DNA of 64,000 bases from Halarcobacter sp. (lineage in GTDB: Bacteria > Campylobacterota > Campylobacteria > Campylobacterales > Arcobacteraceae). The stretch spans positions 1-64,000 of the forward strand of contig JAQYVX010000011.1 of assembly GCA_030145305.1 (NCBI GenBank), written 5' to 3'. Below are positions 1 through 64,000 of this stretch, in pieces. The notes under the pieces are model-generated. The model saw nothing but the letters and a program-made list of their open reading frames with translations, ran no database searches and had not been told where the DNA came from. Made by a program: the position numbers and the translations under genes. Numbering within the stretch: position 1 is the stretch's first letter; each line of letters starts with the position of its first letter.

Positions 1-35
1 TTTCATTTGTGGAAACGTAGGCCGCTGCCAGCTCT
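1..35 (+). rRNA. rrf: 5S ribosomal RNA, 3' end only
   Basis: The first ~35 bases match the conserved 3' end of bacterial 5S rRNA: GTGGAAACGTAGG, then CGCTGCCAG, equivalent to the E. coli segment GAGAGTAGG...CTGCCAGGC. Two intrinsic terminators follow directly, as expected at the end of an rRNA operon. The gene body lies upstream of the window. The exact 3' end is uncertain by a few bases. Confidence 0.75.
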
Positions 36-50
36 TGAGTATTGTTTCTC

Positions 51-70
51 AAAAAGATATTCATCTTTTT
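51..70 (+). terminator. Short intrinsic terminator after 5S rRNA
   Basis: Perfect 8-bp stem AAAAAGAT / ATCTTTTT with a 4-base loop (attc), about 16 bases after the end of the 5S sequence. Its right arm ends in five T. It is the first of two hairpins closing the rRNA operon. Confidence 0.6.
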
Positions 71-90
71 AAGGCACAGTTTTTACATAC

Positions 91-141
91 AAGCTTCATC
101 TAATCCAACCTTCCTGTTGGCTTACATGAAGCTTTTTTTTT
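91..141 (+). terminator. Long intrinsic terminator of the rRNA operon
   Basis: Long hairpin: outer stem AAGCTTCAT (91-99) with ATGAAGCTT (126-134), a C-C mismatch, then an inner stem TAATCCAAC (101-109) with GTTGGCTTA (116-124) containing one mismatch, loop of six bases. A run of nine T (133-141) follows. This is a strong Rho-independent terminator and separates the rRNA operon from the transporter gene. Confidence 0.8.
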
Positions 142-235
142 GCCCACTCTCTTCCCTCTTTGGGTTATTCTCTGGCTTACCTTTTTTAGCCCTTTTCATA
201 AAAACATGGGCTTCATTTTTATTAAAGGAATAACT

Positions 236-1684
236 TTGTTAAATAGCCATTTTTTTTTAAAAAAATTAATTAACTCTAGACCAAGATTTTCTATTAAACA
301 TGCTGTATCTCGATTTCTTTTCTCTTTTTTTCTTGCTTTAATTATTGGATTTATTCCAAGTTATGTAGGTTTAAGTGATGATGCAAGGTATATGCTTTTT
401 ATATTATCTTTTTCTTCATTATTATGGATGACTGAATCAATACCTGCTTTTGCAGTATCTTTTCTAATTATATCCCTTGAAATATTGTTTTTAGGTTTTC
501 ATGATTTTAATTTTGATACTAACTCAAAAGAGTGGTTGTATTATTTGAAATCGTGGTCTTCTCCTTTAATATTTTTATTTATTGCAGGGTTTATATTAGC
601 TATTGCGGCATCTAAAACAAAACTAGATATATGGTTAGCAAAAAAAGTGCTCTTTTATTTTGGGAATAAACCTCATAATATATTAACTGGCTTGATGTCT
701 ATTACTTTTGTATTATCAATGTTTATTTCAAACACTGCAACAACAGCTATGATGATGACAATGTTAATACCAATTTTGAATAATATGAAAAAAAATAATC
801 CTTTTCAAAAAGGTATTTTGCTAGCTATTGTAGTTGCAGCTAATATTGGAGGAATGGGAACAATTATAGGAACACCTCCAAATGCAATTGCTGTGGGTAT
901 TTTAGGAGATAATGCACCTTCATTTGTTTCGTGGATGATAAGGGCATTACCGCCAGCTATTTTATTAGTAGTTTTTTTAAGATTTCTAATATTAAAGCTA
1001 TATCCTTCAAATGAAGAGAATATAAATATAAGTAAAATTCAAAGTGTTTCACATTTTGATGATTCTACTACTACTTTTACTAAAGTTCCAACCATACCTA
1101 GTTGGAAAAAGAGTCTTGTTATTGGAATTTTTATAATTACAATATTATTATGGCTTACGGGACCTTTTCATCATATTCCTACTCCTGTTGTTTCTTTATT
1201 GCCAATTGTAATTTTTACTATCTTTGGTATTATTAATGCAGAAGATGTAAAAGAGATTCGATGGGATGTTATTATTTTAATAATTGGTGGATTATCATTA
1301 GGAGCAGGTGTTGAAAAAACGGGATTAGATACCTGGCTAGGTATGCAATTTGATATTAATGGTCTTAATATATATGTAATGGCATTAATTTTTTCAGCAT
1401 TTGTTATTCTAGTATCAAATTTTATGAGTAATACAGCTGCTACTAATATTATGTTGCCATTAATTGTTGCACTTGTCAGTTCTTTAGGAGATAGTGTAGT
1501 TTCTTTTATGGTTATTACAGTTGCATTATGTGCTTCTTGTGCAATGATATTGCCTGTTTCAACCCCTCCAAATGCAATTGCATTTGCTTCTGGTAAATTA
1601 AAGTCTAAAGATTTTATTATTATTGGGATTGTTGCAGCTTTTATAGGACCTTTATTTATTATAGGCTTATTAAGTATTTATTAA
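236..1684 (+). CDS. SLC13/DASS family anion (dicarboxylate) permease
   Basis: Inner-membrane symporter of the SLC13 (divalent anion:Na+) family, probably carrying di- or tricarboxylates with Na+; the substrate cannot be read from sequence. The two inverted halves each show a family signature pair: SNTATTAMM (about residue 164) with GTPPNAIAVG (about 215), and SNTAATN (about 396) with STPPNAIAFA (about 441). Ten or more hydrophobic segments span the 482 residues. I chose a TTG start at 236 because AAAGGAA lies just upstream; an in-frame ATG at 206 and a TTG at 140 are less likely, since 140 lies in the rRNA terminator. The next gene, a TonB-like protein, follows after 24 bp. Confidence 0.88.
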   Translation: MLNSHFFLKKLINSRPRFSIKHAVSRFLFSFFLALIIGFIPSYVGLSDDARYMLFILSFSSLLWMTESIPAFAVSFLIISLEILFLGFHDFNFDTNSKEWLYYLKSWSSPLIFLFIAGFILAIAASKTKLDIWLAKKVLFYFGNKPHNILTGLMSITFVLSMFISNTATTAMMMTMLIPILNNMKKNNPFQKGILLAIVVAANIGGMGTIIGTPPNAIAVGILGDNAPSFVSWMIRALPPAILLVVFLRFLILKLYPSNEENINISKIQSVSHFDDSTTTFTKVPTIPSWKKSLVIGIFIITILLWLTGPFHHIPTPVVSLLPIVIFTIFGIINAEDVKEIRWDVIILIIGGLSLGAGVEKTGLDTWLGMQFDINGLNIYVMALIFSAFVILVSNFMSNTAATNIMLPLIVALVSSLGDSVVSFMVITVALCASCAMILPVSTPPNAIAFASGKLKSKDFIIIGIVAAFIGPLFIIGLLSIY

Positions 1685-1708
1685 AAGAATAAATAGAAAG
1701 TTTTTAAC

Positions 1709-2365
1709 TTGAGTAAAATAACATTACTTTTTAGTTTAATTCTTGTACTTTTTTTACATTTTACAGTGCTTACTTTTTCTTATGAAAAAGAAAAGCCTGT
1801 AGAATTAAAACCAAAATATAATAAAATTTCAGTACAACTCTCTCAATTTAGAAAAATACCAGAAGAAAAAATTATTAAAACTCTTACATTGGATAAAAAA
1901 CTTAAAAAAATAATTAGAAAAAAACCAAAAATAGAAAAGAAAATATTTAAAAAACGTAAAAAGAAAATCATAAATAAAGAAATTCAAGAAAAAATAGAAA
2001 AGAAAGCTATAAAAAAAGAAACTAATATACTTCCTTCAAAATTATCAACTCAATTTTTGGAAAAAACTAATTATATTAAAGACAATTATTTACTAAATCT
2101 TAGAAAATCAATTGATAAAAACAAAAAATATCCCGCTACTTCAAAAAGGTTAAATGAAGAAGGCACCTCAATCGTATCTTTTAATGTATTAAAATCAGGG
2201 TTATTTCAAAATATCAAATTGACAAAATCTAGTGGAAAAAGAAGATTAGATAAAGCTGCAATTAATGCAGTGAGTAAAACTTACAAATTTAAACCTTTTA
2301 CAAAAGAGATAGAAGAGGACTTTTTAGATATTACTATCCCTATGAGATTTAGATTAATAAATTAA
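1709..2365 (+). CDS. TonB-like energy transducer protein
   Basis: 218 residues. The N-terminus has one hydrophobic anchor (about 5-24). A very Lys/Glu-rich periplasmic linker follows (about 50-110). The C-terminal domain (about 145-218) has the TonB pattern: YPATSKRLNEEG, VSFNVLKSG, then SSGKRRLDKAAINAV and YKFKPF. TonB proteins couple the ExbB/ExbD proton channel to outer-membrane receptors, but no exbB, exbD or receptor gene lies nearby. The start codon is TTG. It could equally be a TonB-C-terminal-domain paralogue with another partner. It follows the transporter by 24 bp and may be co-transcribed with it. Confidence 0.8.
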   Translation: MSKITLLFSLILVLFLHFTVLTFSYEKEKPVELKPKYNKISVQLSQFRKIPEEKIIKTLTLDKKLKKIIRKKPKIEKKIFKKRKKKIINKEIQEKIEKKAIKKETNILPSKLSTQFLEKTNYIKDNYLLNLRKSIDKNKKYPATSKRLNEEGTSIVSFNVLKSGLFQNIKLTKSSGKRRLDKAAINAVSKTYKFKPFTKEIEEDFLDITIPMRFRLIN

Positions 2366-2565
2366 AATAATAAACAAGATACTTTATTTGAATATTCTAA
2401 GACTTAGTATTTTAATATGGGAGATTTTACAGTAAAAAAATAGAATTTAAAGTTATAAAAAAAGAAACTATTTTAAACTATAATAATTGACAAAGAGCTT
2501 AACTTTAAGTAATTATAAAAATAAGATTTAGCTGATTGAGCGTTTAAAATAAGGAATTAATGGAA
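2366..2565. other. AT-rich intergenic region, nothing recognised
   Basis: About 200 bases between the TonB-like gene and the rpsU terminator. It is very A/T-rich with no ORF, tRNA or convincing hairpin that I can see. It probably only separates convergent genes. Confidence 0.5.
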
Positions 2566-2590
2566 TAAAAAAGCCCTATTTCTAGGGCTT
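2566..2590 (-). terminator. rpsU terminator
   Basis: Perfect 8-bp stem AAGCCCTA (2571-2578) / TAGGGCTT (2583-2590), loop tttc. On the minus strand the stem is followed by a T run (complement of AAAAAA at 2567-2572), 21 bases after the rpsU stop. Confidence 0.85.
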
Positions 2591-2610
2591 TGGATAAGAA
2601 TTGTGAATTA

Positions 2611-2823
2611 CTACAGTCTAGATTCGTATCTTCTAAGCATGTATAATCTCTTAAGCATTTTCTTTCTAGCGTTAATTTTTTGTTTTTTTCTGATCTCTGT
2701 CATTGGTTCAAAAAATCTTCTAGCTCTAGTTTCAGTAACAATTAGATTTCTATCACATTGTTTCTTAAAACGTCTGTATGCTTCGTCAAAAGATTCACTA
2801 TCTTTTACTTTAATGCCTGGCAT
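2611..2823 (-). CDS. rpsU: 30S ribosomal protein S21
   Basis: 70 residues, the usual length for S21, with the basic profile of the family: [21 protein letters not shown] at the N-terminus, then RARRFFEP and [17 protein letters not shown]21 joins the 30S platform near the anti-Shine-Dalgarno region of 16S rRNA. It is a single-gene unit with its own terminator and is convergent with the TonB-like gene. The ATG start has an AGGGTGAA-type ribosome site upstream on the minus strand. Confidence 0.95.
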
Positions 2824-2906
2824 GTAAAGTTCACCCTCTTTCTTTTTAAATTTGAACTTGCATTATATTTAAAGTTTACTTAATTCCAATTTAATTAAAG
2901 AAAAGT

Positions 2907-2912
2907 TATAAT
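2907..2912 (+). promoter_or_regulatory. Putative -10 box for moaC
   Basis: TATAAT hexamer 27 bases before the moaC start in a T/A-rich context. There is no clear -35 element, which is common for Campylobacterota sigma-70 promoters. Assigned from sequence only. Confidence 0.45.
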
Positions 2913-2938
2913 GAAGAAGATAATAAAAAGGTTTTGCT

Positions 2939-3409
2939 TTGGATTTAACACATTTAGATGAGAATGATAGACCAAAAATGGTAGATGTTTCAGAAAAAAA
3001 TGATACTACAAGAGTAGCACTTGCTTCTGGAAAAATAAGTATGAGCCAAGAGGCTTTTGATGCAATTATGGGAAATAGTACTAAAAAAGGTCCTGTAATT
3101 CAAACAGCAGTTATAGCTGCAATTATGGGAGTAAAGAAGACAAGTGATTTGATTCCTATGTGTCATCCTTTACTACTTAGTGGTATAAATTGTGATGTAG
3201 AAGAGTTACCACAACTTCCTGGTTTCAAGCTCTTTGTAACTGCAAAATTAAAGGGACAAACGGGAGTTGAGATGGAAGCTTTAACAGGAGTTTCTGTTGG
3301 GCTTCTTACTATTTATGATATGGTGAAAGCTATTGATAAATCAATGATAATTTCTGACGTTCAATTAGAAAAAAAGAGTGGTGGAAAGAGTGGAGATTTT
3401 GTAAGATGA
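2939..3409 (+). CDS. moaC: Cyclic pyranopterin monophosphate synthase MoaC
   Basis: 156 residues, full length. MoaC converts the MoaA product to cyclic pyranopterin monophosphate in molybdenum cofactor synthesis. Family motifs are intact: [14 protein letters not shown] near the N-terminus, MCHPLLL in the middle, [18 protein letters not shown] and a Lys-rich C-terminus ending [10 protein letters not shown]. The start is TTG with AAAAGG upstream. The stop overlaps the next gene by ATGA, so the two are translationally coupled. Other moa genes are not in the window. Confidence 0.96.
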
Positions 3410-3669
3410 TTGATTTAAATCAACACAAGCTTGAATTAGATTATCCGTGTTCTTGGAAATATAAAATTGTAATACTTGAAAGCGTAAATATTAAATATAT
3501 TTCAAAAGATGTATTTGGAGAAAGAGACCATAAAGTAAAAGAGTCTAACGTAAGTAAAAAAGGGAAGTTCAAGAGTTATTCTGTCGAATTAATTGTTCAT
3601 AATGAAGACGATAGAAAAGAAATATATAAAGTCTTAGGTGAGCACAAAGAAATAAAAATGGTACTTTAA
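3406..3669 (+). CDS. DUF493 (YbeD-like) family protein
   Basis: 87 residues. The pattern fits the small DUF493/YbeD family with its ferredoxin-like fold: [12 protein letters not shown], a short insert, [36 protein letters not shown]. No enzymatic residues are evident, and the family has a suspected regulatory (ACT-like) role. It overlaps moaC by four bases (ATGA) and the next gene starts 5 bases after it, so all three are likely one transcript. Confidence 0.85.
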
Positions 3670-3674
3670 AGTAT

Positions 3675-4616
3675 ATGAAAAGAAGGACTTTTTTAAAATA
3701 TACAAGTACTTCAATACTTTTTCCTAGTATTGTTGCATCTTTAAATGCTAGTGAATATACAACTGTTGAAAAGCAGCTTTTCCCTACAAATTTTTTTACT
3801 AATGCTTTTGAAGTAGAAGAAAAAAAGATCTTAGACAATAAAGATGAAGTGGAAGAAAATATTAATGAAAGTATTAGTGCAAATAGTAGCGAAGAAATTA
3901 CTAATACTGTAAAAGTTGAAAAAAAAATAAAAAAAGAACTTCTTAACGGTGACGCTTTTATTGAAGAAAAATATATTCAAGAATTTATCTCTGTAAGAGA
4001 AAAGTTAAAACTTGTTCAAAGACATATTGGTTATGGTAACTTTAATATTTTAGGCTTTGACGATATGTTAAAAATTGTGAAGAGTTCTTCAAATATTAAT
4101 GACTTTACAAAAGAAGAACTAAGTTTTTTCGAGTTCTTATTTTATTATAATCCTTCTTATCATGGTTTTTTTGGAGAAAGAATATCTCAAAATATTACCG
4201 AAACAATAAATAAAAATGATGTTGTAAAAATTCCTCATACAGGTCATTATTTATTTAAAGGAGAAGCTGAGCATACTTATTCAAAGATGTGTGAGGATAT
4301 TGGAAGTTCTTTAACTTTGACTTCTGGAGTAAGAAGTATTGTAAAGCAAACAAAACTCTTTTTGGATAAGCTAGATTCCGTAGATGGAAATTTGAGTATT
4401 GCGTCAAAATCACTAGCGCCACCTGCTTATACTTATCATACAATTTCAGATTTTGATGTGGGTAAAAAAGGCTTTGGATATGCAAATTTTACATCTAGGT
4501 TTGCTCTAACTCAAGAGTTTATAAAAATGAGAAAATTAAAATATATAGATATGAGATATACAATCAACAATAAGGATGGAGTAAGGTATGAACCTTGGCA
4601 TGTTAAAATTATTTAG
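3675..4616 (+). CDS. Tat-exported M15-type D,D-carboxypeptidase-like protein
   Basis: 313 residues with a twin-arginine signal (MKRRTFLKYTS plus a hydrophobic stretch ending in ASLNASE). The C-terminal half carries the M15/VanY zinc peptidase signature: His255 and Asp259/Asp261 in HTISDFD, and Glu306-x-x-His309 in EPWH. Residues 40-105 are acidic and low-complexity, probably a linker. M15 enzymes trim D-Ala or peptide cross-links in periplasmic murein. The gene overlaps the following M99 carboxypeptidase gene by 29 bp, pointing to joint peptidoglycan tailoring. The exact bond cleaved is not readable. Confidence 0.82.
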   Translation: MKRRTFLKYTSTSILFPSIVASLNASEYTTVEKQLFPTNFFTNAFEVEEKKILDNKDEVEENINESISANSSEEITNTVKVEKKIKKELLNGDAFIEEKYIQEFISVREKLKLVQRHIGYGNFNILGFDDMLKIVKSSSNINDFTKEELSFFEFLFYYNPSYHGFFGERISQNITETINKNDVVKIPHTGHYLFKGEAEHTYSKMCEDIGSSLTLTSGVRSIVKQTKLFLDKLDSVDGNLSIASKSLAPPAYTYHTISDFDVGKKGFGYANFTSRFALTQEFIKMRKLKYIDMRYTINNKDGVRYEPWHVKII

Positions 4617-5970
4617 ACTACTAATATTGAGTTTTTTAATTCAAAATCTTTTTGCAAATACTCAGAGTTTTGAATTTGACTTTATTAAAAAAGGTATTCA
4701 AGATAATAATACACTTTTAATTGTAGGTGGAATTCAAGGTGATGAGCCTGGTGCTTTTATGGCAGCATCACTTATTGCAACGCATTATAAAATTACAAAA
4801 GGTTCTGTTTGGATTGTTCCAAATTTAAATTTTTATTCAATAATTAAAAGGTCACGTGGGCCTTTTGGTGATATGAATAGAAAATTTGCAGCATTATCCC
4901 CAAACGATCCAGACTACAATTCAATACAAAGAATTAAAAAATATATTAAAGCTCCTGAAGTTAAAATAATTTTGAACTTACATGATGGAAGTGGTTTTTA
5001 TAGAGAAGAGTTTGTAGATTGGACTCACTCACCAAATAGATGGGGACAAAGTTCAATTATTGACCAAAGTAGCTTAAATATTGAGGCTTATGGAAATCTT
5101 GAAGAAATTTCAACAGAAGTTTGTGAACATGTAAATAATAATTTAATAAAACCAAAACACTATTATAGTATTAAAAATACTCATACAAAACTTGGTGATA
5201 AAGAGATGGAAAAGACTTTAACTTATTATGCAATAAACAATGGAAAAGCAGCTTTTGGGAATGAAGCTAGTAAGTCCTTACCTTTACATGAGCGGACTTA
5301 TTACCATCTCCTTGCCTTAGAAAAATACATGGGTATTATGGGGATTGAATTTAAAAGAAAATTTGAATTAAATGAATTATCTGTAAAAAATGTTATAGAT
5401 AATGATATTTATATCTCTTTTTATGATGAAAAAATCCAATTGCCGCTAAGTGAAATAAGAAATATTTTGAGATACTTTCCTATAAAAAAAGATGGTACTT
5501 TAGAATTTACACCTTCAAACCCTTTAATGACAGTTATAAAGAAGAATGGTACTTATATGATTCATTATGGAAATAGAAAACTTGCAAATTTAAAACCTGA
5601 TTATTTAGAACTTCATACTGAAGAAAAAATAATTTCAATGAATATTGATGGTAAAGAACGAAATGTTAACTTAGGTTCTATTATTGATGTTGAAGAAAGT
5701 TTTGAAGTTAATCCTATCGAAAATATTAGAGTAAATGTTATTGGTTTTGTTCAAAAAGGGAAAAGAAATGAATCTGGAATTAAAGTTAAAAAAGAAAAGA
5801 TTCAAAAAAGATATTCTATAGATAGAAATGGAAATATTTTTAGAGTAGAGTTTTATAGAGATAATAAATTTGCTGGAATGGTATTAGTGAATTTTAATAA
5901 AAATAAGAAACTAAATAAAACTTCTTCGGTAGTTTTTTCTAAGAAAAAAAGTACTATAGCTAAATTATAG
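4588..5970 (+). CDS. Peptidoglycan D,L-carboxypeptidase, Csd4/Pgp1 (M99) family
   Basis: 460 residues. Sec signal peptide (about 5-23), then the M99 carboxypeptidase domain. Zinc ligands follow the Csd4 pattern with Gln replacing the usual His: GGIQGDEPG gives Gln50 and Glu53, and NLHDGSG gives His132. The Gln-to-His spacing of 82 equals that reported for H. pylori Csd4 (46 and 128). The C-terminal part (about 255-460) corresponds to the extra beta-rich domains of Csd4. Such enzymes remove meso-DAP from tripeptides and determine helical or curved cell shape. I chose the ATG at 4588 (GGAG six bases upstream); ATG 4600 is an alternative. It is coupled to the upstream M15-like gene. Confidence 0.9.
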   Translation: MNLGMLKLFRLLILSFLIQNLFANTQSFEFDFIKKGIQDNNTLLIVGGIQGDEPGAFMAASLIATHYKITKGSVWIVPNLNFYSIIKRSRGPFGDMNRKFAALSPNDPDYNSIQRIKKYIKAPEVKIILNLHDGSGFYREEFVDWTHSPNRWGQSSIIDQSSLNIEAYGNLEEISTEVCEHVNNNLIKPKHYYSIKNTHTKLGDKEMEKTLTYYAINNGKAAFGNEASKSLPLHERTYYHLLALEKYMGIMGIEFKRKFELNELSVKNVIDNDIYISFYDEKIQLPLSEIRNILRYFPIKKDGTLEFTPSNPLMTVIKKNGTYMIHYGNRKLANLKPDYLELHTEEKIISMNIDGKERNVNLGSIIDVEESFEVNPIENIRVNVIGFVQKGKRNESGIKVKKEKIQKRYSIDRNGNIFRVEFYRDNKFAGMVLVNFNKNKKLNKTSSVVFSKKKSTIAKL

Positions 5971-5999
5971 TAACTCTTTTTCTTGAGTTTTAGTCTATG

Positions 6000-6257
6000 C
6001 TAATCAATAAGCTCTTTTTTGATTTTTTCTTGATTTAATTTTTTACAAGCAGTTTTATATATTTCTTCAATTCTTTCTTCTTCATCATGAACAAGCTCTT
6101 TAATTTCTTCGATACTTTTTCCAGATTCTCTTGCAAAATATACTTTGTACTCTTTTTTAGTAAACTTTCTTTTTAAAACCTCAATTAATTCATCTTCTTC
6201 TTTTAGTGTTCCCACAAGTTTATCAATTGTTGATAGTAACGATTTTTCTATATTCAT
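6000..6257 (-). CDS. Small protein resembling a sigma region 4 helix-turn-helix
   Basis: 85 charged residues, unnamed. Residues 30-80 (FTKKEYKVYFARESGKSIEEI, then a second helix and EERIEEIYKTACKKLNQ) follow the spacing of sigma-70 region 4: LT-x-E...VF-RY..G.S..EIA..., then ER-V-.-IE..A..KL. It may be an HTH protein, but the recognition helix is acidic (HDEEERIEE), so DNA binding is uncertain. It starts two bases after surE stops and is probably the last gene of dnaE-surE-ORF. No function is assigned. Confidence 0.6.
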   Translation of the reverse strand: MNIEKSLLSTIDKLVGTLKEEDELIEVLKRKFTKKEYKVYFARESGKSIEEIKELVHDEEERIEEIYKTACKKLNQEKIKKELID

Positions 6258-6259
6258 TT

Positions 6260-7051
6260 TTATTTTTCCTTTATCCAGTTGTTTAATTTTTCTATATCTT
6301 CGTATGATGTTAAATCTAACATTATAGGTGTAATTGAAACATAATTTGCCTTTATAGCTTCAAAATCACAATCTTTATCTTTACTCTCTTGCCAAATAAG
6401 AGGATGTAACCCAATCCAGTAAAACTCTTCGCCTCTTGGATTTAAATGCCTATGGGTATCATTTCCATACTCTCTAAAGCCTGCTTTAGTGATTTTTATT
6501 CCTTTACAATCTTTTATTTGTACGGGAGGTATATTTATATTCAAAAATCTTCTTTTAGGAAGGGGAAATTCTCCTTCTAAAATTTGCCTAGCAACATCGG
6601 CAATAGTTTTTCTAGCAAGTTCAAAATTCCAATTATCATTTATATCTTGACATTTATTTTTACATACTTGAGAAATAGCAATTGCTGGAATCCCTTGTAA
6701 AACTGCTTCCATAGCTCCTGCTGCTGTTCCACTATATGTTATATCTTCTCCCATATTAGCGCCTATATTAATTCCACTAATAACTAAATCAGGAAGATAA
6801 CCTTCTTTAAAAAGATTATTTAAAGAGATAAATATACAATCAGTTGGGGTGCCATCATCTATTTTATAAAAATCATCATCTACGCTTTTTAGTCTTAATG
6901 GTTTATCCAGAGTTAAGGAGTGACCACAAGCTGATTTATTTCTTGCTGGTGCTACTACAATGATTTTTGCTAGAGGAGAAAGAGCTTTAACCAAGGCTTT
7001 TAATCCAATGGCATCAAACCCATCATCATTTGTTAATAAAATTTGTTTCAT
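6260..7051 (-). CDS. surE: 5'/3'-nucleotidase SurE
   Basis: 263 residues, usual length. SurE is a metal-dependent nucleoside monophosphate phosphatase. The N-terminal motif ILLTNDDGFDAIGL holds the metal-binding Asp pair. VVAPARNKSACGHSLT provides the conserved Ser/Asn region, and VISGINIGANMGEDITYSGTAAGAMEA is the family signature, with a proline-containing C-terminal domain after it. The start overlaps the dnaE stop by four bases (ATGA on the minus strand), so the genes are coupled. Confidence 0.96.
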   Translation of the reverse strand: MKQILLTNDDGFDAIGLKALVKALSPLAKIIVVAPARNKSACGHSLTLDKPLRLKSVDDDFYKIDDGTPTDCIFISLNNLFKEGYLPDLVISGINIGANMGEDITYSGTAAGAMEAVLQGIPAIAISQVCKNKCQDINDNWNFELARKTIADVARQILEGEFPLPKRRFLNINIPPVQIKDCKGIKITKAGFREYGNDTHRHLNPRGEEFYWIGLHPLIWQESKDKDCDFEAIKANYVSITPIMLDLTSYEDIEKLNNWIKEK

Positions 7052-10000
7052 GCTACTATATACGCTCCTTCTACTTGACCTATTAATTTTTCAATATTTG
7101 TATTTACTTTAAATCCTGTTTCTAATTCAATATCCGCAAGTTTTGATTTAATCAAGAGTTTTAACTCTCTTTTACCTTGATTGTGTGCAATTATTTCAAA
7201 AAGTTTATAAACAATAGTATCTTGATTTGAAAAAGGAAGTGCAACTGTCATTGGTGGTTCTTCAACTGCTTTTTGTTTTGTTTTTATTTTTTCTTTTCTA
7301 GCATCTCTTAAACTTTCAATTTTTAAAATATTCATTCTTGTAAAATTCTCATCTTTAGAAATTCTTACTTTAAAAGCGATTGGTTCAGAATCACTAGGAT
7401 TTTTTAAATCAACTCCAAAATCTTCTTCAAGTTCTTTTATTCTATTTTCGAAAAGCATAAGTTCGATATTTCCATGTAAATCCATAATTGAGGCAATAGC
7501 AAACTTATTTCCTTTTTTAGAGATTTTTTGTACGATAGTTTCAACTTTTCCTACAAAAAGTGCTTGAGAACCATCATCTAGTTCATCTATTTCTGAAGAT
7601 AAAGTATATTTGATTTGTTCTAATTGTTCTCTATATTCATCCAAAGGATGTCCTGAGACATAAAATCCAAGTGAAGCTTTTTCAAATTCTAGAATCTCTT
7701 TTGCACTAAACTCTTCCATATGTTCAAGTTCAATTTCACTTCTAGTCATTTCTTCAGAATCTCCAAATAAAGAACCAGTAGCTTGCTTTCTCATTTTCAT
7801 GGCATCGCCAACAGCTTCACTAATTCTTTCTATTTGTTCTAAGAGTGATTTTCTTGAATAACCAAAGTTGTCAAAAGCTCCTGCTTTTGTTAAGGATTCG
7901 ATTACTCTTTTATTTACTTTACTTCCATCTATTCTTGAAATAAAATCTGATAAATCTTTAAAGTTACCATCTTCTTTTCTAGCTTGTAAGATTGATTTAA
8001 TTGCAACATCACCTGCACCTTTAATGGCACCCATTCCAAACATTACAACTTCTTTTTCATCAATAACAGTAGGAGCAAAAACAAGGTCTGATTTATTTAT
8101 ATCAGGTGAGAATAAGTCAAGTCCTAGTCTTTTTACTTCATCTACATATTTTACAACTTTATCAGTATTATCTTTTTCTAAAGTTAGTAGTGCTGACATA
8201 AACTCTGAAGGATAATATTTTTTTAAATAAGAAGTATAGAAAGTAACAAGGGCATAAGCTGCTGAATGGGATTTATTAAATCCATAACCAGCAAATTTAA
8301 CAATAAGGTCGAAAAGTTCTTCACAATGACTTCTTACATAACCTTTTTTTACTCCACCATCAGCAAACTCACCTTTTAATCTATCCATCTCTGCAACAAT
8401 TTTTTTACCCATCGCTCGTCTAACTAAGTCGGCTTCTCCTAGTGAAAAGCCTCCAATAGTTTGTACAATCTGCATAACTTGCTCTTGATAAACAATAACA
8501 CCATATGTTGGCTCTAGTATTGGTCTTAAGGGAGCATCAAATTCATCATAAAAGTAATCAATTTTTGCGCGACCGTGCTTTCTATCAATAAAGTCATCAA
8601 GCATTCCTGACTCCATTGGTCCTGGTCTATATAAAGCTAGAACGGCGATAATATCTTCAAAATTATCTGGTTTTAGTCTTTTACATAAATCTTGCATACC
8701 ATCTGATTCTATTTGAAATAATCCAATTGTATTTCCTGTTTGAATTAGGTCATAAACACCTTTATCATTTACATCTGCTGTAAGGAAATCTATTCTTTTA
8801 CCATGTCTTTTTTCAATAAGTTTTAAACCCTCTTCAATAACAGTTAGGGTCTTAAGACCTAAGAAGTCAAATTTAATTAAATCCACATCTTCAACATATT
8901 TACCATTGTATTGAGTTGCTAGAGTATCTAATCCACTTGGTTTAAAAAGTGGAGTTTTATTCCATAAAGGTTCATTTGAAATTACAACACCAGCGGCGTG
9001 TGTTCCTGCATTTCTATTAAGTCCTTCTAATGCTAGGGCATATTCCCAAACTCGGGCTGCTTGTGGATCTGAATCACACAGCTCTTTTATTTTTGGTTCT
9101 TTTTCATAAGATTTTGTTAAATCAATTCCCAACTCATCAGGAATAAGTTTTGCCATTGCGTCAGCTCTTGAATAAGGCATATCAAGAACACGTGCTACAT
9201 CCCTGATTACTCCTTTTGCAAGTAATTTACCAAAGGTAATAATTTGTGCAACATTGGCTCGTCCATATTGTTCAACAACATAATCAATAATCTCTCCACG
9301 TCTTGCTTGACAGAAATCCATATCAATATCTGGCATAGATATTCTTTCAGGATTTAGAAATCTCTCAAAAAGTAATCCATAGGGCATTGGGTCAATATCC
9401 GTAATTTCAAGTGAAAAGGCTACAAGTGAACCAGCAGCTGAACCCCGTCCTGGACCTACCGGAATTTTCATTTGTTTTGCAACAATAACGAAGTCCCAAA
9501 CAATTAACATATATCCTGGGAATTTCATATTATTAATAATATCAATCTCAACTTGCAATCTTTCTTTATATTCTTGATGCTTCGAAGAGTCAACTATTTG
9601 AAGTCTTTTTTCTAAACCTTTCCAACACTCATGAATAAATAATACTTTATCATTTTCAAGTGAATATTCTAGTTCAGGTTCTGGAAGTTGTAGATTATCA
9701 GGTTCTGATTTTTGTCTTGTAAATTTGAAGTTTGGAGGAGTAGGGTCTCCTAGTTTTATTTCTAAATTACATTTATCTGAAATCTCTTGTGTAGCTTCTA
9801 TGGCTTCTGGAATATCTGCATATAGTTTTGCAATTTGTTCTGGTGATTTTAAATAAAATTCATGAACACTATGTCTTAATCTATTTGGATCATCATAAAG
9901 TTTATTCATGGCAATACACATAAATGCTTCATGTGCATCGGCATCTTTTTGGTTTAAGTAGTGAGTATCATTTGTAGCTACTACTTTTATTCCAGTTTCT

Positions 10001-10614
10001 TTTGCAATTCTTAATATCTGGTCATCAACAAAATGCTGGTCACCAATTCCATGTCTCATAATTTCTAGATAAAAATCATCTCCAAAAATATCTTTGTATT
10101 CTAAGGCTACATTTTTAGCAGCTTCATAACCTTTTGCTCCATTTTTAACATTTCTTGGATTTTGTAGGTTTAGATGCCAGTTTATTTCACCTTGCAAACA
10201 AGCTGCACTACAAACTAAACCTTCAGAGTTTTCTCTTAGTAAGTTTTTATTAATCCTTGGATAGTAATAAAAACCATGGATATAAGCTTGTGAACTTAAA
10301 AACATTAAGTTTTTATATCCTACTTGATTTTTTGCATAAAGACATAAATGGAATCTTTGTCTTGTAGTTTTATCATCAAGTTCTTCATTATTGTGAATAT
10401 AAGCTTCCATTCCAATAATTGGCTTAATTCCTTCTGCTCTCATAGCATTGTAAAAGTCTATTGCACCGAACATATTTCCATGGTCAGTCATTGCAACAGA
10501 GGTCATACCCATCTCTTTTACTTTTTTTGCTAAGGGTTTGATTTTATTAGCACCATCAAGAAGTGAGTATTCTGTATGTAAATGTAAATGTGTAAATTTT
10601 GGAGTTTCTGACAT
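7048..10614 (-). CDS. dnaE: DNA polymerase III alpha subunit
   Basis: 1188 residues. Replicative polymerase of the C family. The N-terminal PHP domain has HLHLHTEYSLLDGA and MTDHGNMFGAIDFY. The polymerase active site includes PDIDMDF with aspartates at about 429-433, preceded by GPGRGSAAGSLVAFSLEI. A helix-hairpin-helix region and an OB-fold (from about 1000) are followed by a divergent tail. It is full length, with no frame disruption. Encoded first in an operon with surE and a small ORF. The PHP metal ligands look complete, so intrinsic proofreading or phosphatase activity is possible but not shown. Confidence 0.97.
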   Translation of the reverse strand: MSETPKFTHLHLHTEYSLLDGANKIKPLAKKVKEMGMTSVAMTDHGNMFGAIDFYNAMRAEGIKPIIGMEAYIHNNEELDDKTTRQRFHLCLYAKNQVGYKNLMFLSSQAYIHGFYYYPRINKNLLRENSEGLVCSAACLQGEINWHLNLQNPRNVKNGAKGYEAAKNVALEYKDIFGDDFYLEIMRHGIGDQHFVDDQILRIAKETGIKVVATNDTHYLNQKDADAHEAFMCIAMNKLYDDPNRLRHSVHEFYLKSPEQIAKLYADIPEAIEATQEISDKCNLEIKLGDPTPPNFKFTRQKSEPDNLQLPEPELEYSLENDKVLFIHECWKGLEKRLQIVDSSKHQEYKERLQVEIDIINNMKFPGYMLIVWDFVIVAKQMKIPVGPGRGSAAGSLVAFSLEITDIDPMPYGLLFERFLNPERISMPDIDMDFCQARRGEIIDYVVEQYGRANVAQIITFGKLLAKGVIRDVARVLDMPYSRADAMAKLIPDELGIDLTKSYEKEPKIKELCDSDPQAARVWEYALALEGLNRNAGTHAAGVVISNEPLWNKTPLFKPSGLDTLATQYNGKYVEDVDLIKFDFLGLKTLTVIEEGLKLIEKRHGKRIDFLTADVNDKGVYDLIQTGNTIGLFQIESDGMQDLCKRLKPDNFEDIIAVLALYRPGPMESGMLDDFIDRKHGRAKIDYFYDEFDAPLRPILEPTYGVIVYQEQVMQIVQTIGGFSLGEADLVRRAMGKKIVAEMDRLKGEFADGGVKKGYVRSHCEELFDLIVKFAGYGFNKSHSAAYALVTFYTSYLKKYYPSEFMSALLTLEKDNTDKVVKYVDEVKRLGLDLFSPDINKSDLVFAPTVIDEKEVVMFGMGAIKGAGDVAIKSILQARKEDGNFKDLSDFISRIDGSKVNKRVIESLTKAGAFDNFGYSRKSLLEQIERISEAVGDAMKMRKQATGSLFGDSEEMTRSEIELEHMEEFSAKEILEFEKASLGFYVSGHPLDEYREQLEQIKYTLSSEIDELDDGSQALFVGKVETIVQKISKKGNKFAIASIMDLHGNIELMLFENRIKELEEDFGVDLKNPSDSEPIAFKVRISKDENFTRMNILKIESLRDARKEKIKTKQKAVEEPPMTVALPFSNQDTIVYKLFEIIAHNQGKRELKLLIKSKLADIELETGFKVNTNIEKLIGQVEGAYIVA

Positions 10615-10697
10615 GATAATTCTTTATAATTTGATTGGGCGATTATAACTAATTGGTCTTTAAAAAGTAGTTGAAGATAGAAATTAGCTTGTAATCT

Positions 10698-11441
10698 TTA
10701 AGTAAAGTATTTTGAAGCCTCTTTATATCCAAATTCAAAAGTTTCTTCTAAGCCCTTAAACGTGAACATCTCGGTCTCTCTTAGTCTTTCATGTGTAATA
10801 TAAACATCAGAATGTTGTTTTGAATAAATTGCATTTTTTAAACGGGTTTCAAAGAGTTTTTTCTTTAAAATTTTAATAGGATTAAAAGTTCTTTTTCTAT
10901 GTTTTTTAGAACTTGGCATTAAATCAATAGAGTAAATATCATAGGATTTATTTTCAAGTGGTTTTATTGGAATATTATCAAATAATCCTCCATCAATAAA
11001 ATTGTATTTTTCATAAGAAATGGGTCTAAAAATTGGAATTAGGGCAGCAGAACTTAAGCATAATTTATGAGTATCACCTTTATCAAAATAAAAAACTTTT
11101 TTTGAATTTAAATCATAAGCATTTATAAAAACTTTTTTTGGAATATCTTCTAATTTTTTAATAGGAAGGAGTTTATCAAAAATCGGGTGTTTCTCATCAA
11201 TTTTTAGTAAACCTTTTTTTAAATAATTAAATTTTAGAGCCTCTTTTATTTCATCACTTCTAAAAATTGTTAATATCTCTCTAGCTTTAACTCCACTTGC
11301 GTGAGAACAAGCAATTATTGCACCAATTGAAGAGCCTGAATAAGCAGAAATTTCTATATTATTATCTTCTAAATATGCCAAAATACCTAAGTGAAAGGCA
11401 CCTCTCGCTGCTCCTCCACTTAATACTAATGCTAGATTCAT
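10698..11441 (-). CDS. Patatin-like phospholipase family protein
   Basis: 247 residues, a bacterial patatin-like serine hydrolase. The oxyanion loop is LSGGAARGAFHLG (8-20). The nucleophile elbow GSSIG places Ser38 as catalytic Ser. The dyad Asp is Asp150 in FIDGGLFDN. There is no signal peptide, so it is probably a cytosolic or membrane-associated esterase/phospholipase acting on membrane lipids. It is monocistronic, between dnaE and a DJ-1 gene on the same strand, with small gaps of about 55-85 bp. Substrate unknown. Confidence 0.9.
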   Translation of the reverse strand: MNLALVLSGGAARGAFHLGILAYLEDNNIEISAYSGSSIGAIIACSHASGVKAREILTIFRSDEIKEALKFNYLKKGLLKIDEKHPIFDKLLPIKKLEDIPKKVFINAYDLNSKKVFYFDKGDTHKLCLSSAALIPIFRPISYEKYNFIDGGLFDNIPIKPLENKSYDIYSIDLMPSSKKHRKRTFNPIKILKKKLFETRLKNAIYSKQHSDVYITHERLRETEMFTFKGLEETFEFGYKEASKYFT

Positions 11442-11496
11442 TTAGCTTTTCTTTTTGTCATTCAAATTCTTCGTAAAATTTTTAATTATCTAAAAA

Positions 11497-12048
11497 TTAA
11501 AAATGTTTTACTAATAATCCATTTTTTACATTTAAAAAAGTCTTTTCATTTGTTAAAATTTTCACAAGTTCTAGAGAAAATTGCATTGCTGTTGCTGGGC
11601 CTTGTGAAGTTATAACTTTTTTATCAATTACGACTTCATTTTGACTATCATAAGTAGCTGAATCTATTTTTTTCTCAAAACTAGGATAACAAGTATAAGT
11701 GCTATTTAAAACTTTTGCTTCATGAAGTGCATATGGTGCTGCACAAATTGCAGCAATATATTTATTCTCTTTTTTCATTTTTTGTAAAGCTGCTTTAACT
11801 TCTTCACTTTCAGCTAAGTTTTGCGTATTTAAAGCCCCACCTGGAAGTACAATCATATCAAAAAGTGAAATATCTAGCTCTTCTAATTTTTGATTTGCTT
11901 GAACAACTATACCATTTGCTCCAACTGTAAGTAGATCATTTATTGTTGCAATTACAACTTCAATATTTGCTCTTCTTAAAATATCTATAATTGAAATTGC
12001 TTCAATTTCTTCAAATCCTGTTGAAATAATAATTAACACTTTTGACAT
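11497..12048 (-). CDS. DJ-1/PfpI family protein (YajL-like)
   Basis: 183 residues in the ThiJ/DJ-1 fold. The conserved Glu14 in GFEEIE and Cys102 in AAICAAP are 88 residues apart, the same as Glu18 and Cys106 in human DJ-1. PGGALNTQNL and ITSQGPATAMQFSLELV complete the family pattern. DJ-1/YajL proteins are linked to thiol protection and glyoxal detoxification. Physiological function here is unproven. It is divergent from the FlgO-like lipoprotein genes, with the shared 159-bp gap likely holding both promoters. Confidence 0.9.
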   Translation of the reverse strand: MSKVLIIISTGFEEIEAISIIDILRRANIEVVIATINDLLTVGANGIVVQANQKLEELDISLFDMIVLPGGALNTQNLAESEEVKAALQKMKKENKYIAAICAAPYALHEAKVLNSTYTCYPSFEKKIDSATYDSQNEVVIDKKVITSQGPATAMQFSLELVKILTNEKTFLNVKNGLLVKHF

Positions 12049-12207
12049 TTTTTTTCTCCGGGGTAAATAAAATATTAATACTATTTTAGCATATTTATCA
12101 TAGAATATTGAAAGTTAGGGATCTTCTTATGCCTTGAATTATAGTCTTTTCAAGAATTTGTAAGTTGTTTTTATATAGAATCTACGTAATTATTAAAAGG
12201 GGATTTT

Positions 12208-12870
12208 ATGCTTAAAACTTTCGCCAAGGCTTGTCTTACTATATCAGCCATAACTTTACTTGCTGGATGTACTTCTTCCTCTGTATTTGCTCCATCTTAT
12301 ACGGATAAAGCAGTTGTACAAGAGAATCAAAAGGTACAAGTTACAAAACAACATATTGCAATTGCACAAGATAGGCAAGATAATGTTACTACCCAAGGAA
12401 CACTTGAAGCTACAATCAATTCCTTAGCAACTCAAATGATGAGAAATAAAAAAATGATTTCAACAAAACCTGTTTTAATCACATCTTTTGTAAGACTTGA
12501 CAATTTTAAAAAGACTACAGAATTTGGAAGAATTGTAAGTGAAAGTTTAATAAACGAAATGTCAAATAGAGGCTTTAACATTATTGAATATCGAGGGCAA
12601 ATGGCTGTTTCAGTAAATGAAAGAGGTGAGTATTTTATTACAAGAAATCCTTATAAACTAAAAGATGAGGTTCCAAATACTTATGTAGTTGTAGGAACAT
12701 ATTCAAGACAATTTGGACAAGTTATGTTAAATGCTAGAGTTATGGATAATGTAACTGGAAAAATCATTACAAGTGCAAGAGCGACGTATAAACATAATAG
12801 AAGAAATGATTGTCTTATTTTCAAAGATTGTAAGCCTGCACGAACTATTAAAATAATAAAAGAAAAATAG
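12208..12870 (+). CDS. FlgO-family outer-membrane lipoprotein
   Basis: 220 residues. The lipoprotein signal ends in LLAGC (Cys21). The body matches the FlgO domain: NSLATQMMRN, then PVLITSFVRLDNFKKTTEFGRIVSESL, SNRGFNIIEYR, and TYVVVGTYSRQ...LNARVMD..TGKII. In Vibrio, FlgO helps anchor the flagellar outer-membrane ring; a flagellar role here is inference, as no flagellar genes are adjacent. The basic C-terminus with two Cys (NDCLIFKDC) could form a disulfide. GGGG-rich RBS (AAAAGGGG) precedes the ATG. It is followed by a paralogous gene after 5 bp. Confidence 0.8.
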   Translation: MLKTFAKACLTISAITLLAGCTSSSVFAPSYTDKAVVQENQKVQVTKQHIAIAQDRQDNVTTQGTLEATINSLATQMMRNKKMISTKPVLITSFVRLDNFKKTTEFGRIVSESLINEMSNRGFNIIEYRGQMAVSVNERGEYFITRNPYKLKDEVPNTYVVVGTYSRQFGQVMLNARVMDNVTGKIITSARATYKHNRRNDCLIFKDCKPARTIKIIKEK

Positions 12871-12875
12871 TATAA

Positions 12876-13490
12876 ATGAATAAAAATTCTATAAAAATAT
12901 TGAAGTTAGTTTTAACCTCAATATTTTTTATTACATTCTTATCTTCATGTAGTGATATTACAAAAAATATTGCAAGTTCTTCTCCTTCAAACCATAAGAA
13001 TTTTACAGGATCTAATAATTTTCACTCACTTATAAATGATGTAGTTAAGAAACAAGAATCTCGAGTAAAGAAATACTTATTAAATGAAGAGGTTGTTTTA
13101 GTTTCTGATTTTGTAAATCTTGATAAATTAAAAAATCGTTCTAAATTAGGTTTTTTATTATCAGAGCATTTGAAAAATGCTTTATCAAATCGTTCTATTA
13201 TTGTAAGAGAAGTTGAATTAGCTCAAGATTTTCAATATGGGAAAACTGGCTTTAATCTTTTAACTAGACAACAAGAAGATATAAAGAAAAAATACGTTGA
13301 TACTAAATATGCTTTTGTTGGAACTTATTCAATTACAACTGAAAGCTTGATAGTTTTTATGAAGTTAATTGATATTACAAATGGGAATATTTTAAGTTCA
13401 GCTAGTAGTGAAACTTTGGTTGATAAAGAGATTTTAGAATTAGAAACTGAACCACGAACTCCATACATAAGGACTCCGTTAGTTTTATAA
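12876..13490 (+). CDS. Second FlgO-like lipoprotein (divergent paralogue)
   Basis: 204 residues with a lipoprotein signal ending in FLSSC (Cys25). Residues 85-185 parallel the preceding protein: VLVSDFVNLDKLKNRSKLGFLLSEHLKNAL, SNRSIIVREVE and YAFVGTYSITTESLIVFMKLIDITNGNIL. The tandem arrangement suggests duplication and that the two lipoproteins act in the same envelope structure. Its last six bases overlap the 3' end of the convergent recJ gene. Confidence 0.75.
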   Translation: MNKNSIKILKLVLTSIFFITFLSSCSDITKNIASSSPSNHKNFTGSNNFHSLINDVVKKQESRVKKYLLNEEVVLVSDFVNLDKLKNRSKLGFLLSEHLKNALSNRSIIVREVELAQDFQYGKTGFNLLTRQQEDIKKKYVDTKYAFVGTYSITTESLIVFMKLIDITNGNILSSASSETLVDKEILELETEPRTPYIRTPLVL

Positions 13491-15050
13491 AATATCTTGT
13501 ATTAAAAATTGAGGATTTATTTGTCCTCTAAATTCATTTTTATTTATAGATACAACTACATCAATATTATCTGCTAAGATTTTTCTATTGGCGTGAAAAT
13601 TTAGTGCTTCAAAAATAAAGCCATTATTAGAAAGCGTTAGCTTTAGATGATTTTGATCTTTTCCAAAAAGTTGTGATTTTAAAACTTTAGAGTTTGAGAT
13701 TTTAAATATTGGTCTATGATTTTCTAAACCATAAGGCTCAAAGTTTTCTATAATATCTAAAAATTCAAGATCTACACAAGAAGCATCAAGTTCACCTAAA
13801 ACATCATGTTCAATATGTAATTCTTCAGGTTCTACATTTAAAATTGAATTAATCTTTTCTTTAAATTTTTCTAAATTTTCTGCTTTTAAAGAGAGTCCTG
13901 CTGCATTTTTGTGTCCACCAAAACCAATTAATAAATCAGCTGTTTCCGAAATAATAGTATGCAGATTGATATTTGCATTTGCTCTTGCACTTCCTTTTGC
14001 TATACCATCTTTAATTGAGAAAATAAAAGCTGGCTTTTTTTGAGAATGTGAAAGCTTTGAAGCTACTATTCCAATAACTCCTTCATGCCAATCCTCTCCC
14101 CAAACTATTACTGCATTATCATTTTTATCTGTAGCTTTACTGGCTTTTTGTGATATTTCTTCTTGAAGTGTTTTTCTATAACAATTTAGTTCTTCTAACA
14201 TTTGCAAAGCATCATTTGCTTCATATTCATTTTGTGATAATAAAAAAGATAAGGCAATTGACGCATCATCCATTCTTCCTGCACTATTTATTTTTGGAGC
14301 AATTATAAAACCAACATCATCAGATACAAATAAATCTTTATTCATCATTTCATTTATTTTAATAAAAGCTGGTCGTTGTGAAGTTTTAATCTTCTTTAAA
14401 CCATGTCTTACCATTGTATAATTAAGGCTTGTCATTGGCATAATATCCGCAATAATAGCCACACATAAAAGGTCAAAAAACTCTTGTAAGTCTACGTCTG
14501 CATTTAATTCTTTTTTAATTGAGGCACATAAATACCAAGCAACTTGTGCTCCGCAAATATCTTTAAAAGGAAAAGTACAATCTTCTTGTTTTGGATTAAC
14601 AATAGCATAGGCATTGGGAATTATTTCACCAACTGTATGGTGATCAGTTATTATTAAATCTATATTTTTTTCTTTTAGTTTTAAAGCAGCTAGAACAGCT
14701 GAGATACCGTTATCAACAGTAATTACCAAACCTTCATCTATCATATCAACAATCTTAGGTGATAAGCCATAACCATGCTCAAAACGATTTGGAATAATGT
14801 AATTGACATCGACATTTATTTTTCTGAAAAAATCAACAACAATAGTTGTAGAAACAACGCCATCTACATCATAATCACCTACAATCGTAATTTGTTCATT
14901 GGTAGAAATGGCTTTGATTATTCTTTTTGTGGCTTTTTTTATATCTTTGAAGCTATCAGGTTTTGGTATGCTTGCAAGACGTGAATAAGTTTTATTTTCA
15001 TGTCTTGCTTCTAGTAGATTATAGAGTTCTTTTTTTGTTATAACTTGCAT
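13485..15050 (-). CDS. recJ: Single-stranded-DNA-specific exonuclease RecJ
   Basis: 521 residues. 5'-3' ssDNA exonuclease for recombination and mismatch or base-excision repair. DHH-family motifs are intact: VGDYDVDGVVST (motif I), VDNGIS, ITDHHTVGE (DHH, motif III) and the DHHA1 motif region GGHKNAAGLS, followed by the OB-fold segment. It is slightly shorter than E. coli RecJ, as usual in this phylum. The start codon overlaps the pyrG stop (TAATG), so the pair is coupled. Confidence 0.95.
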   Translation of the reverse strand: MQVITKKELYNLLEARHENKTYSRLASIPKPDSFKDIKKATKRIIKAISTNEQITIVGDYDVDGVVSTTIVVDFFRKINVDVNYIIPNRFEHGYGLSPKIVDMIDEGLVITVDNGISAVLAALKLKEKNIDLIITDHHTVGEIIPNAYAIVNPKQEDCTFPFKDICGAQVAWYLCASIKKELNADVDLQEFFDLLCVAIIADIMPMTSLNYTMVRHGLKKIKTSQRPAFIKINEMMNKDLFVSDDVGFIIAPKINSAGRMDDASIALSFLLSQNEYEANDALQMLEELNCYRKTLQEEISQKASKATDKNDNAVIVWGEDWHEGVIGIVASKLSHSQKKPAFIFSIKDGIAKGSARANANINLHTIISETADLLIGFGGHKNAAGLSLKAENLEKFKEKINSILNVEPEELHIEHDVLGELDASCVDLEFLDIIENFEPYGLENHRPIFKISNSKVLKSQLFGKDQNHLKLTLSNNGFIFEALNFHANRKILADNIDVVVSINKNEFRGQINPQFLIQDIL

Positions 15051-16666
15051 TACTTATTAGCATTTGCTTGTTTTACAAACTCTAAAATAATTGGATTTGG
15101 TGTTTCAAGGTGTGAAGTAAATTCAGGGTGGAATTGAACTCCAACAAACCATGGATGATCTTTGATTTCAACTGCTTCAATAAGACCATTTGATTGCCCT
15201 GTAATTGTCATTCCAGCTTCTTCTAATCTTTCTTTATAAGCAGGATTTGCTTCATATCTATGTCTATGTCTTTCATAATAGATTTTTTCATTTCCATATG
15301 CTTTTTGAAGATTTGAATCTTTTAATGGCTCAAATGGATATTCTCCAAGTCTCATAGTTCCACCCATTGGTGATTTATGAGTTCTAAGTTGCTTATGTCC
15401 ACTTTGGTCAATAAATTCATCAATTAAGTAAATTACAGGATCCGGAGTATCTTTATCAAACTCAATTGAGTTAGCTTCTTCTAAACCAAGTACATTTCTA
15501 GCATATTCAATAATAGCTAATTGCATTCCTAAACAAATACCTAAATATGGAACTTTATTTTCTCTTGCATATTTAATTGCTTCAAGTTTCCCTCTAGCAC
15601 CTCTATGTCCAAATCCACCTGCAACTAAAATAGCATCAGAATTTCCAATAATATCATATGCTCCAACATCTTGGATTCTTTCACTATCACACCAGTGAAT
15701 ATTAACTTTTGTATTTAAATGTGCACCACAATGAATTAAGGCTTCAATTAATGATTTATATGATTCTTTTAAATCTAAGTATTTACCAACAAAGGCAATT
15801 GTAACTTCCTTTTGAGGTACTAAAATATTTTTAACTAAAGTATCCCATCTTTCCATGTTAGGTTTGATTTTTATATTAAAATGATTTGATAATGGAGTTA
15901 AAATACCTTCTTTTATAAAATGTAAAGGTACTTGATAAATTGATTGTGCATCACCTGCTTCAATTATTGCAGTTCTTTCAACATCACATGAAAGTGCTAA
16001 CTTATCTTTTAAATTTTTAGGTAGTTCTCTTTCTGTTCTACAAACTAACATATGAGGCATAATACCAATTCTTCTTAACTCTTGAACTGAGTGTTGAGTT
16101 GGTTTTGTTTTAAGCTCACCTGCTGCTTTTATATAAGGAATTAAACTTACATGAATGTTCATAGTATTTGTTTTAGGAAGCTCATGTCTTATAGCTCTTA
16201 GTGATTCCATAAATGGAAGTCCTTCTATGTCTCCAACTGTTCCACCAAGTTCAATAATTAAAAAATCATGAGAATCTGCTGCTGCATAAATTCTTTCTTT
16301 AATTTCATCAACAACATGAGGGATTACTTGAATAGTTTTACCTAAGTATCCACCTTCTCTTTCTCTTTTTATAACACTTTGATAAACTTGGCCTGTAGTA
16401 AAAGAGTTTTTAGCTGTTAATGTTTTGTCAATAAATCTTTCGTAGTTCCCTAAGTCAAGATCTGTTTCTGCTCCATCTGCTGTTACGAAAACTTCTCCGT
16501 GCTCCAAAGGACTCATTGTTCCTGGATCTACATTTAAATACGGGTCAATTTTTAGCATAGAAACTTTAAACCCTGATTGTTTTAAGATTGTTGCAATTGA
16601 TGCAGCAGTAATACCCTTACCTAGTGAACTTAATACTCCACCCGTTACAAATATGAATTTAGTCAT
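15050..16666 (-). CDS. pyrG: CTP synthase
   Basis: 538 residues, full length. It makes CTP from UTP, ATP and glutamine. The synthetase domain starts with [18 protein letters not shown] and has the P-loop and Mg-binding [14 protein letters not shown]. The C-terminal class I glutaminase domain has the Cys378 nucleophile in GICLGMQ and the His/Glu pair in GVQFHPEF. It is followed by the coupled recJ gene. Confidence 0.98.
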
Positions 16667-16786
16667 TCAAAAACTCCAAAAAATAGTTAAAATTTATAAT
16701 AAAATATTTCGGGATTATAGCTAAGAAGAGGTTAATAAGGAGTTAAATAATTCCGAATTTTGGATATTGGAGGAAATGTTTTGAAG

Positions 16787-16820
16787 AAAAAAGAGAAGAG
16801 GTAAAAATCTTCTCTTTTTT
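16787..16820 (-). terminator. Terminator after ccoG
   Basis: 13-bp perfect stem AAAAAAGAGAAGA (16787-16799) / TCTTCTCTTTTTT (16808-16820) with an 8-base loop, 15 bases beyond the ccoG stop. The T-rich arm appears on both strands, so it may work in both directions. Confidence 0.75.
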
Positions 16821-16834
16821 TGTTTTTAAAAATA

Positions 16835-18220
16835 TTATTTTTTTAGTTTATCTAATCTTGGATAGATAAATACGGCTTTTCTTAAAACTGAAATTCTTTC
16901 AGGTTCATCAACTGCATATGCTCTAATTGTAAGATTAATTGGAGTATCTTTTGTTTTATCTTTTACTAATATTTTGTTTGTTTCTAAAATTACTACTTTT
17001 TTAGCAAGTTTTTTTGGACTTAATTTAAATGGTTTAAATCTTTTTATAACAATATCATTGTGATCAATAATTTCAAGATTATATGTGTGTACTTTAGAAT
17101 CTGTATTTTGGAATAAAAATAAGAAGTTGTTTGTAACAACATTACCATCTTTTACTTTATAAAGTTGAGTTGTTTTATTAACATTTAACAACATATACTC
17201 TTTTTTCCCACCCATTACAAATAAAAGTCCAATAATTAAAATCAAAGCAACTGAATACATAATAGTTGATTTTCTAACAATTTTCGTAGGTTCATTTTTA
17301 TTTATACTTCTTGTACTTGACCATTGTACAAGTGATGGTTTTCCAAGTTTTCCCATAACTGAAGTACAGGCATCTACACACTCTAAACAATTAATACATT
17401 CAAGTTGTAAACCTTTTCTAATATCAATATGAGTAGGACAAACTGTTACACAGGCTTCACAAGCTGTACATTCATCAGTAGCGTTTGGTAAATCTTTTAC
17501 ATTAAAGATAGTTTTTTCTTTTTCTTCATTATAAATTACTCCACCTCTATTATTTGAGTATATAGCTTGATATGTGTCATCATCATATAATACAGATTGA
17601 ACTCGTGAATAAGGACAAATATATACACAAAAATCTTCTTTTAACCAAACTACATCATAAACTAAAAATGCAGCAATTGCAAGAACAAATCCAATTAAAA
17701 AATAGTGTTCAGTTGGGTTTTGAATATATGTAAGAAAATCTTCTGGTGGAACAAAATACCACATAAAATTTGCCGCAGCAAGAATTGATAAGGCTGACCA
17801 AATTAAAATAGCAAATACTTTTTTAGAAGCATTTTCTGCTTTTTTCCAGTTTGGTTCTTTTTGTTTATTTTTTATTCTTCTAAGACCTAATAGTTTACTT
17901 TCAATTAAATCTCTATAAATAACTCTAAAAATTGTCTGCGGACAGGCCCATCCACACCATGCTCTTCCCCCAATTGCAGTTGCTGCAAAAATACCTAAAA
18001 ATAAAAGCATTAATAAAAATGGCATCATATAAAGTTCTTGCATATCAAATGCCGTCCCCATAAGATGCAATTGCTTTTTATCAAATGATAATAAGAAAAT
18101 GTGATTTCCATTTATAGTTATAAATGGTGTTACTAAAGCTACAATTGTTGCAAGAATATATCCATAGTACCTAATTATTCTGTAAGGAGTTTTTTTTACA
18201 GTTTCTGTTGTCTCTTTCAT
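16835..18220 (-). CDS. ccoG: Cytochrome oxidase accessory protein CcoG (RdxA/FixG)
   Basis: 461 residues. Membrane iron-sulfur protein, proposed to reduce copper during assembly of cbb3 cytochrome oxidase. Several hydrophobic segments lie in the first 200 residues, with membrane Cys motifs CGWACP (89-93) and CVYICPYSR (198-202). A 2[4Fe-4S] ferredoxin domain follows: Cys251/254/257/261 and Cys275/278/281/285. One more membrane helix (about 322-340) and a C-terminal Ig-like periplasmic domain come last. The gene stands alone, with ccoNOPQ not in the window. It implies a microaerobic cbb3 oxidase elsewhere in the genome. Confidence 0.95.
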   Translation of the reverse strand: MKETTETVKKTPYRIIRYYGYILATIVALVTPFITINGNHIFLLSFDKKQLHLMGTAFDMQELYMMPFLLMLLFLGIFAATAIGGRAWCGWACPQTIFRVIYRDLIESKLLGLRRIKNKQKEPNWKKAENASKKVFAILIWSALSILAAANFMWYFVPPEDFLTYIQNPTEHYFLIGFVLAIAAFLVYDVVWLKEDFCVYICPYSRVQSVLYDDDTYQAIYSNNRGGVIYNEEKEKTIFNVKDLPNATDECTACEACVTVCPTHIDIRKGLQLECINCLECVDACTSVMGKLGKPSLVQWSSTRSINKNEPTKIVRKSTIMYSVALILIIGLLFVMGGKKEYMLLNVNKTTQLYKVKDGNVVTNNFLFLFQNTDSKVHTYNLEIIDHNDIVIKRFKPFKLSPKKLAKKVVILETNKILVKDKTKDTPINLTIRAYAVDEPERISVLRKAVFIYPRLDKLKK

Positions 18221-18388
18221 AGTATAATCCTAAATTTTTTCACATTATATATAAATGCAACTTATGATAAACATAAACTATAATAAGCTTTACTTATAAA
18301 AGACCTTTAAAATAATATTATCACTAAAATTATAAGTTTATAATCTTTTTTATAAGTTTTCTTGAAGGTATTAATTGAAGGGAAACTT

Positions 18389-18420
18389 ACTCGTACTTAG
18401 CTTTTAGCTTAAGTACGAGT
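18389..18420 (-). terminator. Hairpin downstream of mnmG
   Basis: Inverted repeat ACTCGTACTTA / TAAGTACGAGT (18389-18399 with 18410-18420), extendable by an AGCT/AGCT pairing around a small loop. It lies about 20 bases after the mnmG stop. The T run that would follow is weak, so termination may be partial or Rho-assisted. Confidence 0.5.
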
Positions 18421-18438
18421 AAAGGAATTAAGAAGATT

Positions 18439-20304
18439 TTATTTTTTATTTTTTACATTTATATACATATGAATAATATCAATAGCAGAAGGTGTAATTC
18501 CTGATATTTCACTTGCATTAAAAAGTGTTGGAGGATTAAACTTTTTTAGTTTTTCTACAACTTCATTTGATAATCCTGGGATTGAATTATAATCGAAATC
18601 TTCTGGTATTTTTAACTGAAGCATTTTTTTCATTTTATCGATTTGTTTTTGTTGTTTTACAATATATCTATAATATTTTGCTTCAATTATTATTTGTTCT
18701 TTTAAATAATCTTCAACATTAGCTAAGCTTGGAACTAATTTATCAAATTTTGCTTTTGTTATAGTATTTCTTCCAATAAGATCGATTAATAATACTCTAT
18801 CTTTTATTTTGTCTTCTTCTATTTCTTCAAGAAGTTCTAGGTTCTCTTTTTTTGAAGTGAACCATTCTTTTGCCATAAATTCGACTGATTCATTTAAGGT
18901 TTTTCTTTTGTGTTCAACTTTTTCCATAGTTTCATTATTAATTAAACCTAAGGCCTTTCCATATTGTGATAATCTTAAGTCAGCATTTTCTTCTCTTAAA
19001 AGAAGTCGATATTCAGCTCTTGAAGTAAACATTCTATAAGGTTCATTTGTTCCTTTTGTAACTAAATCATCTATTAAAACACCAATATAAGCCTCATCTC
19101 GTCTTAAAATTAATGGTTCTTTTTTATCAATTGCAAGTGCTGCATTTATTCCTGCCATAAAACCTTGAGCTGCTGCTTCTTCATAGCCTGTTGTTGCGTT
19201 TATTTGTCCTGCATGATATAAGTTTTTTATTTTTTTAGTTTCAAGGGTATGTTTTAATTCAGTTGGATCTACATAATCATATTCAATAGCATAACCATAT
19301 CTTACAACTTTTGCATTTTCTAAACCTCTTATTGAGTGAATCATCTCTTTTTGAACATCAATAGGGAGTGAAGTTGAAAGTCCATTTATGTAGTATTCAG
19401 TACACATTTTTGTTTGGGGTTCTAAGAATAATTGATGTCTTTCACGTTCCGCAAATCTATTTACTTTATCTTCAATACTAGGGCAATATCTTGGACCACT
19501 TCCTTGAATTTGGCCTGTAAATAATGGTGCTCTATCAAAGTTTGAAGAAATTGTTCCATGTGTTCCTAAATTTGTATATGTTATATAACAAGGATATTGT
19601 TTAGGATTAAAATCTTTTTTATTTGTTCTAAAAGAAAAAGGAGTTGGTTTTTCATCTCCACCATGAGATTCCATTAGGTCAAAGTTTATAGAGTTTGCAT
19701 CAATTCTTGCAGGGGTTCCTGTTTTTAGTCTTCCTACATTTAATCCTAATTCTTTTAATTGAAGAGAAAGTGTACTTGATGGAAGTTCCCACGCACGACC
19801 AGCTTCATAAGTATTTTGTCCAATATGAATTAACCCTCTCATAAAAGTACCAGTTGTTATGATTACTTTTTTTGATTCAAAAATTTCTCCAAGTTTGGTA
19901 TTTACTCCGCAAACTTCATCTTCATTTACAATAAGAGAACTAACTTCATCTTGGTAAACTTCCAAATTAGGAGTATTATGACAAACTCCTCTCATATATT
20001 CTCTATATTTATCCATATCAATTTGTGCACGGCTTCCTTGTACCGCTGCCCCTTTTGAGGCATTTAGTATTCTAAATTGAATACCAGTAGCATCAGTACA
20101 AAGACCCATTTCTCCACCCATTGCATCAAGTTCTCTAACTAAATGACCTTTTGCAAGTCCACCAATTGCTGGGTTACAACTTGCAGCTCCAATTTGTTCT
20201 ACTAGCATAGTAATTAAAAGGGTTTTTTTACCCATTCTAGCACTAGCAAGAGCAGCTTCTATTCCAGCGTGTCCTGCTCCTACTACGATTACATCATATT
20301 TCAT
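18439..20304 (-). CDS. mnmG: tRNA uridine 5-carboxymethylaminomethyl modification enzyme MnmG
   Basis: 621 residues (GidA). FAD enzyme that, with MnmE, adds the 5-(carboxymethyl)aminomethyl group to wobble U34 in tRNA. The N-terminal Rossmann motif is [19 protein letters not shown]. Family signatures [23 protein letters not shown]-like (here DAMGG), and [12 protein letters not shown] and SIEDKVNRF are present. The C-terminal helical MnmE-binding domain ends in the [14 protein letters not shown] segment. Monocistronic; the upstream gap of about 300 bases carries a long inverted repeat. Confidence 0.97.
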
Positions 20305-20420
20305 ATTTTTCCTTAAAGTAAAGAAACGTACTCAAATGAATAATCACTGTTTTACAATCAAACTATGTGTTGATTCATTATATACTTTTCATTGATTTTT
20401 TGTTTCGACTTAACTTTAGA

Positions 20421-20464
20421 AAATTTCTTAGATAAATGTTTTCTTCCACTTATCTAAGAAATTT
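20421..20464. repeat. 15-bp perfect inverted repeat with 14-base loop
   Basis: AAATTTCTTAGATAA (20421-20435) is exactly complementary to TTATCTAAGAAATTT (20450-20464). Neither side is followed by a long T run. It lies about 120 bases upstream of mnmG and 140 bases after the chemoreceptor gene (minus-strand reading). It could be a terminator, an RNA-processing site or a protein-binding palindrome. Confidence 0.6.
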
Positions 20465-20533
20465 GTAGTTTAAAATTAGCTTATCGATAATTTTGCCAAT
20501 AATAGCGAAAAAAATGAATTATTCAAAATTTTA

Positions 20534-20561
20534 GAAAGAAAGCCCATCAAGACTTTCTTTC
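20534..20561 (-). terminator. Hairpin downstream of the chemoreceptor gene
   Basis: Perfect 9-bp stem GAAAGAAAG (20534-20542) / CTTTCTTTC (20553-20561), ten-base loop, 41 bases after the chemoreceptor stop. On the minus strand it is followed by TAAAATTTT, a poor T tract, so this is a tentative terminator. Confidence 0.45.
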
Positions 20562-20601
20562 ATATCTATTTTTTATTCTTCTTGCAAGTTCTTATTTAGA
20601 G

Positions 20602-22899
20602 TTATCTTTCAGTATCTATTCGAATTCTCTGGGCTTTTACTTCATCTTTTCCAATAAATTCTTTTGAATTACTATCTTCAATAATTTGTTTTGCAATATC
20701 ATGAGTTTGCATTGCAATATTTTGAGTTTGATGAGCAATATTTGCATTTTCTTGAGTTTGTTTATCTAAATGTGTTATGGCATCATTTATTTGAGTAATT
20801 CCAGCTTCTTGCTCTTTACTTGCATTTGAGATTTCTTTTATTCTATTTGTTGCATCATGAATATTTGTAAGAAGTTCATCATAACCTTTAGCCATTTGGG
20901 TACTTATACTTTTACCTTGATTTGCCTTTATTGTCGCATTTTCTACAATATTTTTAATCTCATTTGCTGCTTCTGCACTTCTATTAGCTAAGTTTCTTAC
21001 TTCTTGAGCAACTACTGCAAAACCTTTTCCTGCTTCTCCTGCTGTTGCTGCTTCTACTGCGGCATTTAGACTTAGAATATTTGTTTGGAAAGCAATTTGG
21101 TCGATTACTGAAATTGATTCACTAATTAAAGATACTTGTGCTGTAATTTCATCCATAGAACTAGTAGTATTTTCTGCATTTTCTTGACCTTCTTTAGCAG
21201 ATACTACTAATTTATTCGCTGAATTACTCATTTCAGAAACATTTTCATTGTTTTGAACAATTGCACTTGTTATTTCTTCTAAACTTGCAGCTGTTTCTTC
21301 TAAACTTGCAGCTGTTTCATTTGAAGCACTATTTAAAAAGTTAACATTATTAGTTAACTCATCAGAAGCATTTCCTAAAGTTAGACCTACCTCTAGAGAT
21401 TGTTGTAATAATTGAGAAACTTCTTTTCCTAGATTATTAATACTATTTTCAATTTCTGCATTTGAATTTGGAATAGACTTTGTAAAATCATAATGAGAGA
21501 AACTATTTAATGTTTCAAGTATGATATTTATGTCTTTACCTATTTTTACTTCTAAGGTATTTAACATTTCATTGAAGTTTTCTGTTAATTTAATTAATTC
21601 AGGAGTAGAAGCAGTGGTTTCAATTCTTTTTGTTAGACTTCCATTGTTTATTGTAGCTACTACACTTATAACTTCCTCTACAGCTTTTTGGTCTTTAATT
21701 AAATTAGATTCAATTTTTTCAGTATTGGTATTTATTTCTTTTGCCATTTTACCAAATTCGTCTTCTGTATTTAAATCAATTTTTCTTACTTCATTTGTCT
21801 GTTTATTTAAATATTTAAAGAAATCAGATAAACCTAAAGTTATCACACTTAAATTTTTATTTAAAAGTTTTGTATTATAAATGATTACTAAAGAAACTAT
21901 TAAAAATCCAATAACACTTCCAAAAATAGAAATTAATCTAATATTAGTAGCTTCACTTAAGTATTCATCTTTAGGAGCATTTACTAATAATCCCCAATTT
22001 ACACCAGTATTTGCAATTTTAAAAGGTTCAAGATAAAAATGAGAAACAGAACCTTCTTCTACTTCTTTATCAAAAACAAAAGATTCGTTATTTAAAATCT
22101 TTTCAGGTAAAGATTTTTCATCTTTATTTGTAGATGTTTTTTTAATATTCTTCATAAGTAACTCTTTATCACTATGCCCGATAATAGTTCCTTTTTCAGA
22201 TAATAAAATAGCAGAACCTGTCTCATAAAATTTGATTTTAGAGATATGTTTAGCAATCTTTTCTAAAGAAATATCAATACCAACAGCTCCAATAAATTCA
22301 CCTTTTTGATAAATTGGAACAGAGATTGTGGTCATAAGAAGTGTTTTCCCATCTACATCATACATATATGGCTCAGTTATAAATTCTGCACCATTTTTAT
22401 ATGCACCATAAATCCAAGGTTTATCTTCTTTAACTCCTACCGTACCTGGGGTTACTTTTATTTTTCCATCTAGGGACTTAGTAAAGAAAGGACAATATTT
22501 ACCATCTGCATTGTAATACTTCTTTTCTGGAATTCTCGCAAAATCTAAAGGAAAAATTTCACCGGCTTCTGGGCCTATCCATGCACCTAAGGCATATTCA
22601 TTTTTATCCAAAGTATTATAGATCATTTTAGCAATTGACTCTTCTGTATATTCACCCGTTTGAACAACAGCTTCAATTGAAGCAGCTAAACTAAAAGCAG
22701 CAACAACAGCTTTTTCTGGTACTTGCCTAATTTTTTCTAAGTCTACATTTGCTTGATTTAATAAAAGTTCTTCAGAAATATTTTCTGCACTTTCAAACGA
22801 TTTTGTCGTTATTACAAGAGTTGTAATAAGATAAGACAAAAAAACTACACTCAAAACACTAAATAAGAGTTTCTTTGAAAAGCTCATTTTTTTTAACAT
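20602..22899 (-). CDS. Methyl-accepting chemotaxis protein with dCache-type sensor
   Basis: 765 residues. Two membrane helices (about 9-30 and 324-346) flank a periplasmic double-Cache-like sensor with the typical [15 protein letters not shown] and [12 protein letters not shown] elements. The sensor is followed by a HAMP-like linker and a cytoplasmic MA signalling domain whose tip reads [20 protein letters not shown]. Such sensors often bind amino acids or carboxylates; the ligand is unknown. I chose the start at 22899 because GGAG sits six bases upstream; an in-frame ATG at 22926 lies before that RBS. No CheR/CheB pentapeptide (NWETF-like) is seen at the C-terminus. Confidence 0.93.
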
Positions 22900-23015
22900 A
22901 ACATTCTCCAATGATAAAATTATCATGATTTTTTAATTTATATGCATCATACAATTATCACGATTTATTGTCAATAGATAAAATTATAAAATTAATATTA
23001 TTTTTTAAATATAGA

Positions 23016-23021
23016 TATAAT
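23016..23021 (+). promoter_or_regulatory. Putative -10 box for ribE
   Basis: TATAAT hexamer about 80 bases before the riboflavin synthase start, implying a leader of roughly 75 nucleotides that contains the hairpin at 23060-23090. Confidence 0.4.
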
Positions 23022-23059
23022 TTAGGGTTTAAGACTATTTAAAAAAAATAATCTTATAA

Positions 23060-23090
23060 TCTCTGTCTTAAAGAATATTTGAGATAGAGA
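23060..23090 (+). promoter_or_regulatory. Leader hairpin abutting the ribE ribosome-binding site
   Basis: TCTCTGTCTTAAA (23060-23072) pairs with TTTGAGATAGAGA (23078-23090) over 13 positions (11 Watson-Crick, two G-U) with a five-base loop. The RBS AAAGGAAG begins at the next base. No canonical FMN-riboswitch conserved blocks are visible. It may affect translation initiation or mRNA stability. Confidence 0.45.
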
Positions 23091-23101
23091 AAAGGAAGAA
23101 A

Positions 23102-23716
23102 ATGTTTACTGGATTAATAAGAGAAATGGCTGATGTATTAAGCCTAAAGAATAACTTTTTAACGTTAAAAGCAAAATATAAGCCAAATATAGGTGATTCT
23201 ATTGCAATAAATGGAGCATGCTTAACTGTAGTTCGTGTTACAGGCGATACTTTTACTGTGGAACTTTCCCCTGAATCTCAAAAAATTCTTGCTATGGAAA
23301 ATTATGTTGCAAAAGTTCATATGGAACCTGCCATGATGATGGGAGATAGATTTGAAGGTCATATTGTGCAAGGTCATGTTGATTGTCTAGGAACTGTTAA
23401 ATCTATTGCTAGTAATGGGAATTCTACTGATTTTATTATTACTCTTCCAAATGAATATGTGAAATATATTATTCCAAAAGGGAGTATAACTATTGATGGT
23501 GTTTCTTTAACTGTAAATGAAGTTTTAAAAGATGGATTTAGATTAACTATAATTCCCCATACTATAGAAAATACACTCTTTAAAAGATATAAAGTAGGTA
23601 CAAAAGTAAACCTTGAAACTGATATGTTTGCTCGATATATTTTTAATATGTTTAGACCTAAAGATGGAGATAATCTTACTTGGGATAAAGTCGATAATAT
23701 GATGGCTAGGTATTAA
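23102..23716 (+). CDS. ribE: Riboflavin synthase, alpha chain
   Basis: 204 residues, typical length. It dismutates 6,7-dimethyl-8-ribityllumazine to riboflavin. Two homologous lumazine-binding repeats are visible: the N-terminal one with MFTGLI, NGACLTVV and MGDRFEGHIVQGHVD, and the second with GSITIDGVSLTVNEV and HTIENTLF. The gene has a strong RBS (AAAGGAAG) behind a leader hairpin. The next gene starts 10 bases later, but its function looks unrelated. Confidence 0.96.
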   Translation: MFTGLIREMADVLSLKNNFLTLKAKYKPNIGDSIAINGACLTVVRVTGDTFTVELSPESQKILAMENYVAKVHMEPAMMMGDRFEGHIVQGHVDCLGTVKSIASNGNSTDFIITLPNEYVKYIIPKGSITIDGVSLTVNEVLKDGFRLTIIPHTIENTLFKRYKVGTKVNLETDMFARYIFNMFRPKDGDNLTWDKVDNMMARY

Positions 23717-23726
23717 AAAATAAAAA

Positions 23727-24218
23727 ATGAAAAGGCGTGAATTTATAGTATCCACCGCTCTTATTAGTTTAAGTAAAACCTTAAACTCAAAGGAGCTTGA
23801 ACAATACGATATAAACTCATGGTTAATACTAGAAGCGGTACTAGAAATACTTTTTCCTAAAACTAATACAATGCCAAGTTCAAAAGAATTTTTGGCAATA
23901 AAATATCTTAAAGAAGTAACTTCCCATAATACTTTTGATAAAGAAGATAAAAAGTTACTTTTCCAAGGTTCTTTAGATTTTTATGATGCTTTTCCAAAAT
24001 TTTTAGTATCTAATAAAAAAGAAAAAGAGGACTTTGTAAAAAGAGCAAATAGAAGTTCATATGGACAAGAATGGATAAATATTTTAATCTATTATGGAAT
24101 AGAATCAATGTTAAGTGACCCTATTTATGGTGGAAATAAAGATGAAATAGCTTGGAAAAGTCTAAACCATGAAACAGGTAAACCCCAACCTAAACAAAAA
24201 TATGCAAAAGTAATATGA
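23727..24218 (+). CDS. Gluconate 2-dehydrogenase subunit 3-like protein (Tat signal)
   Basis: 163 residues with a twin-arginine type N-terminus (MKRREFIVSTALISLSK). Content and pairing with a GMC oxidoreductase fit the small gamma subunit (subunit 3) of membrane-bound gluconate/sugar dehydrogenases: VLEILFPKTNTMPSSKEF, then FVKRANRSSYGQEW and SDPIYGGNKDEIAWKSLNHETGKPQP at the C-terminus. It probably guides the folded complex through the Tat pore. Coupled to the next gene by ATGATGA overlap. Confidence 0.85.
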   Translation: MKRREFIVSTALISLSKTLNSKELEQYDINSWLILEAVLEILFPKTNTMPSSKEFLAIKYLKEVTSHNTFDKEDKKLLFQGSLDFYDAFPKFLVSNKKEKEDFVKRANRSSYGQEWINILIYYGIESMLSDPIYGGNKDEIAWKSLNHETGKPQPKQKYAKVI

Positions 24219-25858
24219 TGAAATATGATATTTGTATAATTGGTAGTGGAGCAGGGGCTGGACCTATTGCTTTTGAATTAACAAAAGCAGGCAAAAAAGT
24301 TGTTATTTTGGAAAAAGGAGCTATTTATAATGAAAAAGATTTTTCCAAAGATGAGATAGCTTTTGTAAGAAGAAATATTATAACTCCTAATTTAGAAGAT
24401 GAGTACCATACTATTGAAGAAGATATAGATGGTATTTGGACTAGATTTCCTACTTATGAAACTGGTTGGAGTTTTTGGAATGGAAATATTCTAGGTGGCT
24501 CTTCAAATCTTATGAGTGGATATTTTCACAGATTAAAACCAAATGATTTTAAGCTAAAAACAGTTTATGGAGATTATAAAGGAGCCAATATTGTTGATTG
24601 GCCAATTTCTTACGAAGAACTAGAACCTTTTTATACAAAAGTAGAAAAGGAAGTAGGTGTTTCAGGAAGAGTTACAAAATATAAACACCAAGAGCCAAGA
24701 AGTGAAAAAAATTATGCTTATCCTGCTTTGGAAGTCCATCCTATTACAAGACTTTTTGATAAAGCTTGTGAAAAATTAGATTTTACTTCTTATGAAGTTC
24801 CCAGAGCGATAATCTCTAAATCAAAAGAGCATAGAAATGCTTGTTATTATTCAAATTATTGCGGATCTTACCCTTGTTCTAGTGGAGCAAAGGGAAGTTC
24901 ACGAGCTTCTTTATTAGTTTCTTCTTTAAAAACTGGAAATCTTACAATAAAAGCTAACTCTTTTGTTTATAAACTTGATAGTACTAAGAATAGAGTTACA
25001 AAAGCCTATTATTATACGAAAGAGGGCAATAAAAAGGAACTTGAAGCAAAACTTTTTGTAGTAGCTGCACAAGCAGTTGAGAGTTCAAGGCTTTTATTAA
25101 ATTCAAAAAATAACTACCATCCTAAAGGACTTGCTAATAGTTCTAGGCAATTGGGTCGTAACATGATTTTTACAGGTGGTGGTATTGGTTCAGGAGAATT
25201 TGATTTATCAAATTTAACAAAAGATGAGCTTTTTACCCAAGGGCTTTTTGTAAATAGAGCTTTAAAAGATTGGTACTTTACAAAAGAGTTTAAAGGTGGA
25301 ACTGTGGATTTCCTTTTTGAACATGCAAATCCTATAAAAAGAGCAAACTCTTTGAGATATGACAACAATGGAAATTTACTTTTTGGAAAAGCTTTACAAG
25401 ATAAGATTTATGAAAACTTCACATCAAAGAGAGTTTTGAACTTTGAAATCTTTACAGATTGGATGCCAAATGATAATTGTTTTGTTAGCGTAGATGAAAA
25501 ATATAAAGATAAATATGGAGTTCCTGTTGCAAATATTAGAATAGGAGCCCATGAACAAAATGTAAAAGTTGGAGATTTCTTAGCAAAAAAAGCAATGAAA
25601 GTTTTAGCGCAAATGGGTGCAAAAAATATTGATGTTAATATTTCTCCTTTACCTTCTGCAAATTTGCAAGCAGGAGGATGTAGATTTGGCAATGATCCTA
25701 AAACTTCAGTTTTAAATAAATATTGTCAAAGTCATGATTTGAAAAATCTTTTTGTTACAGATGGAAGTTTTATGCCAACAGGTGGTTCAGTTCCTCATAC
25801 TTGGACAATATATGCAAACTCTTTTAGAGTGGCAGAATTTATAAAGACTATTTTTTAG
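24215..25858 (+). CDS. GMC-family FAD oxidoreductase (sugar/alcohol dehydrogenase large subunit)
   Basis: 547 residues. The N-terminal FAD-binding motif is IIGSGAGAGPIAFELTKAGK. GNILGGSSNLMSG and VVAAQAVESSRLLLNS are GMC signatures. The active-site His region near the C-terminus is GSVPHTWTIYANS. It has no signal peptide of its own, so export would rely on the Tat signal of the adjacent small subunit. No cytochrome c subunit gene, the usual third component, follows. The substrate is likely a polyol, sugar acid or alcohol, but this cannot be read. The 3' end overlaps that of mreC by 11 bp. Confidence 0.9.
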   Translation: MMKYDICIIGSGAGAGPIAFELTKAGKKVVILEKGAIYNEKDFSKDEIAFVRRNIITPNLEDEYHTIEEDIDGIWTRFPTYETGWSFWNGNILGGSSNLMSGYFHRLKPNDFKLKTVYGDYKGANIVDWPISYEELEPFYTKVEKEVGVSGRVTKYKHQEPRSEKNYAYPALEVHPITRLFDKACEKLDFTSYEVPRAIISKSKEHRNACYYSNYCGSYPCSSGAKGSSRASLLVSSLKTGNLTIKANSFVYKLDSTKNRVTKAYYYTKEGNKKELEAKLFVVAAQAVESSRLLLNSKNNYHPKGLANSSRQLGRNMIFTGGGIGSGEFDLSNLTKDELFTQGLFVNRALKDWYFTKEFKGGTVDFLFEHANPIKRANSLRYDNNGNLLFGKALQDKIYENFTSKRVLNFEIFTDWMPNDNCFVSVDEKYKDKYGVPVANIRIGAHEQNVKVGDFLAKKAMKVLAQMGAKNIDVNISPLPSANLQAGGCRFGNDPKTSVLNKYCQSHDLKNLFVTDGSFMPTGGSVPHTWTIYANSFRVAEFIKTIF

Positions 25859-26663
25859 TTGTTTTTCCCAAAGAGATAGTTTCTTTAGCTAATTTTTCTT
25901 TTCTTAAGACATTTGTTTTTTTGTATACGAAGAAAGATTTTTGTTTTAAAACTTTTGCATAAGGTAAAATTTCAGCTTCTTGAATATCTTGCATTTTTCT
26001 TATACTTACAACTTTCCCTACTTTTAAGCCTTCAAAAAAGATATTATCCATACCTGAAGTTATAACTTCATCCCCTTCTTTTATATCAAACCAAATAGGA
26101 ATATATTTAGCAAGTAATGTCTCTCCTTCTTTTGAAGCATGAATTATTCCAGGAGCTTTTTCTTCTCCAACAAATATTGCATAATTACATTTTTCATTTC
26201 CATTTAGAAGTGCTTTTGCTCGACCATTTTGGTTAATTACAATTCCTGCTGCATAATTGTCTGAAATAATACCTAAGATAGAATTGTCTTTTTTTTCTAA
26301 ATCTAACCATACTTTAGTAAAGTTAGTAAAATCTATATAGGATAAAACTTTTGTAAATCTAATTTCTTCTGTTGTTGAACTAGGAGCATGTATTGTATTA
26401 AGAATTCCATCCAAGTCATTTTTTGTAGCTTCATACTGAAGTTTGTAAGTTCTTAACTCTTTATTCTCTTTTTGCAAAGTTTCTATTTGTACTACTTGAT
26501 AGAAATATTTGTTAAAACTATTTTCTATAGATGCACTTGTATCTATATAGAACTTTTTTATTGATTCAAAAGGGTTAAGATTTTTAGCTATAGTCTTGTC
26601 TATTTCAAAAATATATCCAAGACTAATAGCTAGAAAAAGAAGAAAAAAAAGGAATTTATTCAT
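25848..26663 (-). CDS. mreC: Rod shape-determining protein MreC
   Basis: 271 residues. Bitopic inner-membrane protein that links MreB to peptidoglycan synthases. N-terminal membrane segment (about 3-18), a coiled-coil region (about 55-85, LQKENKELRTYKLQYE), then the beta-rich MreC domain with VLSYIDFTNFTKVWLD, GIISDNYAAGIV and GDEVITSGMDNIFFEGLKVG. It overlaps mreB by eight bases. mreD is not present next to it. Confidence 0.93.
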   Translation of the reverse strand: MNKFLFFLLFLAISLGYIFEIDKTIAKNLNPFESIKKFYIDTSASIENSFNKYFYQVVQIETLQKENKELRTYKLQYEATKNDLDGILNTIHAPSSTTEEIRFTKVLSYIDFTNFTKVWLDLEKKDNSILGIISDNYAAGIVINQNGRAKALLNGNEKCNYAIFVGEEKAPGIIHASKEGETLLAKYIPIWFDIKEGDEVITSGMDNIFFEGLKVGKVVSIRKMQDIQEAEILPYAKVLKQKSFFVYKKTNVLRKEKLAKETISLGKTTKK

Positions 26664-27687
26664 TAGAAATTAATTTTAATAAAGCATCCTGATCTAAAAC
26701 ATTGCTTGTTCCGTATGCAACAGCTAATAAAGGCTCGTCAGCTACTCTAACAGGTAGTTTAATAATATCAGCAAGGTATTTATCTAAACCTCTAATTAAA
26801 GCTCCTCCACCTGTCAAAATAACACCATTGTCAACAATATCACTTGCTAAATCAGGTGGCATTTCCTCTAATAAAGAACGAACAGCAGAAACAATCTCTC
26901 TTAAAGGTTCTTTAATTGCGGTTCTAACACCTTCACTTCCTAATTCAATAGTTGAAAGTAAGCCAGAGTTATCTCTACCTTTCACTTTTATTTTTAATTC
27001 TTGTTCTTGTTTTATTGCAGAACCAATTTCTATTTTGATATTCTCAGCTGTTCTTTCACCAATAAAAAGGTTATAGTTTTGTCTAACATAATCAATAATT
27101 GCTTTATCAAATCTATCTCCAGCAACTTTAATTGACTTACATAATACAAGTCCCCCTAATGAAGTAACACCTATTTCAGTTGTTCCTCCACCAATATCAA
27201 CAACAACATAACCAGAAGGATCTGATACAGGAATTCCTGCACCAATTGCAGCAGCCATTGGTTCTTCTACTAAGAAGACTTCTCGTGCTCCTGCACTTAA
27301 AGCAGATTCTTTAACTGCTTTTCTTTCAACTTGTGTAATACCATATGGAATACAAATAATAATTCGTGGACGAATAAAAGATTTTCTTGAGTGTGCTTTC
27401 TCAATAAAATATCTAATCATTCTTTCAGTCATTTCAAAATCAGCGATTACCCCATCTTTCATAGGCCTAACAGCTGTAATATTTAAAGGAGTTTTACCAA
27501 TCATTTGTTTAGCTTCTTGCCCAACTGCTAATATTTTGTCTTTTCCATGTCTATCTTTTTGAACGGCAACAACAGATGGTTCATTAATAATGATACCTTT
27601 CCCTTTTATAGATACAACAGTATTTGCAGTTCCTAAATCTATTGCCATATCATTGGAAAATATACCTATTAATTTATCTAATAACAT
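26656..27687 (-). CDS. mreB: Rod shape-determining protein MreB
   Basis: 343 residues, actin-like ATPase that forms membrane filaments guiding cell elongation. Starts with MAIDLGTANTVV (phosphate 1). Phosphate 2 is VVDIGGGTTEIGVTSLGG, adenosine motif VILTGGGALIRGLD. Family-specific RPMKDGVIADFEMTERMI and LVEEPMAAAIGAG are present. RBS AAGAAGGA lies upstream. Sits in a conserved-looking lpxB-fabZ-lpxA-clpX-mreB-mreC row, linking envelope biogenesis genes. Confidence 0.98.
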   Translation of the reverse strand: MLLDKLIGIFSNDMAIDLGTANTVVSIKGKGIIINEPSVVAVQKDRHGKDKILAVGQEAKQMIGKTPLNITAVRPMKDGVIADFEMTERMIRYFIEKAHSRKSFIRPRIIICIPYGITQVERKAVKESALSAGAREVFLVEEPMAAAIGAGIPVSDPSGYVVVDIGGGTTEIGVTSLGGLVLCKSIKVAGDRFDKAIIDYVRQNYNLFIGERTAENIKIEIGSAIKQEQELKIKVKGRDNSGLLSTIELGSEGVRTAIKEPLREIVSAVRSLLEEMPPDLASDIVDNGVILTGGGALIRGLDKYLADIIKLPVRVADEPLLAVAYGTSNVLDQDALLKLISNE

Positions 27688-27702
27688 TTTTGTCCTTCTT
27701 AA

Positions 27703-28920
27703 TTAAGCTATTTTTGGTTCTTTTTCTTTTGTAACAACATCTTTTGTAATTGTTACAGTCTTATTTTTATATTTAGGTAAATCATACATAATATCTAACA
27801 TAACATCTTCTAAAATTGATCTAAGACCTCTTGCTCCTGTTTTTCTTACAATTGCTAATCTTGCAACTTCTTTTAGAGCTTCTTCTTCAAATTCTAATTT
27901 CACATTATCAAGTTCAAAAAGTTTTATATATTGTTTAATTAAAGCATTTTTAGGTTCAGTTAGAATATGAACCATATCATCTTCTGTAATTTCATTTAGT
28001 GTTGCAATCATATGAAGTCTACCTATTAATTCAGGAATTAAACCATATTTTACTAAATCATCTGCTTCTACTTTAGAAATAAGAGAAGCGTCATTTTTAC
28101 TTTTCTTTTCTTGGTTAAAACCTAATACATTTCCACCTTGTTTCTTCTTAATAATATCTTCAAGTCCATCAAAAGCACCTCCACAAATAAATAAAATATT
28201 TGTAGTATCAACTTGCATTGCATCTTGTCCAGGGTGTTTTCTTCCACCTTTTGGAGGAACATTAATTGTAGCTCCCTCAACAATTTTTAAAAGTGCTTGT
28301 TGTACTCCTTCTCCTGAAACATCTCTAGTAATAGAACGATTTTCACTCATTCTTGCTACTTTATCAACTTCATCGATAAAAATAATTCCAGTTTCAGCTT
28401 TTTTTATATCACCATTTGCTGCTTGAATAAGTCTAGTTACAACATTTTCAACATCATCTCCTACATATCCAGCTTCTGTTAAAGAAGTTGCATCTGCAAT
28501 TGCCAAAGGAACATCAAGGTATTTAGCAATAGTCTGTGCAAGAAGAGTTTTTCCTGAACCTGTTGGTCCAATTAGAAGTACATTTGATTTATTAATCTCT
28601 GTATCATCATCAATCTCATGACGTCTAAAAATTCTTTTATAGTGATTATAAACAGCAACAGATAGAACTTTTTTTGCTCTATTTTGACCAATTACATAAT
28701 CATCTAAAATTTCTTTTAATTGTGCTGGCGTTTTTATCTCAACAGATTTATTTACTTCTGAACTAGAAGTCATATCTTGTGATTCTGGTTCTTTAGAACC
28801 TGTCATTATATCATGCGCTGCATTTATACAAGCCTTGCATATTGAGGCATTGTCTCCCGAAATTATTGGATTGTCGTTTGTATCTGTTGTTCCACAAAAA
28901 TCACACTCAAGTTTACTCAT
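27703..28920 (-). CDS. clpX: ATP-dependent Clp protease ATP-binding subunit ClpX
   Basis: 405 residues. AAA+ unfoldase that feeds ClpP. The N-terminal zinc-binding domain has Cys6/Cys9 (CDFC) and Cys28/Cys31 (CKAC). Walker A is GPTGSGKT, Walker [10 protein letters not shown]. The pore-loop region [10 protein letters not shown] and the IGF-type ClpP contact position ([10 protein letters not shown] region) are in order. Sensor and C-terminal small domain end with [23 protein letters not shown]. Neighbours lpxA and mreB are 15 bp away on each side. Confidence 0.97.
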
Positions 28921-28934
28921 TTAAACTATTTCTC

Positions 28935-29717
28935 CTATTTTCTATTAAAAGGTATTCCACGCTTTGTATTAATTACAAAGTTTGCTAATTCATGGACATA
29001 TTTATTATCACTATTTTCTAGTAATTCTTTTGCAATATCAGAGATAGCATTCCCTGATTCAAAAATCGCTTTGTATGCTTTTTTTACTGCGTCAATATCA
29101 GATCTATTTTCAAATTTTCTTCTAAGGCCGTTTAAATTTAAGCCTCGTAGAACTGCTCGGTTTCCTTCTGCTAAACAAAAAGGAGGAATATCTTGAGTTA
29201 CAACTGAGCCACCTGCTACCATCACATTTGAACCAATTTTACAAAACTGATGAATAGGTGTTAATCCACCAATTACAACATTATCAGCAATCTCAACATG
29301 ACCTGCAAGTGTTGCAACATTTGCAAAAATACAGTTGTTTCCAATAATAACATCATGCGCTACATGTGAGTAACCCATAAAAAGATTATTGTCTCCAATT
29401 TTTGTAATTGAACCACCACCTATAGTTCCCGGATTGAAAAGTGTATATTCTCTAATCTTATTATTATTTCCTATGATTAATTCAACATCTTCACCGTCAA
29501 ATTTTAAATCTTGTGGAATAGATCCAATTGTTGAGTGTGAAAAAATTTGATTATTTTCACCAATTGTAGTTTTTCCTTCGATTAGTGTATGTGAAGCAAT
29601 CTTAGTTCCTGAACCTATTTTTACATTTTTGCCAATAATTGTAAAAGCACCAATGGTGATGTTCTCACCTAATTGTGCTCCTTCTTCAATTATTGCTGTC
29701 TTATGAATATTGTTCAT
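28935..29717 (-). CDS. lpxA: UDP-N-acetylglucosamine acyltransferase LpxA
   Basis: 260 residues. First enzyme of lipid A synthesis; transfers a 3-hydroxyacyl group from ACP to UDP-GlcNAc. Left-handed beta-helix hexapeptide repeats (IGENITIGAF, VKIGSGTKI, IGNNNKIRE...) fill residues 5-190. The catalytic His lies in GYSHVAHDVIIGNN. The C-terminal helical domain begins around 190 (LNGLRRKFENRSDIDAVKKAY). Positioned between fabZ (3 bp) and clpX. Confidence 0.96.
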   Translation of the reverse strand: MNNIHKTAIIEEGAQLGENITIGAFTIIGKNVKIGSGTKIASHTLIEGKTTIGENNQIFSHSTIGSIPQDLKFDGEDVELIIGNNNKIREYTLFNPGTIGGGSITKIGDNNLFMGYSHVAHDVIIGNNCIFANVATLAGHVEIADNVVIGGLTPIHQFCKIGSNVMVAGGSVVTQDIPPFCLAEGNRAVLRGLNLNGLRRKFENRSDIDAVKKAYKAIFESGNAISDIAKELLENSDNKYVHELANFVINTKRGIPFNRK

Positions 29718-29720
29718 AAA

Positions 29721-30164
29721 TTATTTATCAACTATCATTGCTTTTAATTCAGCTTCTGCAACTAAGGCATCATCAACAAAAGCTTTTCCTTCAAGCACGA
29801 TAATAGTCCCTCTAAGTTTTTTTACTTCGATTCTATATTCTAATTTATCTCCAGGTTTAACAGGAGTTCTAAATTTTGCTTTATCAATACTCATAAAATA
29901 AATTACTTTATTTTTAAGTTCTTCAGTAGTTAAATCATTGCTTTTAAGTGCAAGTATTCCACCTGCTTGTGCCATTCCTTCTAGAATCATTACACCTGGG
30001 TAAATTGGATGCCCCGGAAAGTGTCCTTGAAAAGCTGGCTCACTAATTGAAATATTTTTGTATCCTATAATACTTTTACCTTTTTCCATATCAGTGATTC
30101 TATCAACTAATAAAAGGGGGTATCTATGAGGTAAAATTTCTTGAATTTCTATAATGTCTAACAT
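29721..30164 (-). CDS. fabZ: 3-hydroxyacyl-ACP dehydratase FabZ
   Basis: 147 residues, hot-dog fold. Dehydrates beta-hydroxyacyl-ACP in fatty acid elongation and competes with LpxA for substrate, which may explain the linkage. [13 protein letters not shown] and the catalytic His in [12 protein letters not shown] with Glu in MILEGMAQ are intact. Three bases separate it from lpxA. Confidence 0.97.
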
Positions 30165-30222
30165 TCTTATATCCTATATCATTGTATGTTTTAAAAAGTT
30201 ATATATTTTAGCGAAAATATGA

Positions 30223-31266
30223 TTAGTTTTGAATTATATTAGCAACATTTTTAGAACTACCATATTGAAGATACTTTCTTAGAGTTTGAGAATTTTTTAA
30301 ATAACTTTCTCTATTCATATTTTTGTATTCATTCAAAAGATTTTCTAGATTTACCTCTTCTTGAAAGTACTCCTTATGAATTGCTTTTTCGCCCATTTTC
30401 CAGAAAAATATATTTGCAAGGCCAATAAATGGAAGTTTTACAAATTTTCTACCAATAAAATAATCAAGTTTTTTAGCCACATATGACATAACAAAAGGTG
30501 TCCCAATAATTGAAGCTTCAAGTGTTGCTGTTCCTGAACAAATAAAACCAAATTCCGCTTCTTTTAAGATCTTATGTGAATCATTTGAAATAGTAAAATT
30601 AGAAATATCTCCATAAGTTTTTTTTATATATTCTTTATCAAACTTTGAAGGAATAATTAGTATATGTTCTTTATCTTTTATCTCTTTAGTTAAGCCTCTA
30701 AATACATCCATATGATTAATGATTTCTGTTTTTCTACTTCCTGGCATATATATGATTTTATTAGTATTTTCTAAATTATTTTTAAAATCACTTATTTCAT
30801 CCAAAAGAGGATGACCTACATAAGTAATTTTCTCTTTGTCCTTATAAATCTCACTTTCAAAAGGAATAATTGAACAAAGTTTTGTACAATATTTTTCAAG
30901 TTTTTCTACTCTTTTTTTCTTCCAAGCCCAAGCTTGGGGAAGAATATAATAAATAATCTCTTTTTCTGGATATGTGTGTTTTAGTTTTTTAGCTAAGGGA
31001 AGATTAAATCCTGAAGAATCCATTAATAAAACTTTGTCACAATCTTTTGCTAGTTCTACAAGTTCATCTCTTAGCTGAAAGAAAAATCTTAATTTTTTAA
31101 TAGCATCTACAAAGCCCATGATTGCCAAATGAGTTAAATCATATAAAGGTTCGCCTAACTCTTTATCAAAAACCCCTAAAAATTCAACATCCTCTCTTAA
31201 ATGTTTTTTTAACTCTTTTAAGTGAACATTTGATGAAGTTTCCATTGCGCAAACTAAAAGTTTCAT
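30223..31266 (-). CDS. lpxB: Lipid-A-disaccharide synthase LpxB
   Basis: 347 residues. GT19 glycosyltransferase joining 2,3-diacyl-GlcN-1-P to its UDP form. Shows the family's short N-terminal ETSSNVHLKELKKHL region, LMDSSGFNLPLAKKLK, YYILPQAWAWKKKRVEKLEKY, YVGHPLLDE and IYMPGSRKTEI (nucleotide site), and SGTATLEASIIGTPFVMSY. Slightly shorter than E. coli LpxB, as in other Campylobacterota. Start overlaps the queH stop by four bases (ATGA). Confidence 0.95.
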   Translation of the reverse strand: MKLLVCAMETSSNVHLKELKKHLREDVEFLGVFDKELGEPLYDLTHLAIMGFVDAIKKLRFFFQLRDELVELAKDCDKVLLMDSSGFNLPLAKKLKHTYPEKEIIYYILPQAWAWKKKRVEKLEKYCTKLCSIIPFESEIYKDKEKITYVGHPLLDEISDFKNNLENTNKIIYMPGSRKTEIINHMDVFRGLTKEIKDKEHILIIPSKFDKEYIKKTYGDISNFTISNDSHKILKEAEFGFICSGTATLEASIIGTPFVMSYVAKKLDYFIGRKFVKLPFIGLANIFFWKMGEKAIHKEYFQEEVNLENLLNEYKNMNRESYLKNSQTLRKYLQYGSSKNVANIIQN

Positions 31267-32336
31267 ATAATTACTTCTTTTACATCTTCATATATAACTG
31301 AGTTTAATTCTATTTCATATTTCCCATACAGAACTTCATCAATTACAATAATCGTAGAAAGGCCGTAAGGGTTTTTTGTGATTTTATCTCTTATATTTAA
31401 TTCTGATTCAAAAGTAGGGGGATTGAAGATTAAATCTTTTACATTTCTGTACGAGCTGTTTCCTATTTCATTAAATATTTCAAGGCTTAAGATTTTCACT
31501 TCTTCTTTATTTAAATAGGCAATTTCATTTTTTTCATAATCAATTTTTCCAGTCATTTTTTTTCTATTTAAGGTTGAATAACAAAGAAAATATGAAGGTA
31601 CTATTTTTTTATCTATTTTTGTAATTCCACTTAATAATCTATAGTTTAAAAATCTTTGTTTTACTATTTTATATGGAATTTTTGCTTCTTCTAAGGAATC
31701 TCTCTTTTTATATAATTCAAGTCTGCTTTCTATTGATTCAGGAAGTATTTGATTTGAAATTGGGGAAAACATCTCATCCATTAGTTTGTCTTGTTGTTCT
31801 CGCTGTTGTGTAAGACCAAATAAGCAACCACAATAATTTTGTCTATATAAGGAGTTTTCTTTTACAACTTCTCCTTGTAATTGACCTCCTTGTCCACTTC
31901 TATAGTCTTTGAAAATAAATTCACAAGGATATTTAGAACTTAATAAAGCTCCTATCTTCTCTAGCTTATCTTGGGATTTTTTTGGTGAAATTAAAAGAGT
32001 AGTTGTAAATTTGTCATGTCCTAATTCTAAGGCTTTTTTGACTGTTGTTTCAAGTCTATCGTCAAAACAAACTGTACATCTATCACCTTTTTCAGGCTCA
32101 TTTTCTAAGCCTTTAACTTTTTTTAACCATTCTTCAATGTTATAAGGACCTTCAAGAAGCTGAATTCCAAGTTTTTTACATGAATATTCAACATCTAAAT
32201 ATCTTAAGCGATATTCGTTGTATGGATGAATATTTGGGTCATAGAAGAATCCAATAATCTCTTCTTTTGGATATTCTTTTTGGATTTGTTCTAAAAAATA
32301 GTGTGAGTCAACAGCGCAACAAATATGTACTAACAA
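31263..32336 (-). CDS. queH: Epoxyqueuosine reductase QueH with C-terminal extension
   Basis: 357 residues. QueH reduces epoxyqueuosine in tRNA to queuosine, replacing QueG. The N-terminal ~190 residues match: HICCAVDSHYF, FYDPNIHPYNEYRLRY, DRCTVCFDDRLETT, TTTLLISPKKSQDKL and RQNYCGCLFGL. The leading Cys-Cys pair is present, but the third Cys of the usual CCAPC motif is replaced (CCAVD). About 160 extra residues of unknown role follow at the C-terminus. Coupled with lpxB by ATGA. Confidence 0.88.
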   Translation of the reverse strand: MLVHICCAVDSHYFLEQIQKEYPKEEIIGFFYDPNIHPYNEYRLRYLDVEYSCKKLGIQLLEGPYNIEEWLKKVKGLENEPEKGDRCTVCFDDRLETTVKKALELGHDKFTTTLLISPKKSQDKLEKIGALLSSKYPCEFIFKDYRSGQGGQLQGEVVKENSLYRQNYCGCLFGLTQQREQQDKLMDEMFSPISNQILPESIESRLELYKKRDSLEEAKIPYKIVKQRFLNYRLLSGITKIDKKIVPSYFLCYSTLNRKKMTGKIDYEKNEIAYLNKEEVKILSLEIFNEIGNSSYRNVKDLIFNPPTFESELNIRDKITKNPYGLSTIIVIDEVLYGKYEIELNSVIYEDVKEVII

Positions 32337-32408
32337 AGCTAGCCTTTGGTTTTTAATTTATCAAATTTACAGTATTATAGTAAAACTTCTTAAAACAAAG
32401 GATAAGAA

Positions 32409-32792
32409 ATTAAACATACAATTCTTTTTTTAACTTTACTTTTATTTTTTACAGGATGTATATTTAATAAACCACAAGTTATTTCAAGTGCAACAATTTT
32501 GATAAAAACTCCGAAAATAAAGTTTTATGATAAAGGTTTTATTTCAAAATATGATAACTATACTAGCGTGCAAATTCTTTCAGCAGGGACTTCAGTTTTC
32601 AATTTAAAAATTTATGATAATCGAATATGTCGTGATACTTTTAAGTGTCAAAGTTTAAAATCTTTTAATAAAGAGTTTTTGGATAAAAGTTATGAAGATA
32701 ATTTTATAAAAAAACTTTTTGATAATGAAGATAAAGAAATTACGCATAGAGATAAGAAGAATAATATTTTAATTAAAATCAAAAAAGATTAA
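32409..32792 (+). CDS. Small lipoprotein, apparent ATT start codon
   Basis: 127 residues if read from ATT at 32409. The first in-frame standard start is TTG at 32499, but the 30 codons before it encode a lipoprotein signal, K-H-T-I-L-F-L-T-L-L-L-F-F-T-G-C, with Cys17 as lipidation site. AAAGGA lies six bases before the ATT, and a stop codon (TAA 32403-32405) lies just upstream, so no ATG/GTG/TTG can supply this signal. The mature part is basic (VQILSAGTSVFNLKIYDNRIC...) with two further Cys (IC and KC). Function unknown. It precedes nfo by 35 bp. Confidence 0.75.
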   Translation: MKHTILFLTLLLFFTGCIFNKPQVISSATILIKTPKIKFYDKGFISKYDNYTSVQILSAGTSVFNLKIYDNRICRDTFKCQSLKSFNKEFLDKSYEDNFIKKLFDNEDKEITHRDKKNNILIKIKKD

Positions 32793-32827
32793 TAGTACAA
32801 TCCCAAAAAAAGTATTAAGGAAATTTA

Positions 32828-33673
32828 ATGAAATATGTTGGAGCACATGTAAGTGCAAGTGGTGGAGTTTTTAACGCACCAATAAATGCAAGTGCAATTG
32901 GAGCAAAAGCTTTTGCTCTTTTTGTAAAAAATCAAAGACAATGGGCTGCAAAAGATTTTGATACAAAAACTTTAGATAAATGGTTTGAAGAGTTTGAAAA
33001 ATGTGGAATTCAAGCAAAACATATTTTGCCTCACGATTCTTATTTAATAAATCTTGGTCATCCAGAAGAAGATAAAAGAGAAAAATCTTTAAATGGTTTT
33101 ATTCATGAAATTCAAAGATGTGAGATTTTAAAACTTGATAGACTAAATTTTCATCCAGGAAGTCATTTACGAAAAATTACAGAAGATGAATGCTTAGATA
33201 GAATTGCTTTATCTTTAAATCAAGCAATTGACGCTACAAATGATATAAAAATGGTCATAGAAAATACAGCAGGTCAAGGAAGTAACTTAGGATATAAGTT
33301 CGAGCATTTAGCACATATTATTGATAAAGTTGAAGATAAAAGTAGAATTGGAGTTTGTATAGATACCTGTCATATGTTCACAGCAGGATATGATATACGA
33401 ACACGTGAAGCTTATGATAAAACTTGGAAAGAGTTTGATGATATAGTTGGACGTGAATACTTAATGGGAATGCATATAAATGACTCTAAGCCAGAATTAG
33501 GAAGCCGTGTAGATAGACATGACTCTTTAGGTGTTGGAAAAATCGGTTGGGATGCTTTTAAATTTATTATGAATGATGATAGAATGGATGATATTCCGCT
33601 TGTATTAGAAACGATTAATGAAGAAATTTGGGCTGAAGAAATTCAAGCACTTTATGATTTAGTGGAGAAGTAA
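32828..33673 (+). CDS. nfo: Deoxyribonuclease IV (AP endonuclease Nfo)
   Basis: 281 residues. TIM-barrel zinc enzyme that cuts 5' of abasic sites in base-excision repair. Signatures: [40 protein letters not shown] and [23 protein letters not shown], with zinc-binding His/Glu/Asp residues all present. RBS AAGGAAAT precedes the ATG. It forms the left flank of the restriction-type island. Confidence 0.97.
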
Positions 33674-33728
33674 AGAGTTATTTTAAAGTTATTTATAACT
33701 AATTAACTATTAAAAAGATAAAATCCCT

Positions 33729-33734
33729 TATACT
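33729..33734 (+). promoter_or_regulatory. Putative -10 box for the hsdM-led operon
   Basis: TATACT hexamer 27 bases before the chosen hsdM start, in a T/A-rich gap of 88 bases after nfo. No clear -35 box. Confidence 0.35.
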
Positions 33735-33761
33735 ATTATTAAATTGGAGAACTCGCTAACG

Positions 33762-35375
33762 ATGCTACAAAATCCAGAAATTAAAAAACTGATACTAAAA
33801 CTTTGGAATATCTTTTGGTCAGGTGGAATTTCAAACCCTCTTGTTGCAATCGAACAGATAACTTATCTTATTTTTATAAAAAGACTTGATATTTTAGACG
33901 ATGAAAAAAGAGAAAATGATAAAAAATATATTTCTGTTTTTGATGGTAAATATAAAAAAACTATCAAAGTTAAAAATGAAGAAACAGAAAAAGAAGAAGA
34001 TAAAGAAATTGAAGTTTCAAAAGAAGAATTAAGATGGTCGAAAATTATAGAAATGGAAGACAAAGAAGAAAGGCTTCAACACATTTCAAAAAATGTATTT
34101 CCTGAAATTAAAAAATTAGAAGATGAAAATAGTCATTTTACAAAACATATGGCAAATGCTGTATTTATTATCCCGAGTGCCTCTTTACTTTATGATGTTA
34201 TGAATATCATTGAAGATATTTTTAAAGAGATTTATAAAGATAGACACGATAAAAAACAGACTCATCAAGATATACAAGGAGATGTTTATGAACATCTTTT
34301 AAATGAAATAGCAACAGCAGGTAAAAATGGTCAATTTAGGACACCAAGACATATTATAAACTTATTAGTTGAGTTAGTTGAACCAAAAGAAAATGATAAG
34401 ATTGTAGATCCTGCTTGTGGTAGTGCGGGATTTTTATTGGGTGCTTATCAATATATATTAACAACTTTAGATAAAGACGGAAAATATAGTGATACTGATG
34501 ATGATGGATTTACAAGAAGTAGTCAAGCAATATTAACGGAAAATCAAAGAAAAAATTTTAGTCAAAATTTAAAAGGTTTTGATATCGATTTGACTATGGT
34601 ACGTCTTGGACTTATGAATCTTATTATGCATGGTATTGAAAATCCTGAGATTGATTATTTGAATACTTTAAGTAAAAAATTTCAAGATCATAAAAATGAA
34701 CTAGAAACATATGATGTAGTTCTAGCAAATCCTCCGTTTACTGGAAATCTAAATGAAGAGGATAAAGATGAAAATCTTGAACTAGTAACAACTAAAACAG
34801 AGCTTTTATTCATAGAAAGAATTTATTCCCTGCTATCAAATAATGGAACAGCAGGAATAATTATACCTCAAGGAGTACTTTTTGGTACAGGAAAAGCTTT
34901 TATAGAAACTAGAAAACTGATGATAGAAAGTTCACAACTTAAAGCTGTAATTAATATGCCAAGTGGAATTTTTAAACCTTATACAGGAGTAAATACAGCT
35001 ATTCTTATTTTTACAAAAGGGAAAACCACTGAAAAAGTTTTCTTTTATGATATGAAGAGTGATGGACGTAGTCTTGATGATAGAAGAAATAAAATATATA
35101 AAGATAATGGAGAATCTGATTATGGTGACCTTCAAGATATTATCAATAAATATAAAGATAGAAAAAAAATAAATGATGATAAAAAAGAAAGATATTTTTT
35201 AGTTGATAAAAAAGAGATAGTTGAAAATGAGTATGATCTTAGTTTTGAAAAATATCATGAGCCTACTGACGAAGAGATTAACTATCGTGACATAAATGAT
35301 ATTTTAAATGAACTTATCACGTTGGAAGATAGTATTCAAATAGAACTAAAAGAGATAAAAAATTTATGTCAATGA
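33762..35375 (+). CDS. hsdM: Type I restriction-modification methyltransferase subunit HsdM
   Basis: 537 residues. N6-adenine methyltransferase subunit. An N-terminal helical HsdM_N region (about 1-150) is interrupted by a charged, Lys/Glu-rich stretch (60-80). SAM-binding motif I is DPACGSAGFLLGAY (about 216) and catalytic motif IV NPPF (about 323). TPRHIINLLVELV-type text (RTPRHI) precedes motif I. I chose ATG 33762; an in-frame TTG at 33744 lies before the GGAG. The stop overlaps hsdS. First gene of the five-gene run; no hsdR is linked. Confidence 0.93.
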   Translation: MLQNPEIKKLILKLWNIFWSGGISNPLVAIEQITYLIFIKRLDILDDEKRENDKKYISVFDGKYKKTIKVKNEETEKEEDKEIEVSKEELRWSKIIEMEDKEERLQHISKNVFPEIKKLEDENSHFTKHMANAVFIIPSASLLYDVMNIIEDIFKEIYKDRHDKKQTHQDIQGDVYEHLLNEIATAGKNGQFRTPRHIINLLVELVEPKENDKIVDPACGSAGFLLGAYQYILTTLDKDGKYSDTDDDGFTRSSQAILTENQRKNFSQNLKGFDIDLTMVRLGLMNLIMHGIENPEIDYLNTLSKKFQDHKNELETYDVVLANPPFTGNLNEEDKDENLELVTTKTELLFIERIYSLLSNNGTAGIIIPQGVLFGTGKAFIETRKLMIESSQLKAVINMPSGIFKPYTGVNTAILIFTKGKTTEKVFFYDMKSDGRSLDDRRNKIYKDNGESDYGDLQDIINKYKDRKKINDDKKERYFLVDKKEIVENEYDLSFEKYHEPTDEEINYRDINDILNELITLEDSIQIELKEIKNLCQ

Positions 35376-36946
35376 AATTTATACCATTTCAAAAAGCAAT
35401 AAAAGATGTAACTTCTAAGTTTACAAAAATAAAAAAGCAAAGCTATTTAAAAAATGGGAAATATCCTATTATAGATCAAAGTAAGAATTTAATTGCTGGT
35501 TATACAGATGATTATAATTTATTAGAAAACTTTGATAACGATATAATAATTTTCGGTGATCATACAAGAATTTTTAAATATATTGACTTTCCCATAGCAA
35601 TCGGGGCTGATGGTGTAAAAGTTTTGCAAGTTGATAAAAAGATATTTAATACTCAGTATCTATACTATTATTTTAAATCTATCAAATTAAAAGATGCTGG
35701 ATATAGTAGACACTTTAAGTTTTTAAAAGAGAAGAAAATCCCTGTATTAGAAATTGACAATCAAATAAACATATCTAACTTTTTATCTAAAATAGAAAAA
35801 CTAATCCAACAAAGAGAAAAAAGCATAGAATTACTTGATGAATTAATTAGAAGTACATTTTTAAATATGTTTGACAGTCCTATTTCTAATCCTAAAAAAT
35901 GGGAAAAAACTACTCTTGGGAAATTAGGTGATTGGAAAAGTGGGGGTACACCATCTCGTACAAATCAAGATTTTTTTAAAGGACATATTCCTTGGATAAG
36001 CTCAGGAGAATTAAATAATATGTTGATCTCTAGTGCAAATGAATATATCACTGATGATGCAATTGCAAAATCTAATACAAAAATAGTTGAAAAAGGAAGT
36101 TTATTACTTGGAATGTATGATACTGCAGCCTTAAAATCTAGTGTTAATACTATTGAATTAACTTGTAATCAAGCGATAGCTTTTTCAAAACTAAATGAAG
36201 AAAAATGTAATACTTATTATATTTACCATTTAATTCAAATTGGTAAAAAACATTTTAAGCGTCTGAGAAGAGGTGCAAGACAGAAAAATATGAATATCTC
36301 TATGATTAAAAATATTCCTATAATATTACCACCAAAAAAATTACAAGATAAATTTGCAGATGCAGTAATTAAAATAGAAAATACAAAAAAAATCTATCTA
36401 AGTAGTCTTGTTGAATTAAGACAGCTTTTTGGTGCAGTTTCTCAGAAAGCTTTTAAAGGAGAATTGAATTTAAGTAAGATTGAACTTACGCAAATTAGTG
36501 AAGTTAAAGATGTAGCTCCAAAAATAAAACAAGAAGTTATTAAACAACCAAAACAAGAAACAAAAAGTCTTTTAACTAAACTTATTAATATAGGATTAGT
36601 TATTGGAGGAAGTGCTGTAACTGCTTATACTGCTAAAAAAATATTTGATAATTATAATACAGATATTACAAATACTATTGTAAAAGATGGTAAAAATATT
36701 ATTGAATATGATAGAGATGTAGAACTATATTTTAATGATATGTTTTTAAAGAGTTTTATTAAAATGTTTCAAGAAAAAGAGATAGTTACTAACCAACGAT
36801 TATTAGAAGAACTAAATAAAATAGACTTTCAAAACAAACCTACATTTTCAAATATAAAAGATGCTCTGATGCATCTATTAGAAAAAAATGAAGTTCAACA
36901 GTATAATAATAAATTTGAAAATATTGCATTTAGGATAAAAGAATGA
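35366..36946 (+). CDS. hsdS: Type I specificity subunit HsdS with extra C-terminal region
   Basis: 526 residues, longer than the usual 400-450. Two target-recognition domains: TRD1 about 1-140 (YPIIDQSKNLIAGYTDD, FGDHTRIFKYI) and TRD2 about 175-340 (LGDWKSGGTPSRTNQDFFKGHIPWISSGEL). Helical spacers (ISNFLSKIEKLIQQREKSIELLDEL; about 355-385) follow each. Residues about 390-526 are not typical of HsdS: a hydrophobic glycine-containing stretch (LINIGLVIGGSAVTAYTAKK) and a helical domain (TFSNIKDALMHLLEKNEVQQY). The sequence recognised cannot be read. The start may be ATG 35366 or ATG 35372, the latter giving an ATGA overlap with hsdM. Confidence 0.9.
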   Translation: MSMKFIPFQKAIKDVTSKFTKIKKQSYLKNGKYPIIDQSKNLIAGYTDDYNLLENFDNDIIIFGDHTRIFKYIDFPIAIGADGVKVLQVDKKIFNTQYLYYYFKSIKLKDAGYSRHFKFLKEKKIPVLEIDNQINISNFLSKIEKLIQQREKSIELLDELIRSTFLNMFDSPISNPKKWEKTTLGKLGDWKSGGTPSRTNQDFFKGHIPWISSGELNNMLISSANEYITDDAIAKSNTKIVEKGSLLLGMYDTAALKSSVNTIELTCNQAIAFSKLNEEKCNTYYIYHLIQIGKKHFKRLRRGARQKNMNISMIKNIPIILPPKKLQDKFADAVIKIENTKKIYLSSLVELRQLFGAVSQKAFKGELNLSKIELTQISEVKDVAPKIKQEVIKQPKQETKSLLTKLINIGLVIGGSAVTAYTAKKIFDNYNTDITNTIVKDGKNIIEYDRDVELYFNDMFLKSFIKMFQEKEIVTNQRLLEELNKIDFQNKPTFSNIKDALMHLLEKNEVQQYNNKFENIAFRIKE

Positions 36947-38574
36947 AATTATTACGAGTAAAGCTTTTATCTGAATTTAGAGGGCTTCCTAAAAACTTTG
37001 AATTAAAATTTAATAATGAGTATGAAGATTTAAGGCAGCTTGATCCTGTATGTTTAATAGGGTTAAATGGTTCTGGGAAATCAAATTTATTGGAAGTATT
37101 GTCTGAAATATTTTATTTTTTAGAAGATTTTTCAAAAGCTAAATTAAGCGACTTAAGGAAATTTGAAAAAGAATTTGGTTTTGAAATAGAATATTTACTT
37201 TCAAAAAATGTTTTTAATACTAATAAATCTAATGATGAAAAAGAAGTTAAAAGTGAACAAGTTAAAATTTTAATAAGAAAAGAAGTACAAAAATCTCCTA
37301 TCGCAACATGGTATGATGAAGATGAATATACAAGTGCTTCTCCTGAAAATTTCAAGACATATTTGCCAAATCAAATTATTGCATATTCTTCAGGAATGAA
37401 TGAACTGATAAGTAACCCATATATAAAAATGGATTTTCAATATTTAGATGAATTTACAAAATTAGCAAAAGACAAAGCAAACTTAGATGATGAAATTGAA
37501 AATAAAATGTTTTTCATGGATTATGACATAAATAAACTTATCACAATATCTAATTTTCTTTTTGATAAACCAATAGAAGATGACTATGGAGTAATCAATT
37601 TAAATCGAGTGAAAAATGAAATTAAAATTAAAGAGATTCATTCATTTTCTATTTCTATTAAATTGAGGGATAATGAAAAAAGACCTATTCTTCTACCTTC
37701 TTTTTTGAATATTGAGATTGAAAACCTAAAAAAATGTGCAACAATTTATGATGAAAAACCGTTTGAAAATAAACAAGGTAAATATTTTGAGTATGATTTT
37801 TTTTTCTATATAAATGATGTAACAAGGGCATTGGTTAAGAGATATTTTAAAACAGCATATGAATTTTATAAAACTTTATATTTTTTCAGACTTTTAAATA
37901 ATCATCTTATAAGTGCTACAACTCAAAAAATAATTAAAGAGGCAAATGAAAAAGTAAATATTTCAGCTTTAATTCCTAAGTTTGAAGAAAAAGAAAAAGT
38001 ATTTAATATCTCTGATATTGCTTTTAGAAAACTTCATTCAAAAGAACCTGTGTATTATAAACAATTGTCAGATGGGGAACATCAGTTTTTGCATGTTTTT
38101 GGGACATTACTTTTAATGAATCAAAGCGGTACATTATTTTTATTTGATGAGCCTGAAACACATTTTAATCCTGATTGGCGTTCAAAGTTTGTAAGTACTA
38201 TAAATGAATCAATCAAAGATGAAATGATTCCAAGAGAACAAGAATTAATATTAACAACTCATTCCCCTTTTATAGTATCAGATTGTAAAAAAGAAAATGT
38301 ATTTAAATTTCAAAAGAATTCTAGAGGGAAAATAGTTCCTCCTGTAAATCCAAGTTTTGAAACTTATGGATCATCTATTAATAAAATTACAATGCAGTTT
38401 TTTGGGAAGAAAGATACAATATCTCAATTTGTATTAGAACAACTTAGAAACATAAAAAAAGATATTGATAATAAAGAAATAGATTTGGAAGACGCACAAG
38501 TGTTATTGAGACAGTTTGGTGAATCTATTGAAAAAATGGCTATGGAAGAATATGTAAAGAGAGTTAAAAAATAA
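36943..38574 (+). CDS. ABC-type AAA ATPase of a restriction-linked ATPase/HNH module (PtuA-like)
   Basis: 543 residues, a RecF/SMC-like ATPase. Walker A GLNGSGKS (40-47); signature-like LSDGEHQFLH (about 374); Walker B TLFLFDEPETHFNP (about 398); switch His in LTTHSPFIVSD (about 438). Between them is a helical insertion of about 300 residues. No TOPRIM or nuclease motif follows, so it is not a Gabija or OLD protein. Resembles the ATPase of Septu (PtuA) and families annotated as restriction-system-associated AAA ATPases. It overlaps hsdS by ATGA and its stop overlaps the HNH gene start (TAATG). It probably senses or loads on DNA for the HNH protein. Confidence 0.85.
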   Translation: MKLLRVKLLSEFRGLPKNFELKFNNEYEDLRQLDPVCLIGLNGSGKSNLLEVLSEIFYFLEDFSKAKLSDLRKFEKEFGFEIEYLLSKNVFNTNKSNDEKEVKSEQVKILIRKEVQKSPIATWYDEDEYTSASPENFKTYLPNQIIAYSSGMNELISNPYIKMDFQYLDEFTKLAKDKANLDDEIENKMFFMDYDINKLITISNFLFDKPIEDDYGVINLNRVKNEIKIKEIHSFSISIKLRDNEKRPILLPSFLNIEIENLKKCATIYDEKPFENKQGKYFEYDFFFYINDVTRALVKRYFKTAYEFYKTLYFFRLLNNHLISATTQKIIKEANEKVNISALIPKFEEKEKVFNISDIAFRKLHSKEPVYYKQLSDGEHQFLHVFGTLLLMNQSGTLFLFDEPETHFNPDWRSKFVSTINESIKDEMIPREQELILTTHSPFIVSDCKKENVFKFQKNSRGKIVPPVNPSFETYGSSINKITMQFFGKKDTISQFVLEQLRNIKKDIDNKEIDLEDAQVLLRQFGESIEKMAMEEYVKRVKK

Positions 38575-39587
38575 TGTTATTTAATTATAGACTTTTTAAC
38601 CATGATGTTGCAAAGTTACAAATCTTTTTAGAACATACTGTTTTAGAAGTATGGTGTAAGTCAGATACTAATAGTGAATTCTCAACTGACTTATTACATT
38701 CTGAGTATACTATGCTATATCGGACAAGAAATAAACTTCACAAAGATATTGAGGAAATATTTAATATTTTTAAAACTTTATCTAATGTAAAAAAAGAAAG
38801 AATAAAAGAGATTTTTATAAATAATAATAAAATTGAAGAATTATGTAAAGGATTAGGAAATGGTATATTTTATAAAGAAATTAAAGATGAAATAGATGAA
38901 AGCTTAGCTGATAAACTAAAAGCATTTAACAACTATTTATACAATTTTTTAGATAAAAAAGATGCTTCTTTTGTAGGAAACTTTGACTCATTAACTGATT
39001 ATTATAAAAAGCTTGTTTCTCAGTTGCCAGCTAGTATATGCCCCTTTTGTGGAATTGAAACTATCAAATCTAAAAGGTTAAGTAGAAGAGATGCATACGA
39101 TCACTACTTACCCAAATCACTATTTCCTTTTACAGCTGTAAATGTTAACAATTTAGCTCCAATGTGCAAAGAGTGTAATGAAGATTGGAAAGGTGATAAT
39201 AATCCTATTAAAACAAATAAAGATGGAGGAGATAATAGAAAAACATTTTATCCATTTAGCTCTAATTTATATGATTTGAAAGTTTCAATAACACGATTAG
39301 AAATAGACCCTTTATTTGATGAAGATGAACATAATATTGAAATAGAGTATAGTTGTGAAGGTCATGATGAAGAAGTTGATACATGGTTACAATTATTTAA
39401 TATTAATGAAAGATATGATGATTGTATAAGAACAAAACTTCAATACTGGCTTGAAAATTGGCGTATAATAAATGATGAGAGTAATAATCAGAAAAAAATT
39501 GAATATACTCAAAATAAGAAAGATAATAAATTTATCGATACAAACTTTTTAAATTTAGCAGTACTTGAAGCAAGAGAAAATTTATAG
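38574..39587 (+). CDS. HNH endonuclease, partner of the AAA ATPase (PtuB-like)
   Basis: 337 residues. HNH zinc-finger nuclease core: CPFCG (about Cys155/Cys158), DHYLPKS (catalytic His about 176), VNNLAPMCKECNEDWKGDNNP (Asn about 191, Cys pair about 197/200). The first 150 residues are helical and charged, presumably contacting the ATPase; the C-terminal 110 are acidic, unknown. One-base overlap with the ATPase stop shows tight coupling, as in Septu ptuA-ptuB. Likely cleaves invading nucleic acid; substrate unproven. Confidence 0.85.
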   Translation: MLFNYRLFNHDVAKLQIFLEHTVLEVWCKSDTNSEFSTDLLHSEYTMLYRTRNKLHKDIEEIFNIFKTLSNVKKERIKEIFINNNKIEELCKGLGNGIFYKEIKDEIDESLADKLKAFNNYLYNFLDKKDASFVGNFDSLTDYYKKLVSQLPASICPFCGIETIKSKRLSRRDAYDHYLPKSLFPFTAVNVNNLAPMCKECNEDWKGDNNPIKTNKDGGDNRKTFYPFSSNLYDLKVSITRLEIDPLFDEDEHNIEIEYSCEGHDEEVDTWLQLFNINERYDDCIRTKLQYWLENWRIINDESNNQKKIEYTQNKKDNKFIDTNFLNLAVLEARENL

Positions 39588-39595
39588 GAACCATT

Positions 39596-40894
39596 ATGGG
39601 TTTATCTGAAAAAACAAAAAAAATAATCTGGGGACAATTTGCAGGAAGATGTGCTATATGCAAAGAAAAAGTAATTCATGAAAATGAAGATGGAAATAAG
39701 TCTTTATTTGGAGAAGTGGCTCATATAATAGGTGAAAAGAATGGGTCAGCTAGATTTTCAAATAGAGTGGATATAGAGTATAGGAATAGTGAAGAAAATC
39801 TTATGCTGTTATGTGCAAACCATCATACAGTGATAGATAAAGATGAAAATGTAAATGACTATAGGGTAGAAAAATTACATCAAATAAAAGACGAGTATTT
39901 AAATTGGTTAGAATCAAGTCTGAGTAAAAGTGTAAAATGGGATGTAAATTTAGCACATTTATTTTATTTAAATATTCCTAGATTAAATGAAGTAGCTCTA
40001 AAATATGGATATAAAGTTAATTTACAAAAATATAATGAAAGACAGAATTTACATTCCCATGGATGGGATTTAAATTATATTATGTTAGCTTATGAAAAAC
40101 TATTTAAGAATTTACGAATTGATGCTTTAGACTTTAATAGGCTTAGTGTTATACATGAAAGTTTTATTGGGAGATTAGTATATTTTGAAAGAATTAAGTT
40201 TAGAACAAAAAATATTGATTATATTTCTGGTCAAGAAACAAATGAAATAAATTATAATTTTACAGGAGATTTAAAAAAAGACCCTCATATATATTTTACC
40301 CATTACAACGGATGGAAATTAGTTTTAAATATAAATAGGAATTGGGTTACAACAGATACAGCTTTTTCATATTTTAGACCAAGTGGTGGAGTAAGTACAT
40401 TTAGCGGTTTCTTCCGAATTATAAATGTAGATTATTCTGAAAATATAATTTTTGGATCTCCATTCACAATAGGCCTGACTCCTAGTCCTTGGGATAATAT
40501 GGTGGAGGAAAAGCATAGAGAAGGAATAAAAGAGAAAAGAGACAATATTAATGTAAATATTGTAGAAGAAAACAATAATTTAGGAGGCTTAGTCGATTTT
40601 AAAAAAGCAAAAAAAAGAGCCCAATATTTTGACTTTGCTGATCAAACATGTGATTTTTGTAAAAGAATATTAGCTAATGATAAATATATGATTGATGGAG
40701 GAACATATCAAGGTCCCTGGGCATATATGTGTGTAGGTTGTTTTGAAAAAAATGGCTATGGCATAGAGTGGGGAGTTGGACAATTATTTCAAAATTTAGG
40801 TTCAGAAGGATGGTTATTAGTAGCTGGATATGATAAAAATGAAAATGCGATTGAAGACAATTTTGAAAATTATAATTTTAAGGAATTTTTATGA
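39596..40894 (+). CDS. Second HNH endonuclease with C-terminal Cys cluster
   Basis: 432 residues, unrelated in order to the preceding HNH protein. N-terminal HNH domain: CAIC (19-22), AHIIGEKNGSARFS (about 42), then SEENLMLLCANHHTVIDKD (about 67-85), of the type often fused to sensor domains. The middle (115-340) is not recognised: it includes FTHYNGWKLVLNINRNW and SYFRPSGGVSTFSGFF, beta-rich. The C-terminus has CDFC (about 352) and MCVGC (about 379-382), a likely zinc ribbon, ending GYGIEWGVGQLFQ. It starts eight bases after the HNH gene with RBS AGGAA. May be an effector or a separate defence gene. Confidence 0.8.
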   Translation: MGLSEKTKKIIWGQFAGRCAICKEKVIHENEDGNKSLFGEVAHIIGEKNGSARFSNRVDIEYRNSEENLMLLCANHHTVIDKDENVNDYRVEKLHQIKDEYLNWLESSLSKSVKWDVNLAHLFYLNIPRLNEVALKYGYKVNLQKYNERQNLHSHGWDLNYIMLAYEKLFKNLRIDALDFNRLSVIHESFIGRLVYFERIKFRTKNIDYISGQETNEINYNFTGDLKKDPHIYFTHYNGWKLVLNINRNWVTTDTAFSYFRPSGGVSTFSGFFRIINVDYSENIIFGSPFTIGLTPSPWDNMVEEKHREGIKEKRDNINVNIVEENNNLGGLVDFKKAKKRAQYFDFADQTCDFCKRILANDKYMIDGGTYQGPWAYMCVGCFEKNGYGIEWGVGQLFQNLGSEGWLLVAGYDKNENAIEDNFENYNFKEFL

Positions 40895-40937
40895 AAATTC
40901 ATGAAAAATATTTTAAAAGACTAATAGTTTTTATTGG

Positions 40938-40943
40938 TATAAT
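40938..40943 (+). promoter_or_regulatory. Putative -10 box for the rhuM-like gene
   Basis: TATAAT hexamer 45 bases before the chosen start, in the 93-base gap after the second HNH gene. It suggests rhuM can be transcribed separately from the hsdM operon. Confidence 0.4.
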
Positions 40944-40987
40944 TATTCCCATAAAATATCATTTTTAATTTGAAGGAAACTATCAAA

Positions 40988-41977
40988 ATGACTAATTCTA
41001 ATATACTTATATACCAAGCAGAAGATGGTAATACAAAAATTGAAACTCATCTTGTAGATGAAACAATATGGTTAAACCAAGAACAAATGAGTGAACTGTT
41101 TCAAAAAGCACGTTCTACAATTAATGAACATATTAAAAATATATATGAAGAAAAAGAGTTAAAAGAGATTCCTACTATGAAGAAATTCGGAAATCCCGAA
41201 TTTGCTAAAAAACCTACTAACTTTTATAATTTAGATGTAATCATATCAGTTGGATATAGAGTACGTTCACCACAAGGAACAAAATTTCGTCAGTGGGCAA
41301 CGCAAAGGCTTAAAGAATATATTGTAAAGGGTTTTACGATGAATGATGAACTTCTAAAACAAGCAGGTGGGGGAGATTATTTTGAAGAGTTACTTTCTCG
41401 CATTCGAGATATTCGTTCCTCTGAAAAAGTATTTTGGAGAAAGGTTCTTGATATTTATTCTACAAGTATTGATTATGACTCAAAAGCAGATACTTCAACT
41501 TTATTTTTTCAAACTATACAAAACAAAATGCACTGGGCAGCTCATGGGCATACCGCAGCTGAAATTGTTTATGAAAGAGCAAACAGCGACAATGAAAATA
41601 TGGGCTTGACTTCTTTTAAGGGTGAAAACCCTATTAAAAAAGAGATTGAAGTAGCGAAGAATTATCTTAATGAAGAAGAACTCAATATTCTTAATCGAAT
41701 GGTAACCGCCTATTTAGAAATAGCAGAGCTACAAGCTTTAAATAGAAAGCCCATGTATATGAAAGACTGGATTGAGAAAATTGATGACTTTTTAAAAATG
41801 ACAGGAAATGATATATTAACTCATTTAGGAACAGTCAGTCATAACCAAGCTTTGGAAAAAGCTAATAATGAGTATAAAAAATACAAAGAGAAAAGAAAAA
41901 ATGAATTATCAAATGTAGAAAAAGATTTTATAAAACAAATCGATAATACATCTAAAACTTTAAAAAAGAAAAAATGA
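40988..41977 (+). CDS. RhuM-family protein
   Basis: 329 residues. Matches the RhuM family found in Salmonella SPI-3 and next to many restriction loci: LVDETIWLNQEQMSELF, STINEHIKNIYEEKEL, NFYNLDVIISVGYRVRSPQGTKFRQWATQ, and the later QNKMHWAAHGHTAAEIVYERA. The N-terminus looks like a winged-helix/HTH DNA-binding domain. Biochemical role unknown. I start at ATG 40988 because the RBS GAAGGAA lies inside a longer in-frame TTG reading (40970). It may regulate or protect the neighbouring locus. Confidence 0.88.
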   Translation: MTNSNILIYQAEDGNTKIETHLVDETIWLNQEQMSELFQKARSTINEHIKNIYEEKELKEIPTMKKFGNPEFAKKPTNFYNLDVIISVGYRVRSPQGTKFRQWATQRLKEYIVKGFTMNDELLKQAGGGDYFEELLSRIRDIRSSEKVFWRKVLDIYSTSIDYDSKADTSTLFFQTIQNKMHWAAHGHTAAEIVYERANSDNENMGLTSFKGENPIKKEIEVAKNYLNEEELNILNRMVTAYLEIAELQALNRKPMYMKDWIEKIDDFLKMTGNDILTHLGTVSHNQALEKANNEYKKYKEKRKNELSNVEKDFIKQIDNTSKTLKKKK

Positions 41978-41995
41978 TTGATAGGTAGATTTATT

Positions 41996-42026
41996 ATTTC
42001 TTTTAAAAATAATTATGAAAAGAAAT
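41996..42026 (+). terminator. Weak hairpin after the rhuM-like gene
   Basis: ATTTCTTTT (41996-42004) with AAAAGAAAT (42018-42026), 13-base loop, 18 bases after the stop. Low GC and no T run afterwards, so only a tentative terminator. Confidence 0.25.
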
Positions 42027-42088
42027 TAATATAAAGTTTATACGTAAGAGTATAGAATCACTTCTCAAATATTTTATGAAGGAATATA

Positions 42089-42598
42089 ATGTCAAAAATA
42101 GGAATATTAGTTGCAAGTTCAAATAACAACTTGAAACTAGGAAAAAAACTTGCAGAGCTTGCGGGTGAAGAAAATGTAGAAGCAGAACTTATAAACTTAG
42201 TTGATTTAGAATTACCACTTTATAATACAATTGAAGAGCAAAAAAATGGAATCCCTGAAGTTGCAAAAGATTTAGCAATAAAGATTTTATCTTTAAAAGC
42301 TTTCATTGTTGTAGCTCCTGAGTACAATGGAGTTATGCCTCCTGTTTTAAATAATGCAATGTCTTGGACTTCAAGAGCAACTGATCATTGGAGAGATGCT
42401 TTTAATGAAAAAATTATTGGACTTGCTACACACAGTGGTGGTGGAGGACAAAAAGGTCTACAAGCTATGAGAATTCAATTTCAACACTTAGGTGCAAATA
42501 TTTTAGCAAGAGAACTTTTAACTACATATGAAAAACAATTAGATGAAGATGTTGCTAGAAATATGATTCAGCAACTAAATAAGCTTTCAAATCTTTAA
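42089..42598 (+). CDS. NAD(P)H-dependent FMN reductase family protein
   Basis: 169 residues, flavodoxin-like fold. The FMN phosphate loop is near GILVASSNNNLKLGKKLA. The family motif VVAPEYNGVMPPVLNNAMSW and the isoalloxazine-contacting THSGGGGQKGLQAMR are present. Likely a soluble flavin or quinone/azo reductase with NAD(P)H. Strong RBS (GAAGGA) and own upstream gap. It forms the right flank of the restriction-type island and ends at a bidirectional terminator. Confidence 0.9.
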   Translation: MSKIGILVASSNNNLKLGKKLAELAGEENVEAELINLVDLELPLYNTIEEQKNGIPEVAKDLAIKILSLKAFIVVAPEYNGVMPPVLNNAMSWTSRATDHWRDAFNEKIIGLATHSGGGGQKGLQAMRIQFQHLGANILARELLTTYEKQLDEDVARNMIQQLNKLSNL

Positions 42599-42606
42599 AA
42601 TAAATT

Positions 42607-42632
42607 ACAGCACTATAGTTATATAGTGCTGT
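42607..42632. terminator. Bidirectional terminator between convergent genes
   Basis: Perfect 11-bp stem ACAGCACTATA (42607-42617) / TATAGTGCTGT (42622-42632), loop gtta. It is 8 bases after the FMN reductase stop and 8 bases past the stop of the convergent membrane protein gene. T-tracts are short on both sides. Confidence 0.7.
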
Positions 42633-42640
42633 TTAATTAA

Positions 42641-43366
42641 CTAATTAATCTTTTCAAAGTATTCAGGATTATCTTCTTTTATCACTCTATAGGTTACTGA
42701 AAGGGCACTTACTATAAACACAGTTATAAAAACATCTAATACGGGATATAAAATATCAAGATGAGGAGAAATAATTTTAATTAAAAAACCAATAGCCAAC
42801 TCATATACAATTCCTAAAATTAATGCAAAAACAATTGGAAAAATAACTATAGTGAAGAACGTCAATAATTTATAATTTTTAGTATATTCCCATGCCTGAC
42901 TAATTGAAATTTCTTTATCAATTGCAATTGAAGGAAGTGCTAAAGAAAATCTGCTAAATAAAATAAGAGAAAAGAATATTGTCACCAATAGTGAAATTGA
43001 AGTGATTGCTTCTATATTAAACAGCAAAGGTATTGCCCCAAATGCCATTACTATTCCTATAATAAGCCCTATAAAAATTGATGTAATTAAAAAAGAGAAT
43101 TCACGTTTCCCAAATTTGAAAAACCCCCAAGTAGAAATACTATTTGAACCTAGTAAAAGAATTCTATGTGTAGTAATTGCTATTGTAATATTGATTAAAA
43201 GAGAAAGAACGATAATTGAAAAAGTGACGAAATTATCATTGCTATACATTCGTGAAATTTTATCTAAGATGATTATTAATAAAAGAGGTAGAAATAGAGC
43301 TTTTATCAAGACTTGATTGTTTTTGAAAACGGGAATAAATGTTCCGTTTATAATTCTTTTGTACAT
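42641..43366 (-). CDS. Six-helix integral membrane protein of unknown function
   Basis: 241 residues, mostly hydrophobic, with about six membrane segments. AIDKEISISQAWEYTKNYKLLTFF is a polar loop seen in several DUF-type membrane families; I do not recognise the family firmly. I start at 43366 because AAAGGAAAAGT directly precedes that ATG; the longer reading from 43423 adds an unlikely polar N-terminus. Monocistronic and convergent with the FMN reductase gene. Confidence 0.7.
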   Translation of the reverse strand: MYKRIINGTFIPVFKNNQVLIKALFLPLLLIIILDKISRMYSNDNFVTFSIIVLSLLINITIAITTHRILLLGSNSISTWGFFKFGKREFSFLITSIFIGLIIGIVMAFGAIPLLFNIEAITSISLLVTIFFSLILFSRFSLALPSIAIDKEISISQAWEYTKNYKLLTFFTIVIFPIVFALILGIVYELAIGFLIKIISPHLDILYPVLDVFITVFIVSALSVTYRVIKEDNPEYFEKIN

Positions 43367-43491
43367 ACTTTTCCTTTTGAGTTTGTAGTTTATTGGGTTT
43401 TGACTTAATAAAAAATATGTCAATTAATTATTGATTTTATTCTTCAAGTAAAATAAGATATAATATCCACAATTTAATACATAGAGAAAAC

Positions 43492-44409
43492 ATGGAACAC
43501 ATAATAAGCGCACTAATCCCTATTTTTTTACTTATTTTAATTGGATATTTATTTAAAAGAATAAAATTCCCATCAAATGAATTTTGGGCAAATGCAGATA
43601 AATTAACTTATTATGTTCTTATGCCTTCTTTACTTGTGTATAAACTTTCAACTGCTTCTTTAGATGGCTTAGATGCTATTGATTTTGTTCTTACAGGAAT
43701 TTTAGGAATTTTAGCAGTTCTTGTGGTAAATTTGATTTTGAATTCAAAATCAAAAACTTCAGGAGCTTCTTTTTCTTCAGTTGTACAAGGTGCGGTTAGA
43801 TTTAATACGTATGTTTATTTAGCATTAATTACAGCAATTTTTGGGGATGAAGGTATCGCTTTAGCTGCACTTCTTATAACTTTTGCAATTCCTCTTATAA
43901 ATGTAATTTGTATCACAATTTTTGCAGTATTTGTAAATGATAAGAAAGCAACTTTTTTAGGAATGCTAAAATCTATTATTACAAATCCTTTAATAATTGC
44001 TTGTATTTTAGGTGGAGGAATCAATTATCTTGATTTTACTTTGCCAATTATTACTCTAAATTTATTAAAAATATTAAGTGCCTCAGCTCTACCGATGGGA
44101 CTTTTATCAATTGGATTTTCTTTGGATTTATCTTCAGTTAAAGAAGCAAAAGCAGAACTTATAATCTCTTCTGTTTTGAAACTTCTAGTTATGCCTTTAT
44201 TTATGTATTTAATTGGAACTTATTTTGCACTTAACACAATTTTATTATCTATTGTGATTATTTTTGCAGCAATGCCAACGGCTCCTTCTTCTTTTATCTT
44301 ATCAAGACAATTAGGAGGTGATACTAGATTAATGGCTTCAATTATTACTTTTCAGACTCTTCTATCTGTTCTAAGTTTATCTCTTCTTCTAGGACTTCTT
44401 GCTCTTTAG
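43492..44409 (+). CDS. AEC family transporter
   Basis: 305 residues, about ten membrane segments in two halves. The auxin efflux carrier/malate permease family pattern is visible: FLLILIGYLFKRIKF..NEFWANADKLTYYVLMPSLLVYKL at the N-terminus, and MPTAPSSFILSRQLGGD near the C-terminus. Family members move organic acids or similar small anions; substrate unknown. Its last 65 bases overlap, on the opposite strand, the 3' end of the Sel1/TPR lipoprotein gene. Confidence 0.9.
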   Translation: MEHIISALIPIFLLILIGYLFKRIKFPSNEFWANADKLTYYVLMPSLLVYKLSTASLDGLDAIDFVLTGILGILAVLVVNLILNSKSKTSGASFSSVVQGAVRFNTYVYLALITAIFGDEGIALAALLITFAIPLINVICITIFAVFVNDKKATFLGMLKSIITNPLIIACILGGGINYLDFTLPIITLNLLKILSASALPMGLLSIGFSLDLSSVKEAKAELIISSVLKLLVMPLFMYLIGTYFALNTILLSIVIIFAAMPTAPSSFILSRQLGGDTRLMASIITFQTLLSVLSLSLLLGLLAL

Positions 44410-45304
44410 TTTGCAAGTTAATTTTTTCAAGAATTTTTTCACTCTCTTTATCACCTTTTGAGATTAAAATTTTAAGAAGCTTTATTCCTTCTTCTTTATT
44501 AAATCTATTACCTACACATTTTTCACAAAGGTATATTTTTGATAGTTTTTTTTGAGCATTTGTATAATCTTTTTTTGCAGCTTTTTTATAATATTCTAGT
44601 GCTTTTGCCTTATCTTGTGGAAAATCATTTTTGAAAAAACCATATTCGTAGATATTTCCTAAATGCATCAAAGTTGATACTTCACCTAATTCTTCTAAGC
44701 TTTCATATAATTCCACTGCTCTTTTAACATCTTGAATAATAATTGGTCTTATCATATAAATATTCGCATAAGCATAATCTTTTATACTTTTTATATCATT
44801 ATTTGATATTAATTTTTTATACCAATAAATAGACTTAATAGGGTCATCTATTTTATATATTTCTGCTAATTCTCTTTGGGCAAAGATATTATCTTCTTTT
44901 GCTAATTGAAGATAGATTTTGATAGCATCTTCTTTGTTTGAACTCAAAGCTTTTGTAAGAAGTTTTTTGTGAGGGTCTTGAATATCAATACTTTTATTTT
45001 GATTTATTTTATCTTCTAGTATTTTTGCTTTTAATAAGCCATTTACAAAATAAGAGTAGTTTTTTCTATAAAAATCGGCATATCTTTGTAAAGTTTCCTT
45101 ATTTTCTAACTTTTTAATTCTATCAAAGAGCTTTTCAAAAAAAATAATTTGGTCTTTCTTATAAATAAATTCATCAATAAGATAGAAATCTTTATTTTCC
45201 TTTTTTGTTAGTATTTTCTCTTCTTCAAGAGGTGCTTGAAATACTTTACTAGAACAACCAACAAATAGGATTAATAATGTTACAATTAAATAAATATTTC
45301 TCAT
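44345..45304 (-). CDS. Sel1/TPR-repeat lipoprotein
   Basis: 319 residues. Lipoprotein signal ending LFVGC (Cys about 17). Helical repeats follow, including Sel1-like units AQRELAEIYKIDDPIKSIYWYKKL and VSTLMHLGNIYEYGFFKNDFPQDKAKALEYYKKAAKKDYTNAQKKL. Presumably an envelope scaffold or protein-interaction lipoprotein; no partner is named. ATG 45304 (AAAGG six bases upstream) preferred over TTG 45310. The acidic C-terminal 21 residues lie in the antisense overlap with the AEC gene. Confidence 0.85.
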   Translation of the reverse strand: MRNIYLIVTLLILFVGCSSKVFQAPLEEEKILTKKENKDFYLIDEFIYKKDQIIFFEKLFDRIKKLENKETLQRYADFYRKNYSYFVNGLLKAKILEDKINQNKSIDIQDPHKKLLTKALSSNKEDAIKIYLQLAKEDNIFAQRELAEIYKIDDPIKSIYWYKKLISNNDIKSIKDYAYANIYMIRPIIIQDVKRAVELYESLEELGEVSTLMHLGNIYEYGFFKNDFPQDKAKALEYYKKAAKKDYTNAQKKLSKIYLCEKCVGNRFNKEEGIKLLKILISKGDKESEKILEKINLQTKEQEVLEEEINLEQIEESEK

Positions 45305-45367
45305 AGACAACCTTTTATATAATTGTTGTAATATTAATATATTCTTTGTTTTAAGGAGTTTAAAATA

Positions 45368-45721
45368 ATGGTTTTTTTAGTTATTTTTGGACTGATTGCA
45401 ATTGTAGTTATTGCTTTAAATATTATAGATGGCTCAAATTTAGAAAAAATTGAAAATCATTTCAAGGCTTTAAATTGCCAAAATGTGATTTATTCAAAAG
45501 GTATTTATAAAGGAATTTGTAAAGATGAAATCATGCAAATACCAAATGGTTTTTCTGTAAATTTAGAAGAAGACAAAAGAATTTTAAAATTAAATGAGAT
45601 TAAAAATCTAGATATAAAGAAACTAACAATTATTATAAATAATAGTTATAATATAGAATTTAAGAAAAAAGAAAATATGGATATTTTTTACATGAAATTA
45701 AAGGAAAAGAAAAATATATGA
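45368..45721 (+). CDS. Small single-span membrane protein, unknown function
   Basis: 117 residues: N-terminal hydrophobic helix (2-20, VFLVIFGLIAIVVIALNII), then a soluble part with two Cys (Cys38 in LNCQN and Cys50 in GICKDE). No family recognised. RBS AAGGAG. The stop overlaps the following AAA+ ATPase start by ATGA, so the two are probably functionally linked. Confidence 0.7.
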   Translation: MVFLVIFGLIAIVVIALNIIDGSNLEKIENHFKALNCQNVIYSKGIYKGICKDEIMQIPNGFSVNLEEDKRILKLNEIKNLDIKKLTIIINNSYNIEFKKKENMDIFYMKLKEKKNI

Positions 45722-47451
45722 AAGAAATTATAGATTTTATAAATGCTATAGAGGTTGAAAAATCTGCTTTTTTTAAACAATTAAAATGTTCAAAAGAAGA
45801 AGCAAAAATATTACAACATATTACAAAAGAGTATATTACAGGAAGAGAAACTCTGATTGTAATTGATATTTTGTCAGAGTTTTATGATGTAAAAACATAT
45901 GCACATTTACATCATATACAGCTTATAAAATCACTTTTAGAATTTGGTTGGTTAGTACAAAATAGCTTTGATCATACAAGACTTAGTGATATGTCAAAGT
46001 TAGAGCTTTTAAATTCAGCAGTTACTCTTTCCCCTACGTATTTAAAGCTTTTAGAAAAAGGTTCTTTAGAGTTTGTTTTACCTGAGATTAAAGAATATGA
46101 AGATCACTTAGAGTATTTACAAGACCAATTTTTTAGAATAGATTTAGCTCAACAATTAAATTTAGTAAAAAGAAATTTTGATGAAAATTCACCAAATATT
46201 AATAGATTAAAATCAAAATTAACACTTCTTGAAAATAGAATTAGAGATAGAGTAAAAGAGACAACTACTGGTATTATGCTTGAGGATTTCTTTAAAACAA
46301 ATACCCTTAATGAACAAGAACAAATGTTATTTTTAGCCCTTTTAAAAGAAGAATATTCAGGAGGAGATGGAACAATTAGAGATATGAATTCTTTGATTGA
46401 TCTAGTTTCAAGCGATGATTATGAAAAAATAAAATATAGATCTTTACTTGAAGAAGGTTCAAATTTAGTTTCAAATGCACTTGTTGATTATGATGAGGTT
46501 TTAACGCCTTTTGGAGGGATTAATAGAAATTTTTATATTCCTGATGAAATTCTTTATAAAATTTCACATCCCACAAAAAAGAATACAAGAAATAGAAAAG
46601 TTAAACTTGATACTTTGATAAAAGAACAAGATACTTTTGAGTTAGTTTCTACAACTAAATCTTTAGATGATGTGGTTTTAAATGAAAAAACTAGAGGCGT
46701 TTTAGATGACTTATTAAAGCAAATGGACAAGAATGTTTTTAATCGTTTAAAACAATGGGGAATAAGAGATAAAAACAAAGGAATTGAAGCTAGAATTATT
46801 TTTTATGGCTTTGCCGGAACTGGAAAAACTTTAACTGCTCTTGCTTTTGCAAAATCTTTGAAAAGACAAGTTCTTAGTTTTGATTGTTCAAAAATTCTTT
46901 CAATGTATGTAGGTGAAAGTGAAAAAAATGTAAGAGGAATTTTTGATAAATATTATGAAATAAGGGATAAAAGTAAAGCTGAACCTATTTTACTTTTAAA
47001 CGAAGCTGACCAATTTTTAAGTTCAAGAACTACTTCAAGTTCAAGTGGAAGTGAAAAAATGCATAATCAAATGCAAAATATTTTCTTAGAGCAAATTGAG
47101 AAATTTGATGGAATATTAATAGCAACAACAAACCTCTTAGAATCATTAGATACAGCATTTTCAAGAAGATTTAACTACAAAATAGAGTTTAAAAAACCAA
47201 CTTTAGAACAAAGAAATAAATTATGGGAAAAATTACTTCCTAAAACTCTACCTTTAGAAAAAGATTTTGATATAAAAAAGTTAGTTAAATATGAATTAAC
47301 TGGGGGTCAAATTGAAATGGTTATAAAAAATACAGCTTTTAAAATTGCTGTTGAAGAGGAACCTATCTTTAGTGTAAAATCTTTTGAAGAACAAATAGAA
47401 AAAGAGCTAAAAGGCAACTTTGATTCTGAAAATAAAGTAGGCTTCTTTTAG
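45718..47451 (+). CDS. AAA+ ATPase, cytoplasmic, unknown role
   Basis: 577 residues. The C-terminal AAA+ module (about 350-550) has Walker A GFAGTGKT, a Walker B-like LLLNEADQFL in which the usual first Asp is Asn, sensor 1 IATTNLLESLDTAF and the Arg finger SRRFNYKIEF. The N-terminal 330 residues are helical with no recognised domain. Related classic-type AAA proteins are unfoldases or remodelers. The overlap with the preceding small membrane protein suggests membrane recruitment. It precedes the nuo operon by 168 bp. Confidence 0.85.
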   Translation: MKEIIDFINAIEVEKSAFFKQLKCSKEEAKILQHITKEYITGRETLIVIDILSEFYDVKTYAHLHHIQLIKSLLEFGWLVQNSFDHTRLSDMSKLELLNSAVTLSPTYLKLLEKGSLEFVLPEIKEYEDHLEYLQDQFFRIDLAQQLNLVKRNFDENSPNINRLKSKLTLLENRIRDRVKETTTGIMLEDFFKTNTLNEQEQMLFLALLKEEYSGGDGTIRDMNSLIDLVSSDDYEKIKYRSLLEEGSNLVSNALVDYDEVLTPFGGINRNFYIPDEILYKISHPTKKNTRNRKVKLDTLIKEQDTFELVSTTKSLDDVVLNEKTRGVLDDLLKQMDKNVFNRLKQWGIRDKNKGIEARIIFYGFAGTGKTLTALAFAKSLKRQVLSFDCSKILSMYVGESEKNVRGIFDKYYEIRDKSKAEPILLLNEADQFLSSRTTSSSSGSEKMHNQMQNIFLEQIEKFDGILIATTNLLESLDTAFSRRFNYKIEFKKPTLEQRNKLWEKLLPKTLPLEKDFDIKKLVKYELTGGQIEMVIKNTAFKIAVEEEPIFSVKSFEEQIEKELKGNFDSENKVGFF

Positions 47452-47619
47452 CCTATTTTAAAAAGAATTTAAAATATCATCTTAATCTCATTTAGTTATA
47501 TTAAAATTAACTTAAAATTAAACCTTAGAAAAAAATTAAAAGTAAGCTTCTTGCTTATAAGACAAGCTTTATAAGATATTAGATATTATCTAAACTAATA
47601 ATTAATTGAAGGATTAAAG

Positions 47620-48009
47620 ATGACACATATGGATTTTTCTCATCCGTATTTCGGTGTATTTGTAATGTTTATACTTACCTTTGGGGCATTTATAGCAATT
47701 GTATGGATTGCAAGAGTTGTAAGTAGAAAGCTTGCACGTCTTGATACTGAGAAGCTTAAAGTCTCACTTTATGAGTGTGGACCTGAGGTTACAAAGCAAC
47801 CAAATAGTATATCCGTTCAGTTCTATTTGATGGCACTACTATTTATTCTATTTGACATAGAAATCATATTTATGTTCCCGTGGGCAATTAACTTTAAAAT
47901 TCTTGGCTGGTTTGGATTTGTAGAGATGGTTCTATTTATTCTTTTACTTACTATTGGATTTATCTACGCATGGAAAAAAGGAGCCCTTGAATGGCACAGC
48001 ATAAAGTAA
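47620..48009 (+). CDS. nuoA: NADH-quinone oxidoreductase subunit A
   Basis: 129 residues, three membrane helices. Conserved polar loop YECGPEV (about 48-54) with TM segments at about 10-30, 63-83 and 95-115. First gene of the nuo operon, part of the membrane arm near the quinone site. RBS GAAGGA. Its 3' end overlaps nuoB by 19 bp. Confidence 0.96.
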
Positions 48010-48500
48010 ATTATTTACAAGATGGTGGAGCTCCAATCGCTCTTACTACGGTTGATAAATTAGTAAATTGGGGAAGGTCAAACTCCTTATGGCCTTTAAC
48101 ATATGGCTTAGCCTGTTGTGCTATTGAAATGATGGCAACAGGAGCTTCAAGATATGACTTTGATAGATTTGGAACAATTTTCAGGGCAAGTCCTAGACAA
48201 GCAGATGTAATTGTTGTTGCTGGAACATTAACAAAAAAACATGCAGAATTTATGAGAAGATTGTATGATCAAATGCCTGATCCTAAGTGGGTAATTTCGA
48301 TGGGTTCTTGTGCAAATACAGGAGGTATGTTTAATACCTATGCAACTGTTCAAGGGGTTGATAGAATTATTCCTGTGGATATTTATCTTCCAGGATGTGC
48401 TCCACGACCTGAAACACTACAATATGCGCTTATGACACTTCAAAAGAAAATAAGAAGAGAGTCCATTTTTAGATCAATTAAGAAAAAAAGGTTAGTGTAA
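47991..48500 (+). CDS. nuoB: NADH-quinone oxidoreductase subunit B
   Basis: 169 residues. Carries cluster N2, the electron donor to quinone. Cys ligands: adjacent pair in [19 protein letters not shown] and LPGCAPRPE. The start lies inside nuoA (19-bp overlap), and the stop shares one base with nuoC's ATG, so the three are coupled. Confidence 0.98.
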
Positions 48501-49306
48501 TGAGAAAATATACGCCTAAACATGATGTTCAACATAAATCTTATTTCAATGATAGATTTTATGTAACCCCTCAAACTCCAAAGAAAAATCCAAATGAAGA
48601 TGAAGTTTACTCAAAAGATGTGGAAGCTTTAGAAAATAAATTTGAAATTTCAAAATCATATATAGAAATAGATGAATTAGTTGTGTATATAAATGCCCAA
48701 GATAATGTTTCAGTTCTTACATTTTTAAGAGATGAATTAGAGTATGAAATGCTAATGGAAATGTCGGCAATTGATTATATAGCACAAAGAGGTGGCTTTG
48801 AAATTTTTTATGAAATGTTATCTTTAACAAAAAGAAAAAGACTTAGAGTAAAAACTTTTATTAGACAAAAACAAACTATTGAGTCAGTTTATGATGTTTT
48901 TAAAATGGCAAACTGGGCTGAACGAGAAATGTATGATATGTATGGTGTAAAAATATTAAATCATCCAAATATGAAAAGAATTCTTATGCCTGATGATTGG
49001 TATGATTATCCTTTAAGAAAAACATATCCTCTGATTGGTGATGAAACAGCACAATGGTACGAAGTAGATAAAGTTTTTGGTAAAGAATATAGAGATGTAA
49101 TTGGCCCTGAAATTAGAGATTGTGCAAATATAGATAGATATGACACAGAACGTTTTTCAAGACTTGGTCATGAAGTACCATATGGAACTGATATTAGTGA
49201 TGGGAAGGAGCCTGATACTCCAATTTCATATCAAGAAGAAGGTGGAGTTCCTTTATATAGAAAACTTAAGCCAGAAGATTCTGTAACAATTAAAGAGAAA
49301 AGGTAA
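48500..49306 (+). CDS. nuoC: NADH-quinone oxidoreductase subunit C
   Basis: 268 residues, larger than E. coli's NuoC part because of N- and C-terminal extensions. Core motif: [41 protein letters not shown]. Peripheral-arm subunit without cofactors. Separate from nuoD (not a NuoCD fusion). Confidence 0.95.
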
Positions 49307-49311
49307 GTAGT

Positions 49312-50541
49312 ATGCAACAATCAGTAAATAGATTAAAACCTTTCTTTGAAAATATACATTTTGAGAGAGAAGATAACGCTATGATGGTTAACTTTGGTCC
49401 TCAACATCCTTCTGCTCATGGTCAAATGAGACTTATGTTGGAGCTTAAAGGTGAAGAAGTAGTGAAAGCTAGACCAGGTGTTGGATACTTGCATCGTGGT
49501 ATGGAAAAAATGGGTGAGAATATGATTTATAATGAATTCTTACCAACAACAGATAGAATGGATTATATAGCTTCAACTTCAAATAACTATGGTTATGCCT
49601 TAGCTGTTGAAAAATTACTTGGAATTGAAGTTCCTAGACGTGGAGAGATTATTAGAACTATGTTAGTTGAACTAAATAGAATGATTTCTCATGTTTTTTG
49701 GCTTGCTTGTCATGCTCTTGATGTGGGAGCAATGTCTGTATTTTTATATACTTTTAGAGATAGAGAATTCGCAATGGACTTAATCGAAGATTATTGTGGA
49801 GCAAGACTTACTCATAGTACAGTTAGAATTGGTGGAGTTCCTTTAGACTTGCCCGAAGATTGGTGCGATAAACTTGAAGCATATTTAAAAAATCAAGAAA
49901 TAGAAACAGCAAAATATGAAGGACTTTTAACAGAAAATAGAATCTGGAGAATGAGACTTGAAAATGTTGGTGTTATTAATGAACAAATGGCAAAAACATG
50001 GGCTTGTTCCGGGATTGTTTTAAGAGCTTCAGGTGTTAAATGGGATTTAAGACGAGAAATGCCTTATGGTTTATATCCTGAATTAGATTTTGATGTTCCA
50101 ATTGCAAGCACAGGTGATGCTTATGGAAGATACAAATGTCATATGAAAGAATTAGGTGAAACTACTAAGATTTTAAGACAACTAATTACAATGTACAAAA
50201 AAAGTGATTCTGCTCTTATGGCTCATGCTCCTGAGTATATCTCTGCAACAAAAGAAGATATTATGACTCAAAACTACTCTTTAATGCAACATTTTGTACT
50301 AGTAACACAAGGTATGAGACCTCCAAAAGGTGAAGTTTATGTAGCAACTGAGTCTCCCAAAGGTGAGCTAGGTTTTATGATTGTTAGTGATGGTTCCCCT
50401 TATGCTTATAAAATGAAGTTAAGAGCACCATCTTTTTGGCATACAGGACTTTTAGAAGACTTGCTTCCTGGTCACCAGTTAGCTGATGTTGTAACAATTA
50501 TTGGTAACCTGAATGTAGTGTTTGGCGAAATTGACCGGTAA
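49312..50541 (+). CDS. nuoD: NADH-quinone oxidoreductase subunit D
   Basis: 409 residues. Forms the quinone-binding cavity with NuoB. Starts its core with [35 protein letters not shown] and [10 protein letters not shown] are present; C-terminal [23 protein letters not shown] and VVFGEIDR ending. Full length and unbroken. The TTG reading that overlaps its 3' end is not a real start for the next gene. Confidence 0.97.
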
Positions 50542-50551
50542 AAGGAAAAAT

Positions 50552-50845
50552 ATGAAAAGATATGATTTAAGACCATTAAAAGATAAGTTTTATGACAGAA
50601 TGTTAGAGCTTATGGATAAAGATATTAAAGATGGTGAAAATGCAATTTTCCTTTTTGAAATTGGTGATTTCTCTCCTATCCAAAAATCTTCTGATGTAAT
50701 TTTAGAAGCGGGATATACATTAATGAATTCCATAAAATTCAATGAAGTAGATTGGACAATTGTTGTAAAAAAAGTTAAGCCAGAAGTTGCTGTAATAGAT
50801 GATAGTCCAGCCGAAGAAACAAGTAAAAAAATAAGTGAAGAGTAA
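50552..50845 (+). CDS. Small subunit in the NuoE position (Campylobacterota type)
   Basis: 97 residues. It sits where nuoE should be but has no thioredoxin-like 2Fe-2S domain and no Cys at all. It resembles the short protein reported for Campylobacter (Cj1575c) and Helicobacter (HP1264): RPLKDKFYDRMLELMDKDI, EIGDFSPIQKSSDVILEAGYTLMNSIKF and WTIVVKK. The tail is acidic. Probably a structural adaptor of complex I that serves a non-NADH donor. ATG 50552 is chosen because AAAAGGAAAA lies just before it. Confidence 0.85.
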   Translation: MKRYDLRPLKDKFYDRMLELMDKDIKDGENAIFLFEIGDFSPIQKSSDVILEAGYTLMNSIKFNEVDWTIVVKKVKPEVAVIDDSPAEETSKKISEE

Positions 50846-50847
50846 AC

Positions 50848-51660
50848 ATGAATATTAAAGAAATTATAGCAAAAAGCGATTATATTATTACATTTGGGTC
50901 ATTTTTATCAGCCGATAATGAGCAAATCCAAGAAGCAATTATTCAAGCAATTGCTAAGAATTCAGCAGAGTTTGTATATATGCATCCAATTGATAATGTT
51001 GATTTAAAAGTTTATTATTCACAGTTTATTAAATATGAAGCTGGAAGTGAAGAGGGAATTTCTGCACTACTATTAGATACTTTTGTTAAATCAAGCAATG
51101 AAAAAATTCAAGCTTATTTAGATGATTTAGATATTGGATATATTTCTGCTGAAAGTAGTGCAGGTGAAGAAGAGTTTGAAGAAGCTTACGAAAAGTCTTT
51201 AGAAAAAAAACAGAAAACTTTGATTTTAGGACGAGATATTTTTACACATGAAAGAGTTGAAAATATTACAAAAATATTATCAGTAATTAGAAAATATAGT
51301 GATTTGACTGTTATATCGCTAGAAGAAGAGTATCAGTATATTTTAGATGAGATTTTAAACGAAAATCTTGAAGAACCAAAAGAATTACATTCATACAATG
51401 GCACAGTTGTATATAGAACTTATGGAAATGAAAACACAGATATTATAGTTGGAAGTGAATCTTTTGCAAGAATTGCTAAAGTAGCTAATGACGATGAGGT
51501 TCTTGTTAATTGTATGGGTGATAAAATTAAAAAAACTTTTGTTGTTAATAAGGACTTGTATGGAACGATTGCACTTTGTGCAATGAAGAGTGATGATTCA
51601 AATTGTTTATCTCAAGGGTATAGGTATAAACAAGTAAAAATTGAAAAGGTTGATGAATAA
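50848..51660 (+). CDS. NuoF-position subunit, paralogue of the NuoG C-terminal half
   Basis: 270 residues, the counterpart of Cj1574c/HP1265. No NADH or FMN Rossmann-type motif and no Cys cluster as in true NuoF. By eye it is collinear with NuoG about 370-820: SDYIITFGSFLSAD with SNFVISLGSYLKSD, VYMHPIDN with IYFHPIAD, GRDIFTHERVENITKIL with GEDLFTHPQSENLAKLC, and YRYKQVKIEK with YRYSKAVIKK. It therefore looks like a partial NuoG duplication filling the NuoF position. Electron donor is thought to be reduced flavodoxin in related species. Confidence 0.85.
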   Translation: MNIKEIIAKSDYIITFGSFLSADNEQIQEAIIQAIAKNSAEFVYMHPIDNVDLKVYYSQFIKYEAGSEEGISALLLDTFVKSSNEKIQAYLDDLDIGYISAESSAGEEEFEEAYEKSLEKKQKTLILGRDIFTHERVENITKILSVIRKYSDLTVISLEEEYQYILDEILNENLEEPKELHSYNGTVVYRTYGNENTDIIVGSESFARIAKVANDDEVLVNCMGDKIKKTFVVNKDLYGTIALCAMKSDDSNCLSQGYRYKQVKIEKVDE

Positions 51661-54137
51661 TGAGTGATTTAATTACATTAACAATAAATGACAAAACCCT
51701 TCAAGCAAAAGAGGGTGACTCAATATTAAACGTTGCCCGTGCAAACGATATCTTTGTTCCAGCAGTTTGTTATTTAACAAGATGTTCTCCTACTTTAGCC
51801 TGTAGATTGTGTCTTGTTGAAGCTGATGGAAAGCAAGTGTATTCTTGTAATGCAAAAGTAAAAGAAGGAATGGTAGTCTCAACTGAAACTGCAAATATCG
51901 CTAAAGAAAGACGAGCTATTATGGAGGTTTATGATGTAAACCATCCTTTGCAGTGTGGAGTTTGTGACCAAAGTGGTGAATGTGAACTTCAAAACTACTC
52001 TTTATATATGAAAGTAGATTCGCAAAAGTATACTATAAAAGATGTGGCAAGACCAGCTGCTTCTTGGGGTGTTATGAAATATGACCCTGGATTATGTATA
52101 GTTTGTGAAAAATGTGTAACTGTTTGTAAAGATATGATTGGTTCAAATGCTTTAAGTACAGTTAAACGTGGTGCTGATGCAATTGAAAAAACATTTAAAG
52201 ATGAAATGCCAAAAGATGCATATGCCATGTGGAATAAGCTTAATAAATCACTTATTGGCTTTGAAGCTGATAATTGTACAGATTGTGGCGAGTGTATTTC
52301 AGTTTGTCCTGTTGGAGCTTTAGTTTCTGCTGATTTTCAATATAAATCAAATGCTTGGGAATTAAATAAAATCCCTGCTGCTAATCCTCATTCTTCTGAT
52401 TGTGCATTTATGTATTATGAAACAAAGCATACTTCATTAGAAGATCCAAGCCCTAAAATTTATAGAGTTACAAATGAACATCATTATTCAACTATAAATG
52501 GAGCTGCAAGATTTGCTTATGATTTTGAGAATAAAGTAAAAGAAAAAGATGAAAAAGCATTTAACAAAGCTGTTGAAGCATTTAAGAAAGCAAAAACTAT
52601 TAAGTTTAATTCATATATTACAAATGAAGAAGCTTTTATCTTACAATCAATTGCTAAAAAAACTGGTGCAAAACTTGTAAATAAAGATGCCTTTAACTAT
52701 AAAAAGTTTTTAAATGCATATTCAACAGTTTCAGAACAGGCTTTATACTCTTCAAGTTTGACTGAAGTTCATGATTCTAATTTTGTTATTTCTCTTGGTT
52801 CATATTTAAAATCAGATTTACCAAATGCAAGATATGCCTTTAATAACTTAGTTACTACAAATAAAGGAAGTGGTATTTACTTCCATCCAATAGCTGACCC
52901 AGTTATAGAAAAAATTGGTAAAAAAGGTAAAACTACAGAGTTTATTTATCATAAACCCTTATGTGAAGAGTCAATTTTATATTTTATTTTAAATAGATTT
53001 GGAAAAAAATTACCAGAAAATATTCAAGTATATTTAGACTCATTTAAAGAAACAAGAAAGAAAACAATAGTTGAAACAATAAAAGAGACTGTTGTAGAAA
53101 TTGTGAAAGATGAAGAAACAGGGGAAGAAAAAGAAGTTAAGAAAATAGTTCCTAAAAAAGTTAAAACAGAAGTTGAATTTGAATATACAAGACTTCTTGA
53201 TAATATAGGACAAGATGAAAGCTTCCTTGAAACTATTGATACTTTAATTGCTAAAGTTGATACTTATTCATTAATGGTAGGAGAAGATTTATTTACTCAT
53301 CCCCAAAGTGAAAATCTAGCAAAACTATGTGGATTAATTGATAAATATACAGATTTTTCTCTTGTGATTATTCCTTCACAAACAAATACTCTAGGAGTTA
53401 GTTTACTTTGTGATATTGAGGAAAATATAGATGGCTTTACTGTAGGATACAACGAAAAAGCAGATTTCCAATTAAGTGCTTTAGGTGATGGAGATTTAGA
53501 TATTCCCGCACTTAATCAGCAAGAAGGAACATTTACTAATATTGATAAAAAAGTAATACCTACAAATGCAGCACTTCCATATAATGGCTATACCTTAAAT
53601 GATATTGCAAATGAAGTTTTAGGTTTAGATATTGAACATACAATTGAATACACTGAATTACTTCCTGAAGCTAAAGGTTTTAAATCAATTCATTTTGATA
53701 AATTACCAAACTATTTTGGAAATGATAGAGTTGAATATAGAGGTTACTCTTTAAATTCAACTTCTAGTGAAACTATAAAAAATGAACAAGTTGAAGAGAT
53801 AAAAACAAAAGTTTTAGAAGCAAATGAAAATGAGTTTATAATTTATAGAGCTAATCCAATTAATCAGTTTAATGAATTTACAGCAATTGCTCATGAATTT
53901 GCAGAAAACTTACAATCAGGAATTTTTGCTTCGCCTAATTTATTAGAAAAGTTAGAAGTTAAAGAGGGTGAGCGTGTAAATGTAGTTTCAAATGGTCTTG
54001 AAATGAATTTAATTATTTACTGTGATAATCAAATTGCAGGAGATATAGCATATGTTTCAAACTTTGAAAAAGATTTGGATACACGAAGCTTATTTGACAC
54101 ATACAGATATAGTAAAGCTGTAATTAAAAAGGCATAA
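51660..54137 (+). CDS. nuoG: NADH-quinone oxidoreductase subunit G
   Basis: 825 residues. N-terminal plant-type 2Fe-2S domain (CYLTRCSPTLACRLC...YSC), then HPLQCGVCDQSGECELQ, two 4Fe-4S motifs CIVCEKCVTVC and CTDCGECISVCP, and a degenerate molybdopterin-type domain. An unusual Lys/Glu-rich insert (about 460-505, KKTIVETIKETVVEIVK...) splits the C-terminal domain. Carries electrons toward NuoI. The start overlaps the stop of the preceding gene (TAATG). Confidence 0.95.
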   Translation: MSDLITLTINDKTLQAKEGDSILNVARANDIFVPAVCYLTRCSPTLACRLCLVEADGKQVYSCNAKVKEGMVVSTETANIAKERRAIMEVYDVNHPLQCGVCDQSGECELQNYSLYMKVDSQKYTIKDVARPAASWGVMKYDPGLCIVCEKCVTVCKDMIGSNALSTVKRGADAIEKTFKDEMPKDAYAMWNKLNKSLIGFEADNCTDCGECISVCPVGALVSADFQYKSNAWELNKIPAANPHSSDCAFMYYETKHTSLEDPSPKIYRVTNEHHYSTINGAARFAYDFENKVKEKDEKAFNKAVEAFKKAKTIKFNSYITNEEAFILQSIAKKTGAKLVNKDAFNYKKFLNAYSTVSEQALYSSSLTEVHDSNFVISLGSYLKSDLPNARYAFNNLVTTNKGSGIYFHPIADPVIEKIGKKGKTTEFIYHKPLCEESILYFILNRFGKKLPENIQVYLDSFKETRKKTIVETIKETVVEIVKDEETGEEKEVKKIVPKKVKTEVEFEYTRLLDNIGQDESFLETIDTLIAKVDTYSLMVGEDLFTHPQSENLAKLCGLIDKYTDFSLVIIPSQTNTLGVSLLCDIEENIDGFTVGYNEKADFQLSALGDGDLDIPALNQQEGTFTNIDKKVIPTNAALPYNGYTLNDIANEVLGLDIEHTIEYTELLPEAKGFKSIHFDKLPNYFGNDRVEYRGYSLNSTSSETIKNEQVEEIKTKVLEANENEFIIYRANPINQFNEFTAIAHEFAENLQSGIFASPNLLEKLEVKEGERVNVVSNGLEMNLIIYCDNQIAGDIAYVSNFEKDLDTRSLFDTYRYSKAVIKKA

Positions 54138-54138
54138 C

Positions 54139-55128
54139 ATGGAAATAGGATTTATTATTGAAACGGTAGTAAAAGTAGTTGTCGTTCTTTCGGTATTAGC
54201 TTCCATAGCAGCTTTTACAACATACATAGAAAGAAAAGTCTTAGCTTATATGCAAAGACGACATGGACCTATGAATGTTGGACCGCATGGGGTACTACAA
54301 TTAGCAGCAGATGGAATAAAACTTTTTACTAAAGAAGATTTTATCCCTCAAAATGCAGTAAGACCTATATTTATGATAGCTCCAATTATCACAGCAGCAA
54401 CAGCATTTATTGCAGCAACAGCTGTTCCCTTTTTCCCAGAATTTGAACTTTTTGGATATACAGTACGACCTATTATTGCAGATGTAAATACTGGGGTGCT
54501 ATTTGTTATGGGAGTTGCTTCTGTTGGACTTTATGGACCATTATTAGCAGGTATGAGTTCTGCTAACAAATGGGCACTTTTAGGAGGTGCTAGGACAGCT
54601 ATTCAACTTTTATCTTATGAAGTTGTTTCAGGACTTGCACTTTTAGCTCCACTTATGATGGTTGGAAGCTTATCTTTGATTGATATAAACAATTATCAAA
54701 TGGGTGAAAATTATTGGTTAGTAGTTTATCAACCTTTAGCTTTTATTCTTTTTGTAATAGCAGGATTTGCTGAAACAAATAGAACACCTTTTGATTTACT
54801 TGAGCATGAAGCTGAAATTGTTGCAGGATATGCAACTGAATACTCAGGTATGAGATGGGGAATGTTCTTTATTGGAGAATATGCAAATTTATTTACAATT
54901 TGTTTCTTGATTTCGCTTATTTTCCTAGGTGGATTTAATGATATGTGGTTTATACCTGGTGGTTTAGCGATTATATTAAAAGTTATGATGTTGATTTTCT
55001 TCTTTTTATGGACAAGAGCTTCTTGGCCACATATTAGACCTGACCAATTAATGTGGTTATGTTGGAAAATTTTAATGCCATTATCAGTAATTAATATTTT
55101 AATTACTGGCTTTGTAATGATGTTTTAG
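54139..55128 (+). CDS. nuoH: NADH-quinone oxidoreductase subunit H
   Basis: 329 residues, eight membrane helices. Quinone channel subunit, connecting both arms. Conserved AAFTTYIERKVLAYMQRRHGP, GGARTAIQLLSYEV and polar loop ETNRTPFDLLEHEAEIVAGYATEYSG are intact. Two bases after nuoG. Confidence 0.97.
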   Translation: MEIGFIIETVVKVVVVLSVLASIAAFTTYIERKVLAYMQRRHGPMNVGPHGVLQLAADGIKLFTKEDFIPQNAVRPIFMIAPIITAATAFIAATAVPFFPEFELFGYTVRPIIADVNTGVLFVMGVASVGLYGPLLAGMSSANKWALLGGARTAIQLLSYEVVSGLALLAPLMMVGSLSLIDINNYQMGENYWLVVYQPLAFILFVIAGFAETNRTPFDLLEHEAEIVAGYATEYSGMRWGMFFIGEYANLFTICFLISLIFLGGFNDMWFIPGGLAIILKVMMLIFFFLWTRASWPHIRPDQLMWLCWKILMPLSVINILITGFVMMF

Positions 55129-55136
55129 GAGTTAAT

Positions 55137-55760
55137 ATGGGATTAGATAAATTAAAAGATAGAAATATTGCTGTTGGGGATTATATCAATATTTTAGAAG
55201 ATGAATATCCTAAAACTGGATGGGAAGAATTTAAGCAAGTAACTAGAAGATCTGTAAAAGGTGAATTATTTGGTGGGCTTAAAATTGTATGGAAAATGAT
55301 GACAGGTGCTCTTTTTAGAGATGAAATGCATACGGTTTCATATCCACAAGAAAAACTTCCAATAACAGCTAGATATAGAGCTGTTCATAAATTACTCGCT
55401 CTTCTAGAATCAGGGGAGAATAGATGTATTGGTTGTGGGCTTTGTGAAAAAATTTGTATTTCTGATTGTATTAGAATGGATACAAAAATTGATAAAAATT
55501 CAAGAAAAGAAGTTTTAGAATATAGTATTAATATGGGTAGATGTATTTTCTGTGGTTATTGTGCGGAAGTATGTCCCGAACTTGCAATTGTTCATGGTGG
55601 AAGATATGAAAATGCAAGTGAACAAAGAGCGCATTTTGCGTTAAAAGAGGATTTATTAACTCCACTTGATAAATTATCACAACAACAAGAGTATCCTGGT
55701 TTTGGTGCTGTATCTCCTGATGCAGACGAAAAAATCAAGAAAACTCCATTGTCATATTAA
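55137..55760 (+). CDS. nuoI: NADH-quinone oxidoreductase subunit I
   Basis: 207 residues. Two 4Fe-4S clusters: CIGCGLCEKICISDC (about 98-112) and CIFCGYCAEVCPE (about 137-149), the latter with standard CxxCxxCxxxCP. N-terminal amphipathic region contacts the membrane. The first motif has CISDC rather than CP after the third Cys. Confidence 0.97.
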   Translation: MGLDKLKDRNIAVGDYINILEDEYPKTGWEEFKQVTRRSVKGELFGGLKIVWKMMTGALFRDEMHTVSYPQEKLPITARYRAVHKLLALLESGENRCIGCGLCEKICISDCIRMDTKIDKNSRKEVLEYSINMGRCIFCGYCAEVCPELAIVHGGRYENASEQRAHFALKEDLLTPLDKLSQQQEYPGFGAVSPDADEKIKKTPLSY

Positions 55761-55769
55761 GGAGGGAAG

Positions 55770-56360
55770 ATGTTTGAAATAGTAGCTTTTTATCTGTTTT
55801 CAATCTTAACAATAGTTATGTTTTGTATAACAGTCTTTACAAATAATTCGTTATATGCATTAAGTTCATTAGCAGCGGGCATGATTTTCATTTCAGCTTT
55901 CTTCTTTTTACTTGACGCTGACTTTTTAGGTGCAGTGCAGATTGTTGTTTATACAGGTGCTGTTATGGCTTTATATGCCTTTGGTATGATGTTCTTTGAC
56001 TCTTTATCAATTGTTAAAGAAAAAATAAAAAACCCAAGATTAGTATTTTTATTAACAGGAGTTGTTGCACTTATAATTGTTATTATTTTTGTATCACCTA
56101 TTATTGGAGCAAATATAGAAGCCCAATATCCTGTTACTCCTACTTGGGGAAATTCACGTGATGTTGGTATTGTTTTATTTACAAAATATTTAATTCCTTT
56201 TGAAGTTGCAGCGGTAATGTTACTTGTTGCAATGATTGGTGGGATTATACTAGCTGGTAAAAAAATGGAAGTTTCTTATTCTGAAATGACTGAAAAAGAA
56301 ATTGATGATTTTGAAATACAAACTCGTGAAAATACAGCCGCTAAAAAGGATGAAAAATGA
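55770..56360 (+). CDS. nuoJ: NADH-quinone oxidoreductase subunit J
   Basis: 196 residues, five membrane helices (first about 2-22). Typical GAVQIVVYTGAVMALYAFGMMFF in TM3, proton-path region. Charged cytoplasmic tail. RBS GGAGGGA. Its stop overlaps nuoK by ATGA. Confidence 0.95.
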   Translation: MFEIVAFYLFSILTIVMFCITVFTNNSLYALSSLAAGMIFISAFFFLLDADFLGAVQIVVYTGAVMALYAFGMMFFDSLSIVKEKIKNPRLVFLLTGVVALIIVIIFVSPIIGANIEAQYPVTPTWGNSRDVGIVLFTKYLIPFEVAAVMLLVAMIGGIILAGKKMEVSYSEMTEKEIDDFEIQTRENTAAKKDEK

Positions 56361-56656
56361 GTTTAAATGCTTACTTAATTTTATCAACAATCTTATTTGT
56401 AATAGGTATGATGGGGGTAATTAGAAGAAAAAATCTTTTAATGCTCTTCTTTTCAACTGAAATAATGTTAAATGCAGTGAATATTGGGCTTGCTGCAATT
56501 TCTAAATTCTATGGGGATTTAACAGGTCAAATGTTTGCATTTTTTATTATTGCAATTGCAGCAAGTGAAGTAGCTATTGGATTGGGATTACTAATTCTTT
56601 GGTATAAAAGAACTGGATCAATTGATTTAGATGTATTACAAAAAATGAAGGGCTAA
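56357..56656 (+). CDS. nuoK: NADH-quinone oxidoreductase subunit K
   Basis: 99 residues, three membrane helices. Conserved Glu in FFSTEIMLNAVNIGL and second in ASEVAIGLGLLILWYKR, both on the proton path. Coupled to nuoJ (ATGA overlap). Confidence 0.97.
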   Translation: MSLNAYLILSTILFVIGMMGVIRRKNLLMLFFSTEIMLNAVNIGLAAISKFYGDLTGQMFAFFIIAIAASEVAIGLGLLILWYKRTGSIDLDVLQKMKG

Positions 56657-56659
56657 GGC

Positions 56660-58600
56660 ATGGAAAAATATTTATATATAGCACTTTTTGCTCCTTTAGT
56701 AGGTTCTTTAATAGCAGCACTATTTTCAATGCGACCAAAAATACTTTTTACAGGAGTTATAACTTCTATTTTATTAGCAGTTTCAATGATAGCTTCTTTA
56801 AATCTTTTATACTATGTATATTCAACAGAAGCAATAGTTCATGTTAAACTTATGGATTGGATTGTTATAGGAAATTTAGATATTCCTTTAGGCTTTGTAG
56901 TTGATCAAGTAAGTGTTACTATGATGGTTGTGGTTACTATTGTTTCAACAATGGTGCATATTCATTCAATTGGATATATGGATCATGATAAATCTTTTAA
57001 TAGATATTTTGCTTGGTTATCAGCTTTTGTATTTTCAATGATGATTTTAGTAATGAGTGATAACTTTGCAGGACTATTTATAGGCTGGGAAGGTGTTGGT
57101 CTTTGTTCATGGGGATTAATTGGTTTTTGGTATCACACAGTTGATAGAGAAAAATCATCAGATATTTATAAATCACCATTTTCAACACTTTCACCTTTTT
57201 CTTCAATAAGTCCTAGTTTTGCAGCAAATGAAGCATTTATTACAAATAGGGTTGCTGATCTTGGAATGTTAGTTGCAATATTCTTAATTTATTGGAATAT
57301 TGGAAGTTTACAATATGATGATGTCTTCGCACAAATTGGAACGCTAGAAACTGGTTTAATTGTAACAATTGCGATTTTCCTTTTTATTGGTGCAATGGGT
57401 AAATCAGCACAATTTCCATTTAATCAATGGCTTGCCAATGCAATGGAAGGACCAACTCCAGTTTCAGCTCTTATTCATGCTGCAACGATGGTAACAGCAG
57501 GGGTTTATTTGATAATTAGAGCAAATGAAATCTTTACAGCAGTTCCAGAGGTTGGGTATTTCATAGCTTGTCTTGGAGCATTTGTAGCAATTGGTGCTGC
57601 TTCTATGGCTTTAGTTGCAAGTAATATTAAAAAAATCATTGCTTTTTCAACTTTATCACAACTTGGATATATGTTTGTAGCTGCTGGTCTTGGAGCTTAT
57701 TGGGTAGCTTTATTTCATCTGGCAACTCATGCTTTCTTTAAATCAGTTCTTTTCTTAGGAGCTGGAAATGTTATGCATGGATTAAATAATGAAATAAATA
57801 TTAAAAAGATGGGTGGACTTCATAAATATATGAAATCAACATCAATTATTATGACAATAGCTTCAGTTGCACTTGCTGGAATTTTTCCACTATCTGGATT
57901 CTTTTCTAAAGACTTGATCTTAGAAACAGCTTTTGGTAGCCATGCATATATCTTATGGGCAGTTTTATGGATAACAGCAGGACTTACAGCCTTTTATTCA
58001 TTTAGACTTATAATGTATGTATTTCATGGAGAAGAAAATTTTAATAAATTTCAAGAGCCTAATTTTCATCCACATGAAACATATCCATTTGTAATTGCTG
58101 CTATGACACCACTTGTTGTTCTTGCTGTGGTTGCTGGTTTCTTTAAAACTTCATATATTGAGATGATTACTAAAAAATTACCTGAATTAGATATCCATGT
58201 AGCTTCTGGAACTTTTTGGGTTTTAGTAGTAGTAACTCTTGGAATTGCTTTAAGTGGAATTGCTTTTGCAGTTATCAAATTTAGAAAAGATGGAACATAT
58301 TTTAGTGAAAATAATAAAGATAAAGCCTTTTATAAACTATTAGCAAACCAATATTATATGCCTCATCTTATAGATAAAATAATTTTAAAACCATATTTAG
58401 CACTATCAAGCTTCTCTTGGAAAAAAATTGATTTAAAAATTGTTGATGCAATTGTTGATGGTGTAGCAAAAGTTATTTATAAAAGTGGTGAAGGAACTAG
58501 ACTTATTCAAACAGGTAACTTATCAAGTTCTTTAAGATTGATGATCTTTGGAATCACAGTATTATTAGTGTTAAGTGTTGCACTTGGCATAGCGAAGTAA
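56660..58600 (+). CDS. nuoL: NADH-quinone oxidoreductase subunit L
   Basis: 646 residues, antiporter-like proton-pumping subunit. GWEGVGLCSWGLIGFW (TM5 Glu), SAQFPFNQWLANAMEGPTPVSALIHAATMVTAGVYL, and KKIIAFSTLSQLGYM are intact. A long lateral helix and extra TM lie at the C-terminus. Distal end of the membrane arm. Confidence 0.97.
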   Translation: MEKYLYIALFAPLVGSLIAALFSMRPKILFTGVITSILLAVSMIASLNLLYYVYSTEAIVHVKLMDWIVIGNLDIPLGFVVDQVSVTMMVVVTIVSTMVHIHSIGYMDHDKSFNRYFAWLSAFVFSMMILVMSDNFAGLFIGWEGVGLCSWGLIGFWYHTVDREKSSDIYKSPFSTLSPFSSISPSFAANEAFITNRVADLGMLVAIFLIYWNIGSLQYDDVFAQIGTLETGLIVTIAIFLFIGAMGKSAQFPFNQWLANAMEGPTPVSALIHAATMVTAGVYLIIRANEIFTAVPEVGYFIACLGAFVAIGAASMALVASNIKKIIAFSTLSQLGYMFVAAGLGAYWVALFHLATHAFFKSVLFLGAGNVMHGLNNEINIKKMGGLHKYMKSTSIIMTIASVALAGIFPLSGFFSKDLILETAFGSHAYILWAVLWITAGLTAFYSFRLIMYVFHGEENFNKFQEPNFHPHETYPFVIAAMTPLVVLAVVAGFFKTSYIEMITKKLPELDIHVASGTFWVLVVVTLGIALSGIAFAVIKFRKDGTYFSENNKDKAFYKLLANQYYMPHLIDKIILKPYLALSSFSWKKIDLKIVDAIVDGVAKVIYKSGEGTRLIQTGNLSSSLRLMIFGITVLLVLSVALGIAK

Positions 58601-58612
58601 GGGGTTAGATAG

Positions 58613-60142
58613 ATGGAACACATTTTATCAATTTTAATATTTTTTCCAGCATTTGCAGCATTGATTGGATTTTTAGTAAAAGATGATTCTATTAGAATTT
58701 ATGGAATCGTCGTAACTGCAATTGAGTTTGTCTTAAGTCTTTTACTTTGGTCAAACTTTGATTCAACAGTAGCTGGAATGCAATTTCTTGAAACAATTCC
58801 TATGATAAGTGCATATGGAATTAACTATATTGTTGGAATAGATGGAATTTCATTATTCTTAGTAATTATGACAACCTTTATGACAATGATTTCAATTATT
58901 GGATTGAGCGAAAAAAGAAATTTAAAGCATTTATTAATCACTGTGTTATTTTTAGAAATGACTATGGTGGGGGTATTTTTAGCTTTAGATGCAATTATTT
59001 TCTACTTATTCTGGGAATTATCCCTTGTTCCAATGCTTTATATAATTGGAGCTTGGGGTGGAAATTTAAGAATTTATGCAGCGATTAAATTTTTCTTATA
59101 TACCTTCATAGGTTCTTTAATTATGCTTGTTGGTATGTTATATTTAGGATATGTGTATTTTCAAACAACAGGAAATTGGAGCTTTAGTCTACAAGATTGG
59201 AATATGATGATTTTGCCATTTGATATGCAGTTTTGGTTATTTATTGCATTCTTTTGTGGTTTTGCAATCAAAGTTCCGATGTTTCCATTTCATACATGGC
59301 TTCCTTATGCTCATGGACAAGCCCCAACAATAGGTTCGGTATTACTAGCCGCAGTTCTATTGAAAATGGGAACATACGGGTTTGTAAGATTTTCTTTACC
59401 TTTATTTCCTGATGCTTCTGTATATTTTATAATTCCAATGGCTATTTTAGCTCTTATAGCAATTGTTTACACCGCTATGGTAGCTTATGCTCAAGAAGAT
59501 ATGAAACAAGTAATTGCCTACTCCTCTGTATCTCATATGGGTGTAATTATCTTAGGTATTTTTGCACTAAATGTAGAAGGAATTGGTGGTTCAATTTTCT
59601 TAATGATTTCACATGGTATTGTTTCTGGGGCTCTGTTTATGTTAGTTGGAGTTATTTATGATAGAAGACATACTAAGATGATAAAAGATTTTGGAGGATT
59701 AGCTTTAGTTATGCCAAAATTTGCAACAATTTTTGCAATTATGTTAATGGCATCCATAGGACTTCCTTTGACTATTGGTTTTGTTGGAGAGTTTTTATCT
59801 TTACTTGGATTCTTTAAAGTTTCTCCTGTTTTAACAGTAATTGCAGGTCTTACAATTATTTTAGGAGCTGTTTATATGTTAGTTATGTATAAAAAGTCTT
59901 TCTTTGGACCACTTACAAACGAAGCAAATAAAACCCTTGAAGATGTAAAAGGAAAAGAGTTAGTAGCTTTAATTCCTTTAGTAGCTTTAGTTGTTATTTT
60001 AGGTGTTTACCCAAAACCAATTTTAGATCCAATAAATAGATCAGTTTCACAGTTGGTTGAAGTTATGCAAATAAAAGCAGTAAACCCAAGCACTAAGGCA
60101 AAAATCTTAGAGTATAACACAACAGCAGGAGGTGCAAAATGA
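58613..60142 (+). CDS. nuoM: NADH-quinone oxidoreductase subunit M
   Basis: 509 residues, antiporter-like subunit. FYLFWELSLVPMLYIIGAWGG (TM5 Glu), KVPMFPFHTWLPYAHGQAPTIGSVLLAAVLLKMGTYG and KQVIAYSSVSHMGVI present. The stop overlaps nuoN by four bases (ATGA). Confidence 0.97.
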   Translation: MEHILSILIFFPAFAALIGFLVKDDSIRIYGIVVTAIEFVLSLLLWSNFDSTVAGMQFLETIPMISAYGINYIVGIDGISLFLVIMTTFMTMISIIGLSEKRNLKHLLITVLFLEMTMVGVFLALDAIIFYLFWELSLVPMLYIIGAWGGNLRIYAAIKFFLYTFIGSLIMLVGMLYLGYVYFQTTGNWSFSLQDWNMMILPFDMQFWLFIAFFCGFAIKVPMFPFHTWLPYAHGQAPTIGSVLLAAVLLKMGTYGFVRFSLPLFPDASVYFIIPMAILALIAIVYTAMVAYAQEDMKQVIAYSSVSHMGVIILGIFALNVEGIGGSIFLMISHGIVSGALFMLVGVIYDRRHTKMIKDFGGLALVMPKFATIFAIMLMASIGLPLTIGFVGEFLSLLGFFKVSPVLTVIAGLTIILGAVYMLVMYKKSFFGPLTNEANKTLEDVKGKELVALIPLVALVVILGVYPKPILDPINRSVSQLVEVMQIKAVNPSTKAKILEYNTTAGGAK

Positions 60143-61629
60143 TAGATGTAGCACCTATATCAATTGAATTTGCAAGTTTAAATTTTGGAACAATTGTTCC
60201 AATGTTAGTTGCCATTGTTGGAGCACTTGTAATTTTATGTATTGACTTAGCAAATAAAAAACTTGATAAGTCTTTATATATTATGTTAACAGTTCTATTT
60301 TTGATTGTTGACTTAGGAACACTTCTTGGCTACTCAGGTGATGTTAGAGGATTCTTTGACTTAATGTTAGTTGATGGAATTGCAATTCTTTCACAAGGAG
60401 TTATTGTAGTTGCAGCACTAGTATTTGTAATAACTGCAATGAGTAATTTAAGATTCCAAGAGTATAGGTATCCTGAGTATTTTGCACTATATTTATTTAT
60501 GGTTGCAGGTTTTCAGTTTATGGTAAGTTCAGACTCTTTGATTCTAATTTTTGTAGGACTTGAAACAGCTTCAATGGCATTGTATACAATAATAGCAATG
60601 CATAACAGAAGAAATGCTTTAGAAGCTGCAATTAAGTACTTCACAATGGGTGCTTTAGCAACTGCATTTTTTGCTTTTGGTTCTATGATTTTTTATGCAA
60701 TTACAGGTACTGTAGAATTAGGTCAAATTTCGGAAATATTAGTTGCCTCAAATTTTGAAAATTATCCAATGATTTTAATTGGTGTAATTTTTATGCTAGG
60801 AGCTTTAGGTTTCAAATTATCACTAGTTCCTTATCATACTTGGCTACCTGATGTTTATGAAGGTTCAACTGCTGCCTTAGCTGGATTTATGTCAATTGTT
60901 CCAAAGATGGCTGGATTTGTTGTAGCTCTTAGATTTTTTGAAATCTTTATTTCAAGTGGAGATATTTATGTTGAGATAATTTTATATGTAACAGTTGTTT
61001 TATCTATGACTGTTCCAAATATCATAGCCCTTGTGCAAACTGATATTAATAGAATGCTTGCTTACTCATCAATCTCAAATGCAGGTTTTGCAATGAGTGC
61101 AATTTTAATAGGAACTACGCAAGCTACTAATGCCTTATTCTTATATTGGATTCTATTTTTAATTACAAACTTTGGAGCATTTACAATGTTATGGCTAAAT
61201 AGAAGTAAAGATTATGATTCTTTTGATTCTGATCATTCTTTAGATAAATATTCAGGTTTAATAAAAACTTCTCCTTTTGCGGCAAGTATGATGGGATTGT
61301 TTTTACTTTCACTTGCAGGTCTTCCACCTTTTGCACTTTTCTGGGGAAAGATGTATTTAATTGGAAGTGCTGTTAATGCTGGATACATGATATTAGCCCT
61401 TGTAATGGTAATAAACGCTGGAATTGCAGGATATTATTATTTAAAACCAATTGTATATATGTTCTTAAAAGATCCAATTGAAGGAAATAAGACTAAGTAC
61501 ATGGAAAATGCAACGACTCCAATTAAAGCATTAATTGGATTTTGTGCGATTATAACTATTTTATCAATATTTTTAATTGAACCACTATTAGAGATAATTT
61601 CTTATTATGTTCAAATCTCTGGTTACTAG
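60139..61629 (+). CDS. nuoN: NADH-quinone oxidoreductase subunit N
   Basis: 496 residues, antiporter-like subunit and last gene of the operon. FVGLETASMALYTIIAM (TM5 Glu), KLSLVPYHTWLPDVYEGSTAALAGFMSIVPKM and NRMLAYSSISNAGFAMSA present. The stop codon lies within the operon terminator stem. Confidence 0.97.
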   Translation: MIDVAPISIEFASLNFGTIVPMLVAIVGALVILCIDLANKKLDKSLYIMLTVLFLIVDLGTLLGYSGDVRGFFDLMLVDGIAILSQGVIVVAALVFVITAMSNLRFQEYRYPEYFALYLFMVAGFQFMVSSDSLILIFVGLETASMALYTIIAMHNRRNALEAAIKYFTMGALATAFFAFGSMIFYAITGTVELGQISEILVASNFENYPMILIGVIFMLGALGFKLSLVPYHTWLPDVYEGSTAALAGFMSIVPKMAGFVVALRFFEIFISSGDIYVEIILYVTVVLSMTVPNIIALVQTDINRMLAYSSISNAGFAMSAILIGTTQATNALFLYWILFLITNFGAFTMLWLNRSKDYDSFDSDHSLDKYSGLIKTSPFAASMMGLFLLSLAGLPPFALFWGKMYLIGSAVNAGYMILALVMVINAGIAGYYYLKPIVYMFLKDPIEGNKTKYMENATTPIKALIGFCAIITILSIFLIEPLLEIISYYVQISGY

Positions 61630-61650
61630 GATTTTTCCTAGTAACTTTTT
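61622..61650 (+). terminator. nuo operon terminator containing two stop codons
   Basis: Perfect 9-bp stem GTTACTAGG (61622-61630) / CCTAGTAAC (61637-61645), six-base loop, followed by TTTTT. The left arm contains the nuoN stop (TAG 61627-61629), the right arm the stop of the convergent gene (complement of 61638-61640). The minus strand lacks a T tract, so it mainly terminates nuo. Confidence 0.85.
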
Positions 61651-62258
61651 GTTCTAGTTTTTTTTAAAGCTCTATTTGCATATATTAAATTATCCGCCAT
61701 TTCAATTAATCTCTTTTTATACTTTTCAAGTAAATCTTCTTGGGGGGTTATAGCTTGCCAATCTACATCTTTTGCTCCAATTGCAGTAGAGGTGTGTTTC
61801 ATAAATGTTTTTGTAGTATAGAAACTATGATTCATAAAATATTTTGTTGTGTTATAATTTATTAAAATGGAAGCTTTATTAACACTTGTTTTTCTATGGG
61901 TGGATTGTACTTGTCCATAAGGCCAGTAATAATAAGCAACCATTCTTTCAGAAAATTTTGCATGAACTTTGTTTCTAGAAAAGAGATTATTTCTATCAGC
62001 TAAAATAACAAAAGCATCGGCTTCTTCTATGTCATCTAATTCATCATTTAATTCATCTTTTATTACACACTTTGCAGGTATATCGCCTTTTTTCTGCGTA
62101 CAGCATCTACATTGAGTACATCTAGCAATTTGCATTTCACTAATTTTTGTTCTATGATTTTCAATTCCTAAGGAAGTAAAATATGCACTTAAAAAATCTA
62201 TTATTTCATTCATTTCATTATGATATTTTTCTACACAATCTATAAATCTTATGACCAT
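61638..62258 (-). CDS. Flavodoxin-like reductase with Cys cluster (iron-sulfur flavoprotein type)
   Basis: 206 residues. Flavodoxin/NADPH-dependent FMN reductase fold, with an early CTQCRCC followed after ten residues by another Cys (AKC), a spacing close to the CxxCxxCx(n)C of iron-sulfur flavoproteins. ADAFVILADRNNLFSRNKVHAKFSERM is the usual flavin-site region. The expected N-terminal GSPR-type phosphate loop is not evident (FIDCVEKYHNEMNEI instead). Start supported by AAGGA upstream. Convergent with nuoN; a link to complex I electron supply is only a thought. Confidence 0.75.
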   Translation of the reverse strand: MVIRFIDCVEKYHNEMNEIIDFLSAYFTSLGIENHRTKISEMQIARCTQCRCCTQKKGDIPAKCVIKDELNDELDDIEEADAFVILADRNNLFSRNKVHAKFSERMVAYYYWPYGQVQSTHRKTSVNKASILINYNTTKYFMNHSFYTTKTFMKHTSTAIGAKDVDWQAITPQEDLLEKYKKRLIEMADNLIYANRALKKTRTKSY

Positions 62259-62415
62259 TGTTAGTCCTTAAATATATATGTATAAAATTTTAACATAAGT
62301 ATGTAAATTTTATGCGAAGATATTGAGAAAAAAGCGCTAAGAGATAAACTAAACTAAAAGTAATTGATAACTTGTTACAATCCCATACAAATTTTAAAAA
62401 TTATAAGGAAATCCC

Positions 62416-63279
62416 TTGAAAACTATAAGTGTTGCACACTCTCCTGATGCTGATGATATTTTTATGTATTATGCAATTAAATTTGGCTGGGTTACATCAA
62501 ATGATGCCATTTTTACAAATATAGCAGACGATATTGAAACTTTAAATAAAGCCACATTAAAAGGCGAATACGACATTTGTGCTATCTCTTTTGCTTTGTA
62601 TCCTTTTGTAAAAGATGATTATGCTTTGCTTAAAACTGCTGTTTCATTTGGTGAAGGTTATGGACCTAAGCTTATAAAAAGAAAAGGAACAAAACTAAAA
62701 AGAAATTTTAAAGTTGCACTTAGTGGTGAGTTTACTACAAATGGATTGCTTTTTAAAATAGCTTATCCTGAAGCTAGAATTACTTATATGAACTTTTTAG
62801 ATATTGAAAAAGCAGTTATTGACGGAGTTGTTGATGCTGGAGTTTTAATTCATGAATCAATTTTATCTTTTGATGATGAGCTTGAAGTAGAACGAGAAAT
62901 ATGGGATATTTGGGTTGAACTTAGTGGTGGAGATTTACCTTTACCTTTAGGTGGAATGTGCATAAGACGTTCAATTCCTCTTCATAGTGCAATTGATTAT
63001 GAAAATACATTAATTAAAGCTGTTGATGTAGCAAATAAAAATAGAAAAGTCTTAGCTCCTATGCTTTTAGAAAAAGGACTTATTAGAGTCGATGCTGCAA
63101 CTTTAGATACCTATTTAGATCTTTATGCAAATGATAATTCTGTAAAGTTAAGTGAAATTCAATATAAAGCTTTAGATAAATTATTTGAACTTGGATATAA
63201 AAATGGTTTTTATGAAAACTTAGTTCGAGCAAAAGATTTTTTAATACCTGAAGAATACGAGGAATTACGAGCAAAGTGA
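62416..63279 (+). CDS. mqnD: Futalosine-pathway menaquinone enzyme, MqnD-type
   Basis: 287 residues, periplasmic-binding-protein-like fold. N-terminal SVAHSPDADDIFMYYAI is the Campylobacterota form of the MqnD/MqnA signature (SP-x-P/A-x-D). DICAISFALYPFV, LSGEFTTNGLLFKIAYPEA, DAGVLIHESILSF and LPLPLGGMCIRRS follow. MqnD forms 1,4-dihydroxy-6-naphthoate; homologous MqnA cannot be fully excluded by eye. TTG start with AAGGAAAT upstream. Stop overlaps murB start (GTGA). It supplies the menaquinone that complex I reduces. Confidence 0.88.
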   Translation: MKTISVAHSPDADDIFMYYAIKFGWVTSNDAIFTNIADDIETLNKATLKGEYDICAISFALYPFVKDDYALLKTAVSFGEGYGPKLIKRKGTKLKRNFKVALSGEFTTNGLLFKIAYPEARITYMNFLDIEKAVIDGVVDAGVLIHESILSFDDELEVEREIWDIWVELSGGDLPLPLGGMCIRRSIPLHSAIDYENTLIKAVDVANKNRKVLAPMLLEKGLIRVDAATLDTYLDLYANDNSVKLSEIQYKALDKLFELGYKNGFYENLVRAKDFLIPEEYEELRAK

Positions 63280-64000
63280 GTTTAGAAAACAAGCTTGAAA
63301 ATAGCTATAAAACAATAGACTTTTCAAAATATTCATCTATAAAAATAGGGCCAATAGCACAAATAAAAGTAATAAATGAAATTGGTGATTATAGAGATTT
63401 TCAAATAATTGGACGAGCTAATAATCTTCTTATTTCAGATAATCACCCAAATTTTGCAATTTTGGGTGAAGCTTTTAATTATATAAAAGAAAAAGATGGT
63501 AAGTTGTATGTTGGATGTGCTACAACTTCAGGAAAACTTTTAACATATGCACGAAAAAATAATATAGCAGATTTAGAATTTTTGGCAAAACTTCCCGGAA
63601 ATATTGGAGGTTTAGTTAAAATGAATGCAGGTTTAAAATCTTGGGAAATTTTTAACTATATAGATAAAATCAAAACAAAAGATGCATATATAAAAAAAGA
63701 AGATATAAACTACTCATATAGAGAAACAAAAATAGATACTATAGTTTATGAAGTGGTTTTTAATATAGAATATGGTTTTTCAAAAGAAAAATTAAAAGAA
63801 TTTAATAAAATGCGAGATAATCAACCTCAAACTCCTAGTGCTGGGTCTTGTTTTAAAAATCCAAAAGGTGATTTTGCAGGTAGATTAATAGAAGAGGTTG
63901 GTTTAAAAGGTTTTAAAAAAGGTGATATGTCTTTTAGTGAAGTACATTCAAATTTTTTAGTTAATCATGGACAGGGCAAGTTCCAAGATGCAATATACCT
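63276..64000 (+). CDS. murB: UDP-N-acetylenolpyruvoylglucosamine reductase MurB, 3'-truncated by window
   Basis: The first ~241 residues from a GTG start at 63276. FAD enzyme making UDP-MurNAc. IIGRANNLLISDNHP, LEFLAKLPGNIGGLVKMNAG, INYSYRETKID, PQTPSAGSCFKNPKGDFAGRLIEEVGLKGF and SEVHSNFLVNHG are MurB signatures of the short type IIb-like form seen in this phylum. Overlaps mqnD stop by GTGA. The stop codon lies outside the window, only the last ~20 residues missing. Confidence 0.95.
   Translation, partial: MSLENKLENSYKTIDFSKYSSIKIGPIAQIKVINEIGDYRDFQIIGRANNLLISDNHPNFAILGEAFNYIKEKDGKLYVGCATTSGKLLTYARKNNIADLEFLAKLPGNIGGLVKMNAGLKSWEIFNYIDKIKTKDAYIKKEDINYSYRETKIDTIVYEVVFNIEYGFSKEKLKEFNKMRDNQPQTPSAGSCFKNPKGDFAGRLIEEVGLKGFKKGDMSFSEVHSNFLVNHGQGKFQDAIY

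Follow-up and report, generated by a model that had tools for sequence, protein, structure and literature searches.

A conserved C-terminal tail, predicted to be a winged helix, on type I HsdS subunits encoded beside a TIGR04435 ATPase and a PtuB-like HNH nuclease

Type I restriction enzymes are conventionally composed of HsdR, HsdM and HsdS. In the 64,000-nucleotide stretch of Halarcobacter sp. DNA analysed here (contig JAQYVX010000011.1, positions 1 to 64,000; the window), the hsdS open reading frame (35366-36946, 526 aa) runs on beyond the second helical spacer and overlaps the start of an ATPase gene, which is followed by an HNH nuclease gene; this raises the question of what the additional residues are and which partner, if any, they serve. 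An initial annotation of the sequence proposed that the extension docks the ATPase/HNH module or, alternatively, lies close to the membrane. The features of the locus are given in Table 1.

Table 1. Features of the hsdM-hsdS-ATPase-HNH locus in the window
Feature	Position	Strand	Basis
hsdM, N6-adenine methyltransferase of type I system	33744..35375	+	PF02384 E 8e-61, HsdM_N E 6e-17
hsdS core, residues 1-366, two target-recognition domains and two helical spacers	35366..36463	+	PF01420, fold
Extension part 1, variable Lys/Gln-rich linker, residues 367-454	36464..36727	+	pLDDT < 50 at 378-455
Hydrophobic stretch LLTKLINIGLVIGGSAVTAY in linker, residues 402-421, window-specific	36569..36628	+	Kyte-Doolittle
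Extension part 2, conserved C-terminal domain, predicted winged helix, residues 455-526, ~72 residues	36728..36943	+	leave-out profile, model
ATGA overlap, hsdS stop / ATPase start	36943..36946	+	sequence
ABC-type ATPase, TIGR04435 restriction system-associated AAA family ATPase	36943..38574	+	425 bits, conserved motifs
PtuB-like HNH nuclease	38574..39587	+	conserved motif; PADLOC PDC-M62B E 1e-16

The core of the window protein is that of a type I HsdS: PF01420 is found twice, the best fold match of its model in the PDB is the HsdS structure 1yf2 (E 1e-22), and the AlphaFold model, built at full length from 44 HsdS sequences, features long spacer helices at residues 130-169 and 324-363. The best-matching PADLOC HsdS profile, PDLC03062, stops at residue 367, which is the profile's own last position; the extension beyond the second spacer is therefore real, as first described, but it is larger and begins slightly earlier, with about 159 residues from near nt 36464 to the C-terminus rather than ~130 from 36535. 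The ATPase was correctly placed as starting inside the hsdS end, with its ATG at 36943, and this four-base overlap is repeated at many homologous junctions; hsdM lies directly 5' of hsdS in nearly all related loci. The ATPase scores 425.2 bits against NCBIfam TIGR04435, for which the curated cut-off is 300, and is thus a member of that family. Walker A, the SDGE signature and DEPETHFNPDW are near-invariant among ATPase relatives, as is the motif CPxCG...DHYLPK...N.NL.P.C..CN..K among those of the HNH protein; because these catalytic motifs (Walker A, signature and Walker B; CxxC and DH/N) are kept across the family, both the ATPase and the HNH nuclease are expected to be active.

Two further genes follow in the window. 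The first (39596-40894) encodes a second HNH protein, whose N-terminal HNH_2 domain is similar to those of CBASS/SAVED effectors and whose C-terminal part has no known family; it is probably not part of the HsdS/ATPase/HNH system, since it has no relative in any of the 80 related loci described below. Next in line is a RhuM-family gene (40970-41977; PADLOC candidate PDC-S05), relatives of which are found beside or inside 7 of the 80 loci.

The extension consists of two parts of differing character. The linker, about 85 residues long, is predicted to be disordered from residue 378 and displays no conservation in the tail alignment of ATPase-linked HsdS; the 12-residue hydrophobic stretch GLVIGGSAVTAY that had drawn attention is present within it at about residues 410-421 but is not conserved. 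The second part, which ends in FENIAFRIKE as noted at the outset, had been described as a helical domain; the helices stand, however the prediction adds a β-hairpin and with it a winged-helix fold. In the full-length model the tail has helices at 451-471, 476-483 and 494-506 and strands at 510-514 and 520-524, and the last 81 residues modelled on their own, from 53 tails, give the same helix-helix-helix-hairpin arrangement with a mean pLDDT of 77. By structural alignment the tail model matches winged-helix domains with Z of 8.8-9.8, among them those of cullin WHB, ESCRT-II, Zur, MarR and SAMD1; the tail is thus predicted to be a winged helix of three helices and a β-hairpin. This fold is common, and no function can be deduced from the fold alone. 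The winged helix of ScpA binds the ABC-type ATPase head of SMC (4i99), and this ScpA chain is among the tail's fold matches; as it does not stand out from many other winged helices, a kleisin-like reading of the tail was kept as an analogy only. A search of PDB sequences with the tail profile returned nothing below E 0.13, and a match to Pfam DUF7222 (E 0.025) fell below the cut-off and was set aside.

The tail is not a peculiarity of the window gene. Through the ATPase, 80 loci were collected from public genomes of Bacteroidota, Pseudomonadota, Thermodesulfobacteriota, Myxococcota, Verrucomicrobiota, Planctomycetota, Nitrospirota, Chlorobiota, Bacillota and Campylobacterota; in each of the 80 the ATPase is preceded by an HsdS gene and followed by a PtuB-like HNH gene, and in 79 the HsdS gene is the immediate neighbour, the exception being L068, in which a RhuM gene lies between the two. 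Excluding those split or cut by a contig end, the ATPase-linked HsdS are 464-730 aa long. Two Methylobacter proteins of 714-730 aa (L065:3812-6004 and L112:3860-6004) exceed most relatives by ~200 residues. Profiles of the last ~80 residues were built with relatives left out, such that sequences >50% identical to the one tested were excluded and the columns were taken from one joint alignment. These profiles detect the tail domain at or near the C-terminus in 79 of 81 ATPase-linked HsdS (E < 1e-3), including residues 457-525 of the window protein (E = 1.6e-4), and leave it undetected in two, L070 and L102. Judged by these profiles, the last ~72 residues form a conserved domain, beyond chance, and the extension marks HsdS encoded beside a TIGR04435 ATPase and a PtuB-like HNH nuclease.

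Comparison of loci with and without the ATPase, which had been suggested as a check, shows that tail and ATPase go together whichever of the two is taken as the starting point, and do so on different HsdS backbones. Of 40 whole genomes with an ATPase locus, three lack any tail match and the other 37 have a single one, located at that locus; 24 of the 37 hold 58 further HsdS frames, all of which lack the tail, and across the 37 the other HsdS frames have a median length of 429 aa versus 533 at the ATPase locus. The window genome displays the same division, as it contains two other type I loci (contigs C6 and C77) with HSDR_N genes nearby whose HsdS stop after the spacer without a tail; the expectation that ordinary HsdS end there is thereby borne out. 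In 247 evenly sampled Bacteroidota genomes, of which 168 contain HsdS, the tail occurs in 8 and the TIGR04435 ATPase above its cut-off in the same 8, the genes being adjacent (one of the 8 is the centre genome, picked for having the locus). With a single tail sequence as query, 298 genomes from the window's own phylum gave one full-length match besides the window, which adjoins the only other TIGR04435 ATPase above cut-off there, and four weak partial matches (E > 1e-4); in 289 Bacillota genomes the tail search gave matches only in the centre genome.

The association also extends to other HsdS backbones and to plasmids. In one genome of the Pseudomonadota sample (G633) an EcoKI-type HsdS, the best NCBIfam match of which is PRK09737 below that family's cut-off, carries the tail (E 1.5e-6), running into the start of a TIGR04435-family ATPase; here the gene order is hsdS-ATPase-HNH-hsdM (L204:5853-11486), and the ATPase reading frame is interrupted. 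Of three plasmids bearing the ATPase, the one from Priestia has a clear tail and that from Sphingobium a weak one, and none was detected on the Hymenobacter plasmid. On the Sphingobium plasmid pKN1 (L206:3626-5343), hsdM is separated from the ATPase-linked hsdS by two genes, one hypothetical and one for a GIY-YIG nuclease.

The place of HsdR in this arrangement differs between the window and most of its relatives. The window operon lacks the hsdR gene of a complete type I restriction-modification system, its upstream neighbour being an unrelated gene of 281 aa that stops about 70 bases short of hsdM; the window genome holds no close copy of the family's HsdR, the nearest match (33% identical) being situated on contig C77, where it has an hsdM and an hsdS of its own. 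The hsdR-less state had been regarded as typical of the arrangement, which is wrong for the family though true of the window: an HsdR-like gene lies upstream of hsdM in 56 of the 80 loci, including that of the nearest relative, in Sulfurimonas. All 56 also have the ATPase and HNH genes, so that tails on HsdS of ordinary hsdR-containing loci, which would have spoken against the link to the ATPase, were not encountered. Because most family operons carry hsdR, the ATPase/HNH pair is usually an add-on to a complete type I system. Replacement of HsdR was considered as a general rule and dropped, since hsdR lies directly upstream of hsdM in most relatives. Eleven operons, the window included, are scored as hsdR-less, and their distribution over the ATPase tree requires two separate positions at the least and is most simply read as three; on this placement hsdR has been lost at least twice with the ATPase and HNH retained, and the window is a derived hsdR-less case. 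Of these eleven, all keep the ATPase and HNH and all but one keep the tail (undetectable in L102), which indicates that the tail goes with the ATPase/HNH pair and not with HsdR.

Evidence on the direct partner of the tail comes from comparing divergence between genes. Pairwise tail distances correlate with those of the ATPase (0.51) and HsdM (0.48) and less so with those of the HNH (0.38), but show no correlation with those of the second recognition domain (0.09); partial correlations that control for the remaining genes are 0.27 for tail and ATPase, 0.20 for tail and HsdM, and -0.10 for tail and HNH. The correlations thus point, weakly, to the ATPase as the candidate partner, and the partial correlation with HsdM implies that shared operon history explains part of the tail-ATPase signal. 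The proposed docking to the ATPase/HNH module accordingly gains indirect support, through co-occurrence of the tail with the ATPase and through divergence correlated with that of the ATPase but not of the HNH protein.

As the tail is found only beside this ATPase, it probably ties the ATPase and nuclease to the restriction-modification enzyme, and we consider it fairly probable that the extension is a flexible adaptor that docks the ATPase/HNH effector onto HsdMS. The disordered linker and winged helix would tether the TIGR04435 ATPase to the HsdM2-HsdS complex; direct contact would be made with the ATPase rather than with the HNH protein, which would be brought in through the ATPase. HsdMS would provide sequence recognition and the discrimination of methylated from unmethylated sites, and the ATPase/HNH pair would act as an additional effector, or in the window as the sole effector remaining in the operon, triggered by unmodified DNA or by interference with HsdMS. 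The substrate of the HNH nuclease need not be DNA, as a comparable Septu gene pair cuts tRNA-Tyr. Against docking, L070, L102 and the Hymenobacter plasmid have the ATPase with no detectable tail, and the Sphingobium tail is weak; furthermore, winged helices are common and many bind DNA, and the window's own tail is neutral rather than acidic.

The strongest alternative also has the tail as a dock but supposes the logic of a guard rather than that of restriction: the tail would hold the ATPase/HNH pair inactive on the methylase until a phage anti-restriction protein or DNA mimic blocks HsdMS, whereupon the pair would be released to cut tRNA or DNA and stop growth, in the manner of PrrC with EcoprrI. 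We regard this as possible, if rather doubtful. The hsdR gene in most family operons fits it, the pair then being added to a complete restriction system; PrrC/EcoprrI and PARIS provide precedents (PMC12707154), and a related Septu ATPase-HNH pair cleaves tRNA-Tyr upon phage infection (PMC13096335). The repeated loss of hsdR fits a stand-alone effector instead, as the operons that lost it with hsdM-hsdS-ATPase-HNH intact have no restriction left to guard, and the homology to Septu is distant, with the NCBIfam PtuA cut-off not reached.

The remaining alternatives give the tail a role apart from docking. It is unlikely to be a second DNA-binding or modification-reading domain of HsdS whose link to the ATPase reflects DNA loading: winged helices often bind DNA and the fold matches include the DNA-bound SAMD1, RTP and MecI, but the domain is missing from ordinary HsdS, and the tail has a median net charge of -5 and is negative in 80% of relatives, while the HsdS core is basic (+9); such acidity disfavours DNA binding in general, although the tail of the window, being net neutral, departs from the family median. 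A part in the structure or assembly of HsdM or HsdR, the tail being inherited by chance with the operon lineage, would account for the correlation of tail distances with those of HsdM; this is quite unlikely given that the tail is retained after loss of hsdR and is also carried by the EcoKI-type HsdS, in a differently ordered operon adjoining the same ATPase family. The membrane-proximal element envisaged in the initial annotation on account of the hydrophobic stretch is highly improbable, as the best 19-residue Kyte-Doolittle mean is 1.57 against a usual cut-off of 1.6, none of 81 linkers reaches 1.6 and no other exceeds 1.27, and the linker is predicted to be disordered.

If the extension is a docking adaptor, deletion of the 72-residue tail should uncouple recognition from the effector, which bears on how Septu-type systems might be gated by methylation or by anti-restriction proteins. 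A widespread operon type adds, and sometimes substitutes, a Septu-like ATPase/HNH pair in type I systems, and the tail is a simple sequence mark for locating such systems. More broadly, and only tentatively, the winged-helix adaptor may turn type I methylases into guides or sensors for an HsdR-independent Septu-like ATPase/HNH pair, a modular 'methylation-gated Septu' in which the adaptor was added to more than one HsdS lineage.

Among known systems, the closest are the TIGR04435 operons themselves, as the window ATPase is a member and the order of hsd genes, ATPase and HNH recurs across phyla. Plasmid records already annotate the ATPase under the "restriction system-associated" name, and it is thus known at the level of annotation; the NCBIfam name covers the ATPase alone and not the HsdS tail. 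The tail matches no Pfam or NCBIfam family above cut-off, no description of it was found in the literature on TIGR04435, on HsdM/HsdS with ATPase and HNH, or on rlo genes, and it is apparently without prior description. Related ATPase/HNH candidates are listed in PADLOC as PDC-M62, many of which one survey treated as Septu duplicates (PMC11811056). MADS, the methylation-associated defence system (MAD2/MAD3/MAD5), likewise combines HsdM-like and HsdS-like proteins with an AAA ATPase; the corresponding window proteins are weakly similar and remain far below the NCBIfam cut-offs (MAD2 121 vs 720 bits, MAD3 27.6 vs 420 bits). EcoprrI-PrrC resembles the window in that a type I restriction operon also encodes an accessory effector, part of which is an ATPase; however PrrC is a single protein with an anticodon nuclease domain, while the window has separate ATPase and HNH genes and a tailed HsdS, and its ATPase reading frame shows ATPase families only, not the ATPase and anticodon nuclease joined in one protein of PrrC/RloC. 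Septu and retron-Septu share with the window an ABC-type ATPase (PtuA) followed by a CxxC/HNH nuclease (PtuB). The window pair matches the PADLOC profiles PtuA1 (E 7e-53) and PtuB1 (E 9e-9), and its HNH protein carries the CxxC and DH...N..C..CN pattern of the Septu partner, the PADLOC PtuB match being distant; the ATPase scores 37.9 bits against NCBIfam PtuA, for which the cut-off is 500. Unlike Septu, the window pair belongs to an operon for type I modification whose HsdS bears an adaptor-like domain.

Follow-up and report, generated by a model that had tools for sequence, protein, structure and literature searches.

How complex I of the Campylobacterota takes in electrons without NuoE and NuoF is an old question. 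The nuoXY gene pair has been named as the replacement of nuoEF, with flavodoxin as the electron donor (PMC6682613); HP1264 binds FMN (PMC6269979), and the subunit at the place of NuoF goes by the name of hypothetical protein or NuoF (PMC3561388). In the Stn, Sfr, and Nso systems, GltD-like proteins occur together with NuoG-like proteins (PMC7483475). Our literature search, which did not cover the main paper (Weerakoon and Olson 2008) and so does not prove absence, found no paper on a NuoG origin of NuoY/HP1265, on a long form of it, or on orphan copies.

We analyzed a stretch of 64,000 nucleotides from Halarcobacter sp., referred to here as the window. Its nuo operon carries nuoY between nuoX and nuoG, the position that NuoY holds in Campylobacterota (HP1265, Cj1574c), to which we liken it by position and description rather than by sequence; the adjacent NuoX matches the HP1264 structure. 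The nuoY and nuoG reading frames overlap by one base.

Table 1. Features of the nuoX-nuoY-nuoG region and its flanks in the window. The mqnD-like and murB-like names are presumed.
Feature	Positions	Strand	Evidence and remarks
AAA-type ATPase gene, upstream of nuoA	45718..47451	+	Left flank of orphan nuoY locus in Arcobacteraceae
nuoX (HP1264-like FMN protein)	50522..50845	+	PF16514, E 9.1e-39; PDB 2lxr, E 5e-23; TTG-started ORF, PF16514 match from residue 11, ATG at 50552
nuoY, truncated second NuoG, 270 aa	50848..51660	+	
nuoY residues 1-157, Rossmann-like domain III	50848..51318	+	Aligns to NuoG 368-570; AF2; FDH-H 1aa6 match
nuoY junction, ~22 residues	51319..51384	+	Replaces ~146-residue middle segment of NuoG
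nuoY residues 180-270, domain IV	51385..51657	+	Aligns to NuoG 717-825
nuoG, 825 aa	51660..54137	+	NF006305, 1135 bits; AF2 pLDDT 90.5, pTM 0.90
nuoG residues 1-367, Fe-S region with the beginning of the dehydrogenase-like part	51660..52760	+	No counterpart in nuoY
nuoG residues 463-510, predicted long beta hairpin	53046..53189	+	
nuoG residues 571-716, middle segment (domain II)	53370..53807	+	Missing from nuoY
Presumed mqnD-like gene	62416..63279	+	Right flank of orphan nuoY locus in Arcobacteraceae
Presumed murB-like frame, after mqnD-like gene	63276		

NuoY Consists of Two Domains of a NuoG Paralogue

The initial annotation described NuoY as a partial duplicate of NuoG, collinear with it over nearly its whole length, and this duplication is borne out. 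When the two products are compared by BLASTP, they align in two collinear segments (E 3e-7 and 0.001). A search of the window's own genome with the 270-aa protein finds, besides itself, nothing at E ≤ 10 but two collinear segments within NuoG (E 5.8e-6 and 8.4e-5). The NCBIfam model of Campylobacterota-type NuoG, NF006305, matches NuoY in three stretches (E 7.5e-23), with a score of 80.5 bits that lies under the curated family cut-off of 591. Profile-profile comparison of 21 Arcobacteraceae-type NuoY orthologues with 58 NuoG sequences (hhalign) yields a probability of 99.6 and an E value of 4.5e-25 over 265 collinear columns (NuoG model 374-823). The motif pairs listed in the initial annotation are in register; the collinearity is not unbroken, as the beta hairpin and the ~146 residues of the middle segment occur in NuoG only. 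NuoY maps onto NuoG 368-570 plus 717-825, and what the gene encodes is a paralogue of NuoG reduced to domains III and IV, which are formate-dehydrogenase-like. Its derivation from NuoG is strongly supported.

Compared with NuoG/Nqo3, the 75 kDa subunit of complex I, NuoY lacks the N-terminal Fe-S region (N1b, N4/N5, and N6 ligands), domain II, and the hairpin, at the site of which the predicted NuoY model has two short helices with an E-S-x-x-G-E-E-E motif. It keeps a G-S-E-E loop where the NuoG of the window reads L-C-E-E. An alignment of 43 short proteins (L091 excluded) has no conserved Cys column, in agreement with the proposal of a second copy without an Fe-S site. Neither the NADH/FMN domain of NuoF nor its N3 cluster domain (PF10589) was found in NuoY by Pfam search, where the best family was unrelated (E 0.39); descent from NuoF, which gave no match in the Pfam or NCBIfam searches, was rejected.

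A sequence search of the PDB with NuoY gave no credible match. The AF2 model (pLDDT 96.0, pTM 0.92) folds like domains III and IV in NuoG and in Mo-bisMGD oxidoreductases. The outcome that would have refuted the duplication according to the initial annotation, namely a missing profile match or a better one to a different fold, thus did not occur. Its best matches are formate dehydrogenases, with Z 22.0 (7vw6_A) and, for formate dehydrogenase H, 21.6 over 253 residues (1aa6), above the 17.1 obtained with E. coli NuoG. Unlike formate dehydrogenase H, NuoY has no [4Fe-4S] domain and no domain II.

Relatives Carry a Full-Length Second NuoG beside a Flavoprotein

At the position of NuoY, many Campylobacterota relatives have a full-length second NuoG (~670-840 aa; long Y) in the gene order nuoX - FG - long Y - nuoG, where FG is a NuoF-N3/GltD-type flavoprotein containing the N3-cluster domain of NuoF. 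FG is present in all 32 long loci and in none of 79 short ones, some of these loci being near-copies. Short Y frames span 219-353 aa, and lineages with short Y, including that of the window, lack FG; in one genus, nuoX and Y are fused (3/3 genomes; L095, L126, L127). The cysteines of N1b-, N5-, N6-, and N7-type clusters are kept in 29-31 of 31 long Y proteins. A 779-aa example (L030, ORF 3897-6236) combines NuoG Fe-S domains with Y signatures; it reaches 820.8 bits with the NuoG model for Campylobacterota, as against 205.8 with the general one. Long Y and nuoG stand in tandem, and in some loci gene conversion has occurred between them, over a region that includes NuoG 571-716.

FG and full-length Y are reduced or lost together. 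Because long Y always lies beside FG, and FG never accompanies short Y, the small subunit is a remnant and not a direct substitute of NuoF. Of the suggestion that a NuoG origin explains the replacement of NuoF, the derivation therefore stands and the direct substitution does not. Judged by family models and gene order, FG plus long Y resembles SfrAB of Geobacter, NsoC, and StnC, in which a GltD-like flavoprotein lies beside a NuoG-like Fe-S protein (PMC7483475); unlike these, the pair lies inside a complex I operon beside a second NuoG, and FG has PF10589.

Conservation and History of the Two Forms

NuoY has a conserved signature of its own. Counted without L091 and L028, the residues E64, D95, G97, E102, G185, F206, and G239 each reach at least 97% in long, short, and orphan Y alike; among NuoG rows only G239 occurs in most (81%), the other six being present in 10-38%. 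Operon copies of Y are under purifying selection (dN/dS 0.11-0.20). Orphan copies gave 0.155-0.185 for three proteins of one family (f5), 0.12-0.39 for close Arcobacteraceae pairs, and 0.65-0.78 for distant pairs, for which dS estimates are weak.

In a joint tree built from 75 of the 111 Y loci (those left out being mostly near-copies), all 75 Y rows fall on one side and all 21 NuoG on the other. The separating branch has a support of 83 for the Y side and 28 for NuoG as a group, and the branches of the plasmid NuoG outgroups, from Ensifer and Citrobacter, are very long (2.92 and 3.51), which leaves the root weak. An operon tree of nuoC, nuoD, nuoH, and the NuoG N terminus (68 loci with nuoD, nuoH, and nuoG; L033-L061, L120, L121, and L031 excluded) shows short and long forms alternating, with at least seven changes.

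Rather than through repeated truncation, short Y might have originated once and reached other lineages when the operon or an X-Y piece was transferred, a history to which we give slightly less than even weight. All 43 aligned short Y share the same two losses, only four changes are needed on the Y tree, the short Y of one genome (G208) groups with a Y of family f10 at a support of 100, and a constraint to a single short clade is not rejected, with a p-AU of 0.072 (excluding L091, which a contig end cuts off, and L028, which the chosen start left too short). Against it, all seven changes of the operon tree are forced by branches with a support of at least 95, and the free Y tree is better than the constrained one by 32.8 log units.

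NuoY without the Phylum-Type Complex I and Complex I without NuoY

In all 37 genomes checked for it, Y is kept without NuoD, NuoG, and NuoX of the phylum type, and such orphan-only Y was found in four families of our sample. In Arcobacteraceae, the orphan stands alone at the site where the window has its whole nuo operon (8/8 loci); among five orphan loci outside this family, four of them inspected gene by gene, there is no constant neighbor. A link between orphan Y and Mo/W enzymes was considered and rejected, as PF04879 occurs in 51 of 52 genomes, including all 15 without a Y match. Conversely, two loci of one genus (g27; L124, L125) have nuoD-nuoX-nuoG with no Y in between, an arrangement present, by gene spacing, in 8/8 genomes checked of that genus, so that some complexes of this kind do without Y. 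Since Y stands alone in bacteria that have lost the complex I of the phylum type, it probably has another job besides complex I.

Discussion

Our analysis adds a full-length relative of NuoY accompanied by FG, the alternation of short and long forms, orphan Y, and D-X-G operons without Y. The suggestion of the initial annotation that NuoY packs against NuoG like a second, cofactor-free copy is too simple, given that Y occurs alone in 37 genomes, that complex I operons exist without it, and that it shares a residue signature with orphan copies but for the most part not with NuoG. The reading we favor, with modest confidence, is that short Y acts as an adaptor without redox activity between NuoX and the arm of NuoG, and has a second job outside complex I. 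In the full arrangement, FG would oxidize NAD(P)H and long Y would conduct electrons toward NuoG. In the short arrangement, electrons would enter from flavodoxin or ferredoxin, NuoX would provide the FMN site, and Y would bridge NuoX and the NuoG arm. The partner-binding face of Y would predate the truncation and serve the second job, and this second use would let Y outlive the rest of the operon. More tentatively, domains III and IV of Y may form a functional unit whose partner or ligand lies outside complex I. This unit would once have belonged to a doubled NuoG in an ancestral complex I of Campylobacterota, which a GltD-type flavoprotein fed and which perhaps coupled NAD(P)H, ferredoxin or flavodoxin, and quinone at one input; the redox-active parts would have been lost when the NAD(P)H input was dropped, and the unit alone would have stayed when complex I was dropped.

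The top structural scores of formate dehydrogenases, together with the G-S-E-E loop that the NuoG of the window lacks, could instead point to descent of Y from a formate-dehydrogenase-type molybdoenzyme, its likeness to NuoG being an older shared fold. We regard this as very improbable, as long Y is a complete NuoG in its cluster ligands and its score on the Campylobacterota model, and stands in tandem with NuoG, with gene conversion in some loci. Still harder to credit, and already disfavored, is that Y is a decaying, functionless leftover kept by chance: its length and sequence do vary greatly among lineages, and some operons lack it, but purifying selection acts on operon copies and close orphan pairs, residues are held at 97-100% in all three forms, and in Arcobacteraceae Y was retained in every one of the eight loci from which the surrounding operon was deleted. 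An unlikely alternative, better placed than these two, is that Y is purely structural in complex I and serves a second, canonical-type complex I in orphan genomes. The complex I of orphan Arcobacteraceae does have fused NuoCD and a short NuoG (~480-490 aa), to which Y might supply the C-terminal half in trans. However, NuoD gave no match at 1e-10 in five orphan genomes (G016, G018, G119, G158, and G269) and a weak one only (1.2e-27) in a sixth (G366), and neither these six nor nine f5 orphan genomes have a NuoG match at 1e-5.

The current names of NuoY mislead metabolic reconstructions. With a stripped NuoG, its full-length relative, and a flavoprotein in one phylum, a series of directly comparable states is at hand, from input of the NAD(P)H type through input of the flavodoxin type to the absence of this kind of complex I. 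In bacteria with orphan Y, the second function can be tested by removal of a single gene, with no defect of this complex I to confuse the result.

A partial copy of NuoG in the place of NuoF

A nuo operon of the Campylobacterota type lies in the window, with nuoX and nuoY in the places of nuoE and nuoF. NuoX matches PF16514 (E 9.1e-39) and PDB 2lxr (HP1264; E 5e-23). The initial annotation had proposed that the 270-residue product of nuoY, here Y, is a partial duplicate of NuoG, and the collinear likeness indeed goes far beyond chance: BLASTP aligns the two in two collinear pieces (E 3e-7 and 0.001), the NCBIfam model of Campylobacterota NuoG matches Y (E 7.5e-23), and the profile-profile comparison proposed there, run between 58 NuoG and a profile of 21 Y orthologues, almost all of them from Arcobacteraceae, is significant at 99.6 % probability (E 4.5e-25, 265 columns). 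In published work, nuoXY is described as the substitute for nuoEF when flavodoxin or ferredoxin is used (PMC6682613), HP1264 as binding FMN (PMC6269979), and C. jejuni complex I as lacking nuoE and nuoF (PMC7641608). We found no statement on a NuoG origin of nuoY, a long form or an orphan Y in the literature covered, which is incomplete and leaves the main 2008 paper outside.

An alignment of 98 proteins maps Y to NuoG 368-570 plus 717-825, with residues 1-367, which hold all Fe-S ligands, and 571-716 absent. The link between the two kept parts spans 9-45 residues in 43 short Y and 103-168 in NuoG and the full-length Y described below (excluding L091, cut by a contig end, and two outgroups). 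AlphaFold models of Y (mean pLDDT 96.0, pTM 0.92) and NuoG (90.5, 0.90) superpose on E. coli formate dehydrogenase H (1aa6), Y 1-270 on 158-690 (Z 21.6, rmsd 2.9, 253 aligned) and NuoG 235-825 on 1-688 (Z 25.9, rmsd 3.2, 513 aligned), and Y superposes on E. coli NuoG 363-907 (7nz1_G; Z 17.1, rmsd 3.6, 246 aligned). In the domain numbering of formate dehydrogenase H, Y corresponds to domains III and IV. A beta hairpin is predicted at NuoG 463-510, where the model of Y has two short helices.

NuoG of the window has full four-Cys sets at 146-156 and 206-216 and lacks the N7-type Cys, present in 11/21 NuoG and 30-31 of 31 long Y. Elsewhere in the Halarcobacter genome are a 481-residue NuoG-like frame of the kind expected in a second complex I and, separately, a 240-residue frame matching the NuoG N terminus, perhaps HoxU-like.

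Coordinates of nuo loci and related features
Feature	Location	Strand	Remark
nuoA to nuoN	47620-61629		Campylobacterota-type operon, window
nuoY	50848-51660		window
nuoG	51660-54137		window
206-aa protein	61638-62258	-	window, between nuoN and mqnD
NuoG-like frame	C65:13989-14936		Halarcobacter, outside window
NuoG N-terminal-like frame	C38:179957-180574		Halarcobacter, outside window
nuoX-nuoY fusion	L095:4489-5547	-	g61
nuoX-nuoY fusion	L126:2773-3834	+	g61
nuoX-nuoY fusion	L127:2709-3764	+	g61
nuoX with long tail	L076:8029-8643	-	205 aa
nuoG in two frames	G035 C1:111566-113892		308 + 539 aa
nuoG in two frames	L086:6703-9088		315 + 538 aa
nuoD-nuoX-nuoG	L124:1045-4906		g27
nuoD-nuoX-nuoG	L125:756-4653		g27

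A full-length form and its flavoprotein

Locus L030, from an Arcobacter MAG found by similarity, has a 671-residue protein and a 779-residue second NuoG between nuoX and nuoG. The second NuoG contains 2Fe-2S, NADH-G and 4Fe-4S domains and bears the Y signatures in its C-terminal half; the model of Campylobacterota NuoG matches it with 820.8 bits. The 671-residue protein, which we call FG, combines the NuoF N3-cluster domain (PF10589) with a FAD/NAD(P) portion of the GltD type (PF14691, PF07992); family models find no NuoF FMN domain in it. Across genomes drawn from the phylum, the Y profile matches in 373/397, although weak matches may be NuoG itself. Among 111 Y loci, including some near-copies, 32 encode such a long Y and 79 the short form; FG adjoins Y in 32/32 of the former and 0/79 of the latter. 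Cysteines of the N1b, N5, N6 and N7 types (clusters named by comparison with Citrobacter NuoG in the alignment and by conventional numbering) are kept in 29-31 of 31 long Y. One nuoX frame, at L076, has a long Ala/Lys/Glu-rich tail behind its FMN-protein domain, and nuoG lies in two frames in G035 and L086, either a real split or a sequencing error.

History of the short form

In the tree, a branch of modest support separates Y, long and short together, from NuoG, and the outgroups sit on very long branches. On an operon tree (nuoC, nuoD, nuoH and the NuoG N terminus of 68 loci; quick search, SH-aLRT support only), the short/long state switches at least 7 times, all 7 switches being forced by branches with support of at least 95, which on a plain reading would mean repeated truncation and FG loss. 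Possibly, short Y was instead truncated once and then transferred: the Y tree needs a minimum of 4 switches, the AU test does not reject a single short clade on it (p-AU 0.072), whose log-likelihood is lower by 32.8, and one Y of genome G208 looks transferred, but the switches required by the operon tree speak against a single cut. G208 has two complex I clusters (L093, L094), each with a short Y; the one that looks transferred, at L094, groups with a Y from family f10. The long type is found in a congener, G096.

Four long-type loci contain near-identical DNA between the tandem long Y and nuoG: 619 and 631 bp at 100 % (L078, L079), 619 bp at 97.6 % (L071) and 514 bp at 99.6 % (L086). The common stretch is mainly the middle segment, the part lost from short Y. 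These stretches are a mark of ongoing gene conversion, as if the middle of long Y were exchangeable for that of NuoG and the Y-specific parts were not.

Y without complex I, and complex I without Y

In 37 genomes Y is present and phylum-type NuoD, family-level NuoG and NuoX are missing (genera g2, n=10, and g9, n=1, both of the window's family; family f5, n=9; f3/g24, n=13; f2/g26, n=4). Specific searches of these genomes returned no phylum-type NuoD (best at most 313 bits vs at least 577 in genomes having NuoD; 5 of the 37 have no match at 1e-10), no NuoG above the family cut-off and no NuoX. Around orphan Y at 13 loci, the fetched stretches contain no nuo genes except a weak NuoD-like frame (17 bits, L119). 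All eight Arcobacteraceae orphan loci (8/8) read ATPase - nuoY - mqnD - murB, the last two being mqnD-like and murB-like genes. The same flanks enclose the entire nuo operon in the window, which argues that the operon was deleted on either side of Y. The g2 orphan Y are nested among operon Y of g2, and purifying selection acts on pairs of closely related orphans. The only complex I of orphan-Y Arcobacteraceae is the fused-NuoCD type, in agreement with the reported presence of canonical nuoEF, not nuoXY, in A. butzleri (PMC6682613). The 206-residue protein of the window was not found in these orphan loci, where mqnD directly follows nuoY.

Conversely, genus g27 has two loci with the order nuoD - nuoX - nuoG and no Y. 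Only 248-252 bp separate NuoD from NuoG in 8/8 checked genomes of this genus, none of which has a Y match anywhere, although a very diverged copy could escape. Other g27 members have Y. Complex I of this type can thus, judging from gene content, exist without Y.

Role of Y

Seven residues (E64, D95, G97, E102, G185, F206, G239) are conserved at 97-100 % in long, short and orphan Y alike; in NuoG, six occur at 10-38 % and G239 at 81 %. As this signature is common to the three groups of Y and mostly not NuoG's, the two domains of Y seem to have served a role of their own even before truncation and to keep it when alone. In 3/3 genomes of genus g61 in the sample, a single frame of 352-354 residues encodes a fusion of NuoX and Y, which points to contact between Y and the FMN protein NuoX. 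The data establish the homology with NuoG, the map of the domains, the existence of long Y, its association with FG and the orphan loci. From the signature and the fusion, we infer that electrons would enter by the flavodoxin route and that Y of the window would be an Fe-S-free adaptor at this entry to complex I and would also have another role outside it.
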